From the NCBI RefSeq assembly GCF_014851865.1, contig NZ_JACVAM010000002.1, positions 186,001-250,000 of the forward strand: a DNA stretch of 64,000 nucleotides, written 5' to 3'. The translations under genes were made by a program, and so were the position numbers. Position 1 is the stretch's first letter. Each line of letters opens with the position of its first letter. Below, piece by piece: positions 1 through 64,000 of this stretch. Source of the DNA: Pseudomonas sp. PDM16 (GTDB lineage Bacteria; Pseudomonadota; Gammaproteobacteria; Pseudomonadales; Pseudomonadaceae). The notes beneath the pieces are model-generated. The model searched no databases. It had not been told where the DNA came from and worked only from the letters and a program-made list of their open reading frames with translations.

Positions 1-971
1 TCGACGCTGTCTTCCACGCCCGCTTCCAGTGAGGCGCTGTCGAGGTCGACGTCCATCAGGCTGGCCTGTTCGGCGCCGATGGCCGGCGGGTGGCGCCAGA
101 CCACCAGTTCGCCGTCGATCACCGTGCCGTCGGGCAGGCGCGCAGCCAGTTCGTCCAGCTCGGGAAAGCGCTCGCTGATCAGCTCCTCGCCGCGCGACCA
201 CAGCCACAGGTGGCCGTCGCGCTTGACCAGCTGGGCGCGGATGCCGTCCCACTTCCACTCCACCTGCCAGGCGTCGACTGGGCCTAGGTTCTCCTCGAAT
301 TTCTCCACCGGCAGTTGCAGGGCGTGGGCGAGGAAGAACGGGTAGGGCTGGCCGCCACGCTGGGCGTGTTCGTCGTGCGATTCGGCGGCGATCAGCTTGC
401 GATAGCTCTCCGCGCTGGGCTGGTGCGACAGGTCGGTGTAGCCCACCAGGCGCTGCGCCACGCGCTTGGCGTCGATGTCGGCGAGGCTGGCCAGGGCGCG
501 GGTCACCAGCAGCTTGGACACGCCGACGCGGAAGGCGCCGGTGATCAGCTTGATGCACACCATCAGCGCCTGGCGGTCGAGCTGTGCCCAGAACATCGGC
601 AGGCGCGCGGCCAGTTCTTCCGGTGGCAAGCCGCGCAGGGGCAGGAGTTTTTCTTCGACCCACACGGCCAGGCCGTCGCTGGATTCATGGCTGGATTCGG
701 GCAGCAGCAGGGCGATGGTTTCCGCCAGGTCGCCGACTGCCGAATAGCTTTCCTCGAACAGCCATTCCGGCAGGTTGGCCGCCTGCATCGCCAGTTCGCG
801 CAGCTGCTTCGTCGGCACCAGTTGCCGCGGCCGCCCACCGGCGAGAAAGAACACCGCCCAGGCGGCGTCCTCGGCGCTGGCGGCGCGGAAGTAGTCCTGC
901 AGCGCGGCGAGCTTGGCGTTGCTCGAGGTGGTGGCGTCGAGGCGCCCGTAGAGGTCGGCAAAGGCCTTCAT
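1..971 (-). CDS. ATP-dependent DNA ligase, C-terminal part outside window
   Basis: Joins DNA nicks using ATP through a lysyl-AMP intermediate. The frame is open from the ATG at 971 to the window edge, giving 323 residues of a family usually about 550 long. An N-terminal DNA-binding region (about 1-200) is followed by the adenylation domain with motif I KWDG (active Lys240), a SRGEE motif and motif III DGEL. The ATG overlaps the stop of the upstream exonuclease by four bases (ATGA), so the two are translationally coupled. In Pseudomonas this ligase commonly travels with the exonuclease, an Lhr-like helicase and a PdeM-like phosphoesterase; those would lie beyond the left edge. After DGELVVW the sequence runs into an acidic stretch not usual at this point (see findings). 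Confidence 0.9.
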   Translation of the reverse strand, partial: MKAFADLYGRLDATTSSNAKLAALQDYFRAASAEDAAWAVFFLAGGRPRQLVPTKQLRELAMQAANLPEWLFEESYSAVGDLAETIALLLPESSHESSDGLAVWVEEKLLPLRGLPPEELAARLPMFWAQLDRQALMVCIKLITGAFRVGVSKLLVTRALASLADIDAKRVAQRLVGYTDLSHQPSAESYRKLIAAESHDEHAQRGGQPYPFFLAHALQLPVEKFEENLGPVDAWQVEWKWDGIRAQLVKRDGHLWLWSRGEELISERFPELDELAARLPDGTVIDGELVVWRHPPAIGAEQASLMDVDLDSASLEAGVEDSV

Positions 972-1993
972 GGGCTCGGCTCCGCTTCCGCACTGGGTGC
1001 GGCCTTGTCCTCGTCGCCGTACTCAGTGTCAAAGCCCTGGGCATCCAGGCCCTGTTCGCGCAGGTAGCGCACCAGCACGCTGACCGAACCGTGGGTGACG
1101 AACACGCGCTCGGCGCCGGTCTGTTCGATGGCCCACAGCAGGCCCGGCCAGTCGGCGTGGTCGGAGAGCACGAAACCGCGGTCGACACCGCGGCGCCGGC
1201 GCGTGCCGCGCAGCATCATCCAGCCGCTGGCGAAGGCGTCGCTGTACTCGCCGAAACGGCGCATCCAGGTGCTGCCGCCGGCCGAGGGCGGAGCGAGGAT
1301 CAGCGCCTGGCGCAGCAGCGGGTCACTCTTCTTGAAGTCACCGGCGTACAGGGTGGGCGGCAAGTGCACGCCGGCGTCACGGTAGACCTGGTTGAGCGGC
1401 TCCATCGAGCCGTGGCCGAGGATCGGTCCGATGCGCGCGTCGATGCCGTGAAGGATGCGCTGCGCCTTGCCGAAGGCGTAGCAGAACAGCACGCTGGCTC
1501 GCCCGGCCGCCTGGTTCTGCCGCCACCAGTCATCGATACCGGCGAAGATCTGCGCCTGCGGTTGCCAGCAGTAGATCGGCAGACCGAAGGTCGATTCGGT
1601 GATGAAGGTGTGGCAGCGCACCGGCTCGAACGGTGTGCAGGTGCCATCCGGCTCGACCTTGTAGTCGCCGGACGCGACCCAGACTTCACCGCGGTATTCC
1701 AGGCGCACCTGGGCCGAGCCGAGCACGTGCCCGGCAGGATGCAGGCTGAGGGTCACGCCGTGGTGGGCGAGGCGTTCGCCGTAGTCCAGGGTCTGCAAAT
1801 TGATATCGGCGCCCAGGCGGGTGCGCAGGATGCCAGCACCGGCAGCAGCGGCGAGGTAGTGGCGGCTGCCACCGCGCGCATGGTCGCCATGGCCGTGGGT
1901 GATCACGGCGCGTTCGACCGGGCGCCAGGGGTCGATGTAGAAGTCGCCGAGCGGGCAGTAGAGCCCCTCGGGGCGGGCGATGACCAGGTCCAT
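968..1993 (-). CDS. Ligase-associated DNA exonuclease (metallo-beta-lactamase/CPSF73-like)
   Basis: A 341-residue metallo-beta-lactamase-fold nuclease of the 'mRNA 3'-end processing factor-like' family that accompanies bacterial ATP-dependent ligases. The zinc motif THGHGDHARGG is visible near residue 33 (HxHxDH), with further HPAGHVLGSAQ and SGDYK motifs typical of the CPSF73/SNM1-like group. It overlaps the ligase start by four bases, so both are expressed from one transcript. Expected role is end-processing before ligation; this is family knowledge and inference, not shown by the sequence alone. Confidence 0.9.
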   Translation of the reverse strand: MDLVIARPEGLYCPLGDFYIDPWRPVERAVITHGHGDHARGGSRHYLAAAAGAGILRTRLGADINLQTLDYGERLAHHGVTLSLHPAGHVLGSAQVRLEYRGEVWVASGDYKVEPDGTCTPFEPVRCHTFITESTFGLPIYCWQPQAQIFAGIDDWWRQNQAAGRASVLFCYAFGKAQRILHGIDARIGPILGHGSMEPLNQVYRDAGVHLPPTLYAGDFKKSDPLLRQALILAPPSAGGSTWMRRFGEYSDAFASGWMMLRGTRRRRGVDRGFVLSDHADWPGLLWAIEQTGAERVFVTHGSVSVLVRYLREQGLDAQGFDTEYGDEDKAAPSAEAEPSP

Positions 1994-2108
1994 GAAGCGG
2001 CCGCTCGTCTGTAAGGCTGGTCAGCCTATGGACCGGTACGGCGGGCAAAAGGTTGCCCTCGACGCTCGGAGTGCCGTTGGTATTACTCGTCCGTTGAGTG
2101 TGTGTGGC

Positions 2109-2396
2109 TTACTTGCAGACCACGATCATGCTGCGGCTGGAAAAGCCCGCCGGGTTGAGCCCGAAGACGAAGTCCGCGGGGTCTTCTGACTGGTCGGCCC
2201 CAGCCTTGGCTACCACCTTGTAGCCCTTGGGACCGCAGGCGTTGGCCGCCTTGTCCTCGCATTGCTTCCAGTTCGAGGTGAGTCCGGAGCAGTTGATGTT
2301 CAGGCCTTTGCGGCCCTTTTTCTCATACGTCTTGGCAGTTGCGGAGCACCCGGCGACAAGCACCAGCGTGATTGTCAGCAGTACAAGCCTTTTCAT
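2109..2396 (-). CDS. Small putative lipoprotein
   Basis: A 95-residue protein with a short basic start, hydrophobic core and lipobox VAGC (Cys17), so it is predicted to be exported and lipid-anchored. The mature part has four more cysteines (Cys36, Cys46, Cys54, Cys94), suggesting two disulphides in the periplasm. I chose the ATG at 2396 because it places the lipobox correctly; the open frame continues upstream without signal-like sequence. No family recognised. Confidence 0.7.
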   Translation of the reverse strand: MKRLVLLTITLVLVAGCSATAKTYEKKGRKGLNINCSGLTSNWKQCEDKAANACGPKGYKVVAKAGADQSEDPADFVFGLNPAGFSSRSMIVVCK

Positions 2397-2700
2397 ATCT
2401 ATCCCCAGCGGGCTTGCCTGTTTCTGGCGGCGTACCGCCATCCCCTGTTGCAGTGCTCCGACGGTAACGCAGCTCTGTTCTATCGAGTCGCTGCTTGAAC
2501 CCTGCCTGGCAGTGAAGCCGGAGCGGTTCGAGAAATAGCACAAAACGATTGATGCAGGGGCGAGATACAAAAGTTTTTCATTTCGTCTGCAGGTTTTTCG
2601 CCGCTCATTCGTCTTAGTTAGTAAGAAGCTGAGAAGCTGTGCTTCGTGACAGATTTTCGAACATAGAAGACGTGGATAGCACACGCACAAGGAGAGTGGT

Positions 2701-2994
2701 ATGACCACCAGCGACAAGCACCTGCAACTCAAGGCAATGCTTCAGGGCGCCGGACTGAAAGTCAGTCTGGTGCGACTGAAGATTCTCGAAGTGCTGCAGC
2801 GAAACGAACAGGGTGTGCGCTCGCGAGAGCTCCATGACTGCCTGCTGCTGGCCGATGAACAGATATCCGTGCTCAGCGTGAGGCAGGTACTGAGCCGCCT
2901 GTGTGCCTGCGGCCTGGTCGAGCGCGACGGTGACGGTCTCTACCGTCTGCTGCGGACCCGCCTACAGGCGGCGCCTGTGGCGCTGGCTGGCTGA
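2701..2994 (+). CDS. Short Fur-like winged-helix protein
   Basis: A 97-residue protein whose whole length resembles the N-terminal DNA-binding half of Fur/Zur proteins: Leu-rich helices, 'GLKVSLVRLKILEVL' and a winged-helix segment ending in 'GLVERDGDGLYRLL'. The metal-binding C-terminal dimerisation domain of normal Fur proteins (135-150 residues) is absent and there is no His/Cys cluster. Good ribosome binding site AAGGAGAG seven bases before the ATG. Similar short proteins are annotated in Pseudomonas as 'Fe2+/Zn2+ uptake regulation protein'; metal response is doubtful. Transcribed divergently from the small lipoprotein gene at 2109-2396. Confidence 0.75.
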   Translation: MTTSDKHLQLKAMLQGAGLKVSLVRLKILEVLQRNEQGVRSRELHDCLLLADEQISVLSVRQVLSRLCACGLVERDGDGLYRLLRTRLQAAPVALAG

Positions 2995-3079
2995 GGCATC
3001 CGACGCCTCGAACTTCGTCGGTCAGGCTTGCCTGCCTCCAGGTCAGAGGGCCAGGCTGTTCCTGGTCGAGGAGGTGAGC

Positions 3080-3205
3080 ATGGCCATCGACCCCTATCGG
3101 CCGCGGAGCCCCCATTCACCTCTGCCAGCCAAGCCCAATCCGCTGGGCCCTGGCCAGGTGGATACCCAGCCTGGCGTCGAGCGGCGCTCGCCGAAGCGGG
3201 AGTAG
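3080..3205 (+). CDS. Possible small proline-rich protein (41 aa)
   Basis: The 438-base stretch 2995-3432 holds no large gene. Its best candidate is this short frame: ATG at 3080 is preceded by GAGGAGGTGAGC, a near-perfect Shine-Dalgarno sequence at good spacing. The product is basic and proline-rich, without membrane segment or known motif. Could equally be a leader peptide or chance; kept as low-confidence because only the start signal supports it. Confidence 0.3.
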   Translation: MAIDPYRPRSPHSPLPAKPNPLGPGQVDTQPGVERRSPKRE

Positions 3206-3432
3206 CCGATCGGCCAGGAGCCTGATGTACACGGTGGCTCGCTTCGAGGGTTGAGGCGGCGTTTGTTCGATCCGTGATTTCCCCGTGCCCGCCGAATGGT
3301 CCTGCTTCCATCGTATTTTTCCACACCACCTTCGCGTTTCGCTGACAGACCGGTCGTCGTGGAGGAAGGAACCTTGCGCTTCTCTGGCGTCAAAAAAGCC
3401 GAGAACAAGAAGCGTAGGCAGGAAAAATATCT

Positions 3433-3708
3433 ATGGACCAGTCCCGTATCCTCCAGGAAGAGAGCCGCTTGGCCCGGCTCTCAGCCGAGGCGCATCAGGC
3501 GCTGATCCAATTCATGAATGAAACGTCGCTACCCTACACGGCCGAGCAGCAAGCGGAGTGCGAGATGCTTGGACGTGCGGCGGCCAGTGCGCGCGAGTCT
3601 TATCTGAGGTTGCGTCGCGCGGCGTCGAGCTGTGCGTCGCGCGAGCTGTGTAGTCTCTGCTCCAGCGCCTCCGAGCCCGAGCCATTGGCCGAAAGAGTTA
3701 TTGCCTGA
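3433..3708 (+). CDS. Hypothetical small protein
   Basis: A 91-residue protein, predicted helical in its first two-thirds (many Glu, Ala, Arg, Leu) with a Cys-containing tail (CASRELCSLCSS). No known family. A modest purine-rich stretch (AGGCAGGAAAAA) precedes the ATG. It lies just upstream of pqqF and ends 16 bases before its first likely start, so the two may be co-transcribed. Confidence 0.5.
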   Translation: MDQSRILQEESRLARLSAEAHQALIQFMNETSLPYTAEQQAECEMLGRAAASARESYLRLRRAASSCASRELCSLCSSASEPEPLAERVIA

Positions 3709-3724
3709 TTCCCGCCAGGGGTCG

Positions 3725-6250
3725 ATGCTGGCCTCTCCATTGCCATTCTCGGCCCTCATGACCGCCCCAGACCTGTCGCCGCGCACGCCAGTGCCCTTCC
3801 AACGTACTGTTCCCGGTGGATGCCAGATTGCCGTCCTGCATCGCCCGAACGAGAGCCGTGCGTGCCTGGTCGTCGAAGTGGCTGCCGGCAGCCACGATGA
3901 ACCAGTTGCCTGGCCGGGGCTCGCGCACTTTCTGGAGCATCTGCTGTTCCTCGGGGGAGAGGACTACCCGGCTGAACAGCGGCTGCTACCCTTCGTCCAG
4001 CGCCGCGGGGGGCGCGTCAATGCCAGCACCGGGGCTCGCCTCACCGAGTTCCACTGCGAGGTAGCGGCAGAGCTGTTGGAGGAAGCCGGCTTACGAATGC
4101 TCGACATGCTTGCCCGTCCGCGGTTGGCTGCTGCCGACCAGGTGTCCGAGCTCCGGGTGCTTGAAGCCGAGTACCTGGCCCGCAGTGCCGATCCGCTCCA
4201 GCAGGGGCTTTGTGCCCTGCTGGATGCACTGGCTCCAGGGCATCCCTGCCATGCTTTCGTGGCAGGCAACGGCGCGACCCTAGCGCCGCAGCGGGAAGAT
4301 TTCCGCACTGCCCTGGCTCAGTTTCATCGGCGTTTCTATTGTGCGCAGAACTGCCGCCTGATGCTGGTCGGACCACAGTCCAAGGACGAGCTTCTGGTGC
4401 TGGGTGAGCGTCTGGCCACTTTCCTCGGCAGAGGGGCAAAGGCGGCTCCCGAGGCTGATGGTAGTCTTCTGCCGCTGCGCGCCCGGCATTGGCATCTCGG
4501 GCAGGCGTCCGCCGATCCTCGTCTGTGGTTGGGACTGGTGCTGCAGGGGAGAGCCCAGGGCTGCAGGTGGGCGCTGTGCTGGTTGCAGGAGCAACTGGCC
4601 AGCGATCTGCCGGGTAGCCTTCAGCAACAGCTACGAGATGCTGGCCTGATCGATGGCTGGTACATGCGTCCGGCGTATTCCCATCTCGGTCAGGCGGTGC
4701 TCGCTCTCGACGTCGAGCTTGCGCAGGATGATGACCAGGCCTGTGCACGGATTCGCCAGGCGTTGCTGGACTGGCTCGCGAAATTTGGCGCCTGCGCGCC
4801 CTGGCCGGAAGAGCTGGCGATGCAGCACCTGGAGCTCCCTTGGAGGTTGAACGCCTTGGCGCCGCTTGAGCTGGCGCGCTTCTGGCTGGAGCGCAGTGCC
4901 GGGGGTGAAGCGATACCGTTGCCCGGCGATGCTGCCGTGCGCAGCCTGACGGTGATGCTCGAACAGTGTGGTGAGGGCAGCCTGATCAGCGTACGCGCTA
5001 GCGCCGAGCTGGCGCCGGCTATTTCGACGGTCTGTGGCTTTCCGCTGGCCTTGGCGGCGGCCGAATTACCGGCCGTGGAGAGGCTACCGATCCACTTCGC
5101 TTCCCTGCTCAACCCACTTCTGGATGCCGGGGAATTCCCCCCAGCGGCCTCGCCCCAAGCGCTGGCCGTTCATCCGTTGCCCGGTGATCGTGGAGCGTTG
5201 TTCCTGGAGTGGCGCTGGCCCACGTTGCTGGCGCCCATGCTCGGCCTGGCGCACGAGCGGCGCCTGAAGGGCGTTCGAGCCGCAGCGGAGCGGCTGGGTG
5301 TTGCGCTGCAGAGCAGCGGCGGCGCCGGCACCTGGCAGTTGTCATGTGACGGACCGGTAGCGCTCTTGCCGGCGCTTGTGCGGGCGGTGCGGCAGGAGCT
5401 CGCGCAGGCGGGGGAGGATGATCTCGAACTCGGCCGGCGCCTGTGGCAGCAGGCGGTTCAACGCGAGCAGGCGCAAATGCCCATTCGCCGTTTGCTGCAG
5501 ATGCTACCCCGGGCACTGGTCGGGGCGAGCGAGGCATCTTCAGTCTCGCAAACGGGCATGGATTGGCGGGAGAGTTGCTGGCACGGCCTGCTGGTGGGCC
5601 CTGAAGAGCTCGCCGGGAAACTGGCTGCCGAGTTGCTGCTTCTGCCGGGCATCGCGCAACAGCCCGGGCTACGCCACACCACCGAGTGGCGTGCCGTGGA
5701 CTGTGTAGGGGCGGCGGGCGGCGACTCGGCTCTGCTGCTGTTCTGTCCCCAACCCGAGCAGACCCTGGAGGCCGAGGCCGAGGCCGCCTGGCGCTGGCTG
5801 GGCCAGTGGCTGCAGGCCGCGTTTCATCGCCGCATGCGTGAAGAACTGCAGCTTGGCTACGGGCTGTTCAGTGGTTTCCGTCAGGTACTCGGGCATGCAG
5901 GACTACTGTTCGCCATCCAGTCTCCCTGCGCCGACGCCCATGAGCTACAGCGGCATGTCGATGCTTTTCTCGATGCCCAGCGCGCGGGGCTGGTCGAATG
6001 CTCGCCGGATGAAGTCTCCTCGGGCGGCGACCTTCTGGTGGCTCGCCTGCGGGGTCAGCTGCGAGAACCGCAGGCGCTGGGCGAGTGGCTGTGGCACGGC
6101 CGGCTGGCTGGGCGCGAGTATCTGCCGGACCATATCCTCGATGCTATCGGCGCCCTGACACCGAAGGCTCTGCTCCAGGCCTTCGACGCCCTGCGGGACG
6201 TCCGCCGCGAGCGTCTTGTGCTGACCTCCAGGCCGGCTCGCGTCAGCTGA
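3725..6250 (+). CDS. pqqF: PqqF-type M16 zinc protease
   Basis: A large M16-family (insulinase/pitrilysin-like) peptidase associated with PQQ biosynthesis, where it is thought to trim the PqqA peptide. From the ATG at 3725 it is 841 residues; the ATG at 3758 (830 residues) is an alternative with poorer upstream sequence, whereas 3725 has CAGGGG before it. The inverted zinc motif HFLEH (His68, Glu71, His72 from this start) is intact, within the context 'AWPGLAHFLEHLLF'. The C-terminal half has the degenerate second M16 repeats. No pqqA-E genes lie nearby, so it stands apart from the rest of the pathway. Length fits PqqF rather than the 450-residue M16 enzymes. Confidence 0.85.
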   Translation: MLASPLPFSALMTAPDLSPRTPVPFQRTVPGGCQIAVLHRPNESRACLVVEVAAGSHDEPVAWPGLAHFLEHLLFLGGEDYPAEQRLLPFVQRRGGRVNASTGARLTEFHCEVAAELLEEAGLRMLDMLARPRLAAADQVSELRVLEAEYLARSADPLQQGLCALLDALAPGHPCHAFVAGNGATLAPQREDFRTALAQFHRRFYCAQNCRLMLVGPQSKDELLVLGERLATFLGRGAKAAPEADGSLLPLRARHWHLGQASADPRLWLGLVLQGRAQGCRWALCWLQEQLASDLPGSLQQQLRDAGLIDGWYMRPAYSHLGQAVLALDVELAQDDDQACARIRQALLDWLAKFGACAPWPEELAMQHLELPWRLNALAPLELARFWLERSAGGEAIPLPGDAAVRSLTVMLEQCGEGSLISVRASAELAPAISTVCGFPLALAAAELPAVERLPIHFASLLNPLLDAGEFPPAASPQALAVHPLPGDRGALFLEWRWPTLLAPMLGLAHERRLKGVRAAAERLGVALQSSGGAGTWQLSCDGPVALLPALVRAVRQELAQAGEDDLELGRRLWQQAVQREQAQMPIRRLLQMLPRALVGASEASSVSQTGMDWRESCWHGLLVGPEELAGKLAAELLLLPGIAQQPGLRHTTEWRAVDCVGAAGGDSALLLFCPQPEQTLEAEAEAAWRWLGQWLQAAFHRRMREELQLGYGLFSGFRQVLGHAGLLFAIQSPCADAHELQRHVDAFLDAQRAGLVECSPDEVSSGGDLLVARLRGQLREPQALGEWLWHGRLAGREYLPDHILDAIGALTPKALLQAFDALRDVRRERLVLTSRPARVS

Positions 6251-6274
6251 GACATCTCCAAGCCCGTACCACGA

Positions 6275-6299
6275 CCGGGAACGTGTCCCGTGTTCCCGG
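6275..6299 (+). terminator. Stem-loop after pqqF
   Basis: Eight-base perfect stem (CCGGGAAC / GTTCCCGG) with a nine-base loop, 24 bases after the pqqF stop. The following sequence is pyrimidine-rich but lacks a clean T run, so termination is likely but not certain. Confidence 0.5.
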
Positions 6300-6512
6300 C
6301 CCCATTCTGTCCCTCTTTGTGTGCAAAGCGCGCCTGGCTCGCGACTTTGGTGGCTGGCTCGTCTGACGGTAGTAAGACCTAAGCCTTGCTTCGCCGGCAG
6401 GCACCGATCTACACCTTCCTTGCCGCTCCTGCCATACCCCGCCAAAGCACCATTCAACCGCTGCCATCGCAGGCTGGGGGCTGCCCCGTGGCCTTTCGAT
6501 AATCGCCCCGCA

Positions 6513-6530
6513 ACGACTGCCGACAGTCGT
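6513..6530 (+). promoter_or_regulatory. Hairpin in porin leader
   Basis: Perfect seven-base stem ACGACTG / CAGTCGT with the tetraloop CCGA, 21 bases before the porin start and just before its purine-rich ribosome site. It could stabilise the mRNA 5' end or control translation; the rest of 6300-6512 shows nothing I recognise. Confidence 0.35.
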
Positions 6531-6551
6531 CCCAACACAGCGGAGAGCGAG

Positions 6552-7730
6552 ATGAACAAGAACAATACCCGTCGATTCCTACCCCTGGCGCTGGGCGCCG
6601 CAGTCGCCCTGGGCATTGCCCAGCAGGCCGCCGCCGAGATCGTGCTGTACGACAAGGACGACACCACCTTCTCTACCGATGGCTATATCAATGCCTTCTA
6701 CGTCAACAGCGACGTCGACCGCGATGGCGAGCAGTTCGACCGTCGCCAGTCTCGAGTGAAGATGGGCTTCCTGCCCAACTGGATCGGTTTCAACTTCGGC
6801 AAGCAGATGGACGATCTCAAACTGGGTGGTCGGTCCTCGTTCTGGGTCACCATCAACGACAGTGAGACCAACGGTACCGACACCGCCATCGACGTTCGCC
6901 AGTTCTATGGCACCGTGGCCAATCCCGAGTGGGGCGAGGTGCTGGTCGGTAAGGACTTCGGTCTGTTCTCGCGCTCCAACATCTTCCTCGACGAGCTGCT
7001 GGCCGGCTACGGCAACGTCAGCGACACTCTCGGTCTGGTGGATGGCAACGGCGTTTCCTTCGGCAACATTGGTACCGGCTACCCGTATCCATTCCCGACC
7101 TCGCAGATCACCTATCGCAACAACAACCTGGCCGAGGGGCTGCGCTTCGCGGTCGGTATCATGGACCCGGTCGATACCAATGACGACAGCGCCGTGGGCA
7201 AGGCCTATCAGGACCAGCCGCGCTACGAATCCGAGGTCAGTTATCAGTTCGATATGGGCGGCTCGACCATCTATACCTGGCTCAACGGCGCCTACCAGAC
7301 TTCCGAGAACACCGACGACAGCGTCGACGACGTGACCTCCAAGGGCCTCGGCTATGGCGTGCAGGCCAAGATGGGTGGTCTCTCGCTGACTGCATCCGGC
7401 TTCCAGGCCAAGGGCATCAACCCGTTCTTCACCAACAACCTGGGTGAGCCGACCCTGCGTGACATCGACAGCGACGGCTACCTGCTGCAGGGTTCCTACA
7501 CCTTTGGCAAGAACCGCTTCGCCCTGTCCTATGGCAAGACCGAGGATGACGGCAACGGCCTAGGTGTGGCCGCCGATTACGAGACCCGCGGCATTGCCTA
7601 TTTCCGCACCATCAACGACAACCTCAAGCTGGTTGCCGAGTACAACCAGTACGAGATCGATGCGGCCGAGGGCAGTGGCCTGAACGAAGACACCGATACC
7701 TTCGCCGTGGGTGCGGTACTGAGCTGGTAA
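6552..7730 (+). CDS. General outer-membrane porin (Gram-negative porin family)
   Basis: A 392-residue beta-barrel porin. Signal peptide at residues 1-26 ending AAA, then alternating strands rich in Tyr, Gly and Asp, and a C-terminal aromatic residue (…AVLSW) as needed for outer-membrane assembly. Motifs such as RQFYGTVANPEWGEVLVGKDFGLF match the porin_4 family, which forms trimeric diffusion channels. Start at 6552 follows GGAGAGCGAG. A strong terminator follows directly, so it is probably a single-gene unit. Substrate cannot be told from the sequence. Confidence 0.85.
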   Translation: MNKNNTRRFLPLALGAAVALGIAQQAAAEIVLYDKDDTTFSTDGYINAFYVNSDVDRDGEQFDRRQSRVKMGFLPNWIGFNFGKQMDDLKLGGRSSFWVTINDSETNGTDTAIDVRQFYGTVANPEWGEVLVGKDFGLFSRSNIFLDELLAGYGNVSDTLGLVDGNGVSFGNIGTGYPYPFPTSQITYRNNNLAEGLRFAVGIMDPVDTNDDSAVGKAYQDQPRYESEVSYQFDMGGSTIYTWLNGAYQTSENTDDSVDDVTSKGLGYGVQAKMGGLSLTASGFQAKGINPFFTNNLGEPTLRDIDSDGYLLQGSYTFGKNRFALSYGKTEDDGNGLGVAADYETRGIAYFRTINDNLKLVAEYNQYEIDAAEGSGLNEDTDTFAVGAVLSW

Positions 7731-7768
7731 GTAACGGCGCTTGCAGCAACTGTGATACTCCATTCTTC

Positions 7769-7794
7769 GAGAGAGCTCCGGCTCTCTCTTTTTT
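7769..7794 (+). terminator. Rho-independent terminator of the porin gene
   Basis: Eight-base stem GAGAGAGC / GCTCTCTC with loop TCCG followed by six T residues, 38 bases after the porin stop. Confidence 0.9.
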
Positions 7795-7809
7795 ATAGAG
7801 GGATTCTTC

Positions 7810-8205
7810 ATGCTTGGGATATGGAGCGCTCATAGCCAGAGCTTCCTGCTCTGGTTGTGCCTGGGGACCAGCCTGGTGTTCGCCTTGCCGATCTTCCTGG
7901 TGCCACTTTTCTGGTCTCGCCTGATGGGCTGGACCATTCCGACGCACACGCACCTGGCGATCTATTTCGGTCGCTGCCTCGGTGCCTTCATCCTGATCGT
8001 CGAGGGGCTGATGCTCCGGGCGGCACTCACCGGCGAGGCCATCACCACGGTCTACGAGATTCTGGCTGCGGTGGCCGTGCTGATGGTTCTGGTGCACGTG
8101 TACGGTGCCATTCGCCGGATACAGCCATTGAGCGAGACGCTGGAGATCGGCTTCTACGCCGGCATGCTGGTGCTGGTGCTGCTGTTCTGGCCGCTGCCGG
8201 GCTGA
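7810..8205 (+). CDS. Hypothetical four-helix inner-membrane protein
   Basis: A 131-residue hydrophobic protein with about four membrane segments (roughly 12-35, 48-68, 73-97, 108-128) and a short basic loop RRIQPL. No catalytic or binding motif visible and I do not recognise the family. The ATG follows GAGGGATTCTTC. It precedes the FIST/kinase pair by 113 bases and has its own spacing from the porin, so its partner is unclear. Confidence 0.7.
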   Translation: MLGIWSAHSQSFLLWLCLGTSLVFALPIFLVPLFWSRLMGWTIPTHTHLAIYFGRCLGAFILIVEGLMLRAALTGEAITTVYEILAAVAVLMVLVHVYGAIRRIQPLSETLEIGFYAGMLVLVLLFWPLPG

Positions 8206-8241
8206 GGCCGGAGGTCGCTACTTTAGAACGAGGCCGTTCAC

Positions 8242-8255
8242 TACCCAAGTAGCAT
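8242..8255 (+). promoter_or_regulatory. TACCAAGG-type motif before FIST/kinase operon
   Basis: TACCCAAGTAGCAT, part of the dyad CTAC-CCAA-GTAG, 63 bases before the FIST protein start. It resembles the motifs at 14854, 18952, 25866 and 29734, but is the most divergent of the five. Confidence 0.4.
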
Positions 8256-8274
8256 GGGGCGGGCAATCCGCCCC
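8256..8274 (+). promoter_or_regulatory. GC-rich hairpin in FIST leader
   Basis: Stem GGGGCGG / CCGCCCC with loop GCAAT, immediately after the TACCCAAG motif and 44 bases before the FIST start codon. No T tract follows, so it is more likely a leader structure than a terminator. Confidence 0.35.
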
Positions 8275-8318
8275 CTCCTAGAATGACCGCACAGCTGGAG
8301 TGCGATGTGAGGTAGGGC

Positions 8319-9479
8319 ATGCGACATGAGGAACCCGAGGCCGTGGTCACGGCCGTGTCACACGCCCGCGAGAGCGAGACCGTGGCTCAGGAGCTGGCAC
8401 GCCAGCTGATGCACCCCAACCTGGGCTTCGTGCTGTTCTTCTGCTCGGCCGAATACGATCTGGCCAGCCTGGGGCCGGCCTTGCACGAGTATTTCGGTGG
8501 TATCCGCGTGGTCGGCTGCACCACGGCAGGCGAGATCACGCCGCAGGGTTACGGTCAGCGCTGTGTCAGCGCCATTGGCTTCGATCACCGCAGCTTCTCC
8601 ATCGCCAGCGTGCTGATCGACCAGATGGATCGCTTCAACCTGATTGACGCCCAGCAACTGGTCGAGCAACTGGTGGGCGACTGCCGCAGCAACGCCATGG
8701 CGCCGATCAAGGACCACAGTTTCGCCCTGACCCTGCTGGACGGACTGTCCAGCCGTGAGGAGGTAGTGCTGGCTGCGCTCAGCGCCGCTCTCGGCCAGAT
8801 CCCGCACTTCGGTGGCTCGGCCGGCGACGACAATCACCTGACCTGTACCCACGTCTACCACGACGGCGAATTCCACAGCGGTGCGGCCGTGGTGCTGCTG
8901 TTCAACACCTGGCTGGACTTCGAGGTGTTCACCACCCACCACGTCGAACCGCGCGCTGAAAAGCTGGTGGTGACCGCCGCCGATTCCGAGTCGCGGCGGG
9001 TGCTGGAGCTCAACGCCGCGCCAGCGGCAGAGGAATACGCCAGGTTGATCGGTGTGGCACCCGCGGCGCTCGATATGCGTCTGTTCGCCGCCCACCCGCT
9101 GGCGGTGCGGATCAAGGACCAGTACTACGTCCGCTCCATCCAGCAGGTCAACCCGGATGGCAGCCTGACCTTCTACTGCGCGGTGGAGACTGGCATCGTC
9201 CTTACCTCCATGACCCCCGGCCCGTTGCTGCCGAACCTGCGACAGCAGTTCGAGCGCCTGCACGCGCGTCTCGGGGCACCGCTGCTCACTATCGGCTGCG
9301 ATTGCGTGCTGCGTCGTCTGGAGGTCTCCGATGGCAGTGGCATGGCCGAAGTCTCCGAATACCTGCGCGAACAGCGGGTGATCGGCTTCAACACCTACGG
9401 GGAGCAGTTCAATGGCATGCACATCAACCAGACCTTCACCGGTGTCGCCATTGGTCGCCCAGAATCCGGACTGCGCTGA
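8319..9479 (+). CDS. FIST-domain sensory protein
   Basis: A 386-residue cytoplasmic protein with FIST-N (about 30-225; 'VVGCTTAGEITPQGY', 'HFGGSAGDDNHL') and FIST-C (about 235-375) domains. FIST proteins are ligand sensors, probably for small molecules such as amino acids, usually next to signal-transduction proteins. Here it overlaps the hybrid kinase that follows, suggesting it feeds a signal into that kinase. The same pairing is found in the P. aeruginosa exa region as I recall (PA1975-PA1976). GAGGT ribosome site before the ATG. Confidence 0.85.
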   Translation: MRHEEPEAVVTAVSHARESETVAQELARQLMHPNLGFVLFFCSAEYDLASLGPALHEYFGGIRVVGCTTAGEITPQGYGQRCVSAIGFDHRSFSIASVLIDQMDRFNLIDAQQLVEQLVGDCRSNAMAPIKDHSFALTLLDGLSSREEVVLAALSAALGQIPHFGGSAGDDNHLTCTHVYHDGEFHSGAAVVLLFNTWLDFEVFTTHHVEPRAEKLVVTAADSESRRVLELNAAPAAEEYARLIGVAPAALDMRLFAAHPLAVRIKDQYYVRSIQQVNPDGSLTFYCAVETGIVLTSMTPGPLLPNLRQQFERLHARLGAPLLTIGCDCVLRRLEVSDGSGMAEVSEYLREQRVIGFNTYGEQFNGMHINQTFTGVAIGRPESGLR

Positions 9480-12042
9480 ACTGCGCGCCCGTGTCGCCGA
9501 ACTGGAGGCGCAGAACGGGAGGCTGCAGAAGATCAACGCGGCGCTGATCGAGCGGGTCGAGTCCGGCCATTCGCTGCGCTCGGATGGCTACGCGGCGTTT
9601 CAGCATTCGGTGATCCTCGCCGAGCAGGTGCGTGAACGCACTGACGCGCTGAACCAGGCGATGACCGAACTGAAGTCGAGCAACCAGCTGCTGCGTGAGG
9701 CCCGCCAGCGCGCCGAGACCGCGCACCAGCACCTGATCGACGCCATCGAGAGCATTTCCGATGCGTTCGTGCTGTTCGACAAGGAGCAGCGCATCGTCCT
9801 GTTCAACAGCCGCTTCCGCGAGTTCTGGGCGCGGACCCGTGCGCGCATCTGCAGCGGTACGCGGTTGTCCGAGATCAAGCGCCTGGCGGCCAGCACGGGG
9901 CTGATCGTCGAGGAACAGCGCGGTCGCGGCGAGGGCCACACCATCTACCGGTTGATGAACGGTCGTTGGGTACAGGTCAGCGAGCGGCCCACTCGCGAAG
10001 GCGGGCTGGTGATCCTCTACACCGACATCACCGAACTCAAGCAGAGCGAGACCCAGCGCCGCGAGCAGGCTCTGGCACAGAAGTCGCGGCTGCTGCAGCG
10101 GGCGGTGGACAACCTGTCCCAGGGCGTGGCGATGGTCAACGCCGAGGGCAGCCTGGAGCTGTGGAACCACCGCTTCCTCGAGCTCTGCGGCCTGGCACCG
10201 ATCGAGGCGCACCGGCCCTTCGCCGAGGTGATGGCCGACAGCGAGCTGCGCCTGCTCACCCCCGACAGCCGTGACGAGTCCGGGGCGCCATTGCACGAGT
10301 GCGAACAGCGTCTGTTCGATGGACGCATGCTGGAAGTGCGCACCCACCCGTTGCCCACCGGCGGCTTCGTCAACACCTTCACCGACATCACCGAGCGCTT
10401 CCTGCATGCGCAGATGCTCAGCGAGCGTGAGCGCTGGGTGCGCCTGATCACGGACCATGTGCCGGCGCTGATCGCCTACCTCAACGCCGATCTGGTGTAC
10501 GAATTCACCAACAAGGTCTACGAGGAGTGGTACCACTGGCCGCGCGAGGGGATGCTCGGCCAGAGCCTGCGCGACGTGCACAGCGAGGATCACTGGCGGC
10601 GGCTGGAGGCCTACGTCGAGCGGGCGCTGTCTGGGGAGAGCGTGACCTTCGAGATGGCCGAGACCAATTTTGGCGGCCAGCAGCGCTACATGCTGCGCTC
10701 CTACGTGCCGAACCGGGTGGCGAGTGGCGAGGTGGTCGGCATTTTCGTGCTGATCCGCGACGTGACCGAGCAGCGGCGCACCGCCGAGGCGTTGCACCAG
10801 GCCTACCAGAACCTGGAGCAGCGCGTGCGCGAGCGCACCGCCGAGTTGACTACGGTGAACAGCCAGCTGCGCCGCGAGATCGATGAGCATGCCCAGGCCG
10901 AAGCGCGCCTGCGCGAGGCCAAGCGCGAGGCCGAGGTGGCCAACCTTTCGAAGACCAAGTTCCTCGCCGCGGTCAGTCATGACCTGCTGCAGCCGCTCAA
11001 TGCCGCGCGACTGTTTACCAGCGCATTGCTGGAAAAAGCGCCGCCGGGCGAGGGCGGGCTGATCCGCAACGTCAGCAACTCGCTGGAGGACGTGGAGCAC
11101 CTGCTCGGTACTCTGGTGGATATTTCCAAGCTGGACGCCGGCGTGATCCGCCCGGACCTGTCCAGCTTCGCCGTCGCCGACCTGCTGGACAACCTCGCCG
11201 TCGAGTTCCGCCAGCAGGCCGACGGCGAGTCGCTGGAGTTGCGCTACCTGGCCAGTACCGCCTGGGTGCGCAGCGATATCCAGCTGCTCGCACGCATCCT
11301 GCGCAACCTGCTGACCAACGCTATTCGCTACACCGAGCGTGGGCGCATCCTGCTCGGCTGCCGGCGTCGCGGCAACGTGCTGTCCATCGAGGTGTGGGAC
11401 ACCGGCATGGGCGTCGCCGAGGACAAGCTGAGCGAGATATTCCAGGAGTTCAAGCGTGGCGACAGCCAGCGCCCGCACCAGGATCGTGGTCTGGGGCTAG
11501 GCCTGGCCATCGTCGACAAGATCGTGCGCATGCTTGGTCACCGCCTGCGCGTGACCTCCCAGCTGGGGCGCGGTTCGATGTTCGCCATCGAGGTGCCGTT
11601 GACCCGCCGCAGCAGCGTGTTGCGGGCGCCTGTACAGCCGCTGTCGATGGAAGTGGAGCGCCTGCATGGCGCGCGCATCTGGGTACTGGATAACGACGCG
11701 GCCATCTGCGCCGGCATGCGCACGCTGCTGGAGGCCTGGGGCTGTCAGGTGATCACCGCGTTGTCCGAGGATGATCTCGCACGCCAGGTCGACAACTACC
11801 ACGCCGAGGCCGACGTGCTGATCGCCGACTACCACCTCGACGATGATCGTGATGGCGTGCAGGCGGTGACCGCGATCAACGCACGTCGCGCCGAGCCGCT
11901 ACCGGCGCTGATGGTCACTGCCAACTACAGCAACGAGCTCAAGCAGAGTCTGCGCGAGCTCGGCCATACGCTGCTGCACAAGCCGGTCAAACCGATGAAG
12001 CTGAAGACCACCCTGAGCCATCTGCTGCAGGGGCGGGGATAG
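9412..12042 (+). CDS. PAS-containing hybrid histidine kinase, ErcS'-like
   Basis: A soluble hybrid kinase of 876 residues from the first ATG. Layout: N-terminal coiled coil (about 25-115), three PAS-like domains (about 115-205, 220-325, 335-455), second coiled coil, dimerisation/phosphoacceptor box with His523 in 'AAVSHDLLQPLNAAR', HATPase domain (N box NLLTNAIRYTERG, G boxes DTGMGV and GLGLGLA), and a receiver domain with Asp806. The H-box form is shared with NahK/ErcS'. The ATG at 9412 lies 68 bases inside the FIST gene; GTG at 9442 is an alternative giving 866 residues. No membrane segments, so it senses an internal cue. In P. aeruginosa the homologue acts in control of ethanol oxidation. 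Confidence 0.85.
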   Translation: MACTSTRPSPVSPLVAQNPDCAELRARVAELEAQNGRLQKINAALIERVESGHSLRSDGYAAFQHSVILAEQVRERTDALNQAMTELKSSNQLLREARQRAETAHQHLIDAIESISDAFVLFDKEQRIVLFNSRFREFWARTRARICSGTRLSEIKRLAASTGLIVEEQRGRGEGHTIYRLMNGRWVQVSERPTREGGLVILYTDITELKQSETQRREQALAQKSRLLQRAVDNLSQGVAMVNAEGSLELWNHRFLELCGLAPIEAHRPFAEVMADSELRLLTPDSRDESGAPLHECEQRLFDGRMLEVRTHPLPTGGFVNTFTDITERFLHAQMLSERERWVRLITDHVPALIAYLNADLVYEFTNKVYEEWYHWPREGMLGQSLRDVHSEDHWRRLEAYVERALSGESVTFEMAETNFGGQQRYMLRSYVPNRVASGEVVGIFVLIRDVTEQRRTAEALHQAYQNLEQRVRERTAELTTVNSQLRREIDEHAQAEARLREAKREAEVANLSKTKFLAAVSHDLLQPLNAARLFTSALLEKAPPGEGGLIRNVSNSLEDVEHLLGTLVDISKLDAGVIRPDLSSFAVADLLDNLAVEFRQQADGESLELRYLASTAWVRSDIQLLARILRNLLTNAIRYTERGRILLGCRRRGNVLSIEVWDTGMGVAEDKLSEIFQEFKRGDSQRPHQDRGLGLGLAIVDKIVRMLGHRLRVTSQLGRGSMFAIEVPLTRRSSVLRAPVQPLSMEVERLHGARIWVLDNDAAICAGMRTLLEAWGCQVITALSEDDLARQVDNYHAEADVLIADYHLDDDRDGVQAVTAINARRAEPLPALMVTANYSNELKQSLRELGHTLLHKPVKPMKLKTTLSHLLQGRG

Positions 12043-12045
12043 GCC

Positions 12046-12618
12046 TCACTCGGCTTCGATGGCCTGGCGTCGGCGCATGTATTCCTCGTAGCCCAGGCTG
12101 TTGTCGTTCATCAGCTCCTGCAACTGGCGCTCCTTTTCGAGCCTGGTGTTGTGCGAGGTAGAGACCGGTTCGACCTTGGCCTCGGGCTCGGGGGCGCCAT
12201 TGGGGAAAAGCTGGTTCGCCAGCTCGGTGATCTTGCTTTCCGCATCGATGAACTTGTCCGGCCGGCCGCCGCCCCACTTGGCGTCATAGGTGGCTTGGCC
12301 GACCTGATGGCCGTACTGGTACACCTTGATGTCGGCGTAGACCATGTACAGCGCCAGATCCCAGGTCCAGTTGCCGACGTAGGCCGTGGTCAGCGGGCAC
12401 TGCGAAGGTTTGGAGCCGGGCCTGAGTTCGCGAACGCTGAAACCCTTCTGCTCGAGCAGGCCCTTGTAGGTAGCGTGGAAGCCTTCGCGCAGCCCCAGTG
12501 CAGGGATCATGCAGATTTCCCGGCTGGCGGGTTTATGGATGCTGGCGGGGGTGACGGACTGCTTGATGCTGCAGCCGGTGAGAAGTGCTGCGGACAGACA
12601 TGCGACGACTAAACGCAT
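12046..12618 (-). CDS. Sbal_3080-type lipoprotein
   Basis: A 190-residue predicted lipoprotein with lipobox LTGC at Cys16 after the start MRLVVAC. I chose ATG 12618 because GGAG lies about seven bases upstream; an in-frame ATG at 12630 precedes that site. The mature domain with 'YVGNWTWDLALYMVYADIKVY' resembles the Sbal_3080 family, followed by a charged C-terminal helix (LEKERQLQELMNDNS). Function unknown. It is convergent with the hybrid kinase, three bases away. Confidence 0.75.
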   Translation of the reverse strand: MRLVVACLSAALLTGCSIKQSVTPASIHKPASREICMIPALGLREGFHATYKGLLEQKGFSVRELRPGSKPSQCPLTTAYVGNWTWDLALYMVYADIKVYQYGHQVGQATYDAKWGGGRPDKFIDAESKITELANQLFPNGAPEPEAKVEPVSTSHNTRLEKERQLQELMNDNSLGYEEYMRRRQAIEAE

Positions 12619-12686
12619 AGGTGGCTCCATGCCAGAGTTAGATCAGGGCCGGGATGTTACCAAAGTGCCGGCATCCTGAGTGCTGC

Positions 12687-13523
12687 TCAGGCCTGCCGGG
12701 CCTTGGCCAGCAGGATCAGCGCGATACCGCCCAGTACGGCCAACGACGCGATCACCAGCCGCAGGCTGAGTGCTTCACCCAGCAGCAGAGCGCCGAACAG
12801 GGCGGCGATGATCGGTACGCTGAGCTGTACGCTGGCCGCCTGGATCGCCTTCAGGTGGGGCAGGGCGGTGTACCAGATCGCGTAGCCGATGCCCGAGGCC
12901 AGCGCGCCGGAGAGCACGGCGTAGATGGCGCCGAGGCCATCCCAGCGCAGGTGCTCCAGGTACAGCGCGGCGAGCGGCAGCAGGGCTGGCAGGCTGCGCA
13001 GGAAATTGCCAGCGGTGGCGGCCAGCGGGTCGGCATTGCCGCGTCCGAGTAGTGAGTAGAAGGCCCAGGCCACGCCGGCCAGCACCATCAGGCCGGCGGC
13101 CTGCGGAGATGGTGCGCTGGCACCGGGCAGCAGCAGGAACAGCAGGCCGCCAAGGGCGCAGACCAGGCCGAACAGCTGCAGCGGGCGAAGCCGCTCTCCC
13201 CTGAGCCAGCCGTAGCCGATCATGCTGGCCTGCACCGCGCCGAACAGGATCAGCGCGCCGCTCCCGGCATCCAGCTCGACGTAGGCGAAGGAGAAGCCGG
13301 CTGCGTAGCCGAACAAGGCCATGGCCGAGCGCCAGTCACCTCGGATAGGCCCCTGGCGACGCAGCATGACCAGCAAGGCGAGCACCAATGCACCGGAGAG
13401 CAGGCGGATGGCGGTGAAGCTGGCCGGGTCGAGATCGCTGTCGCGCAGGGCGACGCGGCACAGCAGCGAGTTGCCGGCGAAGGCCAGCATGGCCAGCGCC
13501 GTAAGTAGGGCGACGCGCAGCAT
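12687..13523 (-). CDS. EamA/DMT-family transporter
   Basis: A 278-residue inner-membrane protein with ten predicted helices in two EamA repeats (about 5-135 and 145-275), the pattern of drug/metabolite exporters. Its start codon overlaps the stop of the ErbR-type regulator (TGATG), so it is co-translated with it, suggesting export of a compound related to alcohol metabolism, though the substrate is not known. Confidence 0.85.
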   Translation of the reverse strand: MLRVALLTALAMLAFAGNSLLCRVALRDSDLDPASFTAIRLLSGALVLALLVMLRRQGPIRGDWRSAMALFGYAAGFSFAYVELDAGSGALILFGAVQASMIGYGWLRGERLRPLQLFGLVCALGGLLFLLLPGASAPSPQAAGLMVLAGVAWAFYSLLGRGNADPLAATAGNFLRSLPALLPLAALYLEHLRWDGLGAIYAVLSGALASGIGYAIWYTALPHLKAIQAASVQLSVPIIAALFGALLLGEALSLRLVIASLAVLGGIALILLAKARQA

Positions 13524-14191
13524 CAGCGGCGCAGGTACGAGCTGAAGTCGATGTCGCTGGCCGAGAGGATGGCCTGGACCCGGTTGTGCACGTTCAGCTT
13601 GCGCAGGATCGCCGAGACGTGCGCCTTGACCGTGGTTTCGGCGATGTCGAGGTTGTAGGCGATCTGCTTGTTCGACTCGCCCTTGGTCATCCGCTCCAGC
13701 ACCAGCAGTTGCTTGCGGGTGAGTGCCTGCAGCAGTTCCGGCGGGATGCTCGGCTCCTCGTGGCTGCGTCGCGAAGGGTTCTTCTGCGTGCGGATGATAT
13801 CGGAGGGCAGGTAGACGTTGCCGTTGAGGATCTGCTCGATGGCGTCGGTCATCTGCGCGCGAGGGCTGGACTTGGTGATGAATCCCACGGCGCCATAGGT
13901 GATGGCCTGCAGCACGATCTGCTTGTCCTGCTCGGCGGAGACGATCACCACCGGTACCGTCGGCGCCTCGTTGCGCAGGTTGATCAGGCCGTTGAGGCCG
14001 TGCATGCCGGGCATGTTCAGGTCGAGCAGGATCAGGTCCAGATCGTCGTGGTCCTGGGTCAGCTCCAGGGTGCTGTCGAGGTCGGCGGTCTCCATCACGG
14101 CACTGCCGGGGAAGCCGTCGGAGATGACGTTGTGGATGGCCTCGCGAAATAGCGGATGGTCATCGGCGATGAGTATCTTGTACACGGCCAT
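13523..14191 (-). CDS. erbR: LuxR-family response regulator, ErbR/AgmR-like
   Basis: A 222-residue response regulator: receiver domain (1-120) with acidic pocket Asp10/Asp11 and phospho-acceptor Asp57 in '[13 protein letters not shown]', and a C-terminal LuxR-type helix-turn-helix (about 155-215; '[22 protein letters not shown]'). The sequence matches AgmR/ErbR (PedR1 in P. putida), known to control PQQ-dependent ethanol oxidation and PQQ synthesis genes. No kinase is directly coupled; the ErcS'-like hybrid kinase nearby is a candidate partner by inference. Heads a two-gene unit with the EamA transporter. Confidence 0.88.
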
Positions 14192-14233
14192 TCACCTCAT
14201 TTCTTCTTGTCGTTATCAGGGCACGCATTGTTT

Positions 14234-14779
14234 CTAGGGTAACGCGACCGGCTCCGCTGGCTCCAGCGGCAGGCCGGCCTGTTGCCAGGCGTCGGTGCCG
14301 TCGCGGTACCAGTACAGCCGGGTATAACCCAGCGCCTGGGCGCGGCGAGTGGCGTTCCAGCCCAGCCAGCAGTCCGAGCGGCAGTAGAACACCAGCGGCC
14401 AGTCCCTGTGGCCGTGGCTGGCGCGATGCAGCTGCGCCGCGAAGTAGTCGCGCCAGGGCACGCTCAGCGTGCCGTCACCGGTGTTGGCCAGCCACAGGCT
14501 GCCGGGCAGATTGTGGTGGGCCTCGTCGGCGATGAAGCGACCGAACAGGTACTGCCGGCGATACACGTCGATCAGTACCGGTCGTGGCTCGCTCGCCAGC
14601 AGCGTCTGCAGCTCGGCGGTGGTCACGGTCCGCGCGCCCTCGATGCGCTCGGGCGTCGGGCTGCGATAGTGCGTCTGGCGGTATCCGTCGGCGCTGAAGA
14701 GGGGCAGAGGTTCTTCGGCGACGGCGGAGGCTGTGAACAGCGCCAGCAGCAGGTACGGCAGCGAGAGCATGCGCGACAT
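14234..14779 (-). CDS. PQQ-dependent catabolism-associated CXXCW-motif protein (rhodanese-like)
   Basis: A 181-residue exported protein of the rhodanese-like family that co-occurs with PQQ alcohol oxidation. Signal peptide at 1-21 (…SAVAEE). The family motif is present as C-R-S-D-C-W followed by LGWNATRRAQ. Start at 14779 is supported by AAGGAG eight bases upstream. Likely periplasmic; the paired cysteines suggest redox or sulphur chemistry, but the reaction is unknown. A TACCAAAG-type motif lies 75 bases upstream, separating its control from the ABC operon behind it. Confidence 0.85.
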   Translation of the reverse strand: MSRMLSLPYLLLALFTASAVAEEPLPLFSADGYRQTHYRSPTPERIEGARTVTTAELQTLLASEPRPVLIDVYRRQYLFGRFIADEAHHNLPGSLWLANTGDGTLSVPWRDYFAAQLHRASHGHRDWPLVFYCRSDCWLGWNATRRAQALGYTRLYWYRDGTDAWQQAGLPLEPAEPVALP

Positions 14780-14853
14780 CGGGGCGACTCCTTCATCCCT
14801 ATTACAGGCAAGTCTCCGACCTTTGGGAATCCTACGATGGTGAAGAAAACCAA

Positions 14854-14867
14854 TACCAAAGTAGTAG
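14854..14867 (-). promoter_or_regulatory. TACCAAGG-type motif before CXXCW gene
   Basis: TACCAAAGTAGTAG on the plus strand, containing the dyad TAC-CAAA-GTA, 75 bases before the start of the minus-strand CXXCW gene. Candidate operator for one of the two LuxR-type regulators. Confidence 0.45.
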
Positions 14868-14891
14868 CCGGCTGACCGGCGGGTCGGCTGT

Positions 14892-15686
14892 TTATCCTGC
14901 CGAGCGGCGCAGGGCGGCATGCTGCGGGTTGAAGCTGATCACCGCGAGTACGGCGAACAGCAGGGTCAGGCCGAGGCAGATGGCGCCGGCCAGCGGATTG
15001 AATCGCTCGTAGAGGGCGAAGCGCACCAGCTCCACGGCGTGGCTGAATGGATTGATGGCGCACAACCAGTACAGCCATTCGCTGGCCTCGCGCATCTTCC
15101 ACAGCGGGTAGAGCGCGGAGGACAGGAAAAACAGCGGGAAGATGACGAAGTTCATCACCCCGGCGAAGTTCTCCAACTGGCGGATGCCGTTGGACAGCAG
15201 CAGGCCCAGGGCGGCCAGCAGCAGCGCTACCAGCAGCAGCGCCGGCAGCGCGGCGAGCAGGCCCCAGGCCGGTGGCTGCACCCCATAGAACCAGGCCACG
15301 GCGAGAAAGGCATAGACCTGCAGCAAGGAGATCAGCGAGGTCGCCAGCAGCTTGGCCAGCAGCAGAAAACCGCGCGGCAGCGGGCTGGTGAGCAGCACGC
15401 GCATGCTGCCCATCTCGCGGTCGTAGACCATCGACAGCGAGCCCTGCATGCCGTTGAACAGCAGGATCATGCAGGCCAGGCCGGGAACGATGTAGGTTTC
15501 GTAGGTGATGTAGGTGTCGTAGGGCGCAATGATGGCGATGCCCAGGGCGGCGCGGAATCCGGCAGCGAATACCAGCAGCCACAGCAGCGGTCGTACCAGC
15601 GCACTGAGCAGGCGGGTGCGCTGTTGGGCGAAGCGCAGCCATTCGCGCAGCAGCACACCGCGCAGGCATTCCCAATAGGCGATCAT
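14892..15686 (-). CDS. ABC-2 type permease, PQQ-alcohol system (PedC-like)
   Basis: A 264-residue membrane permease with six predicted helices and the ABC-2 layout, including 'VYDREMGSMRVLLTSPLPR' in the cytoplasmic loop. It belongs to the exporter family found beside PQQ alcohol dehydrogenases. ATG at 15686 overlaps the ATPase stop by four bases. Last gene of an operon running from 18871; probable role is export of a toxic intermediate or a cofactor-related compound, which the sequence does not decide. Confidence 0.85.
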   Translation of the reverse strand: MIAYWECLRGVLLREWLRFAQQRTRLLSALVRPLLWLLVFAAGFRAALGIAIIAPYDTYITYETYIVPGLACMILLFNGMQGSLSMVYDREMGSMRVLLTSPLPRGFLLLAKLLATSLISLLQVYAFLAVAWFYGVQPPAWGLLAALPALLLVALLLAALGLLLSNGIRQLENFAGVMNFVIFPLFFLSSALYPLWKMREASEWLYWLCAINPFSHAVELVRFALYERFNPLAGAICLGLTLLFAVLAVISFNPQHAALRRSAG

Positions 15687-16414
15687 GCGGCGACCTCGTG
15701 GCTGGTCAGGTGATGGAAGGCCGCGGAAAGGTCGCCGCCGTGATCGGTGCCGATCGCCGCGGCATTCCCGCAGGCGATTAAGCGGCCGCGGTCGAGGATC
15801 AGCAGGTCGTCGTCGCCCTGCACCTCGTCCAGCAGGTGGGTGGTCCACAGCACGCTGAGGTCCTGCTCGCGGCACAGCTGGCGCACATGAGTGTTGAGCG
15901 CCAGGCGCGCCGCCGGATCGAGGCCGGCGCTGGCCTCATCGAGCAGCAGCAGGCGCGGGCGGTGAAGCAGGGCGCGGGCGATCTCCACCCGCCGCCGATG
16001 CCCGCCATTGAGGGCGCGTACACGCTCGTGGCGGCGTTCGCCGAGCTGCTGGCGGGCCAGTTCCTCGTCGATGCGCCGGCTTGCCTCGGCGCGTGCCATG
16101 CCGTGCAGGGCGGCGTGGTAGCGCAGGTTCTGCTCCACCGAGAGGTCGAGGTCCAGGGTGCTCTGCTGGAACACCACGCCGAGGCGGCGCAGTACCTCGC
16201 GCGGGGCGCGCCGCAGGCTATGGCCGTCGACCAGAATCTCGCCCGCCTGCAGGTCGTAGAGGCGGGTGAGCAGGGCGACCAGGGTCGATTTGCCGGCGCC
16301 ATTGGGTCCCAGCAGTGCGGTGAAACGACCGGGCTCCAGGCTGAAAGCCACGCCGTCCAGCGCCTGGCGGGCGCCGTAGCGGAAACTCAGGTCCCGAGCG
16401 AGCAGGCGGCTCAC
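15683..16414 (-). CDS. ABC transporter ATPase, PQQ-alcohol system
   Basis: A 243-residue ATP-binding subunit with Walker A LLGPNGAGKST, Walker B LLLLDEASAGLD and switch His in 'VLWTTHLLDE'. The signature loop is LNGGHRRR rather than LSGGQ, a form I associate with this subfamily. GTG start (16414) overlaps the stop of the beta-propeller gene (GTGA). Forms a pump with the permease downstream. Confidence 0.88.
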   Translation of the reverse strand: MSRLLARDLSFRYGARQALDGVAFSLEPGRFTALLGPNGAGKSTLVALLTRLYDLQAGEILVDGHSLRRAPREVLRRLGVVFQQSTLDLDLSVEQNLRYHAALHGMARAEASRRIDEELARQQLGERRHERVRALNGGHRRRVEIARALLHRPRLLLLDEASAGLDPAARLALNTHVRQLCREQDLSVLWTTHLLDEVQGDDDLLILDRGRLIACGNAAAIGTDHGGDLSAAFHHLTSHEVAA

Positions 16415-17382
16415 GGAGTCACCACCACGCCCCAGGGATAGCGACCGACCTTGATCGACTTGGTCACCTTGAGCGAGTCGAGGTCGATTACCGAGACGTC
16501 GCCGCTGACCCCGTTGGTGCTCAGCAGGAGTTTCTCGTCCGGGCTGAAAGCCATGTGCCAGACACGCCGGCCGACCAGCAGGTAGTCCAGCACCTCGAAG
16601 GTCTTGGCGTCGACCACGGCGATATGGTTGGCCGGGCCGAGTGCGACGAAGGCGTACTTGCCGTCGCTACTGAGCTTGATACCGACCGGTTGTACCTTGT
16701 CCGGGTGCACGCCCTTGATCTTGAAGGTGAGCACCTTGAGCGGCTGGCGGTTGGCGGTGTCGATCACCGTGACCGTTCCGCCGATTTCCGAGCTGGCCCA
16801 CAGGCGCGAGCCGTCTTTGCTGAACTCGACATGCCGTGGGCGCTGGTCAACCAGGGTGTTGTCCACCAGGGTCTGGGTGGTGGTGTCGATCCAGTGCAGC
16901 ATGTTGGTGGTTTCACTGGTGTTGATCGCCCACTTGCCGTCGGGGCTCACCGCCATGCCCTCGGGCTCTACGCCCACATCGATCTGCGCCAGTACCTTGT
17001 CGGCCTTGACGTCGACCACCGTCACCAGCGCATCGTCCTCGTTGGAGATGTACAGCCACTGGTCGTTCGGGTGCAGGGCGAACTGCTCGGGGTCGGCTCC
17101 GGAGGGCAGCTCCTTGATGATCTTGCGCGTGGCCAGGTCCATCACCTGCACCGTGTCCGAGTCGCTGGCGCAGATGTACAGCAGCGTGTTTTCGTGTGAC
17201 AGGGCCAGGCCACGTGGGCGCTTGCCGACCTCGATGGTTCCGGTGACCTTCAGGGTATCCAGGTCGATGACGCTGAGGTTGTTGTCCTTCTCGTTGGATA
17301 CGTAGGCGGTAGCGGCCTGGCTTGCGACGCTGGCGAGCAGCAGGGGGAGGGCCAGGAGCGGCAGGAACGGTGGACGGAGCAT
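16411..17382 (-). CDS. PQQ-dependent catabolism-associated beta-propeller protein
   Basis: A 323-residue periplasmic protein: signal peptide 1-23 (…SQA-A), then seven YVTN-type blades with repeats such as 'YVSNEKDNNLSVIDLDTLKV' and 'VIDTANRQPLKVL'. It lacks PQQ-binding tryptophan-docking motifs, so it is a propeller companion, not a dehydrogenase. Located between the binding protein and ATPase genes and overlapping the ATPase, so it likely works with the ABC system. Confidence 0.87.
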   Translation of the reverse strand: MLRPPFLPLLALPLLLASVASQAATAYVSNEKDNNLSVIDLDTLKVTGTIEVGKRPRGLALSHENTLLYICASDSDTVQVMDLATRKIIKELPSGADPEQFALHPNDQWLYISNEDDALVTVVDVKADKVLAQIDVGVEPEGMAVSPDGKWAINTSETTNMLHWIDTTTQTLVDNTLVDQRPRHVEFSKDGSRLWASSEIGGTVTVIDTANRQPLKVLTFKIKGVHPDKVQPVGIKLSSDGKYAFVALGPANHIAVVDAKTFEVLDYLLVGRRVWHMAFSPDEKLLLSTNGVSGDVSVIDLDSLKVTKSIKVGRYPWGVVVTP

Positions 17383-17414
17383 GGCGGAATCCTCTCTTGT
17401 TATGGTGGGCGCGC

Positions 17415-17678
17415 TCAGCGCGCTGGTTCTTCGGCGACGGGGATGCTGGCCAACAGTGCGGCGGCCTGGTGGTCTTGCCAGCGCTCGGCGCAGTCTTCAA
17501 GGCGGCTGCGCGGGGCGCTTCCGCCACTCTGTGCTGCCAGCCGTGCGTAGAGGCATGGCAGGCGCTGGCTGCTCACCAGATATGCGCTGCGCTGTGCTCC
17601 CTCTGGCTCCGGTACGCCGAGTACCAGGCCCCCGCCGGCCAGCGCTGGCAGCAGCCCGGCCGCCAGCAGCAGTTTCAT
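17415..17678 (-). CDS. Small exported hypothetical protein in ABC operon
   Basis: An 87-residue protein with a signal-like N-terminus (MKLLLAAGLLPALAGGG), two cysteines (Cys42 in RLPCLYARL, Cys63 in LEDCAERW) and a helical remainder. Its ATG overlaps the binding-protein stop by four bases, strong evidence it is expressed. Probably a small periplasmic accessory subunit; not recognised. Confidence 0.7.
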   Translation of the reverse strand: MKLLLAAGLLPALAGGGLVLGVPEPEGAQRSAYLVSSQRLPCLYARLAAQSGGSAPRSRLEDCAERWQDHQAAALLASIPVAEEPAR

Positions 17679-18871
17679 GAGGCGGCTCCGGCCAGGTCGC
17701 AGCTGCTCTCGGCACGATCATCGCCGAGGGTGTCGAGCTCGCTGTCGGGATGCAGGAAGCCGTCCTGCGGTGAGGTCGTGACCAGGGCGCGTGGCTGTAC
17801 CACGGGAATCGGCTGGCGCAGCTGGCCGTCCCATGAGCGGTAGCTGAGCTTGCGGCCCTTGAAACCGTCGATCGGCAGTTGCTCGTCGAGCAACAGGCTG
17901 CGTATCGCCAGCGGTGCCGCATCGCGGCTGCGGGTGACGGCGGTGGCAATGCTGCGCACGGCGATCCAGGCGGCGAAGTCGCGGTCGTTCATCCAGCGCC
18001 CGGCGTGCTCCTCGAAGCGCTTCTGCAGCTGCGCCGCTCCGTAGGTTTCCACGCTCTTGTGCCAGCCGGTGGGCGTCAGTCCCTGAGTGCCGGCCACTGG
18101 CCGTGGGTACCAGGTCTGGTAGGGTACGTACTCGCCGAAGTCACCGCGCTCGTCGGCGACCAGCACGACGTCGTACTCCGTGGTCTGGGTGAAGAGCGGC
18201 ATGTCGGCCTGGGCGCTGCGACGCTGGTCGTTGTCGAAGCTCCACGGCTTCTCGGCGACGATACGCAGACCGAAGCGCTTGGCCGAGCGCCGCAGGGCAT
18301 CGGCGTAGCGCTGGTCATCCGGAGTCTGGCCGACGATCAGCAGCAGGCGCTGCCATTGTCGAGTGGCGAGGAACTGCATCAGCGCGTCGGTGAGCATGGC
18401 GCGGCTGGGCAGGCTGTGCAGCAGGTTGGCCTGGCACACACTGCGGCGCAGGTCGTCGTCCGGGCTGCCGGCATTCAGCAGCAGGCTGTCGGGCATGGAC
18501 TTGGCTAGCGCTGTGAGCTGCGCGGCCGGGGCGTTGACCACGAACAGGCGCACGCCCTCGGCATGCAATGCAGCGGCACGCTCCAGCAAGTGCTCGGGGT
18601 TCTCCGCCTGCACCGTGTCCAGGTGGTAGCGTTGCTTGAGGAAGCGGCCGGTACTGTTGCTGTCTTCGATGGCCAGTTCGGCCCCGCGCAGGCCTGCGTC
18701 GAGCGGCTCGGGGATGACATTGGAGAGCACCGGCCCGGAGTCGGGCTGCCAGGCCAGGTAGGCGATGCGGACCTGCAACTCGCCGCCCGCCGCGTAGGCC
18801 TGGCAGGCAACGAAGGCGGCACTGGCAATGGCCAGCAGATAGATCAGGGCATGCATGGCGAGCTGGCGCAT
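17675..18871 (-). CDS. ABC substrate-binding protein, PQQ-alcohol system
   Basis: A 398-residue periplasmic binding protein with a signal peptide (1-27, …AYA) and a Leu/Ile/Val-type binding fold ('LFVVNAPAAQLTALAK', 'LLLNAGSPDDDLR', 'LLLIVGQTPDDQRYADALR'). Matches the family of binding proteins restricted to PQQ alcohol dehydrogenase systems. GAGGAG precedes the ATG at 18871. First gene of the operon; a TACCAAGG motif lies 81 bases upstream, shared with the divergent cupredoxin gene. Confidence 0.87.
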   Translation of the reverse strand: MRQLAMHALIYLLAIASAAFVACQAYAAGGELQVRIAYLAWQPDSGPVLSNVIPEPLDAGLRGAELAIEDSNSTGRFLKQRYHLDTVQAENPEHLLERAAALHAEGVRLFVVNAPAAQLTALAKSMPDSLLLNAGSPDDDLRRSVCQANLLHSLPSRAMLTDALMQFLATRQWQRLLLIVGQTPDDQRYADALRRSAKRFGLRIVAEKPWSFDNDQRRSAQADMPLFTQTTEYDVVLVADERGDFGEYVPYQTWYPRPVAGTQGLTPTGWHKSVETYGAAQLQKRFEEHAGRWMNDRDFAAWIAVRSIATAVTRSRDAAPLAIRSLLLDEQLPIDGFKGRKLSYRSWDGQLRQPIPVVQPRALVTTSPQDGFLHPDSELDTLGDDRAESSCDLAGAAS

Positions 18872-18951
18872 GGGCGGCTCCTCTAATTCTTGTCGCCAGC
18901 ATAGGAACAGCCCGGACCGCGCGAAATATGCAGAAAGTAGTGCTGAGCCAG

Positions 18952-18965
18952 TACCAAGGTAGGAG
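18952..18965. promoter_or_regulatory. TACCAAGG-type motif in divergent promoter
   Basis: TACCAAGGTAGGAG, with dyad TAC-CAAG-GTA, in the 154-base region between the binding-protein gene (minus) and the cupredoxin-like gene (plus). It is 81 and 60 bases from the two start codons and could control both. Confidence 0.5.
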
Positions 18966-19025
18966 AACCTCGGGGCGCCGCAGTCCCTAGCATGGAGTCC
19001 ACAACAATAATTCGAGGACTCCGCC

Positions 19026-19463
19026 ATGCATGTCACCAAACACCTGCTGTTTCTGGTTCTGCTGCTGGTCAGCCTGGCTGGCCTGGACAAGGTCATGGCC
19101 GCCGGTGACCTGACTCGCAAGACTCAGGCGCTGCCCGACCTGGTCATGGGCTCGGACGACAGCGACTACTTCATGTCGCAGCACGAGTACCGTCTGGAGA
19201 CCGGCAAGGCCTACCAGCTCAAGGTGATCTCCAACGGTCAGAAGGAATACGCCTTCCAGGCTCCGCAGTTCGCCACGTCGATCTTCCTGCGCAAGGTCGA
19301 GGCCGGCGGAGTGGAGATCAAGGCGGTGACCCTGAACGAGCTGGAATTCGAGGATGCCGGCGAGGCCGAGCTGTTCTTCGTACCGATCAAGCCGGGACGT
19401 TTCCCGTTCTATGCCAAGGGCCTGGAAGGCAAGGGCATGCAGGGTCACTTCGTGGTCGAGTGA
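19026..19463 (+). CDS. Cupredoxin-like periplasmic protein lacking copper ligands
   Basis: A 145-residue exported protein (signal peptide 1-25, …VMA-A). The rest has the cupredoxin fold pattern 'YQLKVISNGQKEYAFQAPQF' and 'AELFFVPIKPGRFPFY'. In copper cupredoxins the last loop has Cys…His…Gly-Met; here it reads Y-A-K-G-L-E-G-K-G-M (129-138), so Cys and His are gone while Met138 stays. It overlaps the sensor kinase that follows (TGATG), hence may sense or deliver something to it in the periplasm. Confidence 0.8.
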   Translation: MHVTKHLLFLVLLLVSLAGLDKVMAAGDLTRKTQALPDLVMGSDDSDYFMSQHEYRLETGKAYQLKVISNGQKEYAFQAPQFATSIFLRKVEAGGVEIKAVTLNELEFEDAGEAELFFVPIKPGRFPFYAKGLEGKGMQGHFVVE

Positions 19464-20716
19464 TGAGCGCGCTCGGTCGTATCAACCTGCTGGTCAGCCT
19501 GTTCTTCGCCGTCGTCACGCTGATCTGCATGGCCATCCTGTTGCGCCAGGCCGGCGACGATGTTCATCGTGAGCTGGCCGCCGCTCAGGGAGTGGTCGAC
19601 TATCTGGCCGACAGCGTACGCCGCTCTCCGGACAGCCTGCCGCCACACCTGGGGCAGAGCCTGCGCCATGTGCGTGCGGAGTGGCTGGCGGCCGGGCAGG
19701 CGGTGCCGCCGGAGGCCGGGCCCGATGATTGGCTGGGGCGCTGGCTCTACCCTGAGGTGGCGCCGGCCCGGCTTATCGCCCTCGACGACGGCAGGCGCTT
19801 GCGCCTGGCGGTCGACCCCGGTGACGAGATCGACGAGGTCTGGGATTCGCTGCGTCAATTGCTCGGCCTGCTCGGTCTATCGCTGCTGCTATGTCTGCTG
19901 GCGATCCGCTGGGCGGTGCGCCACGCACTCGGCGTGCTGGAGGAGCTGCTTACCGGCCTCCAGCAGATTTCCCAGGGACAGCTGGACACCAGGCTGACCA
20001 GCCATCGCCTGCCGGAGGCACAGCGCCTGGCCGGTCACTTCAACCGGATGGCCAGCGCCCTGCAGCATGCCGAGGCGGAGAACCAGCGCCTCAACCAGGC
20101 CCTGCTGCGCCTGCAGGAGCACGAACGCAACCGCCTGGCGCAGACCCTGCACGACGACCTGGGCCAGTACCTGGCCGGCATTCGCGCCCAGGCGTGCCTG
20201 TTCGGCCTGCTCGCAGAGAATCCGCAGGGTGTGCGCGACGCCGCGCAGAGGCTGGAAGCGCATTGCGTACAACTGCAGGAAGGCTTCCATGCTCTGGTTC
20301 GCGACCTCTATCCGGTAATGCTCGAACACCTGCCGCTGCGGCAGGCGGTGTGCCAGCTCGCCGAGCAGTGGCAGGGCGCCCAGGGCATCGATTGCCAAGT
20401 GCACCTGATCGGCGAGGTGCCGGAGCCGAGTCAGGAGGCCAAGCTGCATCTCTACCGCTTGCTGCAGGAGGCCCTGACCAACGTTGCTCGCCATTCTGGT
20501 GCGAACCGGGTGCGCATGCGCCTGCAACAGCGTGGCGGCCAGTTGCGGCTGTTGTTGCGCGACAACGGTCATGGTCGCCCGGCCGCTCGCCGGGGCATCG
20601 GCCTGCGATCCATGTGCGAGCGTGCCCGTTGCCTGGGTGGAGAGCTGCATTACCGGGGCCGCCCGGGACGTGGCTGGACGCTATATCTGAACATTCCCTT
20701 GGAGGAACGGACATGA
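19463..20716 (+). CDS. Membrane sensor histidine kinase, EraS/PedS2-like
   Basis: A 417-residue NarX-type kinase: membrane segments at about 8-28 and 133-150 enclosing a 100-residue periplasmic domain, HAMP (150-205), HisKA_3 box 'HERNRLAQTLHDDLGQYL' with His230, and a HATPase domain ending in 'RRGIGLRSMCERARCLGG'. ATG 19463 overlaps the cupredoxin stop. Pairs with the regulator behind it (four-base overlap). Position and neighbours fit EraS of P. aeruginosa and PedS2 of P. putida; PedS2/PedR2 is reported to mediate the lanthanide switch between pedE and pedH. The periplasmic domain ends in an acidic run (DPGDEIDEVWD, 118-128) that could bind a metal; this is inference. Confidence 0.82.
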   Translation: MSALGRINLLVSLFFAVVTLICMAILLRQAGDDVHRELAAAQGVVDYLADSVRRSPDSLPPHLGQSLRHVRAEWLAAGQAVPPEAGPDDWLGRWLYPEVAPARLIALDDGRRLRLAVDPGDEIDEVWDSLRQLLGLLGLSLLLCLLAIRWAVRHALGVLEELLTGLQQISQGQLDTRLTSHRLPEAQRLAGHFNRMASALQHAEAENQRLNQALLRLQEHERNRLAQTLHDDLGQYLAGIRAQACLFGLLAENPQGVRDAAQRLEAHCVQLQEGFHALVRDLYPVMLEHLPLRQAVCQLAEQWQGAQGIDCQVHLIGEVPEPSQEAKLHLYRLLQEALTNVARHSGANRVRMRLQQRGGQLRLLLRDNGHGRPAARRGIGLRSMCERARCLGGELHYRGRPGRGWTLYLNIPLEERT

Positions 20717-21366
20717 AGATCCTGCTGGTGGACGATCACGCGGTGGTGCGCCAGGGCTATGCCAGCCTGCTTGGCGCGCTGCTGCCGGATGTGCAGATCA
20801 GCGAAGCGGCCAGTGGCGAGGAGGCACTGGCCCAGGTGCAGGTGCAGATTCCCAACCTGGTGGTGCTGGATATCGGCTTGCCGGGCATCAGCGGCCTGGA
20901 AACCTGTCGGCGCTTGCGCCAGCGGCTGCCGCAGCTGCCGGTGCTGTTCTTCAGCATGCACGAGGAGCTACCGCTGGTGCGCCAGGCGCTGGATGCAGGC
21001 GCGGCCGGTTACCTGAGCAAGCGCTGTGCGCCGGATGTGCTGGTCGAGGCTGTACGCCGGGTGCTTTCCGGCTACCCCTACATCGAGCAGTTGCTGGCCA
21101 CCCAGCTCGCCTGCCAGAAGACTCCGGAGCCAGAAGGCGACCCGCGCCTTGCCGGCATGACGCCGCGCGAGATGGAGATATTCATCATGCTCGCCCGTGG
21201 CCTGCCCACGAGGCAGATCGCCGAGCGTCTGTGCATCAGCGGCAAGACCGTGTCGAACCACATGACCCTGCTGAAGAACAAGCTGGGTGTCGACTCGCTG
21301 GCCGAGCTGGTGCACCTGGCCATCGACACCGGTGTACTGCGTGTCGGCGAGCGCCAGTCGGCCTGA
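20713..21366 (+). CDS. LuxR-family response regulator, EraR/PedR2-like
   Basis: A 217-residue response regulator with receiver Asp53 ('LVVLDIGLPGISG') and LuxR helix-turn-helix at about 148-205 ('GMTPREMEIFIMLARGLPTRQIAERL'). ATG 20713 overlaps the kinase stop (ATGA), so the pair is co-translated with the cupredoxin-like gene as a three-gene unit. Expected to control the dehydrogenase genes to the right, by analogy with EraR/PedR2. Confidence 0.87.
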   Translation: MKILLVDDHAVVRQGYASLLGALLPDVQISEAASGEEALAQVQVQIPNLVVLDIGLPGISGLETCRRLRQRLPQLPVLFFSMHEELPLVRQALDAGAAGYLSKRCAPDVLVEAVRRVLSGYPYIEQLLATQLACQKTPEPEGDPRLAGMTPREMEIFIMLARGLPTRQIAERLCISGKTVSNHMTLLKNKLGVDSLAELVHLAIDTGVLRVGERQSA

Positions 21367-21376
21367 ATAGTGTTGT

Positions 21377-22075
21377 TCAGGGTGTGCGGTGCAGGGTGTT
21401 GAGGTGGTAGAAGGTGGCGCGCCCGCCTTCCGCTTTGCCGCCAGCGTTGTCCTGCACATAGGCGCCGGCCTTGAAGTAGAGCTGCTCTCGGCTCCAGCCA
21501 GAGGCGATCTGGCGATAGTAGGAGCCGTCATCGTCGTCGCTGTAAACGGTGATGCCCAGGCGGCCGCTGGCAGTCAGGCGCAGTCGATAGGCAAAACGCT
21601 CGTCGAGGGTCACGTCGGAGACCAGCGCGATGTTCTGCACATGGCTGTCGTCCGGGTGCTTGCGTACCAGTGCCTCTATGCGCCCGCTGTTGCGTTCCGG
21701 CCGGAAGTGGTACTGCAGCTTGATCAGTGGCGTACCGACATCGCCAGGTCGATTGACCGCATGGATCTGGCCGATCACCAGCTTGTTCTTGCTCGGCACC
21801 TGGTTGACCGAGAGTACGGCGCTCAGGATGTTGTCCGCGTCGTGGTGGTACCAATTGCGCAATTGGCCGTTCGGCCAGGTCTCGCGCAGTTCGCTGCGGG
21901 GATAGCTGGAGTTGAGAGTGCGCGATCCGCTCACCGGCACCCAGAAGCGCACGCTGCTGTCGCGCTGCGGGCGAAAGTACTGGCTGCTGTAGCCACGGTT
22001 GAGGCGCTCGGTGGTGATCAGCGTGGTGGATTCGGTCGCCGGAATCGTCAGGTTCCAGGTGGAGAGATCTAGCAT
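21377..22075 (-). CDS. Alginate lyase, polysaccharide lyase family 7
   Basis: A 232-residue single-domain PL7 lyase. All three signature blocks are present: R60-SELRE, Q103-IHA and Y200-FKAGAYVQ. The QIH form (rather than QVH) is usually linked to guluronate-containing substrates. There is no signal peptide: the start MLDLSTWNLTIP follows AAGGA at good spacing, so the enzyme appears cytoplasmic or uses another release route. It sits among alcohol-oxidation genes without obvious functional link. Confidence 0.85.
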   Translation of the reverse strand: MLDLSTWNLTIPATESTTLITTERLNRGYSSQYFRPQRDSSVRFWVPVSGSRTLNSSYPRSELRETWPNGQLRNWYHHDADNILSAVLSVNQVPSKNKLVIGQIHAVNRPGDVGTPLIKLQYHFRPERNSGRIEALVRKHPDDSHVQNIALVSDVTLDERFAYRLRLTASGRLGITVYSDDDDGSYYRQIASGWSREQLYFKAGAYVQDNAGGKAEGGRATFYHLNTLHRTP

Positions 22076-22089
22076 GGGAGCGTCCTTGG

Positions 22090-22147
22090 CAAGCGCAACG
22101 GTGGGGATTCCGACCCCTTCGAGCCGGGAAGTTCAGCGTTGCGCTTG
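22090..22147 (-). terminator. Long stem-loop between HHH gene and alginate lyase
   Basis: Inverted repeat CAAGCGCAACG (22090-22100) / CGTTGCGCTTG (22137-22147); the loop carries a nested GGGG…CCCC pair. Lies 16 bases after the stop of the HHH gene and 14 bases before the lyase start. No T tract; may terminate or separate the two genes. Confidence 0.45.
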
Positions 22148-22163
22148 GTTCTGGACGAGCGGC

Positions 22164-22406
22164 CTATCCTGCTTGCTGGTTGCGAGCGAGGTCGATGGCC
22201 GCCTGGATGGCTGCCCTGGCTTGCGGACTGTTCTTCCAGCAGCTTGATCCGAGCAGCCCCGCAGCCTGCTCGACGATGTCCAGGGCTGTCGCCTCGCTCA
22301 GTTGCTGCAGCGAGCCGAAACCGAGCTGTTCGAGGCGTTGTATTACCGTGGGACCGACCCCCTTTAGCTGTAGCAGGGCCTGGCGTTGCTCTTCGGGAAA
22401 CGGCAT
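22164..22406 (-). CDS. Small helix-hairpin-helix protein
   Basis: An 80-residue protein with a helix-hairpin-helix motif 'LLQLKGVGPTVIQRLEQLG' typical of non-specific DNA-binding modules, followed by helices with 'SEATALDIVEQAAGLLG'. Start at 22406 gives a compact domain; upstream frame continues but without a better start. Similar stand-alone HHH proteins occur in pseudomonads; role unknown. Confidence 0.65.
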   Translation of the reverse strand: MPFPEEQRQALLQLKGVGPTVIQRLEQLGFGSLQQLSEATALDIVEQAAGLLGSSCWKNSPQARAAIQAAIDLARNQQAG

Positions 22407-22419
22407 ATGCGATGACCAG

Positions 22420-22887
22420 TCAGGGATGTTGGCATTTGGCTTCGAGGGTCCGTTGCAGGTCGTCGACACTACGGCCCTCCATGATTTCCTTGTGGGCCTG
22501 GTGACCCAGCAATACCAGACCGATGGCCAGGCAGGGTGCGATGAGAAGGAGGTATCCGCGTATACGGGCCATCGGGCCTCGCCGAGCAATGGTGGGGCGC
22601 AGGCGCGCCGAGTCGAGCGGTGGGAAGTAGCCGTCACGCAGGATCTTCAGTGCCGAGGGAATATGGGCCAGCGCAATGATCAGTATCAGGCCAGGCATGC
22701 CACGGGTCGCGGCCAGTAGCGCCCAGTAGGCCTGCGGTATGCCCAGTAGCTCCGGCGCACAGACTTCGCCAGAGCCGAACTGCAGCCACAGCACCAGCAG
22801 CACAAAGGGTATAAACAGCAGCACATAGGGGAGTGCGCGCAGCAGCGCGCGACCTGGCTGGGCAGCGATCAATACGGTATCGCTCAT
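22420..22887 (-). CDS. Hypothetical inner-membrane protein
   Basis: A 155-residue protein with about three membrane segments (roughly 20-42, 57-78, 108-128) and a soluble C-terminal tail. AGGAAGGA precedes the ATG at 22887. No known motif. It follows the pentapeptide gene on the same strand after a strong inverted repeat and is 13 bases before the HHH gene, likely co-transcribed with it. Confidence 0.65.
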   Translation of the reverse strand: MSDTVLIAAQPGRALLRALPYVLLFIPFVLLVLWLQFGSGEVCAPELLGIPQAYWALLAATRGMPGLILIIALAHIPSALKILRDGYFPPLDSARLRPTIARRGPMARIRGYLLLIAPCLAIGLVLLGHQAHKEIMEGRSVDDLQRTLEAKCQHP

Positions 22888-22992
22888 GCGGTCCTTCCTA
22901 GACGGTTTCAGAGCGCGCCAGTCTAGCGTCTCCAGCCAGGCCGTGATGTGAGGAAGGACGCGTGCCGGGTTTGCCATCTCTTGGCATCGCGC

Positions 22993-23047
22993 CAGGCTCT
23001 GTACGAAAACGGCGCTGAGGTGCCGGGCAGGTTTCGTACAGAGCCTG
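22993..23047. repeat. 55-base element with 16-base perfect inverted ends
   Basis: CAGGCTCTGTACGAAA at 22993-23008 is repeated in reverse complement at 23032-23047 around a 23-base centre. It lies between the pentapeptide gene stop and the next start on the minus strand. Could be a terminator, or a tiny transposon-derived element because the ends look like insertion-sequence termini. Confidence 0.6.
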
Positions 23048-23055
23048 TCGGAGTA

Positions 23056-23700
23056 TCACCACCCTTTCGGGCAGTTGGTGCAGCCCTCCATGTAGGCGTC
23101 CTGGAAGTTACCGAAACGTGTGCGGGTGCCGGTGAGGTCGGCGTTTTCGAGGTTCGACCCACTCAGCTTCACTTCCTGCAGGTTGGCATCGCTGAGGTTG
23201 GCACCCTTGAGGTCGGCCTTGCTCAGCCAGGTCATCTCCAGATCGGCGGCGACCAGTCTGGCGTCGTGCATCTTGGCGCCGGACAGGCGAGCGAACTCCA
23301 GGTTCGCGGCGGACAGGTCGGCACCCTGGAACTGCGCAGCCTGGGCGAACAGGCCCCAGCCCTGCACGGCGACCAGCTTGGCCTGACTGAAATCGGCCAG
23401 GCGCAGGTTGCTCTGCTGCAGGCTCGCGCGGGTCAGGTTGGCTTGTTTGAGGTTGGCCTTTTCCAGGTTGGCTAGGTCCAGCGTGGTGTGGCGCAGGTCC
23501 GCGCCGGATAGGTCGGCACCGGACAGGTCCATGCGACGCATGTCCTGGTTGCGCAGGTTGGCACCCTTTAGATTGGCGCCTGGACAGTGGCTGCCGGGTT
23601 CGATGCGGCAGCCGTCGATCACCAGAGGCTCGTCATCGGCAAGGGCGTAGCTGCCGGCCAGCAGTAGGGCGGCCGGAAGAATCAGGTGCAGGTACTTCAT
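23056..23700 (-). CDS. Exported pentapeptide-repeat protein
   Basis: A 214-residue periplasmic protein: signal peptide 1-21 (…ALA-D), then about 30 A(D/N)LXX pentapeptide repeats (LKGANLRNQDM, LSGADLSGADL, LEKANLKQANL …) forming a right-handed quadrilateral beta-helix, interrupted by 'VAVQGWGLFAQ' near the middle. Four cysteines at the ends (CRIEPGSHC, CTNC) probably cap the helix. Sits downstream of pedE in the same direction, as the pentapeptide gene PP_2673 does in P. putida. Confidence 0.85.
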   Translation of the reverse strand: MKYLHLILPAALLLAGSYALADDEPLVIDGCRIEPGSHCPGANLKGANLRNQDMRRMDLSGADLSGADLRHTTLDLANLEKANLKQANLTRASLQQSNLRLADFSQAKLVAVQGWGLFAQAAQFQGADLSAANLEFARLSGAKMHDARLVAADLEMTWLSKADLKGANLSDANLQEVKLSGSNLENADLTGTRTRFGNFQDAYMEGCTNCPKGW

Positions 23701-23760
23701 GGTGTGCTCCTGTGGTGGTGCGGCACCGCTTGGCGGTGCGCACCGGTCGGGAAGATGGCC

Positions 23761-23794
23761 GCAGCCCACGGTGCACTCGGCGACCGTGGGCTGC
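23761..23794 (-). terminator. 12-base stem-loop after pedE
   Basis: GCAGCCCACGGT / ACCGTGGGCTGC with a ten-base loop, 12 bases beyond the pedE stop and before the pentapeptide gene. Lacks a T run; likely a partial terminator or 3'-end stabiliser that sets the expression ratio of the two genes. Confidence 0.55.
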
Positions 23795-23805
23795 AGTCAG
23801 TCGGC

Positions 23806-25677
23806 TCAGCGGCTGGCGGTCTTGTTGTCCCAGTTCGGCAGCTTGAACACCCAGAACGAACCACCCTGGGCAACCGGCTTGGTCAGCTCGGCCATGTCGC
23901 CGCCCCACAGCGGTACGGCGCCGCCGTAACCGGTGGTCACGCCGATATATTGCTCGCCATCCTGTTCCCAAGTGATGGGCGGGGAGACGATGCCGGTACC
24001 GACCTGGAACTTCCACAGCTCCTTGCCGTTCTTCGCGTCGAAGGCCTTGAAGTAGCCGTCGCCGGTGCCGGTGAACACCAGGTTGCCCTTAGTCGCCAGC
24101 ACGCCGGCCCACAGTGGCAGGCGCTCCTTGTGCTCCCATACCACTTTTCCGGTGGTCGGGTTCATCGCGCGCAGGATGCCGACGTGATCGTCATACAGGC
24201 GCTTGATACGGAAGCCCATGCCCAGGTACGCGGAACCCTTCTTGTAGTGCGGCTCCTCGGCCCAGTAGTCCTCTTTCCAGTGGTTGGCCGGCACGTAGAA
24301 CAGGCCGGTGTCCTGGCTGTAGGCCATCGGGTTCCAGTTCTTGCCGCCGAGGAACGGCGGTGAGACTTCCACCGACTTGCCGCGTGCCTGGCCTGGCTCC
24401 GGCTTCGGCGGACGCTGGCCCTCGTTTTCCACCGGGCGACCGGTCTTCAGGTCGATGTGGCTGGCCCAGGTGATCTTGTCGACGAAGGGGAAGGCGTTCT
24501 GCAGCTTGCCGTTCTTGCGGTCGACCACATAGAAGAAGCCGTTGCGGTCGGCGTGGGCTGTGGCCTTGACGGTCTTGCCGTCCTTGTCCTTGTAGTCGAA
24601 CAGCACCAGTTCGTTGTTGCCGGAGAAGTCCCAGGCATCGTTCGGCGTGTGCTGGTAGAACCACTTCACCTCGCCGGTGCTCGGGTCGACGCCGACCTGG
24701 CCGGAGGTATACAGGCTGTCATAGTCGTGCGGGTTGCCACCGTCGGAGGTGCGCGCCCAGCCGTTCCACGGCGCCGGATTGCCCGCGCCGACGATGATGG
24801 TGTTGGTCTCGGCATCGAAGCTGGCGCTCTGCCACGGGGCACCGCCGCCCTGGCTCCAGGCCTCCTTCTTGCCGGTCGGGTGGTTGGGATCATCTGGCCA
24901 GCTCGGCGCCTTGACGTCGCCGGTCGGGGTGCTGTCCTTGCCGTTCAGACGACCCATATGGCCTTCGACAAAGGGGCGCATCCAGACTTCTTCACCGGTA
25001 TCCGGGTCGCGGGCGAACAGCTTGCCGACCACGCCGAACTCGTCACCGGAGCTGCCATGGATCAGCAGCACCTTGCCGCTTTTGCCGTCCTTCACGATGG
25101 TCGGCGCGCCGGTCATGGTGTAGCCGGCACCGTGGTCGCCGAACTTCTTCTTCCACACAACCTTGCCGGTGTCCTTGTTCAGCGCCACGACGGAGGCGTC
25201 GAGGGTGCCGAAGAAAATCTTGTCGCCGTAGATGGCGGCGCCGCGGTTGACCACGTCGCAGCATGGGCGGATGTCGTCCGGCAGGCGGTGGTTGTAGGTC
25301 CACAGGCGTTTGCCGGTCTTGGCGTCGAGGGCGAACACGCGGGAGTAGGAGCCGGTCACATAGATCACACCGTCCCTGACGATGGCCTGGGATTCCTGGC
25401 CGCGCTGTTTTTCGTCGCCGAAGGAGAAGGACCAGGCCGGGGTCAGCTTGAATACGTTGTTGTCGTTGACCTGGGCCAGGGGGCTCCAGCGCTGGGCGTT
25501 GGTGCCCAGGCCATACTGCAGCACGTCACCGGTGGTGGTATGGTCGTTGGCGATGTCGTCCCAGGTCACCGATTTGGCGAAGACGCTGCCGGACGACACC
25601 AGAGCGAAGCCGAGAATCAGGCTCTGCACGGTGCGCGCCAGCGGGGTGGCAGTGCTGGGGAGTGTTGTTCTTGTCAT
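23806..25677 (-). CDS. pedE: PQQ-dependent ethanol dehydrogenase, calcium type
   Basis: Quinoprotein alcohol dehydrogenase (ExaA/PedE/QedH), oxidising ethanol and other short alcohols in the periplasm with PQQ as cofactor. From ATG 25677 it is 623 residues with signal peptide 1-34 (…VFA-K). Eight-bladed propeller with W motifs, adjacent-cysteine pair 'RPCCDVVNRG' for the disulphide ring at PQQ, and catalytic Asp350 in 'AWDFSGNNE'. The residue two further on is Ser352, the calcium-type pattern. An in-frame ATG upstream at 25692 is possible. Divergent from cytochrome c550 with a shared control region. Confidence 0.93.
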   Translation of the reverse strand: MTRTTLPSTATPLARTVQSLILGFALVSSGSVFAKSVTWDDIANDHTTTGDVLQYGLGTNAQRWSPLAQVNDNNVFKLTPAWSFSFGDEKQRGQESQAIVRDGVIYVTGSYSRVFALDAKTGKRLWTYNHRLPDDIRPCCDVVNRGAAIYGDKIFFGTLDASVVALNKDTGKVVWKKKFGDHGAGYTMTGAPTIVKDGKSGKVLLIHGSSGDEFGVVGKLFARDPDTGEEVWMRPFVEGHMGRLNGKDSTPTGDVKAPSWPDDPNHPTGKKEAWSQGGGAPWQSASFDAETNTIIVGAGNPAPWNGWARTSDGGNPHDYDSLYTSGQVGVDPSTGEVKWFYQHTPNDAWDFSGNNELVLFDYKDKDGKTVKATAHADRNGFFYVVDRKNGKLQNAFPFVDKITWASHIDLKTGRPVENEGQRPPKPEPGQARGKSVEVSPPFLGGKNWNPMAYSQDTGLFYVPANHWKEDYWAEEPHYKKGSAYLGMGFRIKRLYDDHVGILRAMNPTTGKVVWEHKERLPLWAGVLATKGNLVFTGTGDGYFKAFDAKNGKELWKFQVGTGIVSPPITWEQDGEQYIGVTTGYGGAVPLWGGDMAELTKPVAQGGSFWVFKLPNWDNKTASR

Positions 25678-25865
25678 GTTTGCGGTTCCCATTGGTTGAT
25701 GGACACGGGGTCGGTCGGCGAGCCGGCGGCCCGGTGCATCGATAGTGGGATCAGGCGGGGAGGCGGAATACGGAAAAGCTCCCGCGAGTGTCGGGAAAAA
25801 TGCCCGAACGGGACATGACTTGGGCTTGCTGCGAAAGGGTCTGGCGAGGCATTCAGCCAGGCTAC

Positions 25866-25879
25866 TACCAAGGGACTAG
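25866..25879. promoter_or_regulatory. TACCAAGG-type motif between pedE and pedF
   Basis: TACCAAGGGACTAG inside the larger dyad TACTA…TAGTA (25863-25881). The 359-base region 25678-26036 contains no gene and must hold both divergent promoters; this is the only strong motif I see in it, 157 bases from pedF and 189 from pedE. Confidence 0.55.
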
Positions 25880-26036
25880 TACCTGGCCACCAAAGCAGCA
25901 TTCAGGCGCTGTCGGGCCATTCCTAAGATGCGGACAAGACGCACGGAGGCTGTACACGGCGATGGTCACTCATCGATCCGTGGGCAGGCTCCCGCAAGCG
26001 TTTGCCTTGCACTGCATTTGATGAGGATGGACAGCA

Positions 26037-26474
26037 ATGAACAAGAAGAATATTTCCCGCGCTCTGCTGATCTGCGCTGGCCTTGGTTTCTCCGGCCTGG
26101 TTCTGGCCCACGGTGACGTGACCCCGCAGGCGGTCAACGTCGACGGTCTGGAGCCGCTGGGCAAGGAATGGCGCGACGAGAACCCCTACCGCGCGCCCTA
26201 CGCCAATAACAAGCTGGCGGTCGAGATCGGTACTTCCGCCTACAACCAGAACTGCGCTCGCTGCCATGGCCTGGAGGCCATTTCCGGTGGTATCGCCCCC
26301 GACTTGCGCTACCTCGAAGTGGGTGCCGAGGGTGACGAATGGTTCAAGGAGCGTGTGATCAACGGTGCGGTTCGCGACGGTGCCGTCTACATGCCGAAGA
26401 TGGCCGACTTCCTCAGCCAGGAAGCGCTGTGGGCGATCCGCTCCTACCTGGACAGCGTGCACACCGAGGAGTAA
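26037..26474 (+). CDS. pedF: Cytochrome c550 electron acceptor of quinoprotein dehydrogenase
   Basis: A 145-residue periplasmic c-type cytochrome (ExaB/PedF). Signal peptide 1-24, haem motif C73-A-R-C76-H77, sixth ligand probably Met119 or Met122 in 'VYMPKM'. Takes electrons from PedE/PedH toward the oxidase. Starts a plus-strand series of five genes; the next start is three bases after its stop. Confidence 0.92.
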   Translation: MNKKNISRALLICAGLGFSGLVLAHGDVTPQAVNVDGLEPLGKEWRDENPYRAPYANNKLAVEIGTSAYNQNCARCHGLEAISGGIAPDLRYLEVGAEGDEWFKERVINGAVRDGAVYMPKMADFLSQEALWAIRSYLDSVHTEE

Positions 26475-26477
26475 GCC

Positions 26478-27362
26478 ATGCGCCTGCTGCTGGGCTGTCT
26501 GCTGTGCCTCGCGCTGCTGGTCGGGCAGGCCCAGGCCAAGGTGCGGCCGTACGACGACATCGTCGCATCGGGCGTGCTCAAGGTGGCGGTCTACGACAAC
26601 TTCCCGCCCTACAGCGAGCTTCGTGACGGCCAGCCACACGGCATCGACGTGCGGTTGGCCGAGCGCCTGGCAGCCGGCATGGGGCTGAAGCTGGAACTGA
26701 TCTGGGTGGTACCCGGTGAGAAGCTCGACGACGACCTGCGCAACTACATCTGGAAGGGCCACTACATGCGCCCGAACCTGCTCGCCGACGTGATGCTGCG
26801 GGTGCCGTATGACCGCGACTACTCGGCCAAGCGCAACGAGCTGGGTGAGCTGGTCAACGAGCAGGTGGTGATGTTCGCCCCCTATCAGCGCGAGCGCTGG
26901 CAGGTGGCCTACGACAGCCGACGTCTGAAGGAGGTGCCAAGCATCGCGGTGTTCTCCTATCACCCGATCGGCGTCGAGGTGGACAGCGTGCCGTCCTTCT
27001 ACATGACCTCGGTGTTCGGCGGTCGCATGAGCCGTAACACCCACCATTACCCGAGCGCCTCACAGGCTTTTGCGGCGATGCGTGGCGGTGAGGTGGACGC
27101 GGTGATGGCCATGCGTGGCGAGATCGACGGGCTTCTGCATCAGGCTGGCGACGAGCGGCTGCGGCTGGCGACCAACGCCTATCCGGAGATGGGCCAGCAG
27201 GAGTGGGACATCGGCATGGCGGTACACGAAAGCAATCGCCAGCTGGCCTATGCCCTCGAGGAGACGCTCGACGGGATGATTCGCTCGGGCGAGATGACCA
27301 GTCTGTATGGCGGGCAGGGCCTGCAGTACGAGTTGCCCGGTCTCTATCAGGATGTCGAGTAG
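26478..27362 (+). CDS. Quinoprotein-associated MxaJ-like binding protein
   Basis: A 294-residue periplasmic protein of the solute-binding family 3 (signal peptide 1-20, …AQA-K; 'GVLKVAVYDNFPPYSELRDGQPHGIDVRLAERLAAGMG'-type N-terminus). It belongs to the MxaJ-like group found next to quinoprotein dehydrogenases; MxaJ is thought to help assemble or activate the enzyme rather than import a solute. No ABC permease follows it, which fits that view. Confidence 0.87.
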   Translation: MRLLLGCLLCLALLVGQAQAKVRPYDDIVASGVLKVAVYDNFPPYSELRDGQPHGIDVRLAERLAAGMGLKLELIWVVPGEKLDDDLRNYIWKGHYMRPNLLADVMLRVPYDRDYSAKRNELGELVNEQVVMFAPYQRERWQVAYDSRRLKEVPSIAVFSYHPIGVEVDSVPSFYMTSVFGGRMSRNTHHYPSASQAFAAMRGGEVDAVMAMRGEIDGLLHQAGDERLRLATNAYPEMGQQEWDIGMAVHESNRQLAYALEETLDGMIRSGEMTSLYGGQGLQYELPGLYQDVE

Positions 27363-27375
27363 GCCAGGAGGTCGT

Positions 27376-28122
27376 ATGTCCCGCATGTGGTGTCTGCTGT
27401 CTCTGCTGCTTGCCTGCACGGTGCAAGCGGGGGAGATCGATCCGCTGAATTCGCCTATGTGGGAGTTCCATCGCCAGCGCCTGCTCGGCGTCGCGCCGGT
27501 GCAGTTCGATGAGCGGGTCAGGGTGCTGGCGCCACCGTTCGCCGAAGACTCGCGCCAGGTGCCGATCGAGATCGACGCCCGCGACCTTGGCCGGCCGGTG
27601 CAGCGCATGCTGGCCTGGGCCGAGCTGAATCCGATCCCGCATATATTCACCCTGCACAGCGAGTCCGAGCGCCTGCTGCCGTTTATCGCGGTGCGCATCC
27701 GTGTCGAGCAGGCCACGGCGATCCGCGCCGCTGTGCAGACCGAGGATGGTGTCTGGCATGTCGGCTCAACCCGTGTCGATGCCGCCGGCGGCGGCTGTAC
27801 AGCGCCTAGCGTGGTGCGCGCTCAGGAAGGCTGGGAGGAGCGCCTGGGCCAGGTGCTCGGTGGGCGTTACCCGCAGGGCGACCTGGAGCGCCTGCGTCTT
27901 TCGGTGGCCCACCCGATGGACAACGGCCTGGTGGGCGGCATCCCGGAGTTCTACCTGGAGCGCGCCGAGCTGTTCGACCAGGGCGGCAAGCGCCTGGCGC
28001 TGCTCGAGCTGTTTCCCGCGGTGAGCGAGAACCCGACTCTGGGCTTCGAGCTGCGCGGTGGCGGCGAGACCGAGCTGCGCTTGCGCGACAACAATGGCAA
28101 CGAGTTCGCTGCCGAGCTCTGA
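27376..28122 (+). CDS. Quinoprotein dehydrogenase-associated SoxYZ-like carrier
   Basis: A 248-residue exported protein (signal peptide 1-18, …VQA-G) combining SoxY-like and SoxZ-like parts. The carrier cysteine is kept as Cys141 in 'DAAGGGCTAPS', and the C-terminal half (about 160-248) has the SoxZ-like fold. AGGAGGT sits before the ATG at 27376. In the Sox system SoxY carries substrates on its cysteine; here the cargo is unknown, but the family occurs only with PQQ dehydrogenases. Confidence 0.85.
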   Translation: MSRMWCLLSLLLACTVQAGEIDPLNSPMWEFHRQRLLGVAPVQFDERVRVLAPPFAEDSRQVPIEIDARDLGRPVQRMLAWAELNPIPHIFTLHSESERLLPFIAVRIRVEQATAIRAAVQTEDGVWHVGSTRVDAAGGGCTAPSVVRAQEGWEERLGQVLGGRYPQGDLERLRLSVAHPMDNGLVGGIPEFYLERAELFDQGGKRLALLELFPAVSENPTLGFELRGGGETELRLRDNNGNEFAAEL

Positions 28123-28155
28123 AGCTTCCCTCTTCCGTTCTCTGGAGTACTCCCG

Positions 28156-28488
28156 ATGATCAAGGTCAGCGTTCTGTATCCCAACCGCCCCGGCGTGCGT
28201 TTCGATCTGGGTTACTACTGCGGCACGCACATGGCCCTTGTGCGCGAGTGCCTGGGTGAGGCCTGCCTAGGCGTGGCCGTGGATCAGGGCTTGGCCGGCG
28301 GTGCGCCCGGTAGCCCAGCGCCGTTCGTGGTGGTCGGGCATCTGTTCTTCGTCAGCCTGGACAGCTTTCAGCGGTGTTTCGCCGAGCATGGCGAGCGGAT
28401 CATGGGCGACCTGCCCAACTTCACCGACGCCGAGCCGCAGGTGCAGATCAGCGACGTGCGGCTCGATTGGCGCGCGCCGGAGTGCTGA
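28156..28488 (+). CDS. EthD-family small protein
   Basis: A 110-residue cytoplasmic protein of the EthD/dimeric alpha-beta barrel type: starts 'MIKVSVLYPNRPGVRFD', contains 'YYCGTHMALV' and 'HLFFVSLDSFQRCFAEH'. EthD-like proteins are accessory factors in some degradation pathways. It lies between the SoxYZ-like and metallohydrolase genes with short gaps, so it is in the same transcript. Confidence 0.82.
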   Translation: MIKVSVLYPNRPGVRFDLGYYCGTHMALVRECLGEACLGVAVDQGLAGGAPGSPAPFVVVGHLFFVSLDSFQRCFAEHGERIMGDLPNFTDAEPQVQISDVRLDWRAPEC

Positions 28489-28490
28489 GC

Positions 28491-29426
28491 ATGCGCGGCC
28501 TGTTGCTGCTGTTCGCCCTGTTGGCTGCCGGCTCCGCCCAGGCGCAATTCGACTATCGGCTGCAACCCCGGCAGATCGCGGCGGACACCTGGCTGCTGGA
28601 AGGCAGTACCGACAACTTCGCCGAAAGCAATGGCGGCAACATCGTCAACACGGCCTTCATCGTCACCGCCGAGGGTGTACTGGTGATCGACAGCGGCCCC
28701 TCGAAGCGCTACGGCGAGGCCATGCGTCAGGCTATCGCCGGGGTCACCGACAAGCCGCTGTACAAGGTTTTGCTGACTCATCACCACCCGGACCATGTGC
28801 TGGGCAACCAGGCCTTCGCCGGCGTGCCCATCGCGGCCCTGGCTGGCACCCGCGAGCTGCTGAGCCAGCAGGGCAACGCCATGGCCGAGAATATGTACCG
28901 CCTGGTTGGGGACTGGATGCGCGGCACCGAGGTGGTGCTGCCCGACGAGACCGTCGAGCCTGGTGTGCAGGACATCGGCGGGCATCGTCTGCGCCTCTTG
29001 GCCCTGAGCGGCCATACAGGTGCCGATCTGGCGATCCTCGACGAGAGTACTGGCGTGCTGTTTGCCGGCGATCTGGTGTTCTACCAGCGTGCCTTGACCA
29101 CGCCGAACAGCCCGGGACTGGAAATCTGGCAGGCCGATCTGGAGACGCTGCAGAAGCTGCCGTGGCGGCTCATCGTGCCTGGGCACGGGCCGCTGGCCAG
29201 CGATGCCGCACCTTTCGCGCAGATGCACGACTACCTGGGCTGGCTTGATGGCCTGCTGCGTGGCGCTGCTGGTCGCGGTGAGGACATGAACGAGGTGATA
29301 CGCGCACCCATTCCCGAGCGTTTCGCCGCCGTCAGCCTGAGCCGCTACGAGCTGATCCGCAGTGTCAGCCACCTGTATCCGCGTTACGAGACGCAGGTGC
29401 TGAGGCGGATCGATCGCCGCGAGTGA
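28491..29426 (+). CDS. Quinoprotein relay system zinc metallohydrolase
   Basis: A 311-residue exported metallo-beta-lactamase-fold protein (signal peptide 1-18, …AQA-Q) related to SoxH. Zinc motif THHHPDH at 96-102 (His97, His99, Asp101, His102), 'SGHTGADLAI', 'FAGDLVFY' and 'PGHGPLA' supply the remaining metal ligands. Family members accompany the SoxYZ-like carrier; together they may form a repair or thiol-relay system for the dehydrogenase. ATG two bases after the EthD stop. Confidence 0.88.
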   Translation: MRGLLLLFALLAAGSAQAQFDYRLQPRQIAADTWLLEGSTDNFAESNGGNIVNTAFIVTAEGVLVIDSGPSKRYGEAMRQAIAGVTDKPLYKVLLTHHHPDHVLGNQAFAGVPIAALAGTRELLSQQGNAMAENMYRLVGDWMRGTEVVLPDETVEPGVQDIGGHRLRLLALSGHTGADLAILDESTGVLFAGDLVFYQRALTTPNSPGLEIWQADLETLQKLPWRLIVPGHGPLASDAAPFAQMHDYLGWLDGLLRGAAGRGEDMNEVIRAPIPERFAAVSLSRYELIRSVSHLYPRYETQVLRRIDRRE

Positions 29427-29733
29427 AGGGCGACACTCAGCGCATCGAGGACGTCGATGTGCTGTGGAAATAGCGCTTGGCGAGTCTGCAAGAGAGGTCT
29501 GGCGACCTTTTCGCGAACATGCTCGGCGCGGCGAGGCGGTGTTCCTGCCGAACTGCTGCAGCGGTCACTTCAAGCTCAGTGGAACAACCCATTCCTGTTG
29601 CCGGCACGCGCATAGCTCGGATCGGTCTCTTGGGGCTCGTTGGATCGACGGCCTTTGGCATGTCTTGCCCGGAGCATGCAGGGCGCACTGCGATAGCCCT
29701 TGGTGCCGAATCGCCTGCGGCTGGGGGTATTGC

Positions 29734-29747
29734 TACCAAGGAACTAG
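29734..29747 (+). promoter_or_regulatory. TACCAAGG-type motif before pedH
   Basis: TACCAAGGAACTAG, 110 bases before the pedH start and nearly identical to the site between pedE and pedF (13 of 14 bases). The 431-base stretch 29427-29857 contains no convincing gene; this motif and the promoter it implies are all I can identify there. Confidence 0.55.
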
Positions 29748-29857
29748 GGAAATCGGCACAGCGTTGGATAGGCGCAGGGCGGCGTCGGTCCAAGAATTTG
29801 CGGCAGACCGGGACTATTTCCCGGTTGCATAACAATGAACCCGCAGAGGTAGCCGCA

Positions 29858-31642
29858 ATGATGCACACAGGTCTTCGCAAGCCCCTCGCTCTGACGGCGC
29901 TGTCAGCCGCTCTGGCCCTGTCCAGCCTGGCCGCTAGGGCGGCGGTCACGGACGAAGAGATCATCAACGACGCCAAGACCCCGGACCAGGTGGTCACCAA
30001 CGGCCTCGGTACTCTGGGTCAGCGCTACAGCAGCCTGAACACCCTGAACAGCGAGAACGTCACTCAGCTCCGCCCGGTCTGGGCATTCTCCTTCGGTGGC
30101 GAGAAGCAACGTGGCCAGCAGGCCCAGCCGCTGGTGAAGGATGGTGTGATGTATGTCACCGGCTCCTACTCGCGGGTTTTCGCGGTCGATGCGCGCACCG
30201 GCAAGAAGCTCTGGCAGTACGACGCACGCCTGCCCGACGGCATCATGCCGTGCTGCGACGTGATCAACCGCGGCGTAGCGCTGTATGACGACCTGGTGTA
30301 CTTCGCCACTCTCGATGCCAAGCTGGTCGCCCTGAACAAGGACACCGGCAAGGTGGTGTGGAAGAAGACCGTGGCCGACTACAAGGCAGGCTATTCGATC
30401 TCTGCCGCACCGATGATCGTCAAAGGCAAGCTGATCACCGGTGTAGCCGGTGGCGAGTTCGGTGTGGTCGGCAAGGTCGAGGCCTACGATCCGAAGAACG
30501 GCGAGTTGCTGTGGAGTCGTCCGACCGTGGAAGGCCACATGGGCTATGTCTACAAGGACGGCAAGGCTGTCGAGAACGGCATCTCCGGCGGCGCACCGGG
30601 CAAGACCTGGCCGGGTGACCTGTGGAAGACCGGAGGTGCGGCTCCGTGGCTGGGTGGCTACTACGACCCGAGCACCGATTCCATCCTGATCGGTACCGGC
30701 AACCCATCGCCATGGAACTCCAACCTGCGTCCGGGCGACAACCTGTTCTCCGCCTCGCGTCTGGCGCTGAACCCGGCGGACGGCTCGATCAAGTGGCACT
30801 TCCAGACCACCCCGCACGACGGCTGGGACTATGACGGCGTCAACGAGTTGGTGTCGTTCGACTACCAGGACGGCGGCAAGGCCGTGAAGGCGGCAGCCAC
30901 CGCGGACCGTAACGGCTTCTTCTATGTGCTCGACCGCACCAACGGCAAGTTCATCCGCGGTTTCCCCTTCGTCGACAAGATCACCTGGGCCAAGGGCCTG
31001 GACAAGGATGGCCGACCGATTTACGACCCGGCCAACCGTCCGGGTGCTCCGAGCGGTGACGCCAAGAAGGGCAACACCGTGTTCGTCGCGCCGTCCTTCC
31101 TTGGCGGTAAGAACTGGATGCCGATGGCGTACAGTCAGGACACCGGTCTGTTCTACGTGCCTTCCAACGAGTGGGGCATGGACATGTGGAACGAGGGTGT
31201 GACCTACAAGAAAGGCGCAGCCTACCTAGGCTCTGGCTTCACCATCCATCCGCTCAACGAGGAATACATCGGTGTGCTGCGCGCGATCGATCCGAAGAGC
31301 GGCAAGGAGGTCTGGCGTTACAAGAACTACGCGCCTCTCTGGGGCGGGGTGCTGGCCACCAAGGGCAACCTGGTGTTCACCGGCAACCCGGAAGGCTATC
31401 TGATGGCCTTCGATGCCAAGTCCGGTAAGAAGCTCTACGAGTTCCAGACCGGCTCCGGCGTGATCGGCTCGCCGATCACCTGGGAGATGGATGGTGAGCA
31501 GTACGTCTCCGTGCTTTCCGGCTGGGGTGGTGCCGTGCCGCTGTGGGGTGGCGAGGTCGCCAAGCGGATCAAGGACTTCAACCAGGGCGGCATGCTCTGG
31601 ACCTTCAAACTGCCGAAGGACCTGGTTGCGACCAAGCACTGA
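29858..31642 (+). CDS. pedH: PQQ-dependent alcohol dehydrogenase, lanthanide type
   Basis: A 594-residue quinoprotein alcohol dehydrogenase, signal peptide 1-28 (…ARA-A). Adjacent cysteines '[10 protein letters not shown]' are present. The catalytic Asp324 is followed by Tyr and a second Asp326 in 'GWDYDGVNE'; an Asp at this place marks lanthanide-dependent enzymes (PedH, XoxF), as against Ser in PedE. It is therefore predicted to need rare-earth ions. Length and context match P. putida PedH (595 residues). Its own leader and the TACCAAGG site suggest separate control from the pedF operon. Confidence 0.93.
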
Positions 31643-31655
31643 GGTCGGTTGGGCA

Positions 31656-31674
31656 GCGAGGCTAACGGCCTCGC
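31656..31674 (+). terminator. Stem-loop directly after pedH
   Basis: GCGAGGC / GCCTCGC with a five-base loop, 14 bases after the stop. The T content after it is low, so probable rather than certain terminator. Confidence 0.5.
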
Positions 31675-31692
31675 CGTCTGTAGCTTCTCCCG

Positions 31693-31729
31693 GATGCGCG
31701 CGGTCTTCCCGAATGGGGCCGCGCGCATC
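31693..31729. terminator. Strong GC-rich inverted repeat in convergent region
   Basis: GATGCGCGCGG / CCGCGCGCATC with a 15-base loop between convergent genes. Together with the hairpin at 31656 it could end transcription from both sides. The remainder of 31643-31863 shows nothing else. Confidence 0.5.
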
Positions 31730-31863
31730 GTCGTTCTTGCCGGTAGCCTCTTTGCTGATCCGCCGACGATCACCGCGGCGCCGACTGCTGCTCTGGATCG
31801 CCAGACTTCCGAGGTATGCGTCGTACCGCCCGAATTGACCGGCTTGCTCGGCAGTGGGCGAGC

Positions 31864-32331
31864 CTAGCAGACGCTTGCGCTGACCGGCATGCCCTTCACC
31901 AGGTCGATTCCTAGGTAGCAGAGATAGCCGTCCTGCAGGTGGTACTGGCAGGTGACCGAGCCATTACCGTTGGCACGAAAACGGCTTTCATTCCCTGCAT
32001 CGCACTCATCTTTCAGGTCGGGGCCGATCTGCTGGAAGATTTCCTCGGCCGCTTCGCCCGTTATCGCCAGCGCGAGCTTGGCATTGTTTTGCTCGACCGG
32101 CATCGGATCGCCGATGGCACCTGAGTAGAGCAGGTACTGAGCCTCCATTGATCCAAATTCTTGCGGGTGAGCCGTGAAGGGGAGAATAAATAGCAGGCAC
32201 AACGCCAGGGGGCGACCCAGATGAATGCCCGGGTGTGCATGTCGCCAGGTGCGACGGCTGGTTACTGAGATAGCTGCGCGTGCTACCTCGCGGGGAAAGG
32301 CGAATAGCTTCTGTTGGTTGTGACCGTCCAT
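31864..32331 (-). CDS. Hypothetical protein with N-terminal membrane/signal segment
   Basis: A 155-residue protein; AGGAG lies eight bases before the ATG. A hydrophobic stretch at about 41-56 (PLALCLLFILPFTAHPQ) could be a signal or anchor preceded by an unusually long basic lead. The remaining 100 residues contain 'NNAKLALAITGEAAEEIFQQIG' and three Cys near the end. No family recognised. Confidence 0.6.
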   Translation of the reverse strand: MDGHNQQKLFAFPREVARAAISVTSRRTWRHAHPGIHLGRPLALCLLFILPFTAHPQEFGSMEAQYLLYSGAIGDPMPVEQNNAKLALAITGEAAEEIFQQIGPDLKDECDAGNESRFRANGNGSVTCQYHLQDGYLCYLGIDLVKGMPVSASVC

Positions 32332-32651
32332 GGTCGTGATGCTCCTGGCTCCGAAACAAAAAGGTAATCCGTTGGTGGGCGATGATCGGCTGTTCGGCCT
32401 GGGGAGTCCATATCGGCCTCATGCGTCTGATGGTCGCTGACTGCCGGTTCTCATCCGCCATGCGCCTTGTGACGTCAGATCACGTGGGGGGCGCAACGCC
32501 CCTGTCCTGGTGTCTGCCAGCTCCGTTCAGGCGATGTGTTTCGTGTTCATCCGAACAGGCTTATCCATCAATGACTTGGAGCCGACAAGGCGATAAACTT
32601 GGCGATCATCACAGAGTCCTTGGGCGGCTTGGAAAAGCCGCTGTCCAGCGT

Positions 32652-33356
32652 ATGAAACCTGTCCAGCTGCCTCTCGGCGTACGTCTGCGTGACGATGCCA
32701 CCTTCGCCAACTATTATCCCGGCGCCAATGCCGCCGCGCTTGGCTATGTCGAGCGCCTGTGCGAGGCCGATGCCGGTTGGGCAGAGAGCCTTATCTATCT
32801 CTGGGGGGGCGAAGGCGTAGGGCGTAGCCATCTGTTGCAGGCCGCCTGTCTGCGCTTCGAGCTGCGGGGTGAGCAGGCGGTCTACCTGCCGCTGGGCGAG
32901 GTGGCCGAGTACGGTCCCGAGTTGCTGGATGGTCTGGAGCAGTCTGAGCTGGTCTGTCTGGATGATCTCGATGCGGTGGCGGGCCGTGCTGACTGGGAAG
33001 AGGCGTTGTTTCACCTGTTCAATCGCCTGCGTGATGCCGGTAAACCTCTACTGCTGGCAGCGACGGCGTCGCCGCGCGAGCTACCGATAGCACTACCGGA
33101 CCTGCAGTCACGTCTGACCTTGGCGCTGGTGTTTCAGCTGCATTCGCTGTCTGACGAGGACAAGCTGCGTGCCCTGCAGTTGCGTGCGTCGCGCCGAGGC
33201 CTGCACCTCACCGAAGAAGTGGGACGCTTCATTCTCACCCGCGGCGAGCGCAGCATGAGTGCCCTGTTCGAGTTGCTGGAGAGGCTCGACCAGGCCTCGC
33301 TGCAGGCTCAGCGCAAGCTGACTATTCCCTTTCTCAAGGAAACCCTGGGCTGGTAA
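32652..33356 (+). CDS. hda: DnaA regulatory inactivator Hda
   Basis: A 234-residue AAA+ protein related to DnaA domain III, acting with the beta clamp to stimulate DnaA-ATP hydrolysis and limit re-initiation. N-terminal 'MKPVQLPLGVRLRDD' contains the QLPLGV clamp-binding segment; P-loop 'GGEGVGRSHLL', Walker B 'LVCLDDLDAV', and sensor region 'LQSRLTLALVF'. ATG 32652 gives the family length. Region 32332-32651 upstream holds only its promoter; no gene seen. Confidence 0.93.
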   Translation: MKPVQLPLGVRLRDDATFANYYPGANAAALGYVERLCEADAGWAESLIYLWGGEGVGRSHLLQAACLRFELRGEQAVYLPLGEVAEYGPELLDGLEQSELVCLDDLDAVAGRADWEEALFHLFNRLRDAGKPLLLAATASPRELPIALPDLQSRLTLALVFQLHSLSDEDKLRALQLRASRRGLHLTEEVGRFILTRGERSMSALFELLERLDQASLQAQRKLTIPFLKETLGW

Positions 33357-33374
33357 GGCCCAGGGTATCTCAGG

Positions 33375-34730
<1,356 letters not shown>

Positions 34731-34801
34731 GCGGGTGCCCATTGTCGGATGAGGGCGCTATTCTAGCCGCGTCGAGCACGAAACGGTTCTAAGGAGTGGG
34801 C

Positions 34802-36034
34802 ATGCAACAGCGGCTGGATGATCTGATGGAGTTCTGGCGATTCCTGTTGCAGCGTTTCCTCGCCGACCGTGCCATCAATAACGCCGCTGCGCTGACCTAC
34901 ACCACGCTGTTCGCCGTGGTGCCGGTGATGACCGTTACCTTCGCCATGCTTTCTGCCGTGCCGGCGTTCCAGGATACCGGCGAGCAGATCCAGAGTTTCA
35001 TCTTCCACAACTTCGTGCCGTCATCTGGCGAGACTGTGCAGCAGTACCTGCGAGAGTTCACCACTCAGGCGCGACACCTTACCTGGGCTGGTGTGGCGCT
35101 GCTCGCGGTGACCGCATTCTTCATGCTGGTGACCATCGAGAAAACCTTGAATGCCATCTGGCGTGTGCGCCAGCCACGTCGGGGTGTCTCCAGTTTCCTG
35201 CTGTACTGGGCGATCCTAAGCCTGGGGCCGCTGCTGTTGGGGGCCGGATTCGCCGTGACCACGTACATCACATCGCTGTCGTTACTCACAGGGCCGGATG
35301 CTCTGATCGGCGCGCGTACTCTCCTGCGCTTTGCTCCTCTGCTGTTCAGCGCCGCGGCCTTCACTCTGATCTACTCGGCGGTGCCCAATGCACGCGTGCC
35401 GTTACGCCATGCCCTGATCGGCGGGCTCTTCGCGGCAGTACTGATCGAGGTGGCCAAGAAGTTGTTCGGTCTCTTCGTGAGCTTCTTTCCGGGCTACCAG
35501 CTGATCTACGGTGCGTTCGCTACCGTGCCTCTGTTCCTGCTCTGGGTGTATCTGTCCTGGCTGATCGTGCTGCTCGGTGCGGAGCTGGTATGCAACCTCT
35601 CATCGTCACGTCAGTGGCGGCGCCAGGCACTGCCTCGCCTGCTGGCGGTCATCGGCGTACTGAGGGTTTTCCATGATCGGCAGCAGCGCGGACAATCGGT
35701 TCGCCACCTCGATGTACAGCGGGCTGGATGGTGGTTGCCTCAGGACGAATGGGAGGAGGTGCTCGACTTCCTGGAGCGTGAGCGTCTGATTTGTCGCGCC
35801 AGCGGCGGGGGCTGGGTGCTGTGTCGTGATCTCGAGCACTACAGCCTGCATCGCCTGCTCGCTCACAGTCCCTGGCCCTTGCCGCGTCCGAACCAGTTGC
35901 CGGAGACCCTGGAGGAAGCCTGGTACCCCCAGCTGCGTGAGGCCATGGGACGATTTCACGAAGACCAGGCGGCCCTGTTCGGCGGCAGTCTTGCGAGATG
36001 GTTACGCGCCGAAAGCGATTCTCAGGAAAAGTGA
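34802..36034 (+). CDS. YihY/BrkB-family membrane protein
   Basis: A 410-residue protein: N-terminal YihY (formerly 'RNase BN') domain with six membrane helices (about 25-260) and '[16 protein letters not shown]', followed by a cytoplasmic winged-helix-like C-terminal region (about 270-400) common in pseudomonads. AAGGAG precedes ATG 34802; an earlier GTG overlaps that site. Precise role unknown. Confidence 0.88.
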
Positions 36035-36194
36035 CGAAAAAGGTCAGTTTCGGGCGAGGTACAGCCCATGTGCGCCGAATGAAGGCTCCTCGGCCTCCTG
36101 CGAAAGCGGCCTGCTGGGCCTGGCACGCTTCTGGCTAATGCCTAGCTGAATGCTGGCAGACTGCTAGCGAGTGCGGGATTCGGGGACGCGGTGA

Positions 36195-36386
36195 ATGAGC
36201 AGTAGCAAGAACAAGGTGGTGCCGTTGCAGCCTCGGGATTCCGAGGAGGCGTTGGAACGGCTCAATCGCATCACCGGTCTGCGTTTTTCTCGCTGGCCCG
36301 AGTCGCTGGCAGCGCTGGCCCGGCAGGCGGCCGAGGAGGCTGAGCCTGCGAAGCCGAGTAGTGTCGTGCGCTTCGGGGTGTTCTGA
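36195..36386 (+). CDS. Hypothetical small basic protein
   Basis: A 63-residue protein with a predicted helical centre ('SEEALERLNRITGLRF', 'SLAALARQAAEEAE'). Start ATG 36195 has a weak ribosome site (GACGCGGTGA). It precedes a bidirectional terminator. Probably a conserved small Pseudomonas protein; no function recognised. Confidence 0.6.
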   Translation: MSSSKNKVVPLQPRDSEEALERLNRITGLRFSRWPESLAALARQAAEEAEPAKPSSVVRFGVF

Positions 36387-36392
36387 GGCCCC

Positions 36393-36422
36393 AAAAAAAG
36401 CAAACCCCGCCGTAGCGGGGTT
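36393..36422 (-). terminator. Terminator between convergent small genes
   Basis: AACCCCGC / GCGGGGTT stem with loop CGTA; on the minus strand it is followed by a run of seven T residues, ending the 36440-36832 gene. Confidence 0.88.
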
Positions 36423-36439
36423 GATTCAGGTCTCAAGCG

Positions 36440-36832
36440 TCAGGCCATTGCCTGGCGAGACGCGGCATCCAGTATCTCGACGGCTTGTACGAAGAGCTCC
36501 TCCACGACCAGGGTCTGGGCGGGAACGGCCGAACGCAAACGTACTTGCATGTCTTCGATCTTGTGTTTCATTGGCAGGCGGGCAATGCCGGAGAGCATCA
36601 CCTTGTTATGGCCGTTGACCTTGCCATGGTCTACCGCCACTTCGCGTGCCTGGTTGCCGTCGCGATAGCGCACGATCAGCGAAACCGGCAGATTGGCCAG
36701 GCCTGGCAGGTGCAGCCAGACAGCCACGTTGAACTCACCGACCCGCCCCTCGTAAGGCGTTACGTTCAGGCGCGCGCTATTGACGATGCTCGCGGGAACT
36801 GGGCCGATTAGCTTGTCGTTGGCTTGGGACAT
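36440..36832 (-). CDS. Conserved hypothetical protein
   Basis: A 130-residue soluble protein with alternating beta-strand pattern ('VGEFNVAVWLHLPGLANLPVSLIVRYRD') and a helical end. No PilZ RxxxR motif or other signature. Has its own terminator. Function unknown. Confidence 0.65.
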   Translation of the reverse strand: MSQANDKLIGPVPASIVNSARLNVTPYEGRVGEFNVAVWLHLPGLANLPVSLIVRYRDGNQAREVAVDHGKVNGHNKVMLSGIARLPMKHKIEDMQVRLRSAVPAQTLVVEELFVQAVEILDAASRQAMA

Positions 36833-36953
36833 GGAAGGCTCCGGCAGAACTCATTGGTATAGGAATTAGCCAATTATAAAAAACGGCTGGTGACGAAACT
36901 GTGCACTGGGGCTTTGGCTCTTGAGACTTCTGTCGCAGAACCTGGCTGAATGT

Positions 36954-38363
36954 TCAAGCCAGCCGCAGCGGGTAGCGCGTGACTGTTGGGGTGCCGAGAT
37001 TGGGTGCCGGCAGTAACAATATCGCTTGGTTGTTGGCGTTGGCGAGCTGCAGCCAGACGTTCTCGCCTTCGACGAACTGTCCGCAGGGCAGCCAAAGACC
37101 ATGATGCCAGCCCGCTCCCGGCTCCGGTGTGCTTTGCAACACCCCCGGATGAGTTTGTGCGCTGGGGGCTCGTCTCAGCCATACGGCGCGAGGCAGGCCC
37201 TTCAGGTAGCGCAGGCCCAGGTGCAGTCCATCCTGATTGAGGTGGCGCCAACGTACCAGGGCCAGGGTGGCGGATCCGCTGCGAGGTAGAACTAGGACCA
37301 GTTGGCCGACTGGTAGATGCGTGGCCAGCTCAGCATGGCAGACGAGTCTGGCCCCTCCGGCGCTGGCATCCAGCATCTGCGCGGCGGAGCTGGTGGGGCG
37401 CTTCTCCAGCAACTGCGCATGGATGGCCGGTAGGCCGATCACCAGGCTGCAATCGGCACTGAAGTCGGCACGAGGATGACGTCTTTGCTGGCGACCAAGC
37501 CAGTGCTGTCGGACCTGATCCAGCAGTTCACGCTCGCCTGCACTCTGTAATGGTGCTGGCTCATACAGGGCCACCAGCAGGGCTCCGAGCTCTAACCTGC
37601 GCAGGTGTTCAGTGGAGCCCGCGATCTCCGCATCGTACGGGAGGCATGGCTGAGCCTGGCTCAGGTCGATCAGAGGACCTTCGCCTTCTTCGTCTTCGTC
37701 CCAGGGTAGTAGCCGGGCGAGCGATGCGAGCGGCGTCAGCGCCCCGAACAGGACTGCGCACTCACCCTCTGCCAGATGGAAGGGATTGCTCAGTGCCAGC
37801 ATCAGCATCTGTTGATAGAGGCCGCGCAGCGTCCCTGCCGGAGTAGGTTGGAATGGGGCGGCTACATGTTCGTCCAGGCAACCCTGATGCTCGCCTATCC
37901 AGTAGAGCAGGTGGCTATCGCTCCAGAGCGAGGCGGGCGGTTCCTGATAAAGCTGATAATGGCGCAGCAGACTCTGGGCGAGAAAGTGCTGGGCCATATA
38001 CAGGCACCAGGCGAGATGCGGGCGCGAGGGCTGGCGGCCCTGGAGTATCTGCAGCAGTAGCCGTTTGAAACCGGCTGCCAGTTCGTTGCACAGGCTGACA
38101 AACGCCTGAGAGGGCTGGGAGCCATCGGCCAGCGCGTTGCAATAGTGGCGATACTCTTCGCAGAAGCTTTGCAGGGCCCGCTGTCTTTCAAGTAAGGTCA
38201 TGGCACTGCGGTTGAGGCGATGCAATAGCCTCAACGCCTGTTGCAGGCCGTCCTCACGAGGCTTTCGGCGTGCATCGGTGAGTTCGGCGTTGAGCTCACC
38301 GAGCCGGGTGGCTTCCTCTTCGACGATGTCCGGCACTTCCAGGCGCAGAGCGTCCAGCGTCAT
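36954..38363 (-). CDS. Large protein with C-terminal PilZ-like domain
   Basis: A 469-residue protein: an all-helical N-terminal two-thirds (about 1-290) and a C-terminal PilZ-like domain (about 295-400) with 'RRHPRADF' and 'DASAGGARL', the two c-di-GMP contact motifs. Predicted cytoplasmic c-di-GMP effector; targets unknown. Divergent from the thioredoxin-like lipoprotein, 30 bases away. Confidence 0.72.
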   Translation of the reverse strand: MTLDALRLEVPDIVEEEATRLGELNAELTDARRKPREDGLQQALRLLHRLNRSAMTLLERQRALQSFCEEYRHYCNALADGSQPSQAFVSLCNELAAGFKRLLLQILQGRQPSRPHLAWCLYMAQHFLAQSLLRHYQLYQEPPASLWSDSHLLYWIGEHQGCLDEHVAAPFQPTPAGTLRGLYQQMLMLALSNPFHLAEGECAVLFGALTPLASLARLLPWDEDEEGEGPLIDLSQAQPCLPYDAEIAGSTEHLRRLELGALLVALYEPAPLQSAGERELLDQVRQHWLGRQQRRHPRADFSADCSLVIGLPAIHAQLLEKRPTSSAAQMLDASAGGARLVCHAELATHLPVGQLVLVLPRSGSATLALVRWRHLNQDGLHLGLRYLKGLPRAVWLRRAPSAQTHPGVLQSTPEPGAGWHHGLWLPCGQFVEGENVWLQLANANNQAILLLPAPNLGTPTVTRYPLRLA

Positions 38364-38393
38364 ATCAACCCCGAGTGCACGAGGAGCGAATGC

Positions 38394-38861
38394 ATGGGAA
38401 GGCCACTCCAGATGGTGATAGGTCTAGTAGCCGGACTTTTCCTGGCCGGCTGCGCCGAGGACTGGGGAGTCGATCAGCATGGACGAAAGGTAACGGCTGA
38501 GCAGCTAGAAGGCCAGTGGTTGGTGATCAATTACTGGGCAGAGTGGTGCAAGCCCTGCAGGACGGAAATTCCCGAACTGAACAGGCTGGATGAAGAGCTG
38601 CGGGGCAAGGGGGTGCAGGTGTTGGGCGTCAATTTCGACGCCCTTCAGGGAGAAACTCTGGCGGCCGCCGCCAAGACATTCGATATCCGCTTCACCCTGC
38701 TGGCCCAGGACCCTGCTCCTCGCCTCGAGCTTCCCCGCAACGATGTCCTGCCTGTGACTTATCTGGTCGACAACAAGGGGCGACTGCGGGAGCGTCTGGT
38801 CGGCGAGCAGACGGCGGCTGGCCTGCACGAGCGGCTGGCTTATTGGCAGGGTAAGGAGTGA
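38394..38861 (+). CDS. TlpA/thioredoxin-like lipoprotein
   Basis: A 155-residue exported thiol-disulphide protein: lipobox LAGC (Cys20), redox motif W-C-K-P-C, and cis-proline 'VLPVTYLVD'. ATG 38394 has GAGGAG upstream and sets the lipobox correctly. Anchored in the periplasm and likely reducing disulphides. Its stop overlaps the acylphosphatase start region. Confidence 0.85.
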   Translation: MGRPLQMVIGLVAGLFLAGCAEDWGVDQHGRKVTAEQLEGQWLVINYWAEWCKPCRTEIPELNRLDEELRGKGVQVLGVNFDALQGETLAAAAKTFDIRFTLLAQDPAPRLELPRNDVLPVTYLVDNKGRLRERLVGEQTAAGLHERLAYWQGKE

Positions 38862-39139
38862 TGCAGATGCAGCTGTGTATGCACGGCCTGGTCAGCGGCA
38901 AGGTGCAGGGGGTAGGCTTTCGCCAGCAAACGCAGCGGGAGGCGGAGCGCCTAGATCTGAATGGCTGGGTGCGAAACCTGGTCGATGGCCGGGTCGAGGT
39001 ACTGTTCGAAGGGGACGAGCCGGCTGTGCGTGAGCTGCAATCATGGTTGGACAAAGGGCCTGCCGGGGCGCGCGTGGATGCCCTCGAACTGGAGCAGCAA
39101 TCACTGCAAGGGATCACTGGTTTCGTGATCAGACGCTAG
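38861..39139 (+). CDS. Acylphosphatase
   Basis: A 92-residue enzyme hydrolysing acyl phosphates. Motif 'GKVQGVGFRQQTQREA' holds the catalytic Arg and 'GWVRNLVDGRVEVLFEG' the catalytic Asn. The ATG at 38861 overlaps the preceding stop, but the ATG at 38867 is better placed after AAGGAG and may be the true start (90 residues). Confidence 0.9.
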   Translation: MQMQLCMHGLVSGKVQGVGFRQQTQREAERLDLNGWVRNLVDGRVEVLFEGDEPAVRELQSWLDKGPAGARVDALELEQQSLQGITGFVIRR

Positions 39140-39173
39140 AGATGAGCAGGCTCCCGTTTGCCGGAGCCCAGGC

Positions 39174-40124
39174 TCAGTCCTCTCCCGGATCGGCCGCCAG
39201 CCGACCAGCGTCCTTCATCAGCGCTTTGAGAAATTCCTGCTGTAGCTCAGGATCATTGCGTGTCAGCTCGATCAAGCTCTGCTCCAGCTCGCTGGCTTCC
39301 TCCTCCAGCCCCAAGTCAGACAGGCGTTTGACCCGATGTACCCACTGGCTGACTTCATCATCCTCGAGGTCGTCATAGATCAGCGCGTGGGCTTCGCGCA
39401 GTTTTCCTCGCAGGTCTCTGCTCACCAGGAGCGAGGCATCGGCGCGGGTGTTGTCCTGGGGATCTTCGACGCTGAGCGCCAGCGTTCCGACGGTGCTGAT
39501 ATCGTGGTCGGCGAAGGGGCTGTCAAGCAGATTGAGGCGCAGCACTCCCTGGCGATCCGTTGTCAGCTCGTGGGTTTCCTTGCCAGCCTTGATCAGCACG
39601 GGGCGCTCGGCCCAGGGTAGGCTCGAGTACTCGGTTCGCCGATCTTTCTGGACCTCCTCGATCTTTGCCAGATTCTGCTCGGCACGACCATTGGACTCGA
39701 CGTTCATCGCTGGATTGAGGCCGGCGACGCCGTAGCTGATCCAGTCCTTGGTCATGCTGTCCGGCAGTCGGCCGAACATCACCACGTTGAGTACGTTGGC
39801 GCCGACACCCGCGACTACTGCAACCGCCCCCAGCGGTACTTCGTACAACTCGCGCCAGGGTTGATACGGGGTGTAGCGATCATAGCGGCGAGTGACCTCA
39901 AACTCCGTGACTTCGAAGGCCTTCTGCTCGTGAATGCGCACTCGCCGCTGCGGCAGCTCGAGCAACCTCGGTTCGCCGGCATCGATCTGCAGGCTGTGAT
40001 CAAGCAACCTGCGCTCGAAGCGCTCCTCATGTTCGCTGCGCTGTGGCAAGTGATTGGCGCAGCCAGCCAGCATGAGGGTGCCGAGCAGGGCCGCGCCGTT
40101 GTGGAGGATGTTTCGCTGCAACAT
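39174..40124 (-). CDS. Putative lipoprotein, conserved hypothetical
   Basis: A 316-residue predicted lipoprotein (lipobox LAGC, Cys22) with an internal hydrophobic segment 'LGAVAVVAGVGANVLNVVM' (about 98-118) and a long acidic C-terminal helix. It lies just downstream of proS in the same direction. Corresponds in position to P. aeruginosa PA0955 as I recall. Function unknown. Confidence 0.75.
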   Translation of the reverse strand: MLQRNILHNGAALLGTLMLAGCANHLPQRSEHEERFERRLLDHSLQIDAGEPRLLELPQRRVRIHEQKAFEVTEFEVTRRYDRYTPYQPWRELYEVPLGAVAVVAGVGANVLNVVMFGRLPDSMTKDWISYGVAGLNPAMNVESNGRAEQNLAKIEEVQKDRRTEYSSLPWAERPVLIKAGKETHELTTDRQGVLRLNLLDSPFADHDISTVGTLALSVEDPQDNTRADASLLVSRDLRGKLREAHALIYDDLEDDEVSQWVHRVKRLSDLGLEEEASELEQSLIELTRNDPELQQEFLKALMKDAGRLAADPGED

Positions 40125-40144
40125 GGTGACTTCTTGGTTTGTAC

Positions 40145-41860
40145 TCAGCGGGGAATACGGGCAGAGAGGAACGACATTACCTCAGCTGCTGGCAACTGCT
40201 GGCTCTCGCTGTCACGGCGGTGCTTGTATTCGAGGTTGCCTTCGGCAAGGCCTCGCTCGCTGACGACGATGCGGTGCGGGATGCCGATGAGCTCCATGTC
40301 GGCGAATTTCACGCCGGGGCTGGTCTTCTTGTCGCGATCATCCAGCAGTACTTCGTACCCGGCGGCCGTCAGCTCCGTGTAGAGCTTGTCGGTGGTTTCT
40401 CGCACGGCTTCATTCTCGTACTTCATTGGCACGATGGCGATCTGGAAGGGCGTGAGGGCGTCGGTCCAGAGAATGCCGCGCTCGTCATAGTTCTGTTCGA
40501 TGGCGGCAGCCACCACGCGTGATACGCCGATGCCATAGCAGCCCATGGTCAGGGTCACGGGCTTGCCACTCTCGCCCAGTACCTTGCAGCCCATGGCCTC
40601 GCTGTACTTGGTGCCGAGCTGGAAGATATGGCCGACTTCGATGCCGCGCTTGATCACCAGGGTGCCCTGGCCATCCGGGCTGGGGTCGCCGGCTACTACG
40701 TTGCGCAGGTCGGCGACCTGCGGTAGCGGCAGATCGCGCTCCCAGTTCAGGCCGAAGAAGTGCTTGTCATCGATGTTGGCGCCGGCGCCGAAGTCACTCA
40801 TCAGTGCCACGCTGCGGTCGACGATACAGGCAATCGGCAGGTTCAGTGGTCCGAGCGAGCCAGGGCCGGCACCGATGGCGGCGCGGATCTCGGCCTCGGA
40901 AGCGAAGGCCAGAGGGCTGGCGACCAACTCGTGGTTGGCGGCCTTGATCTCGTTCAGCTCGTGGTCGCCGCGAACGATCAGGGCGATCAGCTTGCCTTCC
41001 TCGGCGGCGTGCACCACCAGGGTCTTGACGGTCTTCTCGATGGCGAGGCCGAACTGGCTGACCAGTTCATCGATGGTTTTGGCATTCGGCGTATCGACCA
41101 GACGCAGTTCTTCAGTGGCTGCGCTGCGCTCGGCTTCGCGCGGGACGGCTTCCGCCTTCTCGATGTTGGCGGCGTAGTCGGAGGTGTCGCTGAAGGCGAT
41201 ATCGTCTTCGCCGGACTCGGCCAGCACGTGAAACTCGTGGGAGCCGGTGCCGCCGATAGAGCCGGTGTCGGCCTGTACCGGGCGGAAGTTCAGGCCCAGG
41301 CGGGTGAAGACGTTGCAGTAGGCCTGATGCATGCGGTCATAGGTTTGCTGTAGCGAGGCCTGGTCAAGGTGGAAGGAGTAGGCGTCCTTCATGATGAACT
41401 CGCGGCCACGCATCAGGCCGAAGCGCGGACGGATCTCGTCACGGAACTTGGTCTGGATCTGGTACATGTTGATCGGCAGCTGCTTGTAGCTGTTCAGCTC
41501 GTTGCGTGCCAGATCCGTGATGACTTCCTCGTGGGTCGGGCCGACGCAGAACTCGCGATCATGTCGGTCCCTGATGCGCAGGAGCTCGGGGCCATACTGT
41601 TCCCAGCGGCCGGACTCCTGCCACAGCTCAGCCGGCTGTACGGCCGGCATCAGTACTTCCAGCGCGCCCGCGGCGTTCATCTCTTCGCGCACGATGGCTT
41701 CGGCCTTGCGCAGCACGCGCAAACCCAGCGGCAGCCAGGTGTACAGGCCCGAGGCCAGCTTACGGGTCATGCCTGCGCGCAGCATCAGCTGATGGCTGAT
41801 CACCACGGCGTCGGCAGGGGTTTCCTTGAGGGTCGAGAGCAGGTACTGACTGGTACGCAT
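40145..41860 (-). CDS. proS: Prolyl-tRNA synthetase
   Basis: A 571-residue class II aminoacyl-tRNA synthetase of the bacterial type. Motif 1 region '[21 protein letters not shown]', motif 2 '[26 protein letters not shown]', motif 3 '[16 protein letters not shown]', and the YbaK-type editing insertion (about 225-385) that clears Ala-tRNA(Pro). Confidence 0.97.
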
Positions 41861-41952
41861 GTTTGGCCGTTATGTCGGTTGCGGGGGCAAATAGTGACTC
41901 GGCATTGTACGGTGCCAGCCAGATGGCGTACAGGACAGACCGGGAGTTGAGC

Positions 41953-42372
41953 ATGGCGGAGCTGACCGCTGGCCAGGTGCAGGCGTTGATTCGCGCCGGA
42001 GTACCGATGGCCGAGGATATTGATCTGTGCATCGATCGTCTCGACGGCGATCTGGCCGTGGCGAGGGTGCCTTTTCACGGCAAGCTGGTGAGGCCAGGTG
42101 GGACCCTGTCAGGGCCGACCATCATGTCGCTGGCTGATGCTGCCATGTATGCGGTTGTGCTGGGGCGCCTGGGGCGTGTGGAGATGGCGGTGACGGCCAA
42201 TCTCAATATCAACTTCCTGGCTCGGCCCAAGCCAGTCGACCTGATTGCCGAGGCGCGAATTCTGAGGCTTTCGCGACGCCAGGCAGTATGCGAAGTGCAG
42301 TTGTATTCATCAGGCGAGGAGGGGAGTCTGGTGGCTCATGTCACGGGTACCTACGCTTTGCCTGGCAGTTGA
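41953..42372 (+). CDS. PaaI-family thioesterase
   Basis: A 139-residue hotdog-fold protein with 'LSGPTIMSLADAAMYAVV', the acidic residue of the PaaI active site within it, and 'NINFLARPKPVDLIAEAR'. GGAG before ATG 41953. Hydrolyses acyl-CoA or a related thioester; substrate unknown. Divergent from proS. Confidence 0.85.
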   Translation: MAELTAGQVQALIRAGVPMAEDIDLCIDRLDGDLAVARVPFHGKLVRPGGTLSGPTIMSLADAAMYAVVLGRLGRVEMAVTANLNINFLARPKPVDLIAEARILRLSRRQAVCEVQLYSSGEEGSLVAHVTGTYALPGS

Positions 42373-42402
42373 GGAGGGCAGCTTTCTCACCGAACTTCAA
42401 AA

Positions 42403-42430
42403 AAGAAACCCGGCCTAGGCCGGGTTTCTT
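42403..42430. terminator. Bidirectional terminator between thioesterase and oprD
   Basis: Perfect 28-base palindrome AAGAAACCCGGCC-TA-GGCCGGGTTTCTT between convergent genes. Confidence 0.88.
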
Positions 42431-42457
42431 CGTTCGCTTCGAGACTCGAAGAAATCC

Positions 42458-43702
42458 TTACAGGATTTCCAGCGGGTACTCTGCGAACAGACGCCACTCG
42501 TTCAGATCGTTCGCGAAGTCAGTATCGGTACGATAGATCGAGTTACGCACTTTGAAGGACAGATCCTTCGCTGCGCCGCTCTGGATGGTGTATTTGACCT
42601 GATTGAAGAACTCGCGCTCTTTTGCGTCGTCGGTACCACCGTAATTGATGTCGTAACCGTAGACGTAAGCGGTTTTCCAAGTCAGACCCGGTACGCCGTA
42701 GCCAGCGAAGTCCAGCTCATAGCTGGCCTGTACGGACTTCTCGTCGGCGTTGTTGAAGTCAGAGTAGTACGAGTTGGCCAGCCAGATTGCGCTGCCACCG
42801 TCGCCGATGTCGTAGGCATAACCGACGTCACCACTGTTCTGCTGGTAGGCTAGGATGAAGGCGTGCGAGCCAACGCTGTATTTACCGGCCAGGCTGAAGA
42901 TGGTGTTGTCGTCGCCTTCGACGCCGTTACCGAAGAAGAGGTCCGACGCAGTGGTGTCGTTCTCGTACTTGGTTTTGTAGATGTTGAAGTCGAAGTTCAG
43001 AGCCTGCTCTGCAGCCAACGGAATAGTCCAGTTGACATTGGCGTAGTACTTCTTGGCGATATCTTCGATATCGGAGTAGTACAGGGCTGCGCTCAGGTCG
43101 TCGGTGAACTGATAGCTACCACCAGCTACGTCAATGCTGTTCAGTCGGCCGTCGTCACGAGCAGCGCTGGCCATCGGGCTGGCAGCAGTAAAGCGACCGG
43201 CGTTCAGCTCCAGACCTTCGATTTCGCTGCTGGTGATCATGGTGCCGGTGAAGCTTTGCGGCAGCAGGCGGGAGTCGTCATATGCCAGAACCGGCAGGCT
43301 CGGCATCTGATCGCCATACTTGATCACAGTGTTGGAGAAGCGAACTTTGACAGCTGCGCCAGCCTGGCCAACGGAGTCGTCCCAGTCTTTTTCTTCACCA
43401 GGGAACATATCGGCTTGGCCGCCGTCGAGTTTCAGACCCAGCAGGCCAAAGGCGTCAACGCCGACACCAACGGTGCCTTGGGTGAAGCCGGACTCGTAGG
43501 TTCCAATGAAGGCTTGACCCCAAGTTTTGCGGTCATTCTGGCCATGGTTGTAGTCACGGTTCCAGTAGGTGTTGCGGAGCAGCAGGTTCAGGCTGCTGTC
43601 TTCCACGAAGCCCTTGGATTCGGACTGAGCGCTGGCAAATGCCAGCTGGGTGGTACCGGCGGTCACGGCTAGAGCCAGTACGCTCCACTTCATCACTTGC
43701 AT
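42458..43702 (-). CDS. oprD: OprD-family outer-membrane porin
   Basis: A 414-residue substrate-specific porin (signal peptide 1-24, …AFA-S). Contains the OprD family traits 'GFVEDSSLNLLLRNTYWNRDY' and 'QAFIGTYESGFTQGTVGVGVDAFG', and basic-aromatic strands forming an 18-strand barrel. In P. aeruginosa OprD takes up basic amino acids and is the carbapenem entry route; the residue specificity of this one cannot be stated. AAAGGAG before the ATG. The 722-base region 43703-44424 upstream has no gene. Confidence 0.88.
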   Translation of the reverse strand: MQVMKWSVLALAVTAGTTQLAFASAQSESKGFVEDSSLNLLLRNTYWNRDYNHGQNDRKTWGQAFIGTYESGFTQGTVGVGVDAFGLLGLKLDGGQADMFPGEEKDWDDSVGQAGAAVKVRFSNTVIKYGDQMPSLPVLAYDDSRLLPQSFTGTMITSSEIEGLELNAGRFTAASPMASAARDDGRLNSIDVAGGSYQFTDDLSAALYYSDIEDIAKKYYANVNWTIPLAAEQALNFDFNIYKTKYENDTTASDLFFGNGVEGDDNTIFSLAGKYSVGSHAFILAYQQNSGDVGYAYDIGDGGSAIWLANSYYSDFNNADEKSVQASYELDFAGYGVPGLTWKTAYVYGYDINYGGTDDAKEREFFNQVKYTIQSGAAKDLSFKVRNSIYRTDTDFANDLNEWRLFAEYPLEIL

Positions 43703-43802
43703 TGTGATTGCTCCTTTGGTTTAGAAGATTTTTGCTGCCTTTATTTGGGGCGGCTCTTTCTTTTTGTGTCGGCGCTAACTTATAGCATGGAGGCTTAAAT
43801 TA

Positions 43803-43990
43803 GCGACAGATATCGTTGATTTCCTACGGCTTGTTCACCACGACGTCGCAAAATTACATCTTCGGAGTCGCAATTTTGTAGGTTTTTGCCGCCTCTATAC
43901 ATTCGCTTGAGTCATGCCGAAAAACGCTGAATATCCAAACGCTTATCGGCAGCCACTGCTGCTCTAGGAGCGGCCTAAAACGGATGTCGC
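43803..43990 (-). promoter_or_regulatory. oprD upstream region with TGTCGC-like half sites
   Basis: Within the gene-free 43703-44424 region, four TGTCGC-like elements occur (GCGACA 43803-43808, GTCGC 43845-43849 and 43867-43871, TGTCGC 43985-43990), plus the dyad CAAAATT/AATTTTG (43849-43855, 43872-43878). ArgR of Pseudomonas prefers TGTCGC-N-A-rich sites and is known to activate oprD, so ArgR control is plausible but unproven. Nothing else recognised in the stretch. Confidence 0.35.
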
Positions 43991-44424
43991 AGGTGATATA
44001 GCAACTTCCGTGCACAAACTGCCGGGATAGCCTCAAGGTGTTCAATATTTTTATTCTTGGTTTCCTATCATCGCGCCGAGAGCCTTGTGCTACGGGGCTT
44101 TGCTGGGGGTGTTCCAATCGTCGCCTCGCGGAGTTCAGTCGATAGGTCTATTCGACGGCGTTACCGTGTATCGGATTGGGCGACACGAGGTATCCAGCGG
44201 TAACGCTTCCTACCTGTGCGGTCAGTCAGTTTGTGGGGCGACTTGAGAGATTTTTGCCCGATTATGGGGCGTGTCGTTTCGGTGTGCGCCGGGTCGGGCA
44301 TGAGTGAGTGAGACCCGTGCCTTTTTATAGAGCGTCGTCTTGGTCTTCTGGGGGACCTTCGTACGCAGATGAATTGCAGCCGGCGTCCCGCTATGCTGCG
44401 CGGCCCGGCCTGGAGGAGAAGTAC

Positions 44425-44850
44425 ATGTTCAACCTTGATCCACGCTTACAGCAGGACACGTTCGTATTGGGCGACTTTCCCTTGTGCCGTCTGCTACTGA
44501 TGAACGATGCCAATTATCCCTGGTTCATCCTCGTGCCGCGGCGCGAGGCGGTCAGCGAACTGTTTCAGCTGGACGTCGCCGACCAGCAGCAACTCTGGCT
44601 GGAAACCACGCAGTTGGCTGAGGTACTTAAAGATGCATTTATTGCTGACAAGATGAATGTCGCCACGCTTGGCAATGTGGTCAGCCAACTGCATATGCAT
44701 GTGGTGGTACGTCGGCGTGAAGATCCGGCTTGGCCTGCGCCTGTCTGGGGCAAGCACCCGGCGCGGCCATATGCGGGAGACGAGATTACAGCCCTTCGTG
44801 ATCGTCTGCGGCGTGTCGTTTCCGATGACTTCAGTTTCATCGAGGGCTGA
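44425..44850 (+). CDS. HIT-family hydrolase
   Basis: A 141-residue HIT protein with catalytic triad 'QLHMHVVVRRRED' (His-x-His-x-His is shortened to H-M-H). ATG 44425 has GGAGGAG upstream. HIT enzymes hydrolyse nucleotide phosphoramidates or dinucleotides. Followed four bases later by slyX and then a terminator, forming a two-gene unit. Confidence 0.87.
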   Translation: MFNLDPRLQQDTFVLGDFPLCRLLLMNDANYPWFILVPRREAVSELFQLDVADQQQLWLETTQLAEVLKDAFIADKMNVATLGNVVSQLHMHVVVRRREDPAWPAPVWGKHPARPYAGDEITALRDRLRRVVSDDFSFIEG

Positions 44851-44853
44851 TCG

Positions 44854-45060
44854 ATGGATCTGGAGTATCGTCTGATCGAACTGGAGAGCCGGCAGGCTTT
44901 TCAGGATGACACCATTGCGGCGCTGAGTGATGTGCTCGCGGAGCAGCAGCAGATCATCGAGCGTCTCAAGTTGCAGATCGCGGCACTGGCCCGCCGGCAG
45001 GAAGAGATGCAGGGGCAGTTCGGTATCGATGAGGATGAGGCGCCTCCGCCGCACTATTAA
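44854..45060 (+). CDS. slyX: SlyX family protein
   Basis: A 68-residue coiled-coil protein: '[31 protein letters not shown]' and the conserved C-terminal 'PPPHY'. Function unknown; linked genetically to the SlyD region in other bacteria. Confidence 0.9.
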
Positions 45061-45064
45061 AAGA

Positions 45065-45088
45065 AAGCCCGCTTGCGCGGGCTTTTTT
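45065..45088 (+). terminator. Terminator of HIT-slyX unit
   Basis: AAGCCCGC / GCGGGCTT with loop TTGC and a T run, five bases after the slyX stop. Confidence 0.9.
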
Positions 45089-45105
45089 CTGTTGCCGAGC
45101 TGACG

Positions 45106-45720
45106 TCAGCGCTGCCCAGGCAAGGCAACTATCACATCTTCGGCCTGTAGGCCCTTATCGCGCTGCATGACGGAGAATTCGACGCGTTGCCCTTCGACCA
45201 GGATGCGATGACCCTCGCCGCGAATGGCGCGAAAGTGCACGAAGATATCCTCGCCACTATCGCGCGAGATGAAGCCGAAACCTTTCGACGTGTTGAACCA
45301 CTTGACGGTCCCGGTCTCACGGCTTTCATCTAGCTCTCTGCCGAAGGAGGCGGGGGCAACCGCGCGTCGGCCGTTGGCCATGTTGATGGCCAGGTGGAGC
45401 ATCGTGGCTGCCAGCAGGATGGCAATGCTCAGCGCAACGGCGGGCTGACTACCGATCTGCGCCAGGGGTGCAAGCAGGATCAGCGCCTGAAGCACGCTCG
45501 CGAATACCAGTAGCGCTGATACCAGTACTTGTAGCTGGTGACGCACGCCTGCGTGGCGAACGGCTGGTAGTGGCGCTAGCAGGAGGTTGATCAATCCGAA
45601 AAATGCCAGATAAAGCGCATCGGGTTGCTGCAGATAGGACAGGTCTTCGTTACGCAGGCTTGGGGCGAAGGACAGCAGCAGTGCGCCGCCGCCCGTGATC
45701 AGGTGGACGATCTTCAACAT
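45106..45720 (-). CDS. Membrane protein fused to cold-shock domain
   Basis: A 204-residue protein with three or four N-terminal membrane helices (about 5-110) and a C-terminal cold-shock domain (about 135-203) with '[18 protein letters not shown]' and 'DIFVHFRAI' (RNP1 and RNP2). It would display an RNA- or single-strand-binding domain on the inner membrane. Corresponds in position to P. aeruginosa PA0961 as I recall. Confidence 0.87.
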
Positions 45721-45858
45721 GGTAGAGAAACTCGCTTATTCGAATATGGCTAATCGAGAAGCGGAGCTGACGGTACCCGATGAATGGGCACAGTGTTCCG
45801 CCTATGCCGCCGAATTTGGCACGAGTCTATTTAACCGCAAAGAGGATGTCCGCTCAAA

Positions 45859-46935
45859 TCAAGCAGTTAGCGCGGCGTTGGAGGCTGGGGGATGGACCTG
45901 GTTGCGCCCGTTGCGCTTGGCTTGGTAAAGGGCGTCGTCGGCGCGAGTAACCAGGCTGTCGAAGGTATCTCCTGTTTCGGCGAGCGTGAGACCGAAGGAG
46001 GCGGTGATGGTATCCAGTACTTTGTCGGTGCTCCGCACTTTCACCCGCAGAGCCTGGATCTTGAGTCGTAGCTGTTCTGCGAATTCGGCGGCCGTCTCTA
46101 CGTCGAAGCAGTCTCTCAGGATGATGCAGAACTCCTCGCCGCCGTAGCGCGCGGCTACTCCGCGGGCGGGAAGCATGTCTCGGAGCAACTGACCGACATG
46201 CTGCAGCACCCGGTCACCGAGGGGGTGTCCGTACTGATCGTTGAAGTGCTTGAAGTGGTCGATGTCCAGCATGACCAGGGCGAGGCCTTTGGTGTCGCCG
46301 GATAGCGCCTGCTCCAGTAGGCGTGTGAACGCATGACGGTTGAATACATGGGTCAGGCTATCGAGAGTGGCCGCGGCCTGTGCTCTTTCCAACTGGCTAC
46401 GCAGATTCTGGATTTCGGCCTGTGCCGATCTGAGGCGATAGAGGAATTTCTCCTGCTGTTCCTGCATCTGCTGGGTGCTCAGTTGCAGCTCGTTGAGCAC
46501 GCTGGGCAGGTCGTCGACTATAGGTTCCTGAAGGGCGGCCAATCCTTGGGAAAGGCTGGCCTGGTAGTGCTGACTGCCGCTGACGCTGCGCTTTACGTCG
46601 CCTTCGATATCATCGACCAGCTCGATGACCTGCTGTTGCCCGGCGCGGGCATCCTCAAGCTCGCCTCTGATGATGAACTCGCGAAAGAGCTTGGCTGCCG
46701 TTTCCGGGGGGAAGCTGGAGAAGTCGCTGACGATCTTGTCCAGGCGACGGTTCAGGTCGGGTTCCGCACCTTTGCAGTAGCTGTACCAAAGCGCGTAATG
46801 CATGGGCGTGGGGGGGATGTCGTGGCGGACCATGTGCGGTACCGCTTGCTTGAGCAAGTCTGCAGCCTCGCGAGTCTCTTCCGGAAAAAGCTCGAGAATG
46901 GAGGGGGCTTTCGGCTGCTGGCTCATGCACGTCAC
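45859..46935 (-). CDS. Diguanylate cyclase (GGDEF)
   Basis: A 358-residue soluble protein: helical N-terminal sensory/coiled-coil region (1-185) and a GGDEF domain (about 190-345) with active-site GGEEF (265-269) and metal-binding Asp in 'VMLDIDHFKHFND'. Makes c-di-GMP. No RxxD inhibitory site at the usual place (PARG instead), so it is probably free of product inhibition. ATG at 46926 is an alternative start. Confidence 0.87.
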   Translation of the reverse strand: MTCMSQQPKAPSILELFPEETREAADLLKQAVPHMVRHDIPPTPMHYALWYSYCKGAEPDLNRRLDKIVSDFSSFPPETAAKLFREFIIRGELEDARAGQQQVIELVDDIEGDVKRSVSGSQHYQASLSQGLAALQEPIVDDLPSVLNELQLSTQQMQEQQEKFLYRLRSAQAEIQNLRSQLERAQAAATLDSLTHVFNRHAFTRLLEQALSGDTKGLALVMLDIDHFKHFNDQYGHPLGDRVLQHVGQLLRDMLPARGVAARYGGEEFCIILRDCFDVETAAEFAEQLRLKIQALRVKVRSTDKVLDTITASFGLTLAETGDTFDSLVTRADDALYQAKRNGRNQVHPPASNAALTA

Positions 46936-47032
46936 TGGGATGGTGGGAATGTCGCAAAGAATAGATTAGCTGTCGCGCGCGCGCCTAGAAAAAACTGGCT
47001 GCAGCCCTTTTGTGGCGGGCAATGTGGCCGTT

Positions 47033-48031
47033 TCAGCTGCGCTTTGCGCGATAAATGCGAAAGCCATCGCGCTCGATCAGTGTTTGGCAACTGCCCAGGT
47101 GCTGTTCGATCAGCGGCGGGTATTTAAGGAAGCTGTTGGCCACCAGGCGCAGCTCGCCACCCTTGTTCAGGTGGCGGGCGGCCTCGCGCAGCAGGTGCTC
47201 GCTGGCCTGGTAGTCGGTGTGCACGCCGGTGTGGAACGGCGGGTTGCTGATGATGGCGGCGAGACCCGTGGGAGCCGCGTCGATACCGTCGCCGGCGATC
47301 ACTTCGGCCTCCAGGCCGTTGGCGGCCAGGGTCAGGCGACTGCTCTCGACGGCGAAGGCATCGACGTCGAGCAGGGTCAGCTGGCTCTGCGGGTAGCGGC
47401 GCTTGAGCGTGGCGCCGAGCACGCCGGCACCGCAGCCGAAGTCGAGCAGATGGCCCTGCGGCAGGCCATCCAGCTGTTCCAGCAGCAGTGCGCTGCCGCG
47501 ATCCAGGCGGCCATGGCTGAACACGCCCGGCAGGCTCAGGACCTGCAGCGGGCCGTCGGCCAGTGGCAGCTCGAAACGTTGGGCGAGGGCCTGCAGGTCA
47601 GGCGCGGCCGGTGCGTTGTCCACCGTCACTTGCCACAGCTGGCAGTGGCGGGCGCTGTCCAGCTTGCGCGGCTTGCCATAGGCGGCCAGCTGCTTGGCGG
47701 CGCGTTCGATGCCGCCGCGCTTCTCGCCGACCAGGTACAGCTCGTGGCCGGCCAGGCGCGCGGCCAGGGCCTGCAGCAGGTAGTCGGCGAGTTCGCGGGA
47801 CTTGGGTAGGAACAGCACGGCGCTGTCGAAGGATGCGTCGGGCACCAGGGTGCCGAAGCGGCTGCGCCCGGCGAAGCGCGCCTCGAGCGTGTTCTGCTCG
47901 CCGGCGTGCCAGCTCCAACCATGCGCGCGTGGCAGCTGGCCGAGCAGATCATCGGCCGGCAGGCCGGCCAGCAGCAGGTCGCCCTGGAACAGTTCCGCCT
48001 GGCGCAACAGCACCTCGCTTCGTGGGTCCAT
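47033..48031 (-). CDS. rsmC: 16S rRNA (guanine1207-N2)-methyltransferase
   Basis: A 332-residue protein: an N-terminal inactive MTase-like domain and a C-terminal SAM-binding domain with '[18 protein letters not shown]' and active-site N-P-P-F-H. Start 48031 (MDPRSEV) is favoured by the GGAG spacing over the ATG at 48037. Modifies 30S subunits. Confidence 0.92.
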
Positions 48032-48064
48032 GGGCATGCTCCGCGGCAGAAAAGGGCGCGTAGT

Positions 48065-49030
48065 TTACCCGACCACCCGTATGGGTGTGCCCGCGAAGAA
48101 TGCTGCCGCATTTTCTGCCAGTTGGCCGATCATGCGCTGTCGCGACTCGCGGCTACCCCAGGCATTGTGCGGAGTGATGATCAGACGCGGGATGTCTGGC
48201 GCCAGCAGCGGGTTGCCGTTACGCGGTGGCTCCTCGCTGAGTACGTCGAATGCCGCACCGCCCAGGTGGCCGGCGCGCAGGGTGTCGGCCAGGGCCTGTT
48301 CGTCGACCAGGCCGCCGCGGGCGGTGTTGATCAGCAGCGCTTGTGGCTTCATCAGTGCCAGCTCGGCGGCGCCGATCAGGTTGCGGGTCTGCTCGTTGAG
48401 CGGGCAGTGCAGGCTGAGGGCGTCGACCTGCGGCAACAGCTCGCTCAGCGCTAGGCGGTCGGTGCGGTCGGTGCGGCCGGGCAGGGCGCCGTATAGCACG
48501 CGCATACCCAAGGCTTCGGCCAGGCGAGCGAAGGCGCCGCCCAGTTCGCCGTGGCCGAGGATGCCGAGGGTCTTGCCTTGCAGTTCGATGATTGGGAAGT
48601 CCAGCAGGCAGAACTGGCTGGAGCGTTGCCAGGCGCCGTCGCGTACCGCCGCCTGGTAGTCGGGCAAGCGGGTGGCGAGGTTGAGCAGCAGCATCAGTGC
48701 ATGCTGGGCCACCGAGGCGGTACCGTAGCCCTGGCAGTTGGCGACGGTGATGCCGCGCTCGCGGGCGGCGGCCAGGTCGACGTTGTTGGTGCCGGTGGCG
48801 GAGACCAGAACCAGCTTCAGCTCGGGGCAGGCGGTGAGGGTGGCGGCGCTCAGGTGCACCTTGTTGCTGATCGCTACCTGGGCGCCTTGCAGGCGTTCGG
48901 CGACCTGCTCGGGCGTGCAGGTGTCGTGCAGGACCAATTCGCCGAACACCTGGCGCAGCGGAGTCATGTCGAGATCGCCGAGGTCGAGGGAGCTGTGGTC
49001 GAGGAAGACCGCGCGGGGGCTATTGCTCAT
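48065..49030 (-). CDS. D-2-hydroxyacid dehydrogenase (hydroxypyruvate/glycerate type)
   Basis: A 321-residue NAD-dependent dehydrogenase. Rossmann motif 'GILGHGELGGAFA', catalytic Arg in 'LLINTARGGLVDEQAL', Glu in 'FDVLSEEPP' and His in 'LIITPHNAWGSRESR' are all in place. The start at 49030 is chosen over an upstream ATG at 49111 because MSNSPRAVF begins the domain. Likely acts on glyoxylate or hydroxypyruvate; substrate not certain. Confidence 0.9.
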   Translation of the reverse strand: MSNSPRAVFLDHSSLDLGDLDMTPLRQVFGELVLHDTCTPEQVAERLQGAQVAISNKVHLSAATLTACPELKLVLVSATGTNNVDLAAARERGITVANCQGYGTASVAQHALMLLLNLATRLPDYQAAVRDGAWQRSSQFCLLDFPIIELQGKTLGILGHGELGGAFARLAEALGMRVLYGALPGRTDRTDRLALSELLPQVDALSLHCPLNEQTRNLIGAAELALMKPQALLINTARGGLVDEQALADTLRAGHLGGAAFDVLSEEPPRNGNPLLAPDIPRLIITPHNAWGSRESRQRMIGQLAENAAAFFAGTPIRVVG

Positions 49031-49109
49031 CAGCTGTACCTGTCTGGATGCGTTGCAGTGGCGTAAGGTTGCCAGCCTGTTGTCCTGATTCCCACTATTC
49101 GGAGGTCGC

Positions 49110-49739
49110 ATGTACTGGGCGGAGTTTTTGACCGTGGCGCTGATCCACCTGCTGGCCGTGGCCAGCCCGGGGCCGGATTTCGCTGTTGTGGTGCGCGAGA
49201 GCGTGGCTCATGGCCGTCGCGCCGGTACTTGGACTGCGCTAGGTGTGGGCACCGCCATCTTCGTCCATGTGGCCTATTCGTTGCTGGGAATCGGCCTGAT
49301 CGTGTCGCAGTCCATCGTGCTGTTCAACGCGCTGAAGTGGCTGGCGGCGGCCTACCTGTTCTACATTGGCATCAAGGCCCTGCGTGCCAAGCCGGCGGCG
49401 CCGGGTAGCCTGGAAGTGGTTGGCGATGGTGTTGAGCGTTCACCACGTGGTGCTTTCGTGGCTGGCTTCGTCACCAATGGCTTGAACCCCAAGGCCACGC
49501 TGTTCTTCCTCTCGCTGTTCACCGTGGTGATCAACCCGCACACGCCGCTGGCGGTGCAGGCTGGCTACGGCGTGTACCTGGCGTTCGCCACGGCGATCTG
49601 GTTCTGCCTGGTGGCGCTGCTGTTCAGCCAGCGCCGGGTGCGTGCCGGTTTTGCGCGCATGGGCCACTGGTTCGATCGGCTGATGGGCGCGGTGCTGGTG
49701 GGGCTGGGGATCAAGCTGGCCTTTACCGAGCTTCGATAA
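49110..49739 (+). CDS. LysE/RhtB-family amino-acid exporter
   Basis: A 209-residue protein with six membrane helices and the family motif 'ASPGPDFAVVVRESVAHGRRAG' near residue 20. GGAGGT precedes the ATG. Probably exports amino acids; substrate unknown. Divergent from the hydroxyacid dehydrogenase. Confidence 0.9.
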   Translation: MYWAEFLTVALIHLLAVASPGPDFAVVVRESVAHGRRAGTWTALGVGTAIFVHVAYSLLGIGLIVSQSIVLFNALKWLAAAYLFYIGIKALRAKPAAPGSLEVVGDGVERSPRGAFVAGFVTNGLNPKATLFFLSLFTVVINPHTPLAVQAGYGVYLAFATAIWFCLVALLFSQRRVRAGFARMGHWFDRLMGAVLVGLGIKLAFTELR

Positions 49740-49753
49740 GCAGTCGCCCATAA

Positions 49754-49779
49754 AAAAGCCCCGCCTAGGCGGGGCTTTT
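49754..49779. terminator. Bidirectional terminator between exporter and thiolase
   Basis: Perfect palindrome AAAAGCCCCGCC-TA-GGCGGGGCTTTT between convergent genes. Confidence 0.9.
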
Positions 49780-49793
49780 CATTTGCGTGCGAG

Positions 49794-50969
49794 TTACAGC
49801 AGCTCGATAGCCACTGCAGTGGCTTCGCCGCCGCCGATGCACAGCGAGGCCACACCGCGCTTGCCGCCCTTGTTGCGCAGGGCGTTGATCAGGGTGATGA
49901 TCAGGCGCGAGCCGGTGGAGCCGACCGGGTGGCCCTGGGCGCAGGCGCCGCCGTAGACATTGACCTTGGCGTGGTCCAGGCCGTGCTCACGCATGGCCAA
50001 CATGGTGACCATGGCGAAGGCTTCGTTGATCTCGTAAAGATCGACGTTGTCCTTGCTCCAGCCGGTCTTCTTGAACAGGTTGCTCATGGCACCGATCGGG
50101 GCGATGGTGAATTCGCTCGGGTCCTGGCTCTGGGTGGCGTGGGCGACGATCTTGGCCAGCGGCTTGAGGCCGCGCTTGGCCGCTTCCTCGGCGGTCATCA
50201 GGACCAGGGCGCTGGCGCCGTCGGAGATCGAGCTGGCGTTGGCGGCGGTGATGGTGCCGTCCTTGCGGAAGGCCGGCTTGAGGCCGGGAATCTTGTCCAG
50301 GTTGGCGGTCAACGGCTGCTCGTCGTCCTTCACCACGACTTCGCCCTTGCGGCTGGTGACGGTGACCGAAACGATCTCGTTGGCCAGCTCGCCGCTCTGG
50401 ATGGCGGCCTGGGCGCGTTTCAGCGACTCGATGGCGTAGGCGTCCATCTCCTCGCGGGTGATGCCGTACTTGTCGGCGGTTTCCTGGGCGAAGGAGCCCA
50501 TCAGGCGGCCGGTGCGGGCGTCTTCCAGACCGTCGAAGAACATGTGGTCCTTGATCTCGCCGTGGCCCATGCGCAGGCCGCTACGGGCTTTCTCGATGAT
50601 GTACGGGGCGTTGGACATGCTTTCCATGCCGCCGGCGACCATTACTTCATTGCTGCCGGCCTTGAGCGCGTCGAAGGCCTGCATCACGGCCTTCATGCCG
50701 GAGCCGCACAGCTTGTTGATGGTGGTGCAGCCGGTGGCCGATGGCAGGCCGGCGCCCAGCGAGGCCTGGCGGGCCGGGCCCTGCTTGAGGCCGGCGGGCA
50801 GTACGCAGCCCATGATCACTTCCTGGACATCGGCGGGCTGGATACCGGCACGGGCTACGGCCTCGCGAATGGCGGCGGCCCCCAGATCCACGGCGGGGAT
50901 GCTGGACAGGCTGCCCTGGAAGCCACCCATGGGGGTGCGGGCGCCGCTGACGATGACGATATCGGACAT
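49794..50969 (-). CDS. Acetyl-CoA acetyltransferase (thiolase)
   Basis: A 391-residue thiolase. Nucleophilic Cys in 'NKLCGSGMKAVM', His in 'INEAFA', and 'GGACAQGHPVGSTGSRL' with the second Cys region; length standard. Makes or splits acetoacetyl-CoA. Divergent from the acyl-CoA ligase, so may be part of fatty-acid or ketone-body use. Confidence 0.92.
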   Translation of the reverse strand: MSDIVIVSGARTPMGGFQGSLSSIPAVDLGAAAIREAVARAGIQPADVQEVIMGCVLPAGLKQGPARQASLGAGLPSATGCTTINKLCGSGMKAVMQAFDALKAGSNEVMVAGGMESMSNAPYIIEKARSGLRMGHGEIKDHMFFDGLEDARTGRLMGSFAQETADKYGITREEMDAYAIESLKRAQAAIQSGELANEIVSVTVTSRKGEVVVKDDEQPLTANLDKIPGLKPAFRKDGTITAANASSISDGASALVLMTAEEAAKRGLKPLAKIVAHATQSQDPSEFTIAPIGAMSNLFKKTGWSKDNVDLYEINEAFAMVTMLAMREHGLDHAKVNVYGGACAQGHPVGSTGSRLIITLINALRNKGGKRGVASLCIGGGEATAVAIELL

Positions 50970-51142
50970 CGGTATTACCTCTGGAGAGTGAAGCCGGAAC
51001 GGCAGGTATGAGTCGATTCTACTGCGTGACCGAAAGCGGCCAAAGGGTCACGGGAAAAATCATTCTTTGGATGGATTAAGCCGAAGCCAGAGCGGTTCTA
51101 GATTGGCGGCGAAGAAAAAATCCAAGAAAACAGGTCATCGCC

Positions 51143-52825
51143 ATGCTGAATACCCGTGTCATTCCTCCAACCGAAAACGCCAACCAGGCGCCTCTGCTGA
51201 TCAAGCGTCTGCTGCTCTCCGGTAGCCGCTACGAGAAGACCCGCGAGATTGTCTACCGCGATCTGGTGCGCTACAGCTATGCCACCTTCAATGAGCGCGT
51301 GGCGCGTCTGGCCAACGTGCTGACGGCGGCGGGTGTGAAGGCCGGTGACACCGTGGCGGTGATGGACTGGGACAGCCACCGTTACCTGGAATGCATGTTC
51401 GCCATCCCGATGATCGGCGCGGTGCTGCATACCATCAACATCCGTCTGTCCGCCGACCAGATCCTCTACACCATGAATCACGCCGAAGACCGCTTCGTGC
51501 TGGTCAACAGCGAGTTCCTGCCGCTGTACAAGGCGGTGGAAGGGCAGCTGACCACGGTGGAGAAGACCATCCTGCTCACCGACGGCGCCGAGAAGACCGC
51601 CGACCTGCCCAACCTGGTCGGCGAGTACGAGGGCCTGCTGGCCGCGGCCAGTACCCAGTACGACTTCGCCGATTTCGACGAGAACTCGGTAGCCACTACC
51701 TTCTACACCACCGGCACCACCGGCAACCCCAAGGGCGTGTACTTCACCCACCGCCAGCTGGTGCTGCACACCCTGGCCGAAGCCAGCGTGCTAGGCAGCC
51801 TGGACAGCGTGCGCCTGCTGGGCACCGATGACGTGTATATGCCGATCACTCCGATGTTCCACGTGCATGCCTGGGGTATTCCCTATGTGGCGACCATGCT
51901 CGGGGTCAAGCAGGTCTATCCGGGGCGCTACGACCCGGAGCTGCTGGTTCAGCTGTGGCAAAAGGAGAAGGTCACCTTCTCCCACTGCGTGCCGACCATC
52001 CTGCAGATGGTGCTCAACGCCAAGGCGGGGCAGGGCCAGGACTTCGGTGGCTGGAAGATCATCATCGGCGGCAGCGCACTCAATCGTGCCCTGTACGAGG
52101 CCTCCAAGGCGCGTGGCATCCAACTCACGGCCGCCTATGGCATGTCCGAGACCTGCCCGTTGATTTCCTGTGCGCACATCAACGAAGAGCTCAAGGTCGG
52201 TACCGAGAGCGAGCAGATCACCTACCGGATCAAGGCCGGCGTGCCGGTGCCGTTGGTGGAGGCTGCACTGATGGGGGCGGACGGCCAGCTGTTACCGGCC
52301 GATGGCGAGACCCAGGGCGAGCTGGTACTGCGCGCGCCCTGGCTGACCATGGGCTACTTCAATGAGCCGGAAAAAAGCGCCGAGCTCTGGGAACACGGCT
52401 GGTTGCACACCGGCGACGTGGCCACACTGGATGATTTTGGCTTCATCGATATCCGCGACCGTATCAAGGACGTGATCAAGACTGGCGGCGAGTGGCTTTC
52501 GTCGCTGGAACTGGAGGACCTGATCAGTCGTCATCCGGCCGTGCGCGAAGTGGCGGTGGTCGGCATTCCCGATCCGCAGTGGGGTGAGCGTCCCTTCGCC
52601 CTGCTGGTGCTGCGCGAGGGGCAGAGTCTGGATGCCAAGGTGCTGAAGGACCACCTCAAACCCTTTGTCGAGCAGGGTTGCATCAACAAGTGGGCAATAC
52701 CCAGTCAGATTGCACTTGTTACCGATATTCCCAAAACCAGCGTGGGTAAGCTCGACAAGAAACGAATTCGCCTGGATATCGCCCAGTGGCAGGCGGCCGG
52801 CAGCACATTTCTATCTACGCTTTGA
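51143..52825 (+). CDS. Fatty-acid-CoA ligase (AMP-binding)
   Basis: A 560-residue adenylate-forming enzyme. P-loop '[16 protein letters not shown]' (about 191-206), 'YGMSETCPL', '[25 protein letters not shown]' and C-terminal Lys in '[13 protein letters not shown]' are complete. Resembles medium- or long-chain acyl-CoA ligases of the AlkK type. Followed by the DUF1302/DUF1329 pair. Confidence 0.9.
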
Positions 52826-53044
52826 GCCTTGAGAGCGGGGCACATGGCCATCCAGTGCCCCATCCAAGCAAACGCTTGGCTTGTTAATTGCTGTCGCGTG
52901 ATGAATCCGATCGGCGCGCCTGGCGTGACCGGCCGGTCTAGAGAGGTTGGGGGCTGGAAATCACACTTTCGGGGGATCAAGCTCCGGAGGGGGGTAGATA
53001 TAGTCCGCAGCAGCCATAACAAAAAAACCAATGGAGTAGCGTCG

Positions 53045-54958
53045 ATGACAACCCATAAACCGTTCTGGCGCTTGGCCAAACTGCCTCTGGCAGTCAGCCT
53101 CGCCTCAACTCTCGCTGCCCCGGCTTTCGGTGTCACCTTCAATATCGGTGAAATCGAAGGTCAGCTCGATTCGTCCCTTTCCGTTGGTGCCAGCTGGTCG
53201 GTGCGTAGTGCCGATCGCGACCTGATCGGCGTCAACAACGGGGGCCAGGGCCTGTCTCAGACCACGGACGATGGCCGCCTGAACTTCAAGAAGGGTGAGA
53301 CCTTCTCGAAGATCTTCAAGGGTATCCATGACCTGGAGCTGAAATACGGCGACACCGGCGTATTCGTTCGCGGCAAGTACTGGTACGACTTCGAGCTGAA
53401 GGACGAGAGCCGCCTGTTCAAGGACATCGACGACTCCAATCGCAAGGAAGGCGCCAAGGCTTCCGGTGCCGAAATCCTCGACGCCTTCATCTATCACAAC
53501 TACAGCATTGCCGATCAGCCGGGCTCCGTACGTCTGGGCAAGCAGGTAGTGAGCTGGGGTGAAAGTACTTTCATCCAGAACAGCATCAACTCGATCAACC
53601 CTGTGGACGTCTCCGCCTTCCGTCGCCCTGGCGCCGAGATCAAGGAAGGCCTGATTCCGGTCAACATGTTCTACGTTTCGCAGAGCCTGACCGAGAATCT
53701 GTCTGCTGAAGCCTTCTATCAGCTGGAATGGGACCAGACCGTAGTCGATAACTGCGGCACCTTCTTCTCCCAGGCTGACGTGGCAGCGGACGGTTGCGAC
53801 GACAATTTGCGCCTGCTCACCAACAACGAGGCTCTGGTCGGCACGCTCAATGGCATCCTGGTCAACTCCGGCCTCAATCCGCTGGATGTGAACTCCGAGG
53901 GCAACCTGGTCGTTCGTTCCGGGGACCGCGATGCGCGTGACAGCGGGCAGTGGGGTGTGGCCTTCCGCTACATGTTCGAGCCGCTGGACACCGAGTTTGG
54001 CGCCTATGCCATGAACTACCACAGCCGTGCTCCGATCCTCAGCGCCACCGCACCGGGTCAGGACGTGTACAACGTCGCAAACGGCCTTCTGCCGGTGTTC
54101 TCCGGCGCTGCATCTGCTCTGGCGATTGCAGGTAATTCCAGCTACTTCATGGAGTACCCGGAAGACATCCGCCTGTATGGCTTGAGCTTCTCCACCACGC
54201 TGCCCACCGGGACTGCCTGGAGCGGCGAGATCAGCTATCGCCCGAATGCCCCGGTGGCTCTGAACACCAATGACATTCTCTATTCGGCAGTTCGTCCCCT
54301 GAACAACCCGAACGCGACGAACCCGTACGCGGACGCCTCTGTTCTTGGCTCGGCTCCGGGTGCTACCCGTCACGGTTACAACCGCAAGGAAGTAACCCAG
54401 ATCCAGACCACCTTCACCCACTTCCTGGATCAGGTCATGGGTGCCAGTCGTCTGACTCTGGTGGGTGAAGTCGGTGCCACTTTCGTGGGTGGCCTCGAGC
54501 ACACCAGCGAGGCGCGTTACGGTCGCGATCCGGTGTTCGGTCCGGGCGAGCTGCCTAATGGCACCTGTGAACTGCTCAACGACGTGACCCTCGGCCGTGC
54601 CGTCGTGGACGGCGTACCCAACACCGACTTCTCGAACGTCAGCAAGCACTGTAACGACGACGGTTTCACTACCCACAGCTCCTGGGGCTACCGTGCCCGT
54701 GCCATCTGGGACTATCCGGACGTGTTTGCCGGTGTGAACCTGCGCCCGAGCGTTGCCTGGTCGCACGACGTAGACGGCTACTCGCCTGGCCCGGGTGCCA
54801 ACTTCGAAGAAGGCCGCAAGGCTGTGAGTCTGGGCCTCGAAGCCGAGTACCAGAACACCTACACCGCGAACGTGTCGTACACCAACTTCTTTGGCGGCGA
54901 CTACAACACCCAAATCGATCGTGATTTCGTGGCGTTGAGCTTCGGCGCTAGCTTCTAA
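53045..54958 (+). CDS. DUF1302 exported protein
   Basis: A 637-residue outer-membrane-type protein, signal peptide 1-29 (…AFG-V). DUF1302 hallmarks 'GQLDSSLSVGASWSVR' and 'RLGKQVVSWGESTFIQNSINSINPVD' are present; the C-terminus ends in Phe. The family sits in the outer membrane and pairs with DUF1329. Possibly handles hydrophobic substrates. ATG 53045; upstream frame lacks a signal sequence. Confidence 0.87.
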   Translation: MTTHKPFWRLAKLPLAVSLASTLAAPAFGVTFNIGEIEGQLDSSLSVGASWSVRSADRDLIGVNNGGQGLSQTTDDGRLNFKKGETFSKIFKGIHDLELKYGDTGVFVRGKYWYDFELKDESRLFKDIDDSNRKEGAKASGAEILDAFIYHNYSIADQPGSVRLGKQVVSWGESTFIQNSINSINPVDVSAFRRPGAEIKEGLIPVNMFYVSQSLTENLSAEAFYQLEWDQTVVDNCGTFFSQADVAADGCDDNLRLLTNNEALVGTLNGILVNSGLNPLDVNSEGNLVVRSGDRDARDSGQWGVAFRYMFEPLDTEFGAYAMNYHSRAPILSATAPGQDVYNVANGLLPVFSGAASALAIAGNSSYFMEYPEDIRLYGLSFSTTLPTGTAWSGEISYRPNAPVALNTNDILYSAVRPLNNPNATNPYADASVLGSAPGATRHGYNRKEVTQIQTTFTHFLDQVMGASRLTLVGEVGATFVGGLEHTSEARYGRDPVFGPGELPNGTCELLNDVTLGRAVVDGVPNTDFSNVSKHCNDDGFTTHSSWGYRARAIWDYPDVFAGVNLRPSVAWSHDVDGYSPGPGANFEEGRKAVSLGLEAEYQNTYTANVSYTNFFGGDYNTQIDRDFVALSFGASF

Positions 54959-54984
54959 GAGAACGGAATCCCCTGAGGACATAC

Positions 54985-56358
54985 ATGCAAATGAAAACAA
55001 CAAAACTCTTGCTGCAATCCGGTGCGCTGGCTCTGTCCATGCTGGCCACCAGCGTCATGGCTGCCGTTTCTGCCGATGAGGCCGCCAAGCTCGGCACTAC
55101 CTTGACTCCGCTGGGCGCCGAGAAGGCAGGCAATGCCGATGGTTCCATTCCCGAGTGGACTGGCGGCCTGCCGCAGAACGCCGGCACTGTCGATGGTCGC
55201 GGCTTCCTGTCCGACCCGTTCGCCAATGAGCAGCCGCTGTTCACCATCACTGCGCAGAACGTCGATCAGTACAAGGACAAGCTGACCCCAGGCCAGCAGG
55301 CGATGTTCAAGCGTTATCCGGAAAGCTTCAAGATTCCGGTGTACCCGACCCATCGTTCCGCCACTGCACCGCAGAGCGTTCTGGACGACGTGAAGGCCAA
55401 CGCCACTACTACCAAGCTGGTCGAAGGTGGTAACGGTCTGGAAGGCTTCAAGACCGCCTATCCCTTCCCGATTCCGCAGAACGGCCTGGAAGCGATCTGG
55501 AACCAGATCACCCGCTACCGCGGTGGCAGCGTACGTCGCCTGGTAACTCAGGCGACTCCGCAGCCGAACGGCTCTTATAGCCTGGTTTACTTCCAGGATG
55601 AGTTCACCTTCCCGACCAGCCTGACCGACTACGATCCGAGCAAACCGAGCAACATCCTGTTCTACTTCAAGCAGCGCGTAACTGCTCCTGCTCGTCTGGC
55701 CGGTAACGTACTGCTGGTCCACGAGACCCTGAACCAGGTGAAGGAACCGCGTCTGGCATGGCTGTACAACGCCGGTCAGCGTCGTGTGCGCCGCGCTCCG
55801 CAGGTGTCCTACGACGGTCCGGGTACCGCTGCCGACGGTCTGCGTACTTCCGACAACTTCGACATGTACAACGGTGCTCCTGACCGTTACGACTGGAAGC
55901 TGAACGGCAAGAAGGAGATCTACATTCCGTACAACTCCTACAAGCTGGACTCGCCGAAGCTGAAGTATGCCGACATCATCAAGGCTGGCCACCTGAACCC
56001 GGAGCACACTCGCTACGAGCTGCACCGTGTCTGGCACGTGACCGGTACCTTGAAAGCCGGCGAGCGTCATATCTACGCCAAGCGTGATGTGTTCATCGAC
56101 GAAGACAGCTGGCAAGCCGCCGTCATCGACCACTATGACGGTCGTGGTTCCCTGTGGCGTGTCGCCGAGGCCCATTCCCAGTACTACTACGACAAGCAAG
56201 TGCCGTGGTACACCGTGGAAACCCTCTACGACATCATCTCCGGTCGCTACCTGGCCCTGGGCATGAAGAACGAGGAGAAACAGTCCTACGACTTCAACTA
56301 CAAGGCTGCTACCAGCGATTACACCCCGGCCGCTCTGCGTCAGGCTGGCGTGCGTTAA
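54985..56358 (+). CDS. DUF1329 exported protein
   Basis: A 457-residue periplasmic or outer-membrane-associated protein (signal peptide 1-27, …VMA-A). 'LTPLGAEKAGNADGSIPEWTGG' starts the DUF1329 family, related in fold to LolB. Begins 26 bases after the DUF1302 stop. The pair often serves with RND exporters or in lipid/ester metabolism; no RND gene is in this window. Confidence 0.87.
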   Translation: MQMKTTKLLLQSGALALSMLATSVMAAVSADEAAKLGTTLTPLGAEKAGNADGSIPEWTGGLPQNAGTVDGRGFLSDPFANEQPLFTITAQNVDQYKDKLTPGQQAMFKRYPESFKIPVYPTHRSATAPQSVLDDVKANATTTKLVEGGNGLEGFKTAYPFPIPQNGLEAIWNQITRYRGGSVRRLVTQATPQPNGSYSLVYFQDEFTFPTSLTDYDPSKPSNILFYFKQRVTAPARLAGNVLLVHETLNQVKEPRLAWLYNAGQRRVRRAPQVSYDGPGTAADGLRTSDNFDMYNGAPDRYDWKLNGKKEIYIPYNSYKLDSPKLKYADIIKAGHLNPEHTRYELHRVWHVTGTLKAGERHIYAKRDVFIDEDSWQAAVIDHYDGRGSLWRVAEAHSQYYYDKQVPWYTVETLYDIISGRYLALGMKNEEKQSYDFNYKAATSDYTPAALRQAGVR

Positions 56359-56375
56359 TCTTCGCTTCGCCCGAG

Positions 56376-56400
56376 AAAGCCGGCCATGTGCCGGCTTTTT
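56376..56400 (+). terminator. Terminator after DUF1329
   Basis: AAAGCCGGC / GCCGGCTTT with a five-base loop and T run, 17 bases after the stop. Confidence 0.88.
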
Positions 56401-56486
56401 CTTTTACTGAGGGAAATCTCGGGCTTCAAATGCCGGGCGCTACGGGATAGGCTGCGGAGGTTCCCACGCCTTTCCAGACCGCCCAC

Positions 56487-59204
56487 TTGTCCGATCTTTC
56501 CCGCTTTCCCGGTCTTCCCAATTCCCCGGCATCCACGGGGGAGGCGCGTTTCTTCAGGCCTCCGCTGCCAGCTGGTCATGTGCGCCGGCCGCGGCTGTGC
56601 GAGCGTCTGGAAGAGGGAATGGGAGGGCGCTTGCTGCTGGTTAGTGCTCCGGCAGGTTTTGGCAAGAGTTCCCTGGCAGTGGAGTTCTGCGAGCGCCTTC
56701 CCGGCTATTGGCAGAGCCTTTGGCTGGGGCTGAGCCGGCGCGATAGCGACCCTGGGAGATTCCTCGAGCGTCTGCTGGAGGGGCTTCGTCAGCACTATTC
56801 GCGAATCGGCGACGAAGCCATGGGCATGCTGAAGATGCGCCAGCGCCATCAGCCCTTCGCTTTCGAGGAATGGCTTGATGGCTTGCTCGACGAACTGGGT
56901 GAGCGCCTCGATCCTGCCAAGCCCCTGTTGCTGGTTCTGGACGACTACCACTTGGCCCAAGGGGCGGTGCTGGACCGTTGCCTGCAGTTCTTCCTCAATC
57001 ATCTGCCGGCCGGCATGCTGGTACTGGTCACCAGCCGCCAGCGCCCGGATTGGCACCTGGCTCGCCTGCGATTGTCGCGACAGTTGCTGGAGCTGCAGGA
57101 ACAGGATCTACGACTGACCCTGGAAGAAACACGGGAGCTGTTTTCCGCCCAGGGGGCCGAGCTGGCTGTCGAGGTCCTGAACAGCCTGCTATTGCGTAGC
57201 GAGGGGTGGGTCGCGGGCCTGCGCTTGTGGCTATTGACAGCGGGTGAGGGCGAGGCGGACCTGCACGGTGCTCAGGGCATGATTCGCGAATATCTGCTGG
57301 AGGAAGTGATCGAGCGGCAACCATCGGAGCTGCAGGCTTTCCTCTACGACACCGCCTGCCTCGAGCGATTCTGCGCTGAGCTGTGCGATGCGGTGCGCGA
57401 CAGTCATGACAGTGCGGCGATCCTCCAGCATCTGCAGGCTCACCAAGTCTTCCTGGTGCCATTGGACGATCAGGGGCGCTGGTTTCGCTACCACCATCTG
57501 TTTTCAGACTTGCTGCGGGCCAGCACTGCGGGGCAGCTTTCGCAGCCACAGACGCGCCTGCACCTGCGTGCCTGCCGCTGGTTCAGTGGCCAGGGGCAGC
57601 TGGACGAGGCGGTCGAACAAGCATTGCGGGCGGGGCAGCCGGATGTAGCGGCCAGCCTGGTACAGAATTTCTCCGAGGAGCATCTGCTGGCCGAGCAGAA
57701 TATCGCCATGCTGCTGCGCTGGAAGATGGACCTGCCGGACAGCTTGCTGACCAGTACTCCGCGGCTGATCCTGCTGTACAGCTGGGCGTTGGCGCTGGCC
57801 TGCCAGCTGGATGCTGCGGAGGAACTGGCCAACCACCTGGAACGTTTTCTACCCGCGCCGAGTCTTGCCGAACAGCAATCCTTGCTGGCTCAGTGGCTGG
57901 CCGTCAGCGGTGTAATTGCCCGCGGGCGTGGAGATAGTCAGAGCGCCGAGCTCTATTGCACTCAGGCGCTCGCCGGTATGCCTGGCCAGCATTACGGTTC
58001 GCGGTTGCTCTGTCTATCCACGCTGGCCAACCTAGCTGTGGTGCGCGGCGACCTGTGGCGTGCCCGTGGTCTGAATCGTGAGGCGCTTGAGCTGGCTCAG
58101 CGTCAGGACAACCCTTTGTTCGAGGCCTTCTGCCACTACGATCGCAGTCGGGTTCTGGTGGCACGCGGTGAGATCCTTCGAGCAGTAGAGGAAGTCCGCG
58201 CCGGACTCGATCGCTTGCGAGGGCTCTCGTCTCAGAGGGTCTATGCCGTGCGCGCGCGCCTGACACTATACGAGGGTTTTCTGCTTGCACTGCGCCTGCG
58301 CCCGGATGAGGCATACGCCAAGCTGCAGGCCGGTATTGCCGAAGCGCGCAGCTGCCGCGACATCAGTCTGTTGATCGGCTACTGCGTGCTGGCCAGCCAG
58401 GAGGGTAGGGCGGGCCGGTTCAACGAGGCGTTCGCCCAGCTGGCCGAGGCCGAACGCCTCATGCATATCTGGGATGTGCCGCCAGTGTATTACCTGGCGA
58501 TGATCACCGTGACCAAGTGCGAGCTTTGGCTCAGTCAGGGGCAGGTCGAGTTGGCCAACGCCTGGCTGCTTCGACTGGCCGAGACCTATGGGGGAGAGCA
58601 GGCCGCTGCAGCGCCTGAGTTCCACCCCCAATTGCCGTTGCACATCGAGCTACAGCGCGCTGCTCTGGAGCGCCGTTTGGGGCAGCCCGAGGCAGCCGAG
58701 CGGCGCTTGCGGGCGCTCTTACAGCGGGCCCAGACTCAAGGTGGGCAGCTGTTGGGCGTGTTTGCCCAGGTTCAGTTGAGCCTGCTGCTGTATGCCGGTG
58801 GGCGCGAGCGTGATGCCCAGCAACAGCTGCTAAGCGGTCTGGAGACCGCCAGTGGCGGTGCATTGCTGCCTTTCTATGAACTACTCGCGCACCAGCCGGG
58901 TTGGCTGCGTGCCCAGCTGCAGACGGTACCTGCTACGCCACTGGGTGGTGCGCTGCTCCAGTGTTTGCCGAAGGAGTCCGAGGCCGAGCCATTGCTTGCC
59001 GGCACGGCCGAGGCGCTCAGTGCCCGCGAGCTGGCCGTGTTGCGCCTGATTGCCCTGGGCTGCTCCAATCAGGAGATCAGCGAGCGATTGTTCATCTCTC
59101 TGCACACGGTGAAGACTCACGCTCGTCACATCAACAGCAAGCTGGGTGTCGAGCGGCGTACGCAGGCCGTGGCCCGGGCCAAGGGCCTGGGCTTGCTCAG
59201 CTGA
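56487..59204 (+). CDS. MalT-like LuxR-family ATP-dependent regulator
   Basis: A 905-residue (from TTG 56487) activator: N-terminal NTPase with P-loop 'SAPAGFGKSSLA' near residue 55 and Walker B 'LLLVLDDYHLAQG', a long helical-repeat sensor region, and C-terminal LuxR helix-turn-helix 'LSARELAVLRLIALGCSNQEISERLF' at the end. The start is uncertain: no ATG fits, TTG 56487 has no ribosome site, and an ACG at 56466 lies six bases after GGAGG. Likely controls the DUF1302/1329 and acyl-CoA ligase genes. Confidence 0.85.
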   Translation: MSDLSRFPGLPNSPASTGEARFFRPPLPAGHVRRPRLCERLEEGMGGRLLLVSAPAGFGKSSLAVEFCERLPGYWQSLWLGLSRRDSDPGRFLERLLEGLRQHYSRIGDEAMGMLKMRQRHQPFAFEEWLDGLLDELGERLDPAKPLLLVLDDYHLAQGAVLDRCLQFFLNHLPAGMLVLVTSRQRPDWHLARLRLSRQLLELQEQDLRLTLEETRELFSAQGAELAVEVLNSLLLRSEGWVAGLRLWLLTAGEGEADLHGAQGMIREYLLEEVIERQPSELQAFLYDTACLERFCAELCDAVRDSHDSAAILQHLQAHQVFLVPLDDQGRWFRYHHLFSDLLRASTAGQLSQPQTRLHLRACRWFSGQGQLDEAVEQALRAGQPDVAASLVQNFSEEHLLAEQNIAMLLRWKMDLPDSLLTSTPRLILLYSWALALACQLDAAEELANHLERFLPAPSLAEQQSLLAQWLAVSGVIARGRGDSQSAELYCTQALAGMPGQHYGSRLLCLSTLANLAVVRGDLWRARGLNREALELAQRQDNPLFEAFCHYDRSRVLVARGEILRAVEEVRAGLDRLRGLSSQRVYAVRARLTLYEGFLLALRLRPDEAYAKLQAGIAEARSCRDISLLIGYCVLASQEGRAGRFNEAFAQLAEAERLMHIWDVPPVYYLAMITVTKCELWLSQGQVELANAWLLRLAETYGGEQAAAAPEFHPQLPLHIELQRAALERRLGQPEAAERRLRALLQRAQTQGGQLLGVFAQVQLSLLLYAGGRERDAQQQLLSGLETASGGALLPFYELLAHQPGWLRAQLQTVPATPLGGALLQCLPKESEAEPLLAGTAEALSARELAVLRLIALGCSNQEISERLFISLHTVKTHARHINSKLGVERRTQAVARAKGLGLLS

Positions 59205-60030
59205 CCTCTGCCGGGAGGTCGAACTCCCTGCGTCGCTCCAGGATCAGCTGCAGGTTATCGTGCTGCCAGGGATGGAAATCCGCCCTGTAGAAGTCGAAGT
59301 AGGCGCGCACCAGTGGACGCAGGATGCCGCGGCTGCCCCATAGCCAGACCAGGCCGTCCTTCCAGATACGCCAACTCGCCAGCAGGCCGTCGCGGCGCAG
59401 CATGTGTATCAGGCCCTTGGTGGTGTCCAGCGTGAAGAAGAAGGTGCTCTGCAGCATGGCTCGTCGTCGCAGCCAGGTCTTTCCGCAGACCTGTTGATAG
59501 AGGTCGAACGCGACGGCCTTGTGCTCACTCTCTTCCAGTGCGTGCCAGCGCCATAAGCGCGCCATTTCCGGATCTGCGCCTTTCAGCCAGTCAGGGTTCT
59601 GCAGGATGGCATCGGCCATGATCGCGGTCAGATGCTCCACGGCCGTGGTCGCGGCGAGGTGGACTTTCGGCGGCAGATGCTTGCGCACGAAGGCAAGGCG
59701 TCGCTTCAGGCGGCGCTCCAGATAGTCCAGATCGTAGCCCGCGTCGCGCAGGGCATCGCTGTAGTGCTGGTGTTCGCGGCTGTGGTGCGCCTCCTGGCCT
59801 ATGAAGCCACGGATCTGCGCCTGCTGTTGCGGGTCGGTCACCTGGTCACGGTAGGCGCGTACCGAGTCGATAAAGAAGCGCTCACCATCGGGAAACAGCA
59901 GCGACATGGCATCGAAGAAATGGCTCTTGAATGCATCGTCGCCATGCCAGTGGCGCACCCAAGGCGAGGGCAGGGTGAGTTCCGGCTGACGTGGTTTGAT
60001 CAGCAGGTCGAGCGGGGTCGGGCTGTGCAT
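59197..60030 (-). CDS. COG3687-type metal-dependent hydrolase
   Basis: A 277-residue protein of the predicted metal-dependent hydrolase family, with His/Glu pairs 'GQEAHHSREHQHY', 'AVEHLTAIMADA' and 'WHALEESEHKAVAFD' that form a likely di-metal site. GGGAGG precedes the ATG at 60030 (alternatives at 60042 and 60093). Family members are often linked to lipid or ester metabolism. Overlaps the end of the MalT-like gene by eight bases, convergently. Confidence 0.8.
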   Translation of the reverse strand: MHSPTPLDLLIKPRQPELTLPSPWVRHWHGDDAFKSHFFDAMSLLFPDGERFFIDSVRAYRDQVTDPQQQAQIRGFIGQEAHHSREHQHYSDALRDAGYDLDYLERRLKRRLAFVRKHLPPKVHLAATTAVEHLTAIMADAILQNPDWLKGADPEMARLWRWHALEESEHKAVAFDLYQQVCGKTWLRRRAMLQSTFFFTLDTTKGLIHMLRRDGLLASWRIWKDGLVWLWGSRGILRPLVRAYFDFYRADFHPWQHDNLQLILERRREFDLPAEVS

Positions 60031-60151
60031 GCGGCCTCCCATCTTGTTGTTATGACGTGGTCGACTATGGGCTTGCCGGCTTTTCCAGGACAAGGTTATC
60101 TTCAGCCAATCTTCAGGTCATATCCGGCCAACGTGGCCGTGGCTGGAACAG

Positions 60152-61180
60152 ATGAGCAAACCACTTAGCCTGCATTCGGAACTCGTGCCGATTACCTATG
60201 CCGAGGTGTTGCTGCAGCTCGCCGAGGAGTTTGGCATTCCTCGTGAGCGGCTGCTGGCGAGTGCTGGGCTACGAGCGGAGCTGCTACTCAACCCGACCGG
60301 CCGTCTGTCACTCGCTGATTTTCATCAGTTGGCAGGAGCCGCTCTGCTGCTTTGTGAGGAGCCAGCGCTGGGGCTGTTGCTTGGCCTGCGCCTGAATGCG
60401 TCGGCCCACGGCATTCTCGGATATGCCCTGTTGTCCAGTGCAAATCTAGGACGCGCGGTACAGTTTGCGCTCCGGTATTACCGGGTGCTTGGGCTGACCT
60501 TCGACCTGGAACTGGTGGAGGGGGAGGAGTCGCTGGAGCTGCGCGCCAGCGAGTCCATTCCGCTCGGTGTGCTCAGCCGCTTTGCCGCCGAAGGTTTGTT
60601 TGGCAGCCTGCATGCTATTGCACAATTCCTGCTGGGAGAGCGCCCACAGGGAGTCGAGGTAGGTTTCGCCTTCGCCGGGCCGCCGCATGCCGAGCGATAC
60701 CGGGAGGCCTTCGGTTCGTGGGCGCAGTTCGACCAGCCATACCATTGGTTCCGTCTGCCGCGACATTATCTGGATCGGCCGATGACGCTGGCCAATCCTG
60801 CGACCATGCAGATGTGTGAGCAACAATGCGAGGCTCTGCTGGCTACTCTGGATGTACAGGAGGGGCTGTTGAGTCGTTTGCGCCGCCTGCTGCTGGCTCG
60901 CCCTGGAGACTTTCCTGATCTGGATAGCGCTGCCAAGACGTTACATACCAGCGGCCGTAGCCTGCGCCGCCATCTGGCCGCCTCTGGCACCAGTTATCAG
61001 CAGGTGCTGGACGAGGTGCGCAAGCGCCTGGCACTGCAGTATCTGGAAACTACTCACTTGCCGCTGTTCGAAATCGCTCAGTTGCTTGGCTTCAGCGATC
61101 CGTCCAACTTTCGCAGGGCCTTTCTCAGGTGGACTGGCAAGGCACCCGGTTTTTACCGCTCGGGTGAGGGCGCTCCATAG
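60152..61180 (+). CDS. AraC-family regulator (OruR/ArgR-like type)
   Basis: A 342-residue regulator: N-terminal ligand domain (about 15-200, 'Arabinose_bd' type) and C-terminal HTH_18 (about 240-335) with 'LLSRLRRLLLARPGDFPDL' and 'IAQLLGFSDPSNFRRAFLRWTGKAPG'. Divergent from the hydrolase gene, which it may control. Confidence 0.87.
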   Translation: MSKPLSLHSELVPITYAEVLLQLAEEFGIPRERLLASAGLRAELLLNPTGRLSLADFHQLAGAALLLCEEPALGLLLGLRLNASAHGILGYALLSSANLGRAVQFALRYYRVLGLTFDLELVEGEESLELRASESIPLGVLSRFAAEGLFGSLHAIAQFLLGERPQGVEVGFAFAGPPHAERYREAFGSWAQFDQPYHWFRLPRHYLDRPMTLANPATMQMCEQQCEALLATLDVQEGLLSRLRRLLLARPGDFPDLDSAAKTLHTSGRSLRRHLAASGTSYQQVLDEVRKRLALQYLETTHLPLFEIAQLLGFSDPSNFRRAFLRWTGKAPGFYRSGEGAP

Positions 61181-61251
61181 CCGCCCTCATCGATCTGCCG
61201 TGAACCGGGTGTACTCTTGCGATCCGATCCTGGCGGTCGAATCGCGTGCGA

Positions 61252-62010
61252 TTACAGGCGCAGACCGCCATCCAGCTCGAGGATGCGTCCGGTGTAGTAG
61301 TCGTTCTCGAGAATGTAGGCAACCGAATGGGCGATCTCGGTCGGTTTGCCCATGCGACGCAGTGGAATTCCGGAGGTCATGCGCTCCAGTGCTTCTGGCT
61401 TCATGCTGCCGGTCATTTCGGTTTCGATGAAGCCCGGAGCCACGCCAGCGACACGGATGCCGTAGCGCGCCAGTTCCTTGGCCCACACCACGGTGTCGGC
61501 AGCGACGCCGGCCTTGGCCGCGGAGTAGTTGGCCTGGCCAACGTTGCCGGCACGGGAGATGGAGGAGATGTTGACGATGGCGCCCTGGTTCTTCAGCTCG
61601 ATCATCTTCGCCGCCACTTCGCGGGTGCAGAGGAATACGCCGGTCAGGTTGACGTCGATCACCGATTGCCACTGGGCCAGGCTCATCTTGGTCATCTCGC
61701 CGTCCTTGACCTTGATGGTCAGACCGTCGCGCAGGATGCCGGCGTTGTTGACCAGGCCGTTGATGGCGCCGAAGTCTCCAGCCACCTGGGAGACCATGTG
61801 GGTCACCTGCTCTTCGTTGGCCACGTTGCACAGGTAGGCACGAGCGTCACCGCCAGCAGCCTTGCAGGCGGCCACGGCCTCATCCAGCTTTTCCTGGTTC
61901 AGGTCGACCAGTGCCAGCTTGGCACCTCTGGCGGCCAGGTACTCGCCCATGGCGCGACCCAGACCCTGGCAACCGCCGGTGATGATGATGACTTTGTCTT
62001 TGAGTTCCAT
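61252..62010 (-). CDS. Short-chain dehydrogenase/reductase (FabG-like)
   Basis: A 252-residue SDR with cofactor loop 'ITGGCQGLGRA', 'NNAGIL', catalytic Ser in 'NISSISRAG' and Y-S-A-A-K. Asp in 'LVDLNQ' suggests NAD(H) preference. Ends in 'LELDGGLRL'. Probable 3-oxoacyl reductase; substrate undetermined. Confidence 0.9.
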   Translation of the reverse strand: MELKDKVIIITGGCQGLGRAMGEYLAARGAKLALVDLNQEKLDEAVAACKAAGGDARAYLCNVANEEQVTHMVSQVAGDFGAINGLVNNAGILRDGLTIKVKDGEMTKMSLAQWQSVIDVNLTGVFLCTREVAAKMIELKNQGAIVNISSISRAGNVGQANYSAAKAGVAADTVVWAKELARYGIRVAGVAPGFIETEMTGSMKPEALERMTSGIPLRRMGKPTEIAHSVAYILENDYYTGRILELDGGLRL

Positions 62011-62109
62011 AACACTGCTCCTCGAAGGTCTTGGAAAATGCCCCGCTGGCGCTGGGCGCCTGTTCGTCTTGTTTCTGACGAATTCTTAACGAGGGGTCAA
62101 AAATTGAGC

Positions 62110-62835
62110 ATGACAGCCGAGAAGAATGCCCGAGAATTGTTGCTCAAGGAATACCGTGGAGTGCTTTCAACCCACTCCAAGAGCATGCCGGGCTTTCCTT
62201 TTGGATCGGTGGTGCCTTACTGCCTGAACGAACAGGGCGTGCCGCTGATTCTGATCAGCCGCATCGCTCAGCACACCCACAACCTGCGAAAGGATGCCAA
62301 ATGCTCGTTGTTGGTCGGTGAGCGCGGCGCGGAGGACGTGCAGGCTGCTGGGCGTCTGACGTTGCTGGCCGAAGCCCGGCAGCTGGAGGAACCGGCAGCC
62401 ATCGAGGCGGCTGCAGACCGCTACTATCGCTACTTCCCTGATGCGCGCGACTACCACACGGCCCACGACTTCGATTTCTGGGTGCTGGAGCCTGTGCGCT
62501 GGCGTTTCATTGGTGGCTTCGGCGCCATCAATTGGCTAAATGAGGTCAGCATGGCCAATCCCCATGCTGGTGAGGCTGAGCGCGGAATGGTCGAACATAT
62601 GAACGACGACCACGCCAGCGCCATCTCCCACTATGTGGCGTTGGCCGGTCTGCCGCAGCACGAACCAGCGCAGCTGGTTGGTATTGATAGCGAGGGTTTT
62701 CACCTGCGCATTGGCAAGGGGCTGTACTGGCTAGCCTTTCCAACATCCTGTAACAACCCTGGTTCGGTTCGGCAGGCCCTGGTATCGCTGGCTCGCGCCG
62801 AAGTGTGGCCGACCGTCGGGCAGGCTTCAGCTTGA
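62110..62835 (+). CDS. HugZ-like pyridoxamine-phosphate-oxidase-fold protein
   Basis: A 241-residue protein: N-terminal split-barrel flavin/haem-binding domain (about 1-150) and C-terminal DUF2470 domain with 'VEHMNDDHASAISHYV'. Matches HugZ-type heme-utilisation proteins. ATG 62110 is preceded by a weak GAGGGG at distance. Divergent from the SDR. Confidence 0.82.
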   Translation: MTAEKNARELLLKEYRGVLSTHSKSMPGFPFGSVVPYCLNEQGVPLILISRIAQHTHNLRKDAKCSLLVGERGAEDVQAAGRLTLLAEARQLEEPAAIEAAADRYYRYFPDARDYHTAHDFDFWVLEPVRWRFIGGFGAINWLNEVSMANPHAGEAERGMVEHMNDDHASAISHYVALAGLPQHEPAQLVGIDSEGFHLRIGKGLYWLAFPTSCNNPGSVRQALVSLARAEVWPTVGQASA

Positions 62836-62899
62836 ATTAAGCGCCAGGCCCCATACTTCTTTCCTATCGGAAGCCGTTCTTCCGTCAAGGACATTCGCA

Positions 62900-63349
62900 A
62901 TGCGCGCTTTTCTGTTTCTGTTCCTGCTGTTCCCCATCGTCGAACTGGCCGTGCTGATCCAGGTCGGCAGCGCCATCGGTGTGCTGCCGACGCTATTGCT
63001 GGTGATCGGTACTGCGGTGCTGGGCAGCATCCTGCTACGCGTGGCGGGTGTGGCTACCGCCTGGCGAGCCCGCGAGAAACTGGCGCGGGGTGAGATGCCC
63101 GAGCAGGAGATGTTTGAGGGATTGCTGATTGCTGTCGGTGGCGGCCTGCTGTTGCTGCCGGGGTTCATCAGCGATGTATTCGGTCTGCTCTGTCTGATTC
63201 CCTTCACCCGCCGTCTCATGATCGGTCGCCTGCAGCGTAGTGCTCAGGAGCAGGCCATGCGTCAGCGAGCCTTCTTCGACGATCCTGCAGCTCGTGGCGG
63301 CCAAAGCCATCCGCACGTCATAGAGGGCGAATACCAGCGTCGTGACTGA
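62900..63349 (+). CDS. fxsA: FxsA family membrane protein
   Basis: A 149-residue protein with two to three membrane helices and the FxsA motif 'LFPIVELAVLIQVGSAIG', plus 'GEMPEQEMFEGLLIAVGGGLLLLPGFISD'. Lies upstream of groES as in other gammaproteobacteria; overproduction of FxsA in E. coli blocks phage T7 exclusion by F. Confidence 0.92.
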   Translation: MRAFLFLFLLFPIVELAVLIQVGSAIGVLPTLLLVIGTAVLGSILLRVAGVATAWRAREKLARGEMPEQEMFEGLLIAVGGGLLLLPGFISDVFGLLCLIPFTRRLMIGRLQRSAQEQAMRQRAFFDDPAARGGQSHPHVIEGEYQRRD

Positions 63350-63375
63350 GGTTGTGTAAAAAAATTCACAGCCTG

Positions 63376-63406
63376 CCCTTGAAATGCTTACCGTCGCCCC
63401 TATCTA
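63376..63406 (+). promoter_or_regulatory. Sigma-32 heat-shock promoter of groESL
   Basis: -35 CCCTTGAAA (63376-63384) and -10 CCCCTATCTA (63397-63406) with a 13-base gap, near the heat-shock consensus. No CIRCE inverted repeat seen in 63350-63553, so control is probably through sigma-32. Confidence 0.8.
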
Positions 63407-63553
63407 GCGATCACCGCAAGGTTTCTGCCGTACAGGCGGAACAGTCTTCCGCGGTTTGCCCATGGCGGACCGCGCCCGGCCCCAAGCCGGTTTTGCCTAA
63501 CCCTGCCGGCGCCGTCGCCGGCCAGTGAAAACAACTATCAGGAGAGATCGACA

Positions 63554-63847
63554 ATGAAGCTTCGTCCTCTGCACGACCGCGTTGTAATCCGTCGCAGCGA
63601 AGAAGAGACCAAGACCGCTGGTGGCATCGTGCTGCCGGGCTCCGCCGCCGAGAAGCCGAACCAGGGCGTGATCGTCGCTGTTGGCGCTGGCAAGGTTCTG
63701 GACAATGGCGAAGTCCGCGCGCTGGCCGTCAAGGTCGGTGACAAAGTGGTGTTCGGCCCGTACAGCGGCAGCAACACCGTCAAGGTCGACGGCGAAGACC
63801 TGCTGGTGATGGGCGAGCACGAAATCCTCGCCGTCATCGAAGCCTGA
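63554..63847 (+). CDS. groES: Co-chaperonin GroES
   Basis: A 97-residue lid of the GroEL chaperonin: '[14 protein letters not shown]', mobile loop '[16 protein letters not shown]', and C-terminal 'HEILAVIEA'. Seven-fold ring over GroEL. AGGAGAG before the ATG. Confidence 0.98.
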
Positions 63848-63882
63848 TTCGAAGCGATCTCCGTCTAAACCTACAGAATTGA

Positions 63883-64000
<118 letters not shown>

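Follow-up and report, generated by a model that had tools for sequence, protein, structure and literature searches.

The closest described relative of the locus analyzed here is the ped cluster of Pseudomonas putida KT2440 (PP_2663-PP_2679), whose regulatory logic has been shown by deletion and reporter experiments (PMC6115532, PMC13390443) and whose gene order we take from Table 1 of PMC12997753. The ExaA system of P. aeruginosa (exaA, eraSR) is related, with KT2440 PedR2 corresponding to EraR (PMC6115532), but as described in PMC6115532 and PMC12997753 it is without pedH and its kinase EraS is cytosolic, whereas the present locus has both enzymes and a membrane PedS2. MxaY of Methylomicrobium buryatense is likewise a membrane kinase of a lanthanide switch, although it is reported to share 25% identity with KT2440 PedS2 and to carry a different, LapD/MoxY sensor domain (PMC6115532). 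A 2024 review describes the exact mechanism of the lanthanide switch as still unknown (PMC11845868).

The ped cluster of Pseudomonas sp. PDM16

The window, a 64,000-nucleotide stretch of the Pseudomonas sp. PDM16 genome, contains what by its sequence is a ped cluster, a known and published system, and one more member of the P. putida type (Table 1). The preliminary description had noted two quinoprotein dehydrogenases with accessory genes between them and had predicted a rare-earth switch like that of P. putida. Both reading frames are open and full length, with PedF, PedG and the SoxYZ-like and SoxH-like genes intervening, and the tested sequence features of the P. putida switch are all present, which supports that reading. 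They comprise the Ser and Asp metal sites of the two enzymes, PedS2 with H230 and two membrane segments, PedR2 with Asp53, the PedA1A2BC genes (a putative lanthanide transporter, each with its family match), PedR1, PedD, PedF, PedG and the PedH-associated genes. The order matches that of KT2440: PedR1, PedA1A2BC, PedS2-PedR2, PedD, PedE, PedF, PedG, SoxYZ-like, SoxH-like and PedH. With the pedS2-pedR2 pair, pedE and pedH in this conserved order, the cluster is a textbook case of the ped system. Position supplies part of the basis for the names PedR1 and PedG, and the true start of PedA1 is probably further in, because its family match begins at residue 132.

Genes, order, PedR2 Asp53 and PedA1A2BC are thus shared with KT2440, and the metal-site residues are similar, but the present locus has an alginate lyase (PL7) gene between pedR2 and pedD and two additional genes between pedS1 and pedR1, and its switch function is predicted. 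It also lacks pedI directly after pedH, where hda (at 32382) is the first gene to be identified. We do not count this difference as defining, because ped gene content and arrangement are described as varying between species (PMC12997753).

Table 1. Features of the ped cluster, in coordinates of the window.
Feature	Position	Strand	Basis or remark
PedR1 (AgmR/ErbR)-type LuxR-family response regulator	13523..14191	-	ErdR/NarL-type match below equivalog cut-offs; named by KT2440 position
PQQ-associated CXXCW/rhodanese-like protein, PP_2666 counterpart	14234..14920	-	TIGR03865, 215 bits; start uncertain
PedC, ABC permease	14892..15675	-	TIGR03861, 464 bits; ORF extends to 15875
PedB, ABC ATP-binding subunit	15683..16414	-	TIGR03864, 347 bits
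PedA2, beta-propeller protein	16411..17382	-	TIGR03866, 541 bits
PedA1, substrate-binding protein, ORF as listed	17675..19120	-	TIGR03863, 502 bits
Box A, TACCAAGGTAGGAG	18952..18965	+	511 bases upstream of pedS2
PedS2, membrane sensor histidine kinase	19460/19463..20716	+	HisKA_3, HATPase_c, HAMP; two hydrophobic segments
Acidic-stripe codons, D118-P-G-D121-E122-I-D-E125-V-W-D128 of PedS2	19814..19846	+	proposed lanthanide-sensing site
PedR2, LuxR-type response regulator	20713..21366	+	Response_reg and GerE; Asp53 present
PedD, pentapeptide-repeat protein	23056..23700	-	PF00805
PedE, predicted calcium-type quinoprotein alcohol dehydrogenase (ExaA/PedE-type)	23806..25677	-	TIGR03075, 1flg_A, motif; alternative ATG 25692
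Palindrome B, CGGGAAAAATGCCCG	25792..25806	.	one mismatch; pedE side of pedE-pedF intergenic region
Box A, TACCAAGGGACTAG	25866..25879	+	between pedE and pedF, upstream of the latter
PedF, cytochrome c550	26037..26474	+	TIGR04494 equivalog, 211 bits (cut-off 122)
PedG, MxaJ/XoxJ-like periplasmic binding protein	26478..27362	+	weak TIGR03871 (24 bits), SBP_bac_3, position
SoxYZ-like fused carrier, PP_2677 counterpart	27307..28122	+	TIGR04557 equivalog, 202 bits
SoxH-like zinc metallohydrolase, PP_2678 counterpart	28374..29426	+	TIGR04558, 429 bits; probable start ATG 28491
Box A, TACCAAGGAACTAG	29734..29747	+	in front of pedH
Palindrome B, CGGGACTATTTCCCG	29809..29823	.	one mismatch; pedH leader
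PedH, predicted lanthanide-type quinoprotein alcohol dehydrogenase	29858..31642	+	TIGR03075, 6zcv_A/6zcw_A, motif

Metal sites of the two dehydrogenases

The pedE reading frame (23806-25692, 628 aa) matches TIGR03075 with 778 bits, and its best solved relative is the quinoprotein ethanol dehydrogenase 1flg_A (1255.9 bits), ExaA being the closest solved structure to PedE. In its metal-site motif NDAW-D-F-S-GNNE a Ser replaces the second Asp. The pedH reading frame (29477-31642) is a full-length match to the same family (794 bits), and its best solved relatives are 6zcv_A (1135 bits) and 6zcw_A (1128 bits), listed as quinoprotein ethanol dehydrogenase, which we take to be structures of PedH. Here the second Asp is present (Asp-Tyr-Asp), as in PedH/ExaF enzymes. 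The residue numbers given previously hold: Asp350-Phe-Ser352 of PedE if translation starts at ATG 25677 (the Asp is D355 from ATG 25692), and Asp324-Tyr-Asp326 of PedH from ATG 29858, most likely the real start, with the leader peptide beginning there. From these motifs PedH is predicted to be lanthanide-type and PedE calcium-type. A third enzyme of the family, absent from the preliminary description, is encoded elsewhere in the genome and outside the window, a quinohemoprotein (contig C22, 25905-27512) that is not of the Asp-x-Asp type because its motif is Asp-Phe-Thr.

Inheritance of PedS2 and PedR2 across the genus

As had been described, the sensor is encoded about 3 kb left of pedE: the kinase gene ends 3.1 kb from the left end of pedE and the regulator gene follows directly. 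The kinase part is DesK/VraS-like by fold matches, with H230 as the phospho-acceptor. In 298 genomes of the genus, the window's included, PedR2 is present in 75/78 genomes with both enzymes, 24/24 with PedE only and 1/41 with PedH only, so that PedR2 goes with PedE and not with PedH. In a smaller collection of named genomes, from which PedE-bearing loci not long enough to reveal PedR2 were excluded, a difference in PedE is matched by one in PedR2 in all 12 of 12 independent pairs on the PedH tree (p 0.0005). Full-length, membrane-spanning PedS2 accompanies possession of both enzymes (75/78, against 2/24 PedE-only and 1/41 PedH-only genomes); matches of any length raise the PedE-only count to four, two of them truncated.

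Conserved DNA elements

Box A precedes pedS2 in 17/17 loci including the window (at most one mismatch), pedF in 68/70 and pedH in 77/80 named loci (at most two mismatches). It is probably a PedR1 element, as this placement matches the control of pedS2R2 by PedR1 reported in PMC13390443.

Palindrome B (consensus CGGGAANNNTTCCCG) lies before pedE and pedH and is possibly the site of PedR2. It is exact in the pedH leaders of 76 of the 77 both-enzyme genomes for which that leader was available and in 27 of 40 genomes without PedR2 (Fisher 2e-6). Part of this difference reflects clade structure, since the two classes of genome also differ in two of four control elements taken from these leaders: box A is exact in 44/77 versus 9/40 (Fisher 0.0004) and CAATTGTTG in 62/77 versus 24/40 (0.026), while no such difference is seen for CCAAGAAT (0.11) or the Shine-Dalgarno region (0.56). 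After tree correction, decay of B amounts to 4.1 versus 0.5 of 13 independent pairs (median p 0.22), and the link between B and PedR2 is a trend only. With 27 of the 40 leaders still carrying exact B where PedR2 is missing, and the corrected decay short of significance, it is quite possible, if on our estimate not probable, that B forms a hairpin in the leader, or binds a lanthanide-dependent activator of pedH, rather than being a PedR2 operator. However, B is found at both pedE and pedH, the two promoters that the KT2440 model puts under PedR2, and clusters without pedE have no B with fewer than three mismatches before pedF in 17 of 19 loci, the sister loci of the two exceptions (L061 and L075) keeping PedE. 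Some effect of PedR2 on pedF as well, reported in PMC13390443, weakens this last argument.

An acidic stripe in PedS2 as a candidate lanthanide-sensing site

Comparison of the relatives points to a spot in PedS2 that may feel the rare-earth metal. Just outside the predicted second membrane helix runs an acidic stripe, D118-P-x-D121-E122-x-x-E125-x-x-D128, whose five acids are invariant in 76/76 PedS2. Only two full-length PedS2 were found in genomes that lack PedH, and in both of them three of the five acids are replaced (D118N, D121A, D128Q) while E122 and E125 are retained; the two proteins share 93% identity and the changes are probably one event. In these proteins 6/9 conserved columns at positions 118-134 are altered, versus 1/22 in the rest of the periplasmic part (Fisher 0.0007, in a test devised after the stripe change had been seen).

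We propose that the stripe is a lanthanide-sensing site akin to the ExxE metal sites of ColS, VgrS and PmrB. The proposed way of working resembles that of these kinases and BqsS, in which an acidic ExxE pair lies where the periplasmic domain approaches the membrane, beside the second helix (E126/E129 in ColS; PMC4074579), and the invariant E122-x-x-E125 of PedS2 is placed alike. Unlike in that group, the stripe of PedS2 is longer, with five invariant acids, and a lanthanide is proposed as the ligand; metal lowers its kinase activity in the KT2440 model, whereas ColS is metal-activated. PedS2 matches HisKA_3 (DesK/NarX/UhpB-like) and ColS is a HisKA-type kinase; we claim no membership of PedS2 in the ColS family. 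It is close to an even call, leaning slightly against, that the stripe is the receptor of the switch in full: a site at the periplasmic start of the second helix and at the dimer interface, unlike the EF-hand loops of lanmodulin and arising from iron-sensor ExxE logic, where loss of the lanthanide enzyme would be followed by erosion of the stripe or of the sensor part while kinase and regulator stay for pedE. The predicted PedS2 model is mediocre (pLDDT 77, pTM 0.36), and the best 50 of 825 fold matches are kinase structures, none recognizably a lone sensor domain.

The stripe might instead be a structural or dimer-signaling element, or sense iron(III) or docked PedH rather than free lanthanide, which we consider possible but somewhat doubtful. 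ColS needs its ExxE near the second membrane helix for sensing iron(III) and zinc (PMC4074579), VgrS binds iron(III) through ExxE (PMC5231390), and in KT2440 iron is reported to compete with lanthanum (PMC6839425) and most pedH induction to need PedH itself (PMC6115532). On the other hand, lanthanum is described as repressing PedE also in strains without PedH (PMC6115532), and the stripe is altered in the sole lineage that has full-length PedS2 without the lanthanide enzyme, though iron is still present there.

What the stripe adds to a known cluster is a testable answer to how a bacterium senses lanthanides, with direct experimental handles in five named residues, two DNA elements and natural genomes in which one of the two enzymes is absent. 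Rare-earth recovery would also profit from a genetically encoded sensor domain for lanthanides.

Proposed mechanism of the switch

We consider it likely that this locus is a ped cluster under a rare-earth switch that works as follows. What the analysis shows are the genes, their motifs, their conservation and their co-inheritance; metal binding, DNA binding and the direction of signaling are inferred. Alcohols would activate PedR1, which would turn on pedS2R2, pedF and pedH through box A. According to the published KT2440 model, PedS2 would phosphorylate PedR2 at Asp53 when lanthanide is absent, and PedR2-P would activate pedE and keep pedH down, possibly via palindrome B, which is situated upstream of pedE and within the pedH leader. 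Periplasmic lanthanide would bind D118, D121, E122, E125 and D128 close to the second membrane helix, perhaps, together with D33 and E37 from the first helix, where the two subunits of the dimer meet. Binding would make PedS2 a phosphatase instead of a kinase. PedE would then no longer be made, and PedH, lanthanide-loaded at Asp324/Asp326, would replace it.

That the pair is constitutive or partly switched in this strain, with B sites and PedS2/PedR2 diverged, seems unlikely. Both promoters of the window, pedE and pedH, deviate from consensus B, and the window is the sole one of the 77 genomes with a non-consensus pedH palindrome, so that the pedH arm of the switch may be weaker. The window's PedS2 shares 55-61% identity with the 75 further full-length PedS2 and its PedR2 about 71-76% with those of other both-enzyme genomes, and PedH and the sensor part of PedS2 have been lost from its near relatives G078 and G052 (PedR2 91 and 89%). 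However, the catalytic and acidic residues examined in PedS2 and PedR2 are intact, and a single mismatch in each B site need not destroy binding.

Sensing in the cytoplasm after import by PedA1A2BC, with the periplasmic acids of PedS2 doing something else, is improbable: the transporter genes are present in the window and a 2026 review states that ions must enter the cytoplasm for detection by PedS2 (PMC12997753), but KT2440 without the transporter is reported to need about 100-fold more lanthanum for PedH-dependent growth and no more for repression of PedE-based growth, from which the authors conclude that pedH transcription does not require transport (PMC6839425), two of three KT2440 PedS2 suppressor mutations fall in the predicted periplasmic part (PMC6115532), and the stripe is predicted to face outward and is altered where PedH is missing.

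Identification and genomic setting of the two dehydrogenases

The two quinoprotein alcohol dehydrogenase genes named in the preliminary description were confirmed at their places by family matches and metal-site sequences. The metal site reads W-D-F-S in the calcium-type PedE and W-D-Y-D in the lanthanide-type PedH; at the same position, according to PMC5487730, the enzymes of Pseudomonas putida KT2440 have Ser (PedE) and Asp (PedH), and purified KT2440 PedH was active with lanthanides only. The closest solved relative of PedE, 1flg_A, is ExaA of P. aeruginosa (PMC5487730). A PedH coding start upstream of ATG 29858 was rejected, the translated matches that extend about 40 codons upstream coinciding with conserved leader DNA. 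The genome encodes a third PQQ family enzyme, a quinohemoprotein alcohol dehydrogenase (loci L003 and L165) with the metal-site sequence W-D-F-T and a C-terminal haem motif, about 182 kb from the window pair on the same contig. It lies about 4 kb before pqqB, flanked by two genes that, judged by eye, resemble those of aldehyde dehydrogenases.

Positions of the dehydrogenase genes and of other features discussed (window coordinates, except for the third enzyme)
Feature	Position	Strand	TIGR03075 match (bits)	Best solved relatives
ORF without family match	6321-7730			
Sbal_3080-family lipoprotein and DMT-type transporter	12046-13523			
PL7-type alginate lyase	21377-22075	minus		
PedE, ExaA/PedE-type	23806-25677 (alternative ATG 25692)	minus	778	1flg_A
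Box A in the pedH leader	29734			
PedH, PedH-type	29858-31642	plus	794	6zcv_A, 6zcw_A
Third PQQ family enzyme	G000:C22:25905-27512			

From the left end, the window encodes PqqF, an ORF without family match, NosP, the hybrid kinase NahK/PedS1, a lipoprotein, a DMT transporter, a LuxR-type regulator at the place of PedR1/AgmR, a CXXCW protein, PedC, PedB, PedA2, PedA1, PedS2, PedR2, an alginate lyase, PedD, PedE, PedF, PedG, a SoxYZ-like carrier, a SoxH-like hydrolase and PedH. This is the KT2440 ped order as listed in Table 1 of a 2026 review (PMC12997753), save for PqqF, the alginate lyase and the two genes between pedS1 and pedR1, neither of which appears in that list; in the list, a porin precedes NosP. 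The block from PedE through PedF, PedG, SoxYZ-like and SoxH-like genes to PedH recurs in the same order and orientation in 46 of 80 named relatives, many of the others being cut by a contig end or lacking PedE. Because the types of the enzymes and their surroundings match the KT2440 cluster, the earlier interpretation of a switch cluster like P. putida pedE/pedH was right, and the cluster is an already known system, ordinary as a finding.

In KT2440, pedE and pedH are reported to be inversely switched by PedS2 and PedR2, with a need for Asp53 of PedR2; PedH itself also takes part in sensing, and an activator of pedH is described as still unknown (PMC6115532). The parts of this switch are present and intact by sequence in the window, and their inheritance fits the KT2440 logic.

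The alginate lyase gene between pedR2 and pedD is absent from all 27 named loci that show both of these genes and had no match in the remaining 53; it occupies the same place, at 88% identity, in G078 (L255), a genome of the genus survey.

Inheritance of the regulators with the two enzymes

We surveyed 298 genomes of the genus, assigning classes from E<=1e-150 matches and scoring up to four top candidates in each genome. PedE or PedH was present in 143 genomes: both in 78 (the window's included), PedH only in 41 and PedE only in 24. PedR2 was found in 75 of the 78 genomes with both enzymes, 1 of the 41 with PedH only and all 24 with PedE only. The corresponding counts for PedS2 were 75, 1 and 4, the sensor part being missing in two of these four; because the query was full-length (E<=1e-45), the kinases of most PedE-only genomes go uncounted. 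Three loci of that class were checked: PedS2 had no match in two (L334 and L335), and the third (L336) matched in the kinase part only. With the PedS2 sensor part as the sole query, 6 of 57 relatives had a match, all of the same genus.

The sole PedH-only genome with PedR2 and PedS2 (G264) is 77% complete. Three both-enzyme genomes lack a match to PedR2 or PedS2: G059 and G297, in 530 and 1200 contigs, and G157, which is 88% complete. G100, in 650 contigs, matched PedR2 but neither enzyme. When PedE was used as a query against 25 named genomes without PedE beside PedH, it was absent in 20, which have no PedR2 match above 42% identity, and located elsewhere in five, each of which has one at 70-78%.

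Well-supported branches of a PedH tree (74 genes) show at least 13 switches between presence and absence of PedE. PedR2 tracks PedE in 12 of 12 independent pairs drawn from 53 of 81 loci (20 without PedE, 5 with PedE elsewhere, and the rest with both PedE and PedR2 within the stretch), PedE loci showing no PedR2 in the stretch having been omitted as unknown, which biases this result toward agreement and leaves the genus counts unaffected. The named loci and the genus genomes share species. From the co-inheritance counts and the tree pairs we therefore conclude that PedR2 belongs with the calcium enzyme, and the membrane sensor PedS2 with genomes that have to choose between two enzymes.

Many of the Pseudomonas species sampled are lanthanide-only. 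The PedH-only class accounts for 41 of the 119 PedH-bearing genomes, and matches to PedE, PedR2 and PedS2 are jointly absent from it, the 77%-complete genome excepted. Species with PedE alone are named in PMC12997753; PedH-only species were not found mentioned in the searched text of that review or in the open-access literature searched.

Two PedE-only genomes, G078 and G052 (loci L255 and L256), have the PedR2 nearest to the window's and no PedH, yet SoxYZ-like and SoxH-like genes adjoin their PedE/PedF. The retention of both genes without PedH suggests that their tie to it is not a strict one. No PedG match was found between the PedF and SoxYZ-like genes of either genome.

A candidate lanthanide site in PedS2

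PedS2, a HisKA_3 kinase, has two membrane segments; its periplasmic part measures about 100 residues. An acidic stripe of D118, D121, E122, E125 and D128 is invariant in the full-length PedS2 of 76 genomes (75 with both enzymes, the window's included, and the 77%-complete one), as are D33 and E37, immediately outside the first membrane helix. The predicted model places the start of a helix, with moderate confidence, at residue 120, and by helical spacing D121, E125 and D128 would lie on one face of it with E122 beside them. The only full-length PedS2 proteins in PedE-only genomes, those of G296 and G317, have D118 changed to N, D121 to A and D128 to Q, and retain E122, E125, D33, E37 and the D-G-R of 109-111. 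Of the otherwise conserved columns, 6 of 9 within positions 118-134 are changed versus 1 of 22 in the remaining periplasmic part, a test chosen after the change had been seen. The two proteins are 93% identical to each other, and the stripe change is probably one event. In G078 and G052 the PedS2 sensor part is gone together with PedH.

P. putida ColS has an ExxE pair where PedS2 has the stripe, adjoining the second membrane helix, and is reported to need it for sensing iron(III) and zinc (PMC4074579); VgrS is reported to bind iron(III) via ExxE (PMC5231390). Iron competes with lanthanum in KT2440, where the authors suspected mismetallation of PedS2 (PMC6839425). Based on the invariance of the stripe, its change in PedS2 of PedH-less genomes, the ExxE motifs of ColS and VgrS and the iron-lanthanum competition, we propose the stripe as a candidate site at which PedS2 would bind lanthanide. 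This proposal was not found in the open-access literature searched, which is not proof of its absence. Such a testable sensor site is the part of the cluster that deserves a second look.

A mapping of the KT2440 suppressor residues R73, R111 and S178 onto the window PedS2 was rejected, since no shift between -3 and 3 accommodates all three residues in any of 78 sequences; their spacing gave no help either. R71 is invariant and D-G-R111 nearly so. In a fold search with the PedS2 model, the 50 matches listed of 825 were all kinase structures. The motif D231-x-x-x-Q235, after His230, is invariant; we take it to resemble the phosphatase motif of HisKA_3 kinases, and it would agree with the phosphatase activity that has been postulated for PedS2.

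Conserved DNA elements of the ped promoters

Box A, TACCAAGGNA(C/G)TAG, occurs with at most two mismatches before pedH in 77 of 80 and before pedF in 68 of 70 named loci, and before pedS2 all 17 loci, counting the window, have it with at most one mismatch, without any copy on the other strand. All matches found run in the gene direction, and box A is retained in clusters without PedR2. In KT2440, according to PMC13390443, the pedS2R2 promoter needs PedR1 alone, and pedE needs PedR1 and PedR2. Given its placement before pedS2, pedF and pedH, its retention without PedR2 and this dependence of pedS2R2 on PedR1 only, box A is most likely a PedR1 site, through which PedR1 would act.

A genome-wide box A regulon was rejected: CCAAGGNACTAG occurs twice in 5.09 Mb, both times in the window, and the reversed control three times, and TACCAAGGNANTAG with one mismatch occurs at 12 places (four in the window) versus seven for its control. 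Control of the pqq operon by box A was likewise rejected, the 14-kb stretch around pqqB having no match with at most one mismatch and three with two.

Palindrome B, CGGGAANNNTTCCCG, has one place in the pedH leader and another in the pedE-pedF gap, towards pedE; 42 of 49 such gaps, the window's among them, have it with at most one mismatch. Before pedF, it is absent at fewer than three mismatches from 17 of 19 clusters without pedE. An exact copy is present in the pedH leader of 76 of the 77 both-enzyme genomes versus 27 of 40 with PedH only, G264 having been omitted and G310 having no usable leader. These counts supersede earlier ones of 59/60 versus 12/21, whose larger class held six loci of untested PedE status and in which one genome was counted twice (L084 and L086). 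The sole both-enzyme genome with a non-exact copy is the window's, which has PedR2. Correction on the tree gave 4.1 versus 0.5 of 13 pairs (median p 0.22), and the two classes also differ in box A and CAATTGTTG of these leaders.

We hypothesize that palindrome B is a PedR2 site, through which PedR2 may act and which would decay after PedR2 loss. A plain PedR2 operator is favored by the raw counts, but the tree-corrected pairs are not significant and this reading was not carried further; a genome-wide palindrome B regulon was rejected, one-mismatch copies occurring at 13 places versus 19 for the control.

The pedH leader of the window has no match to CAATTGTTG, which in most pedH leaders lies between box A and CCAAGAAT and is exact in 62 of 77 both-enzyme and 24 of 40 PedH-only genomes.
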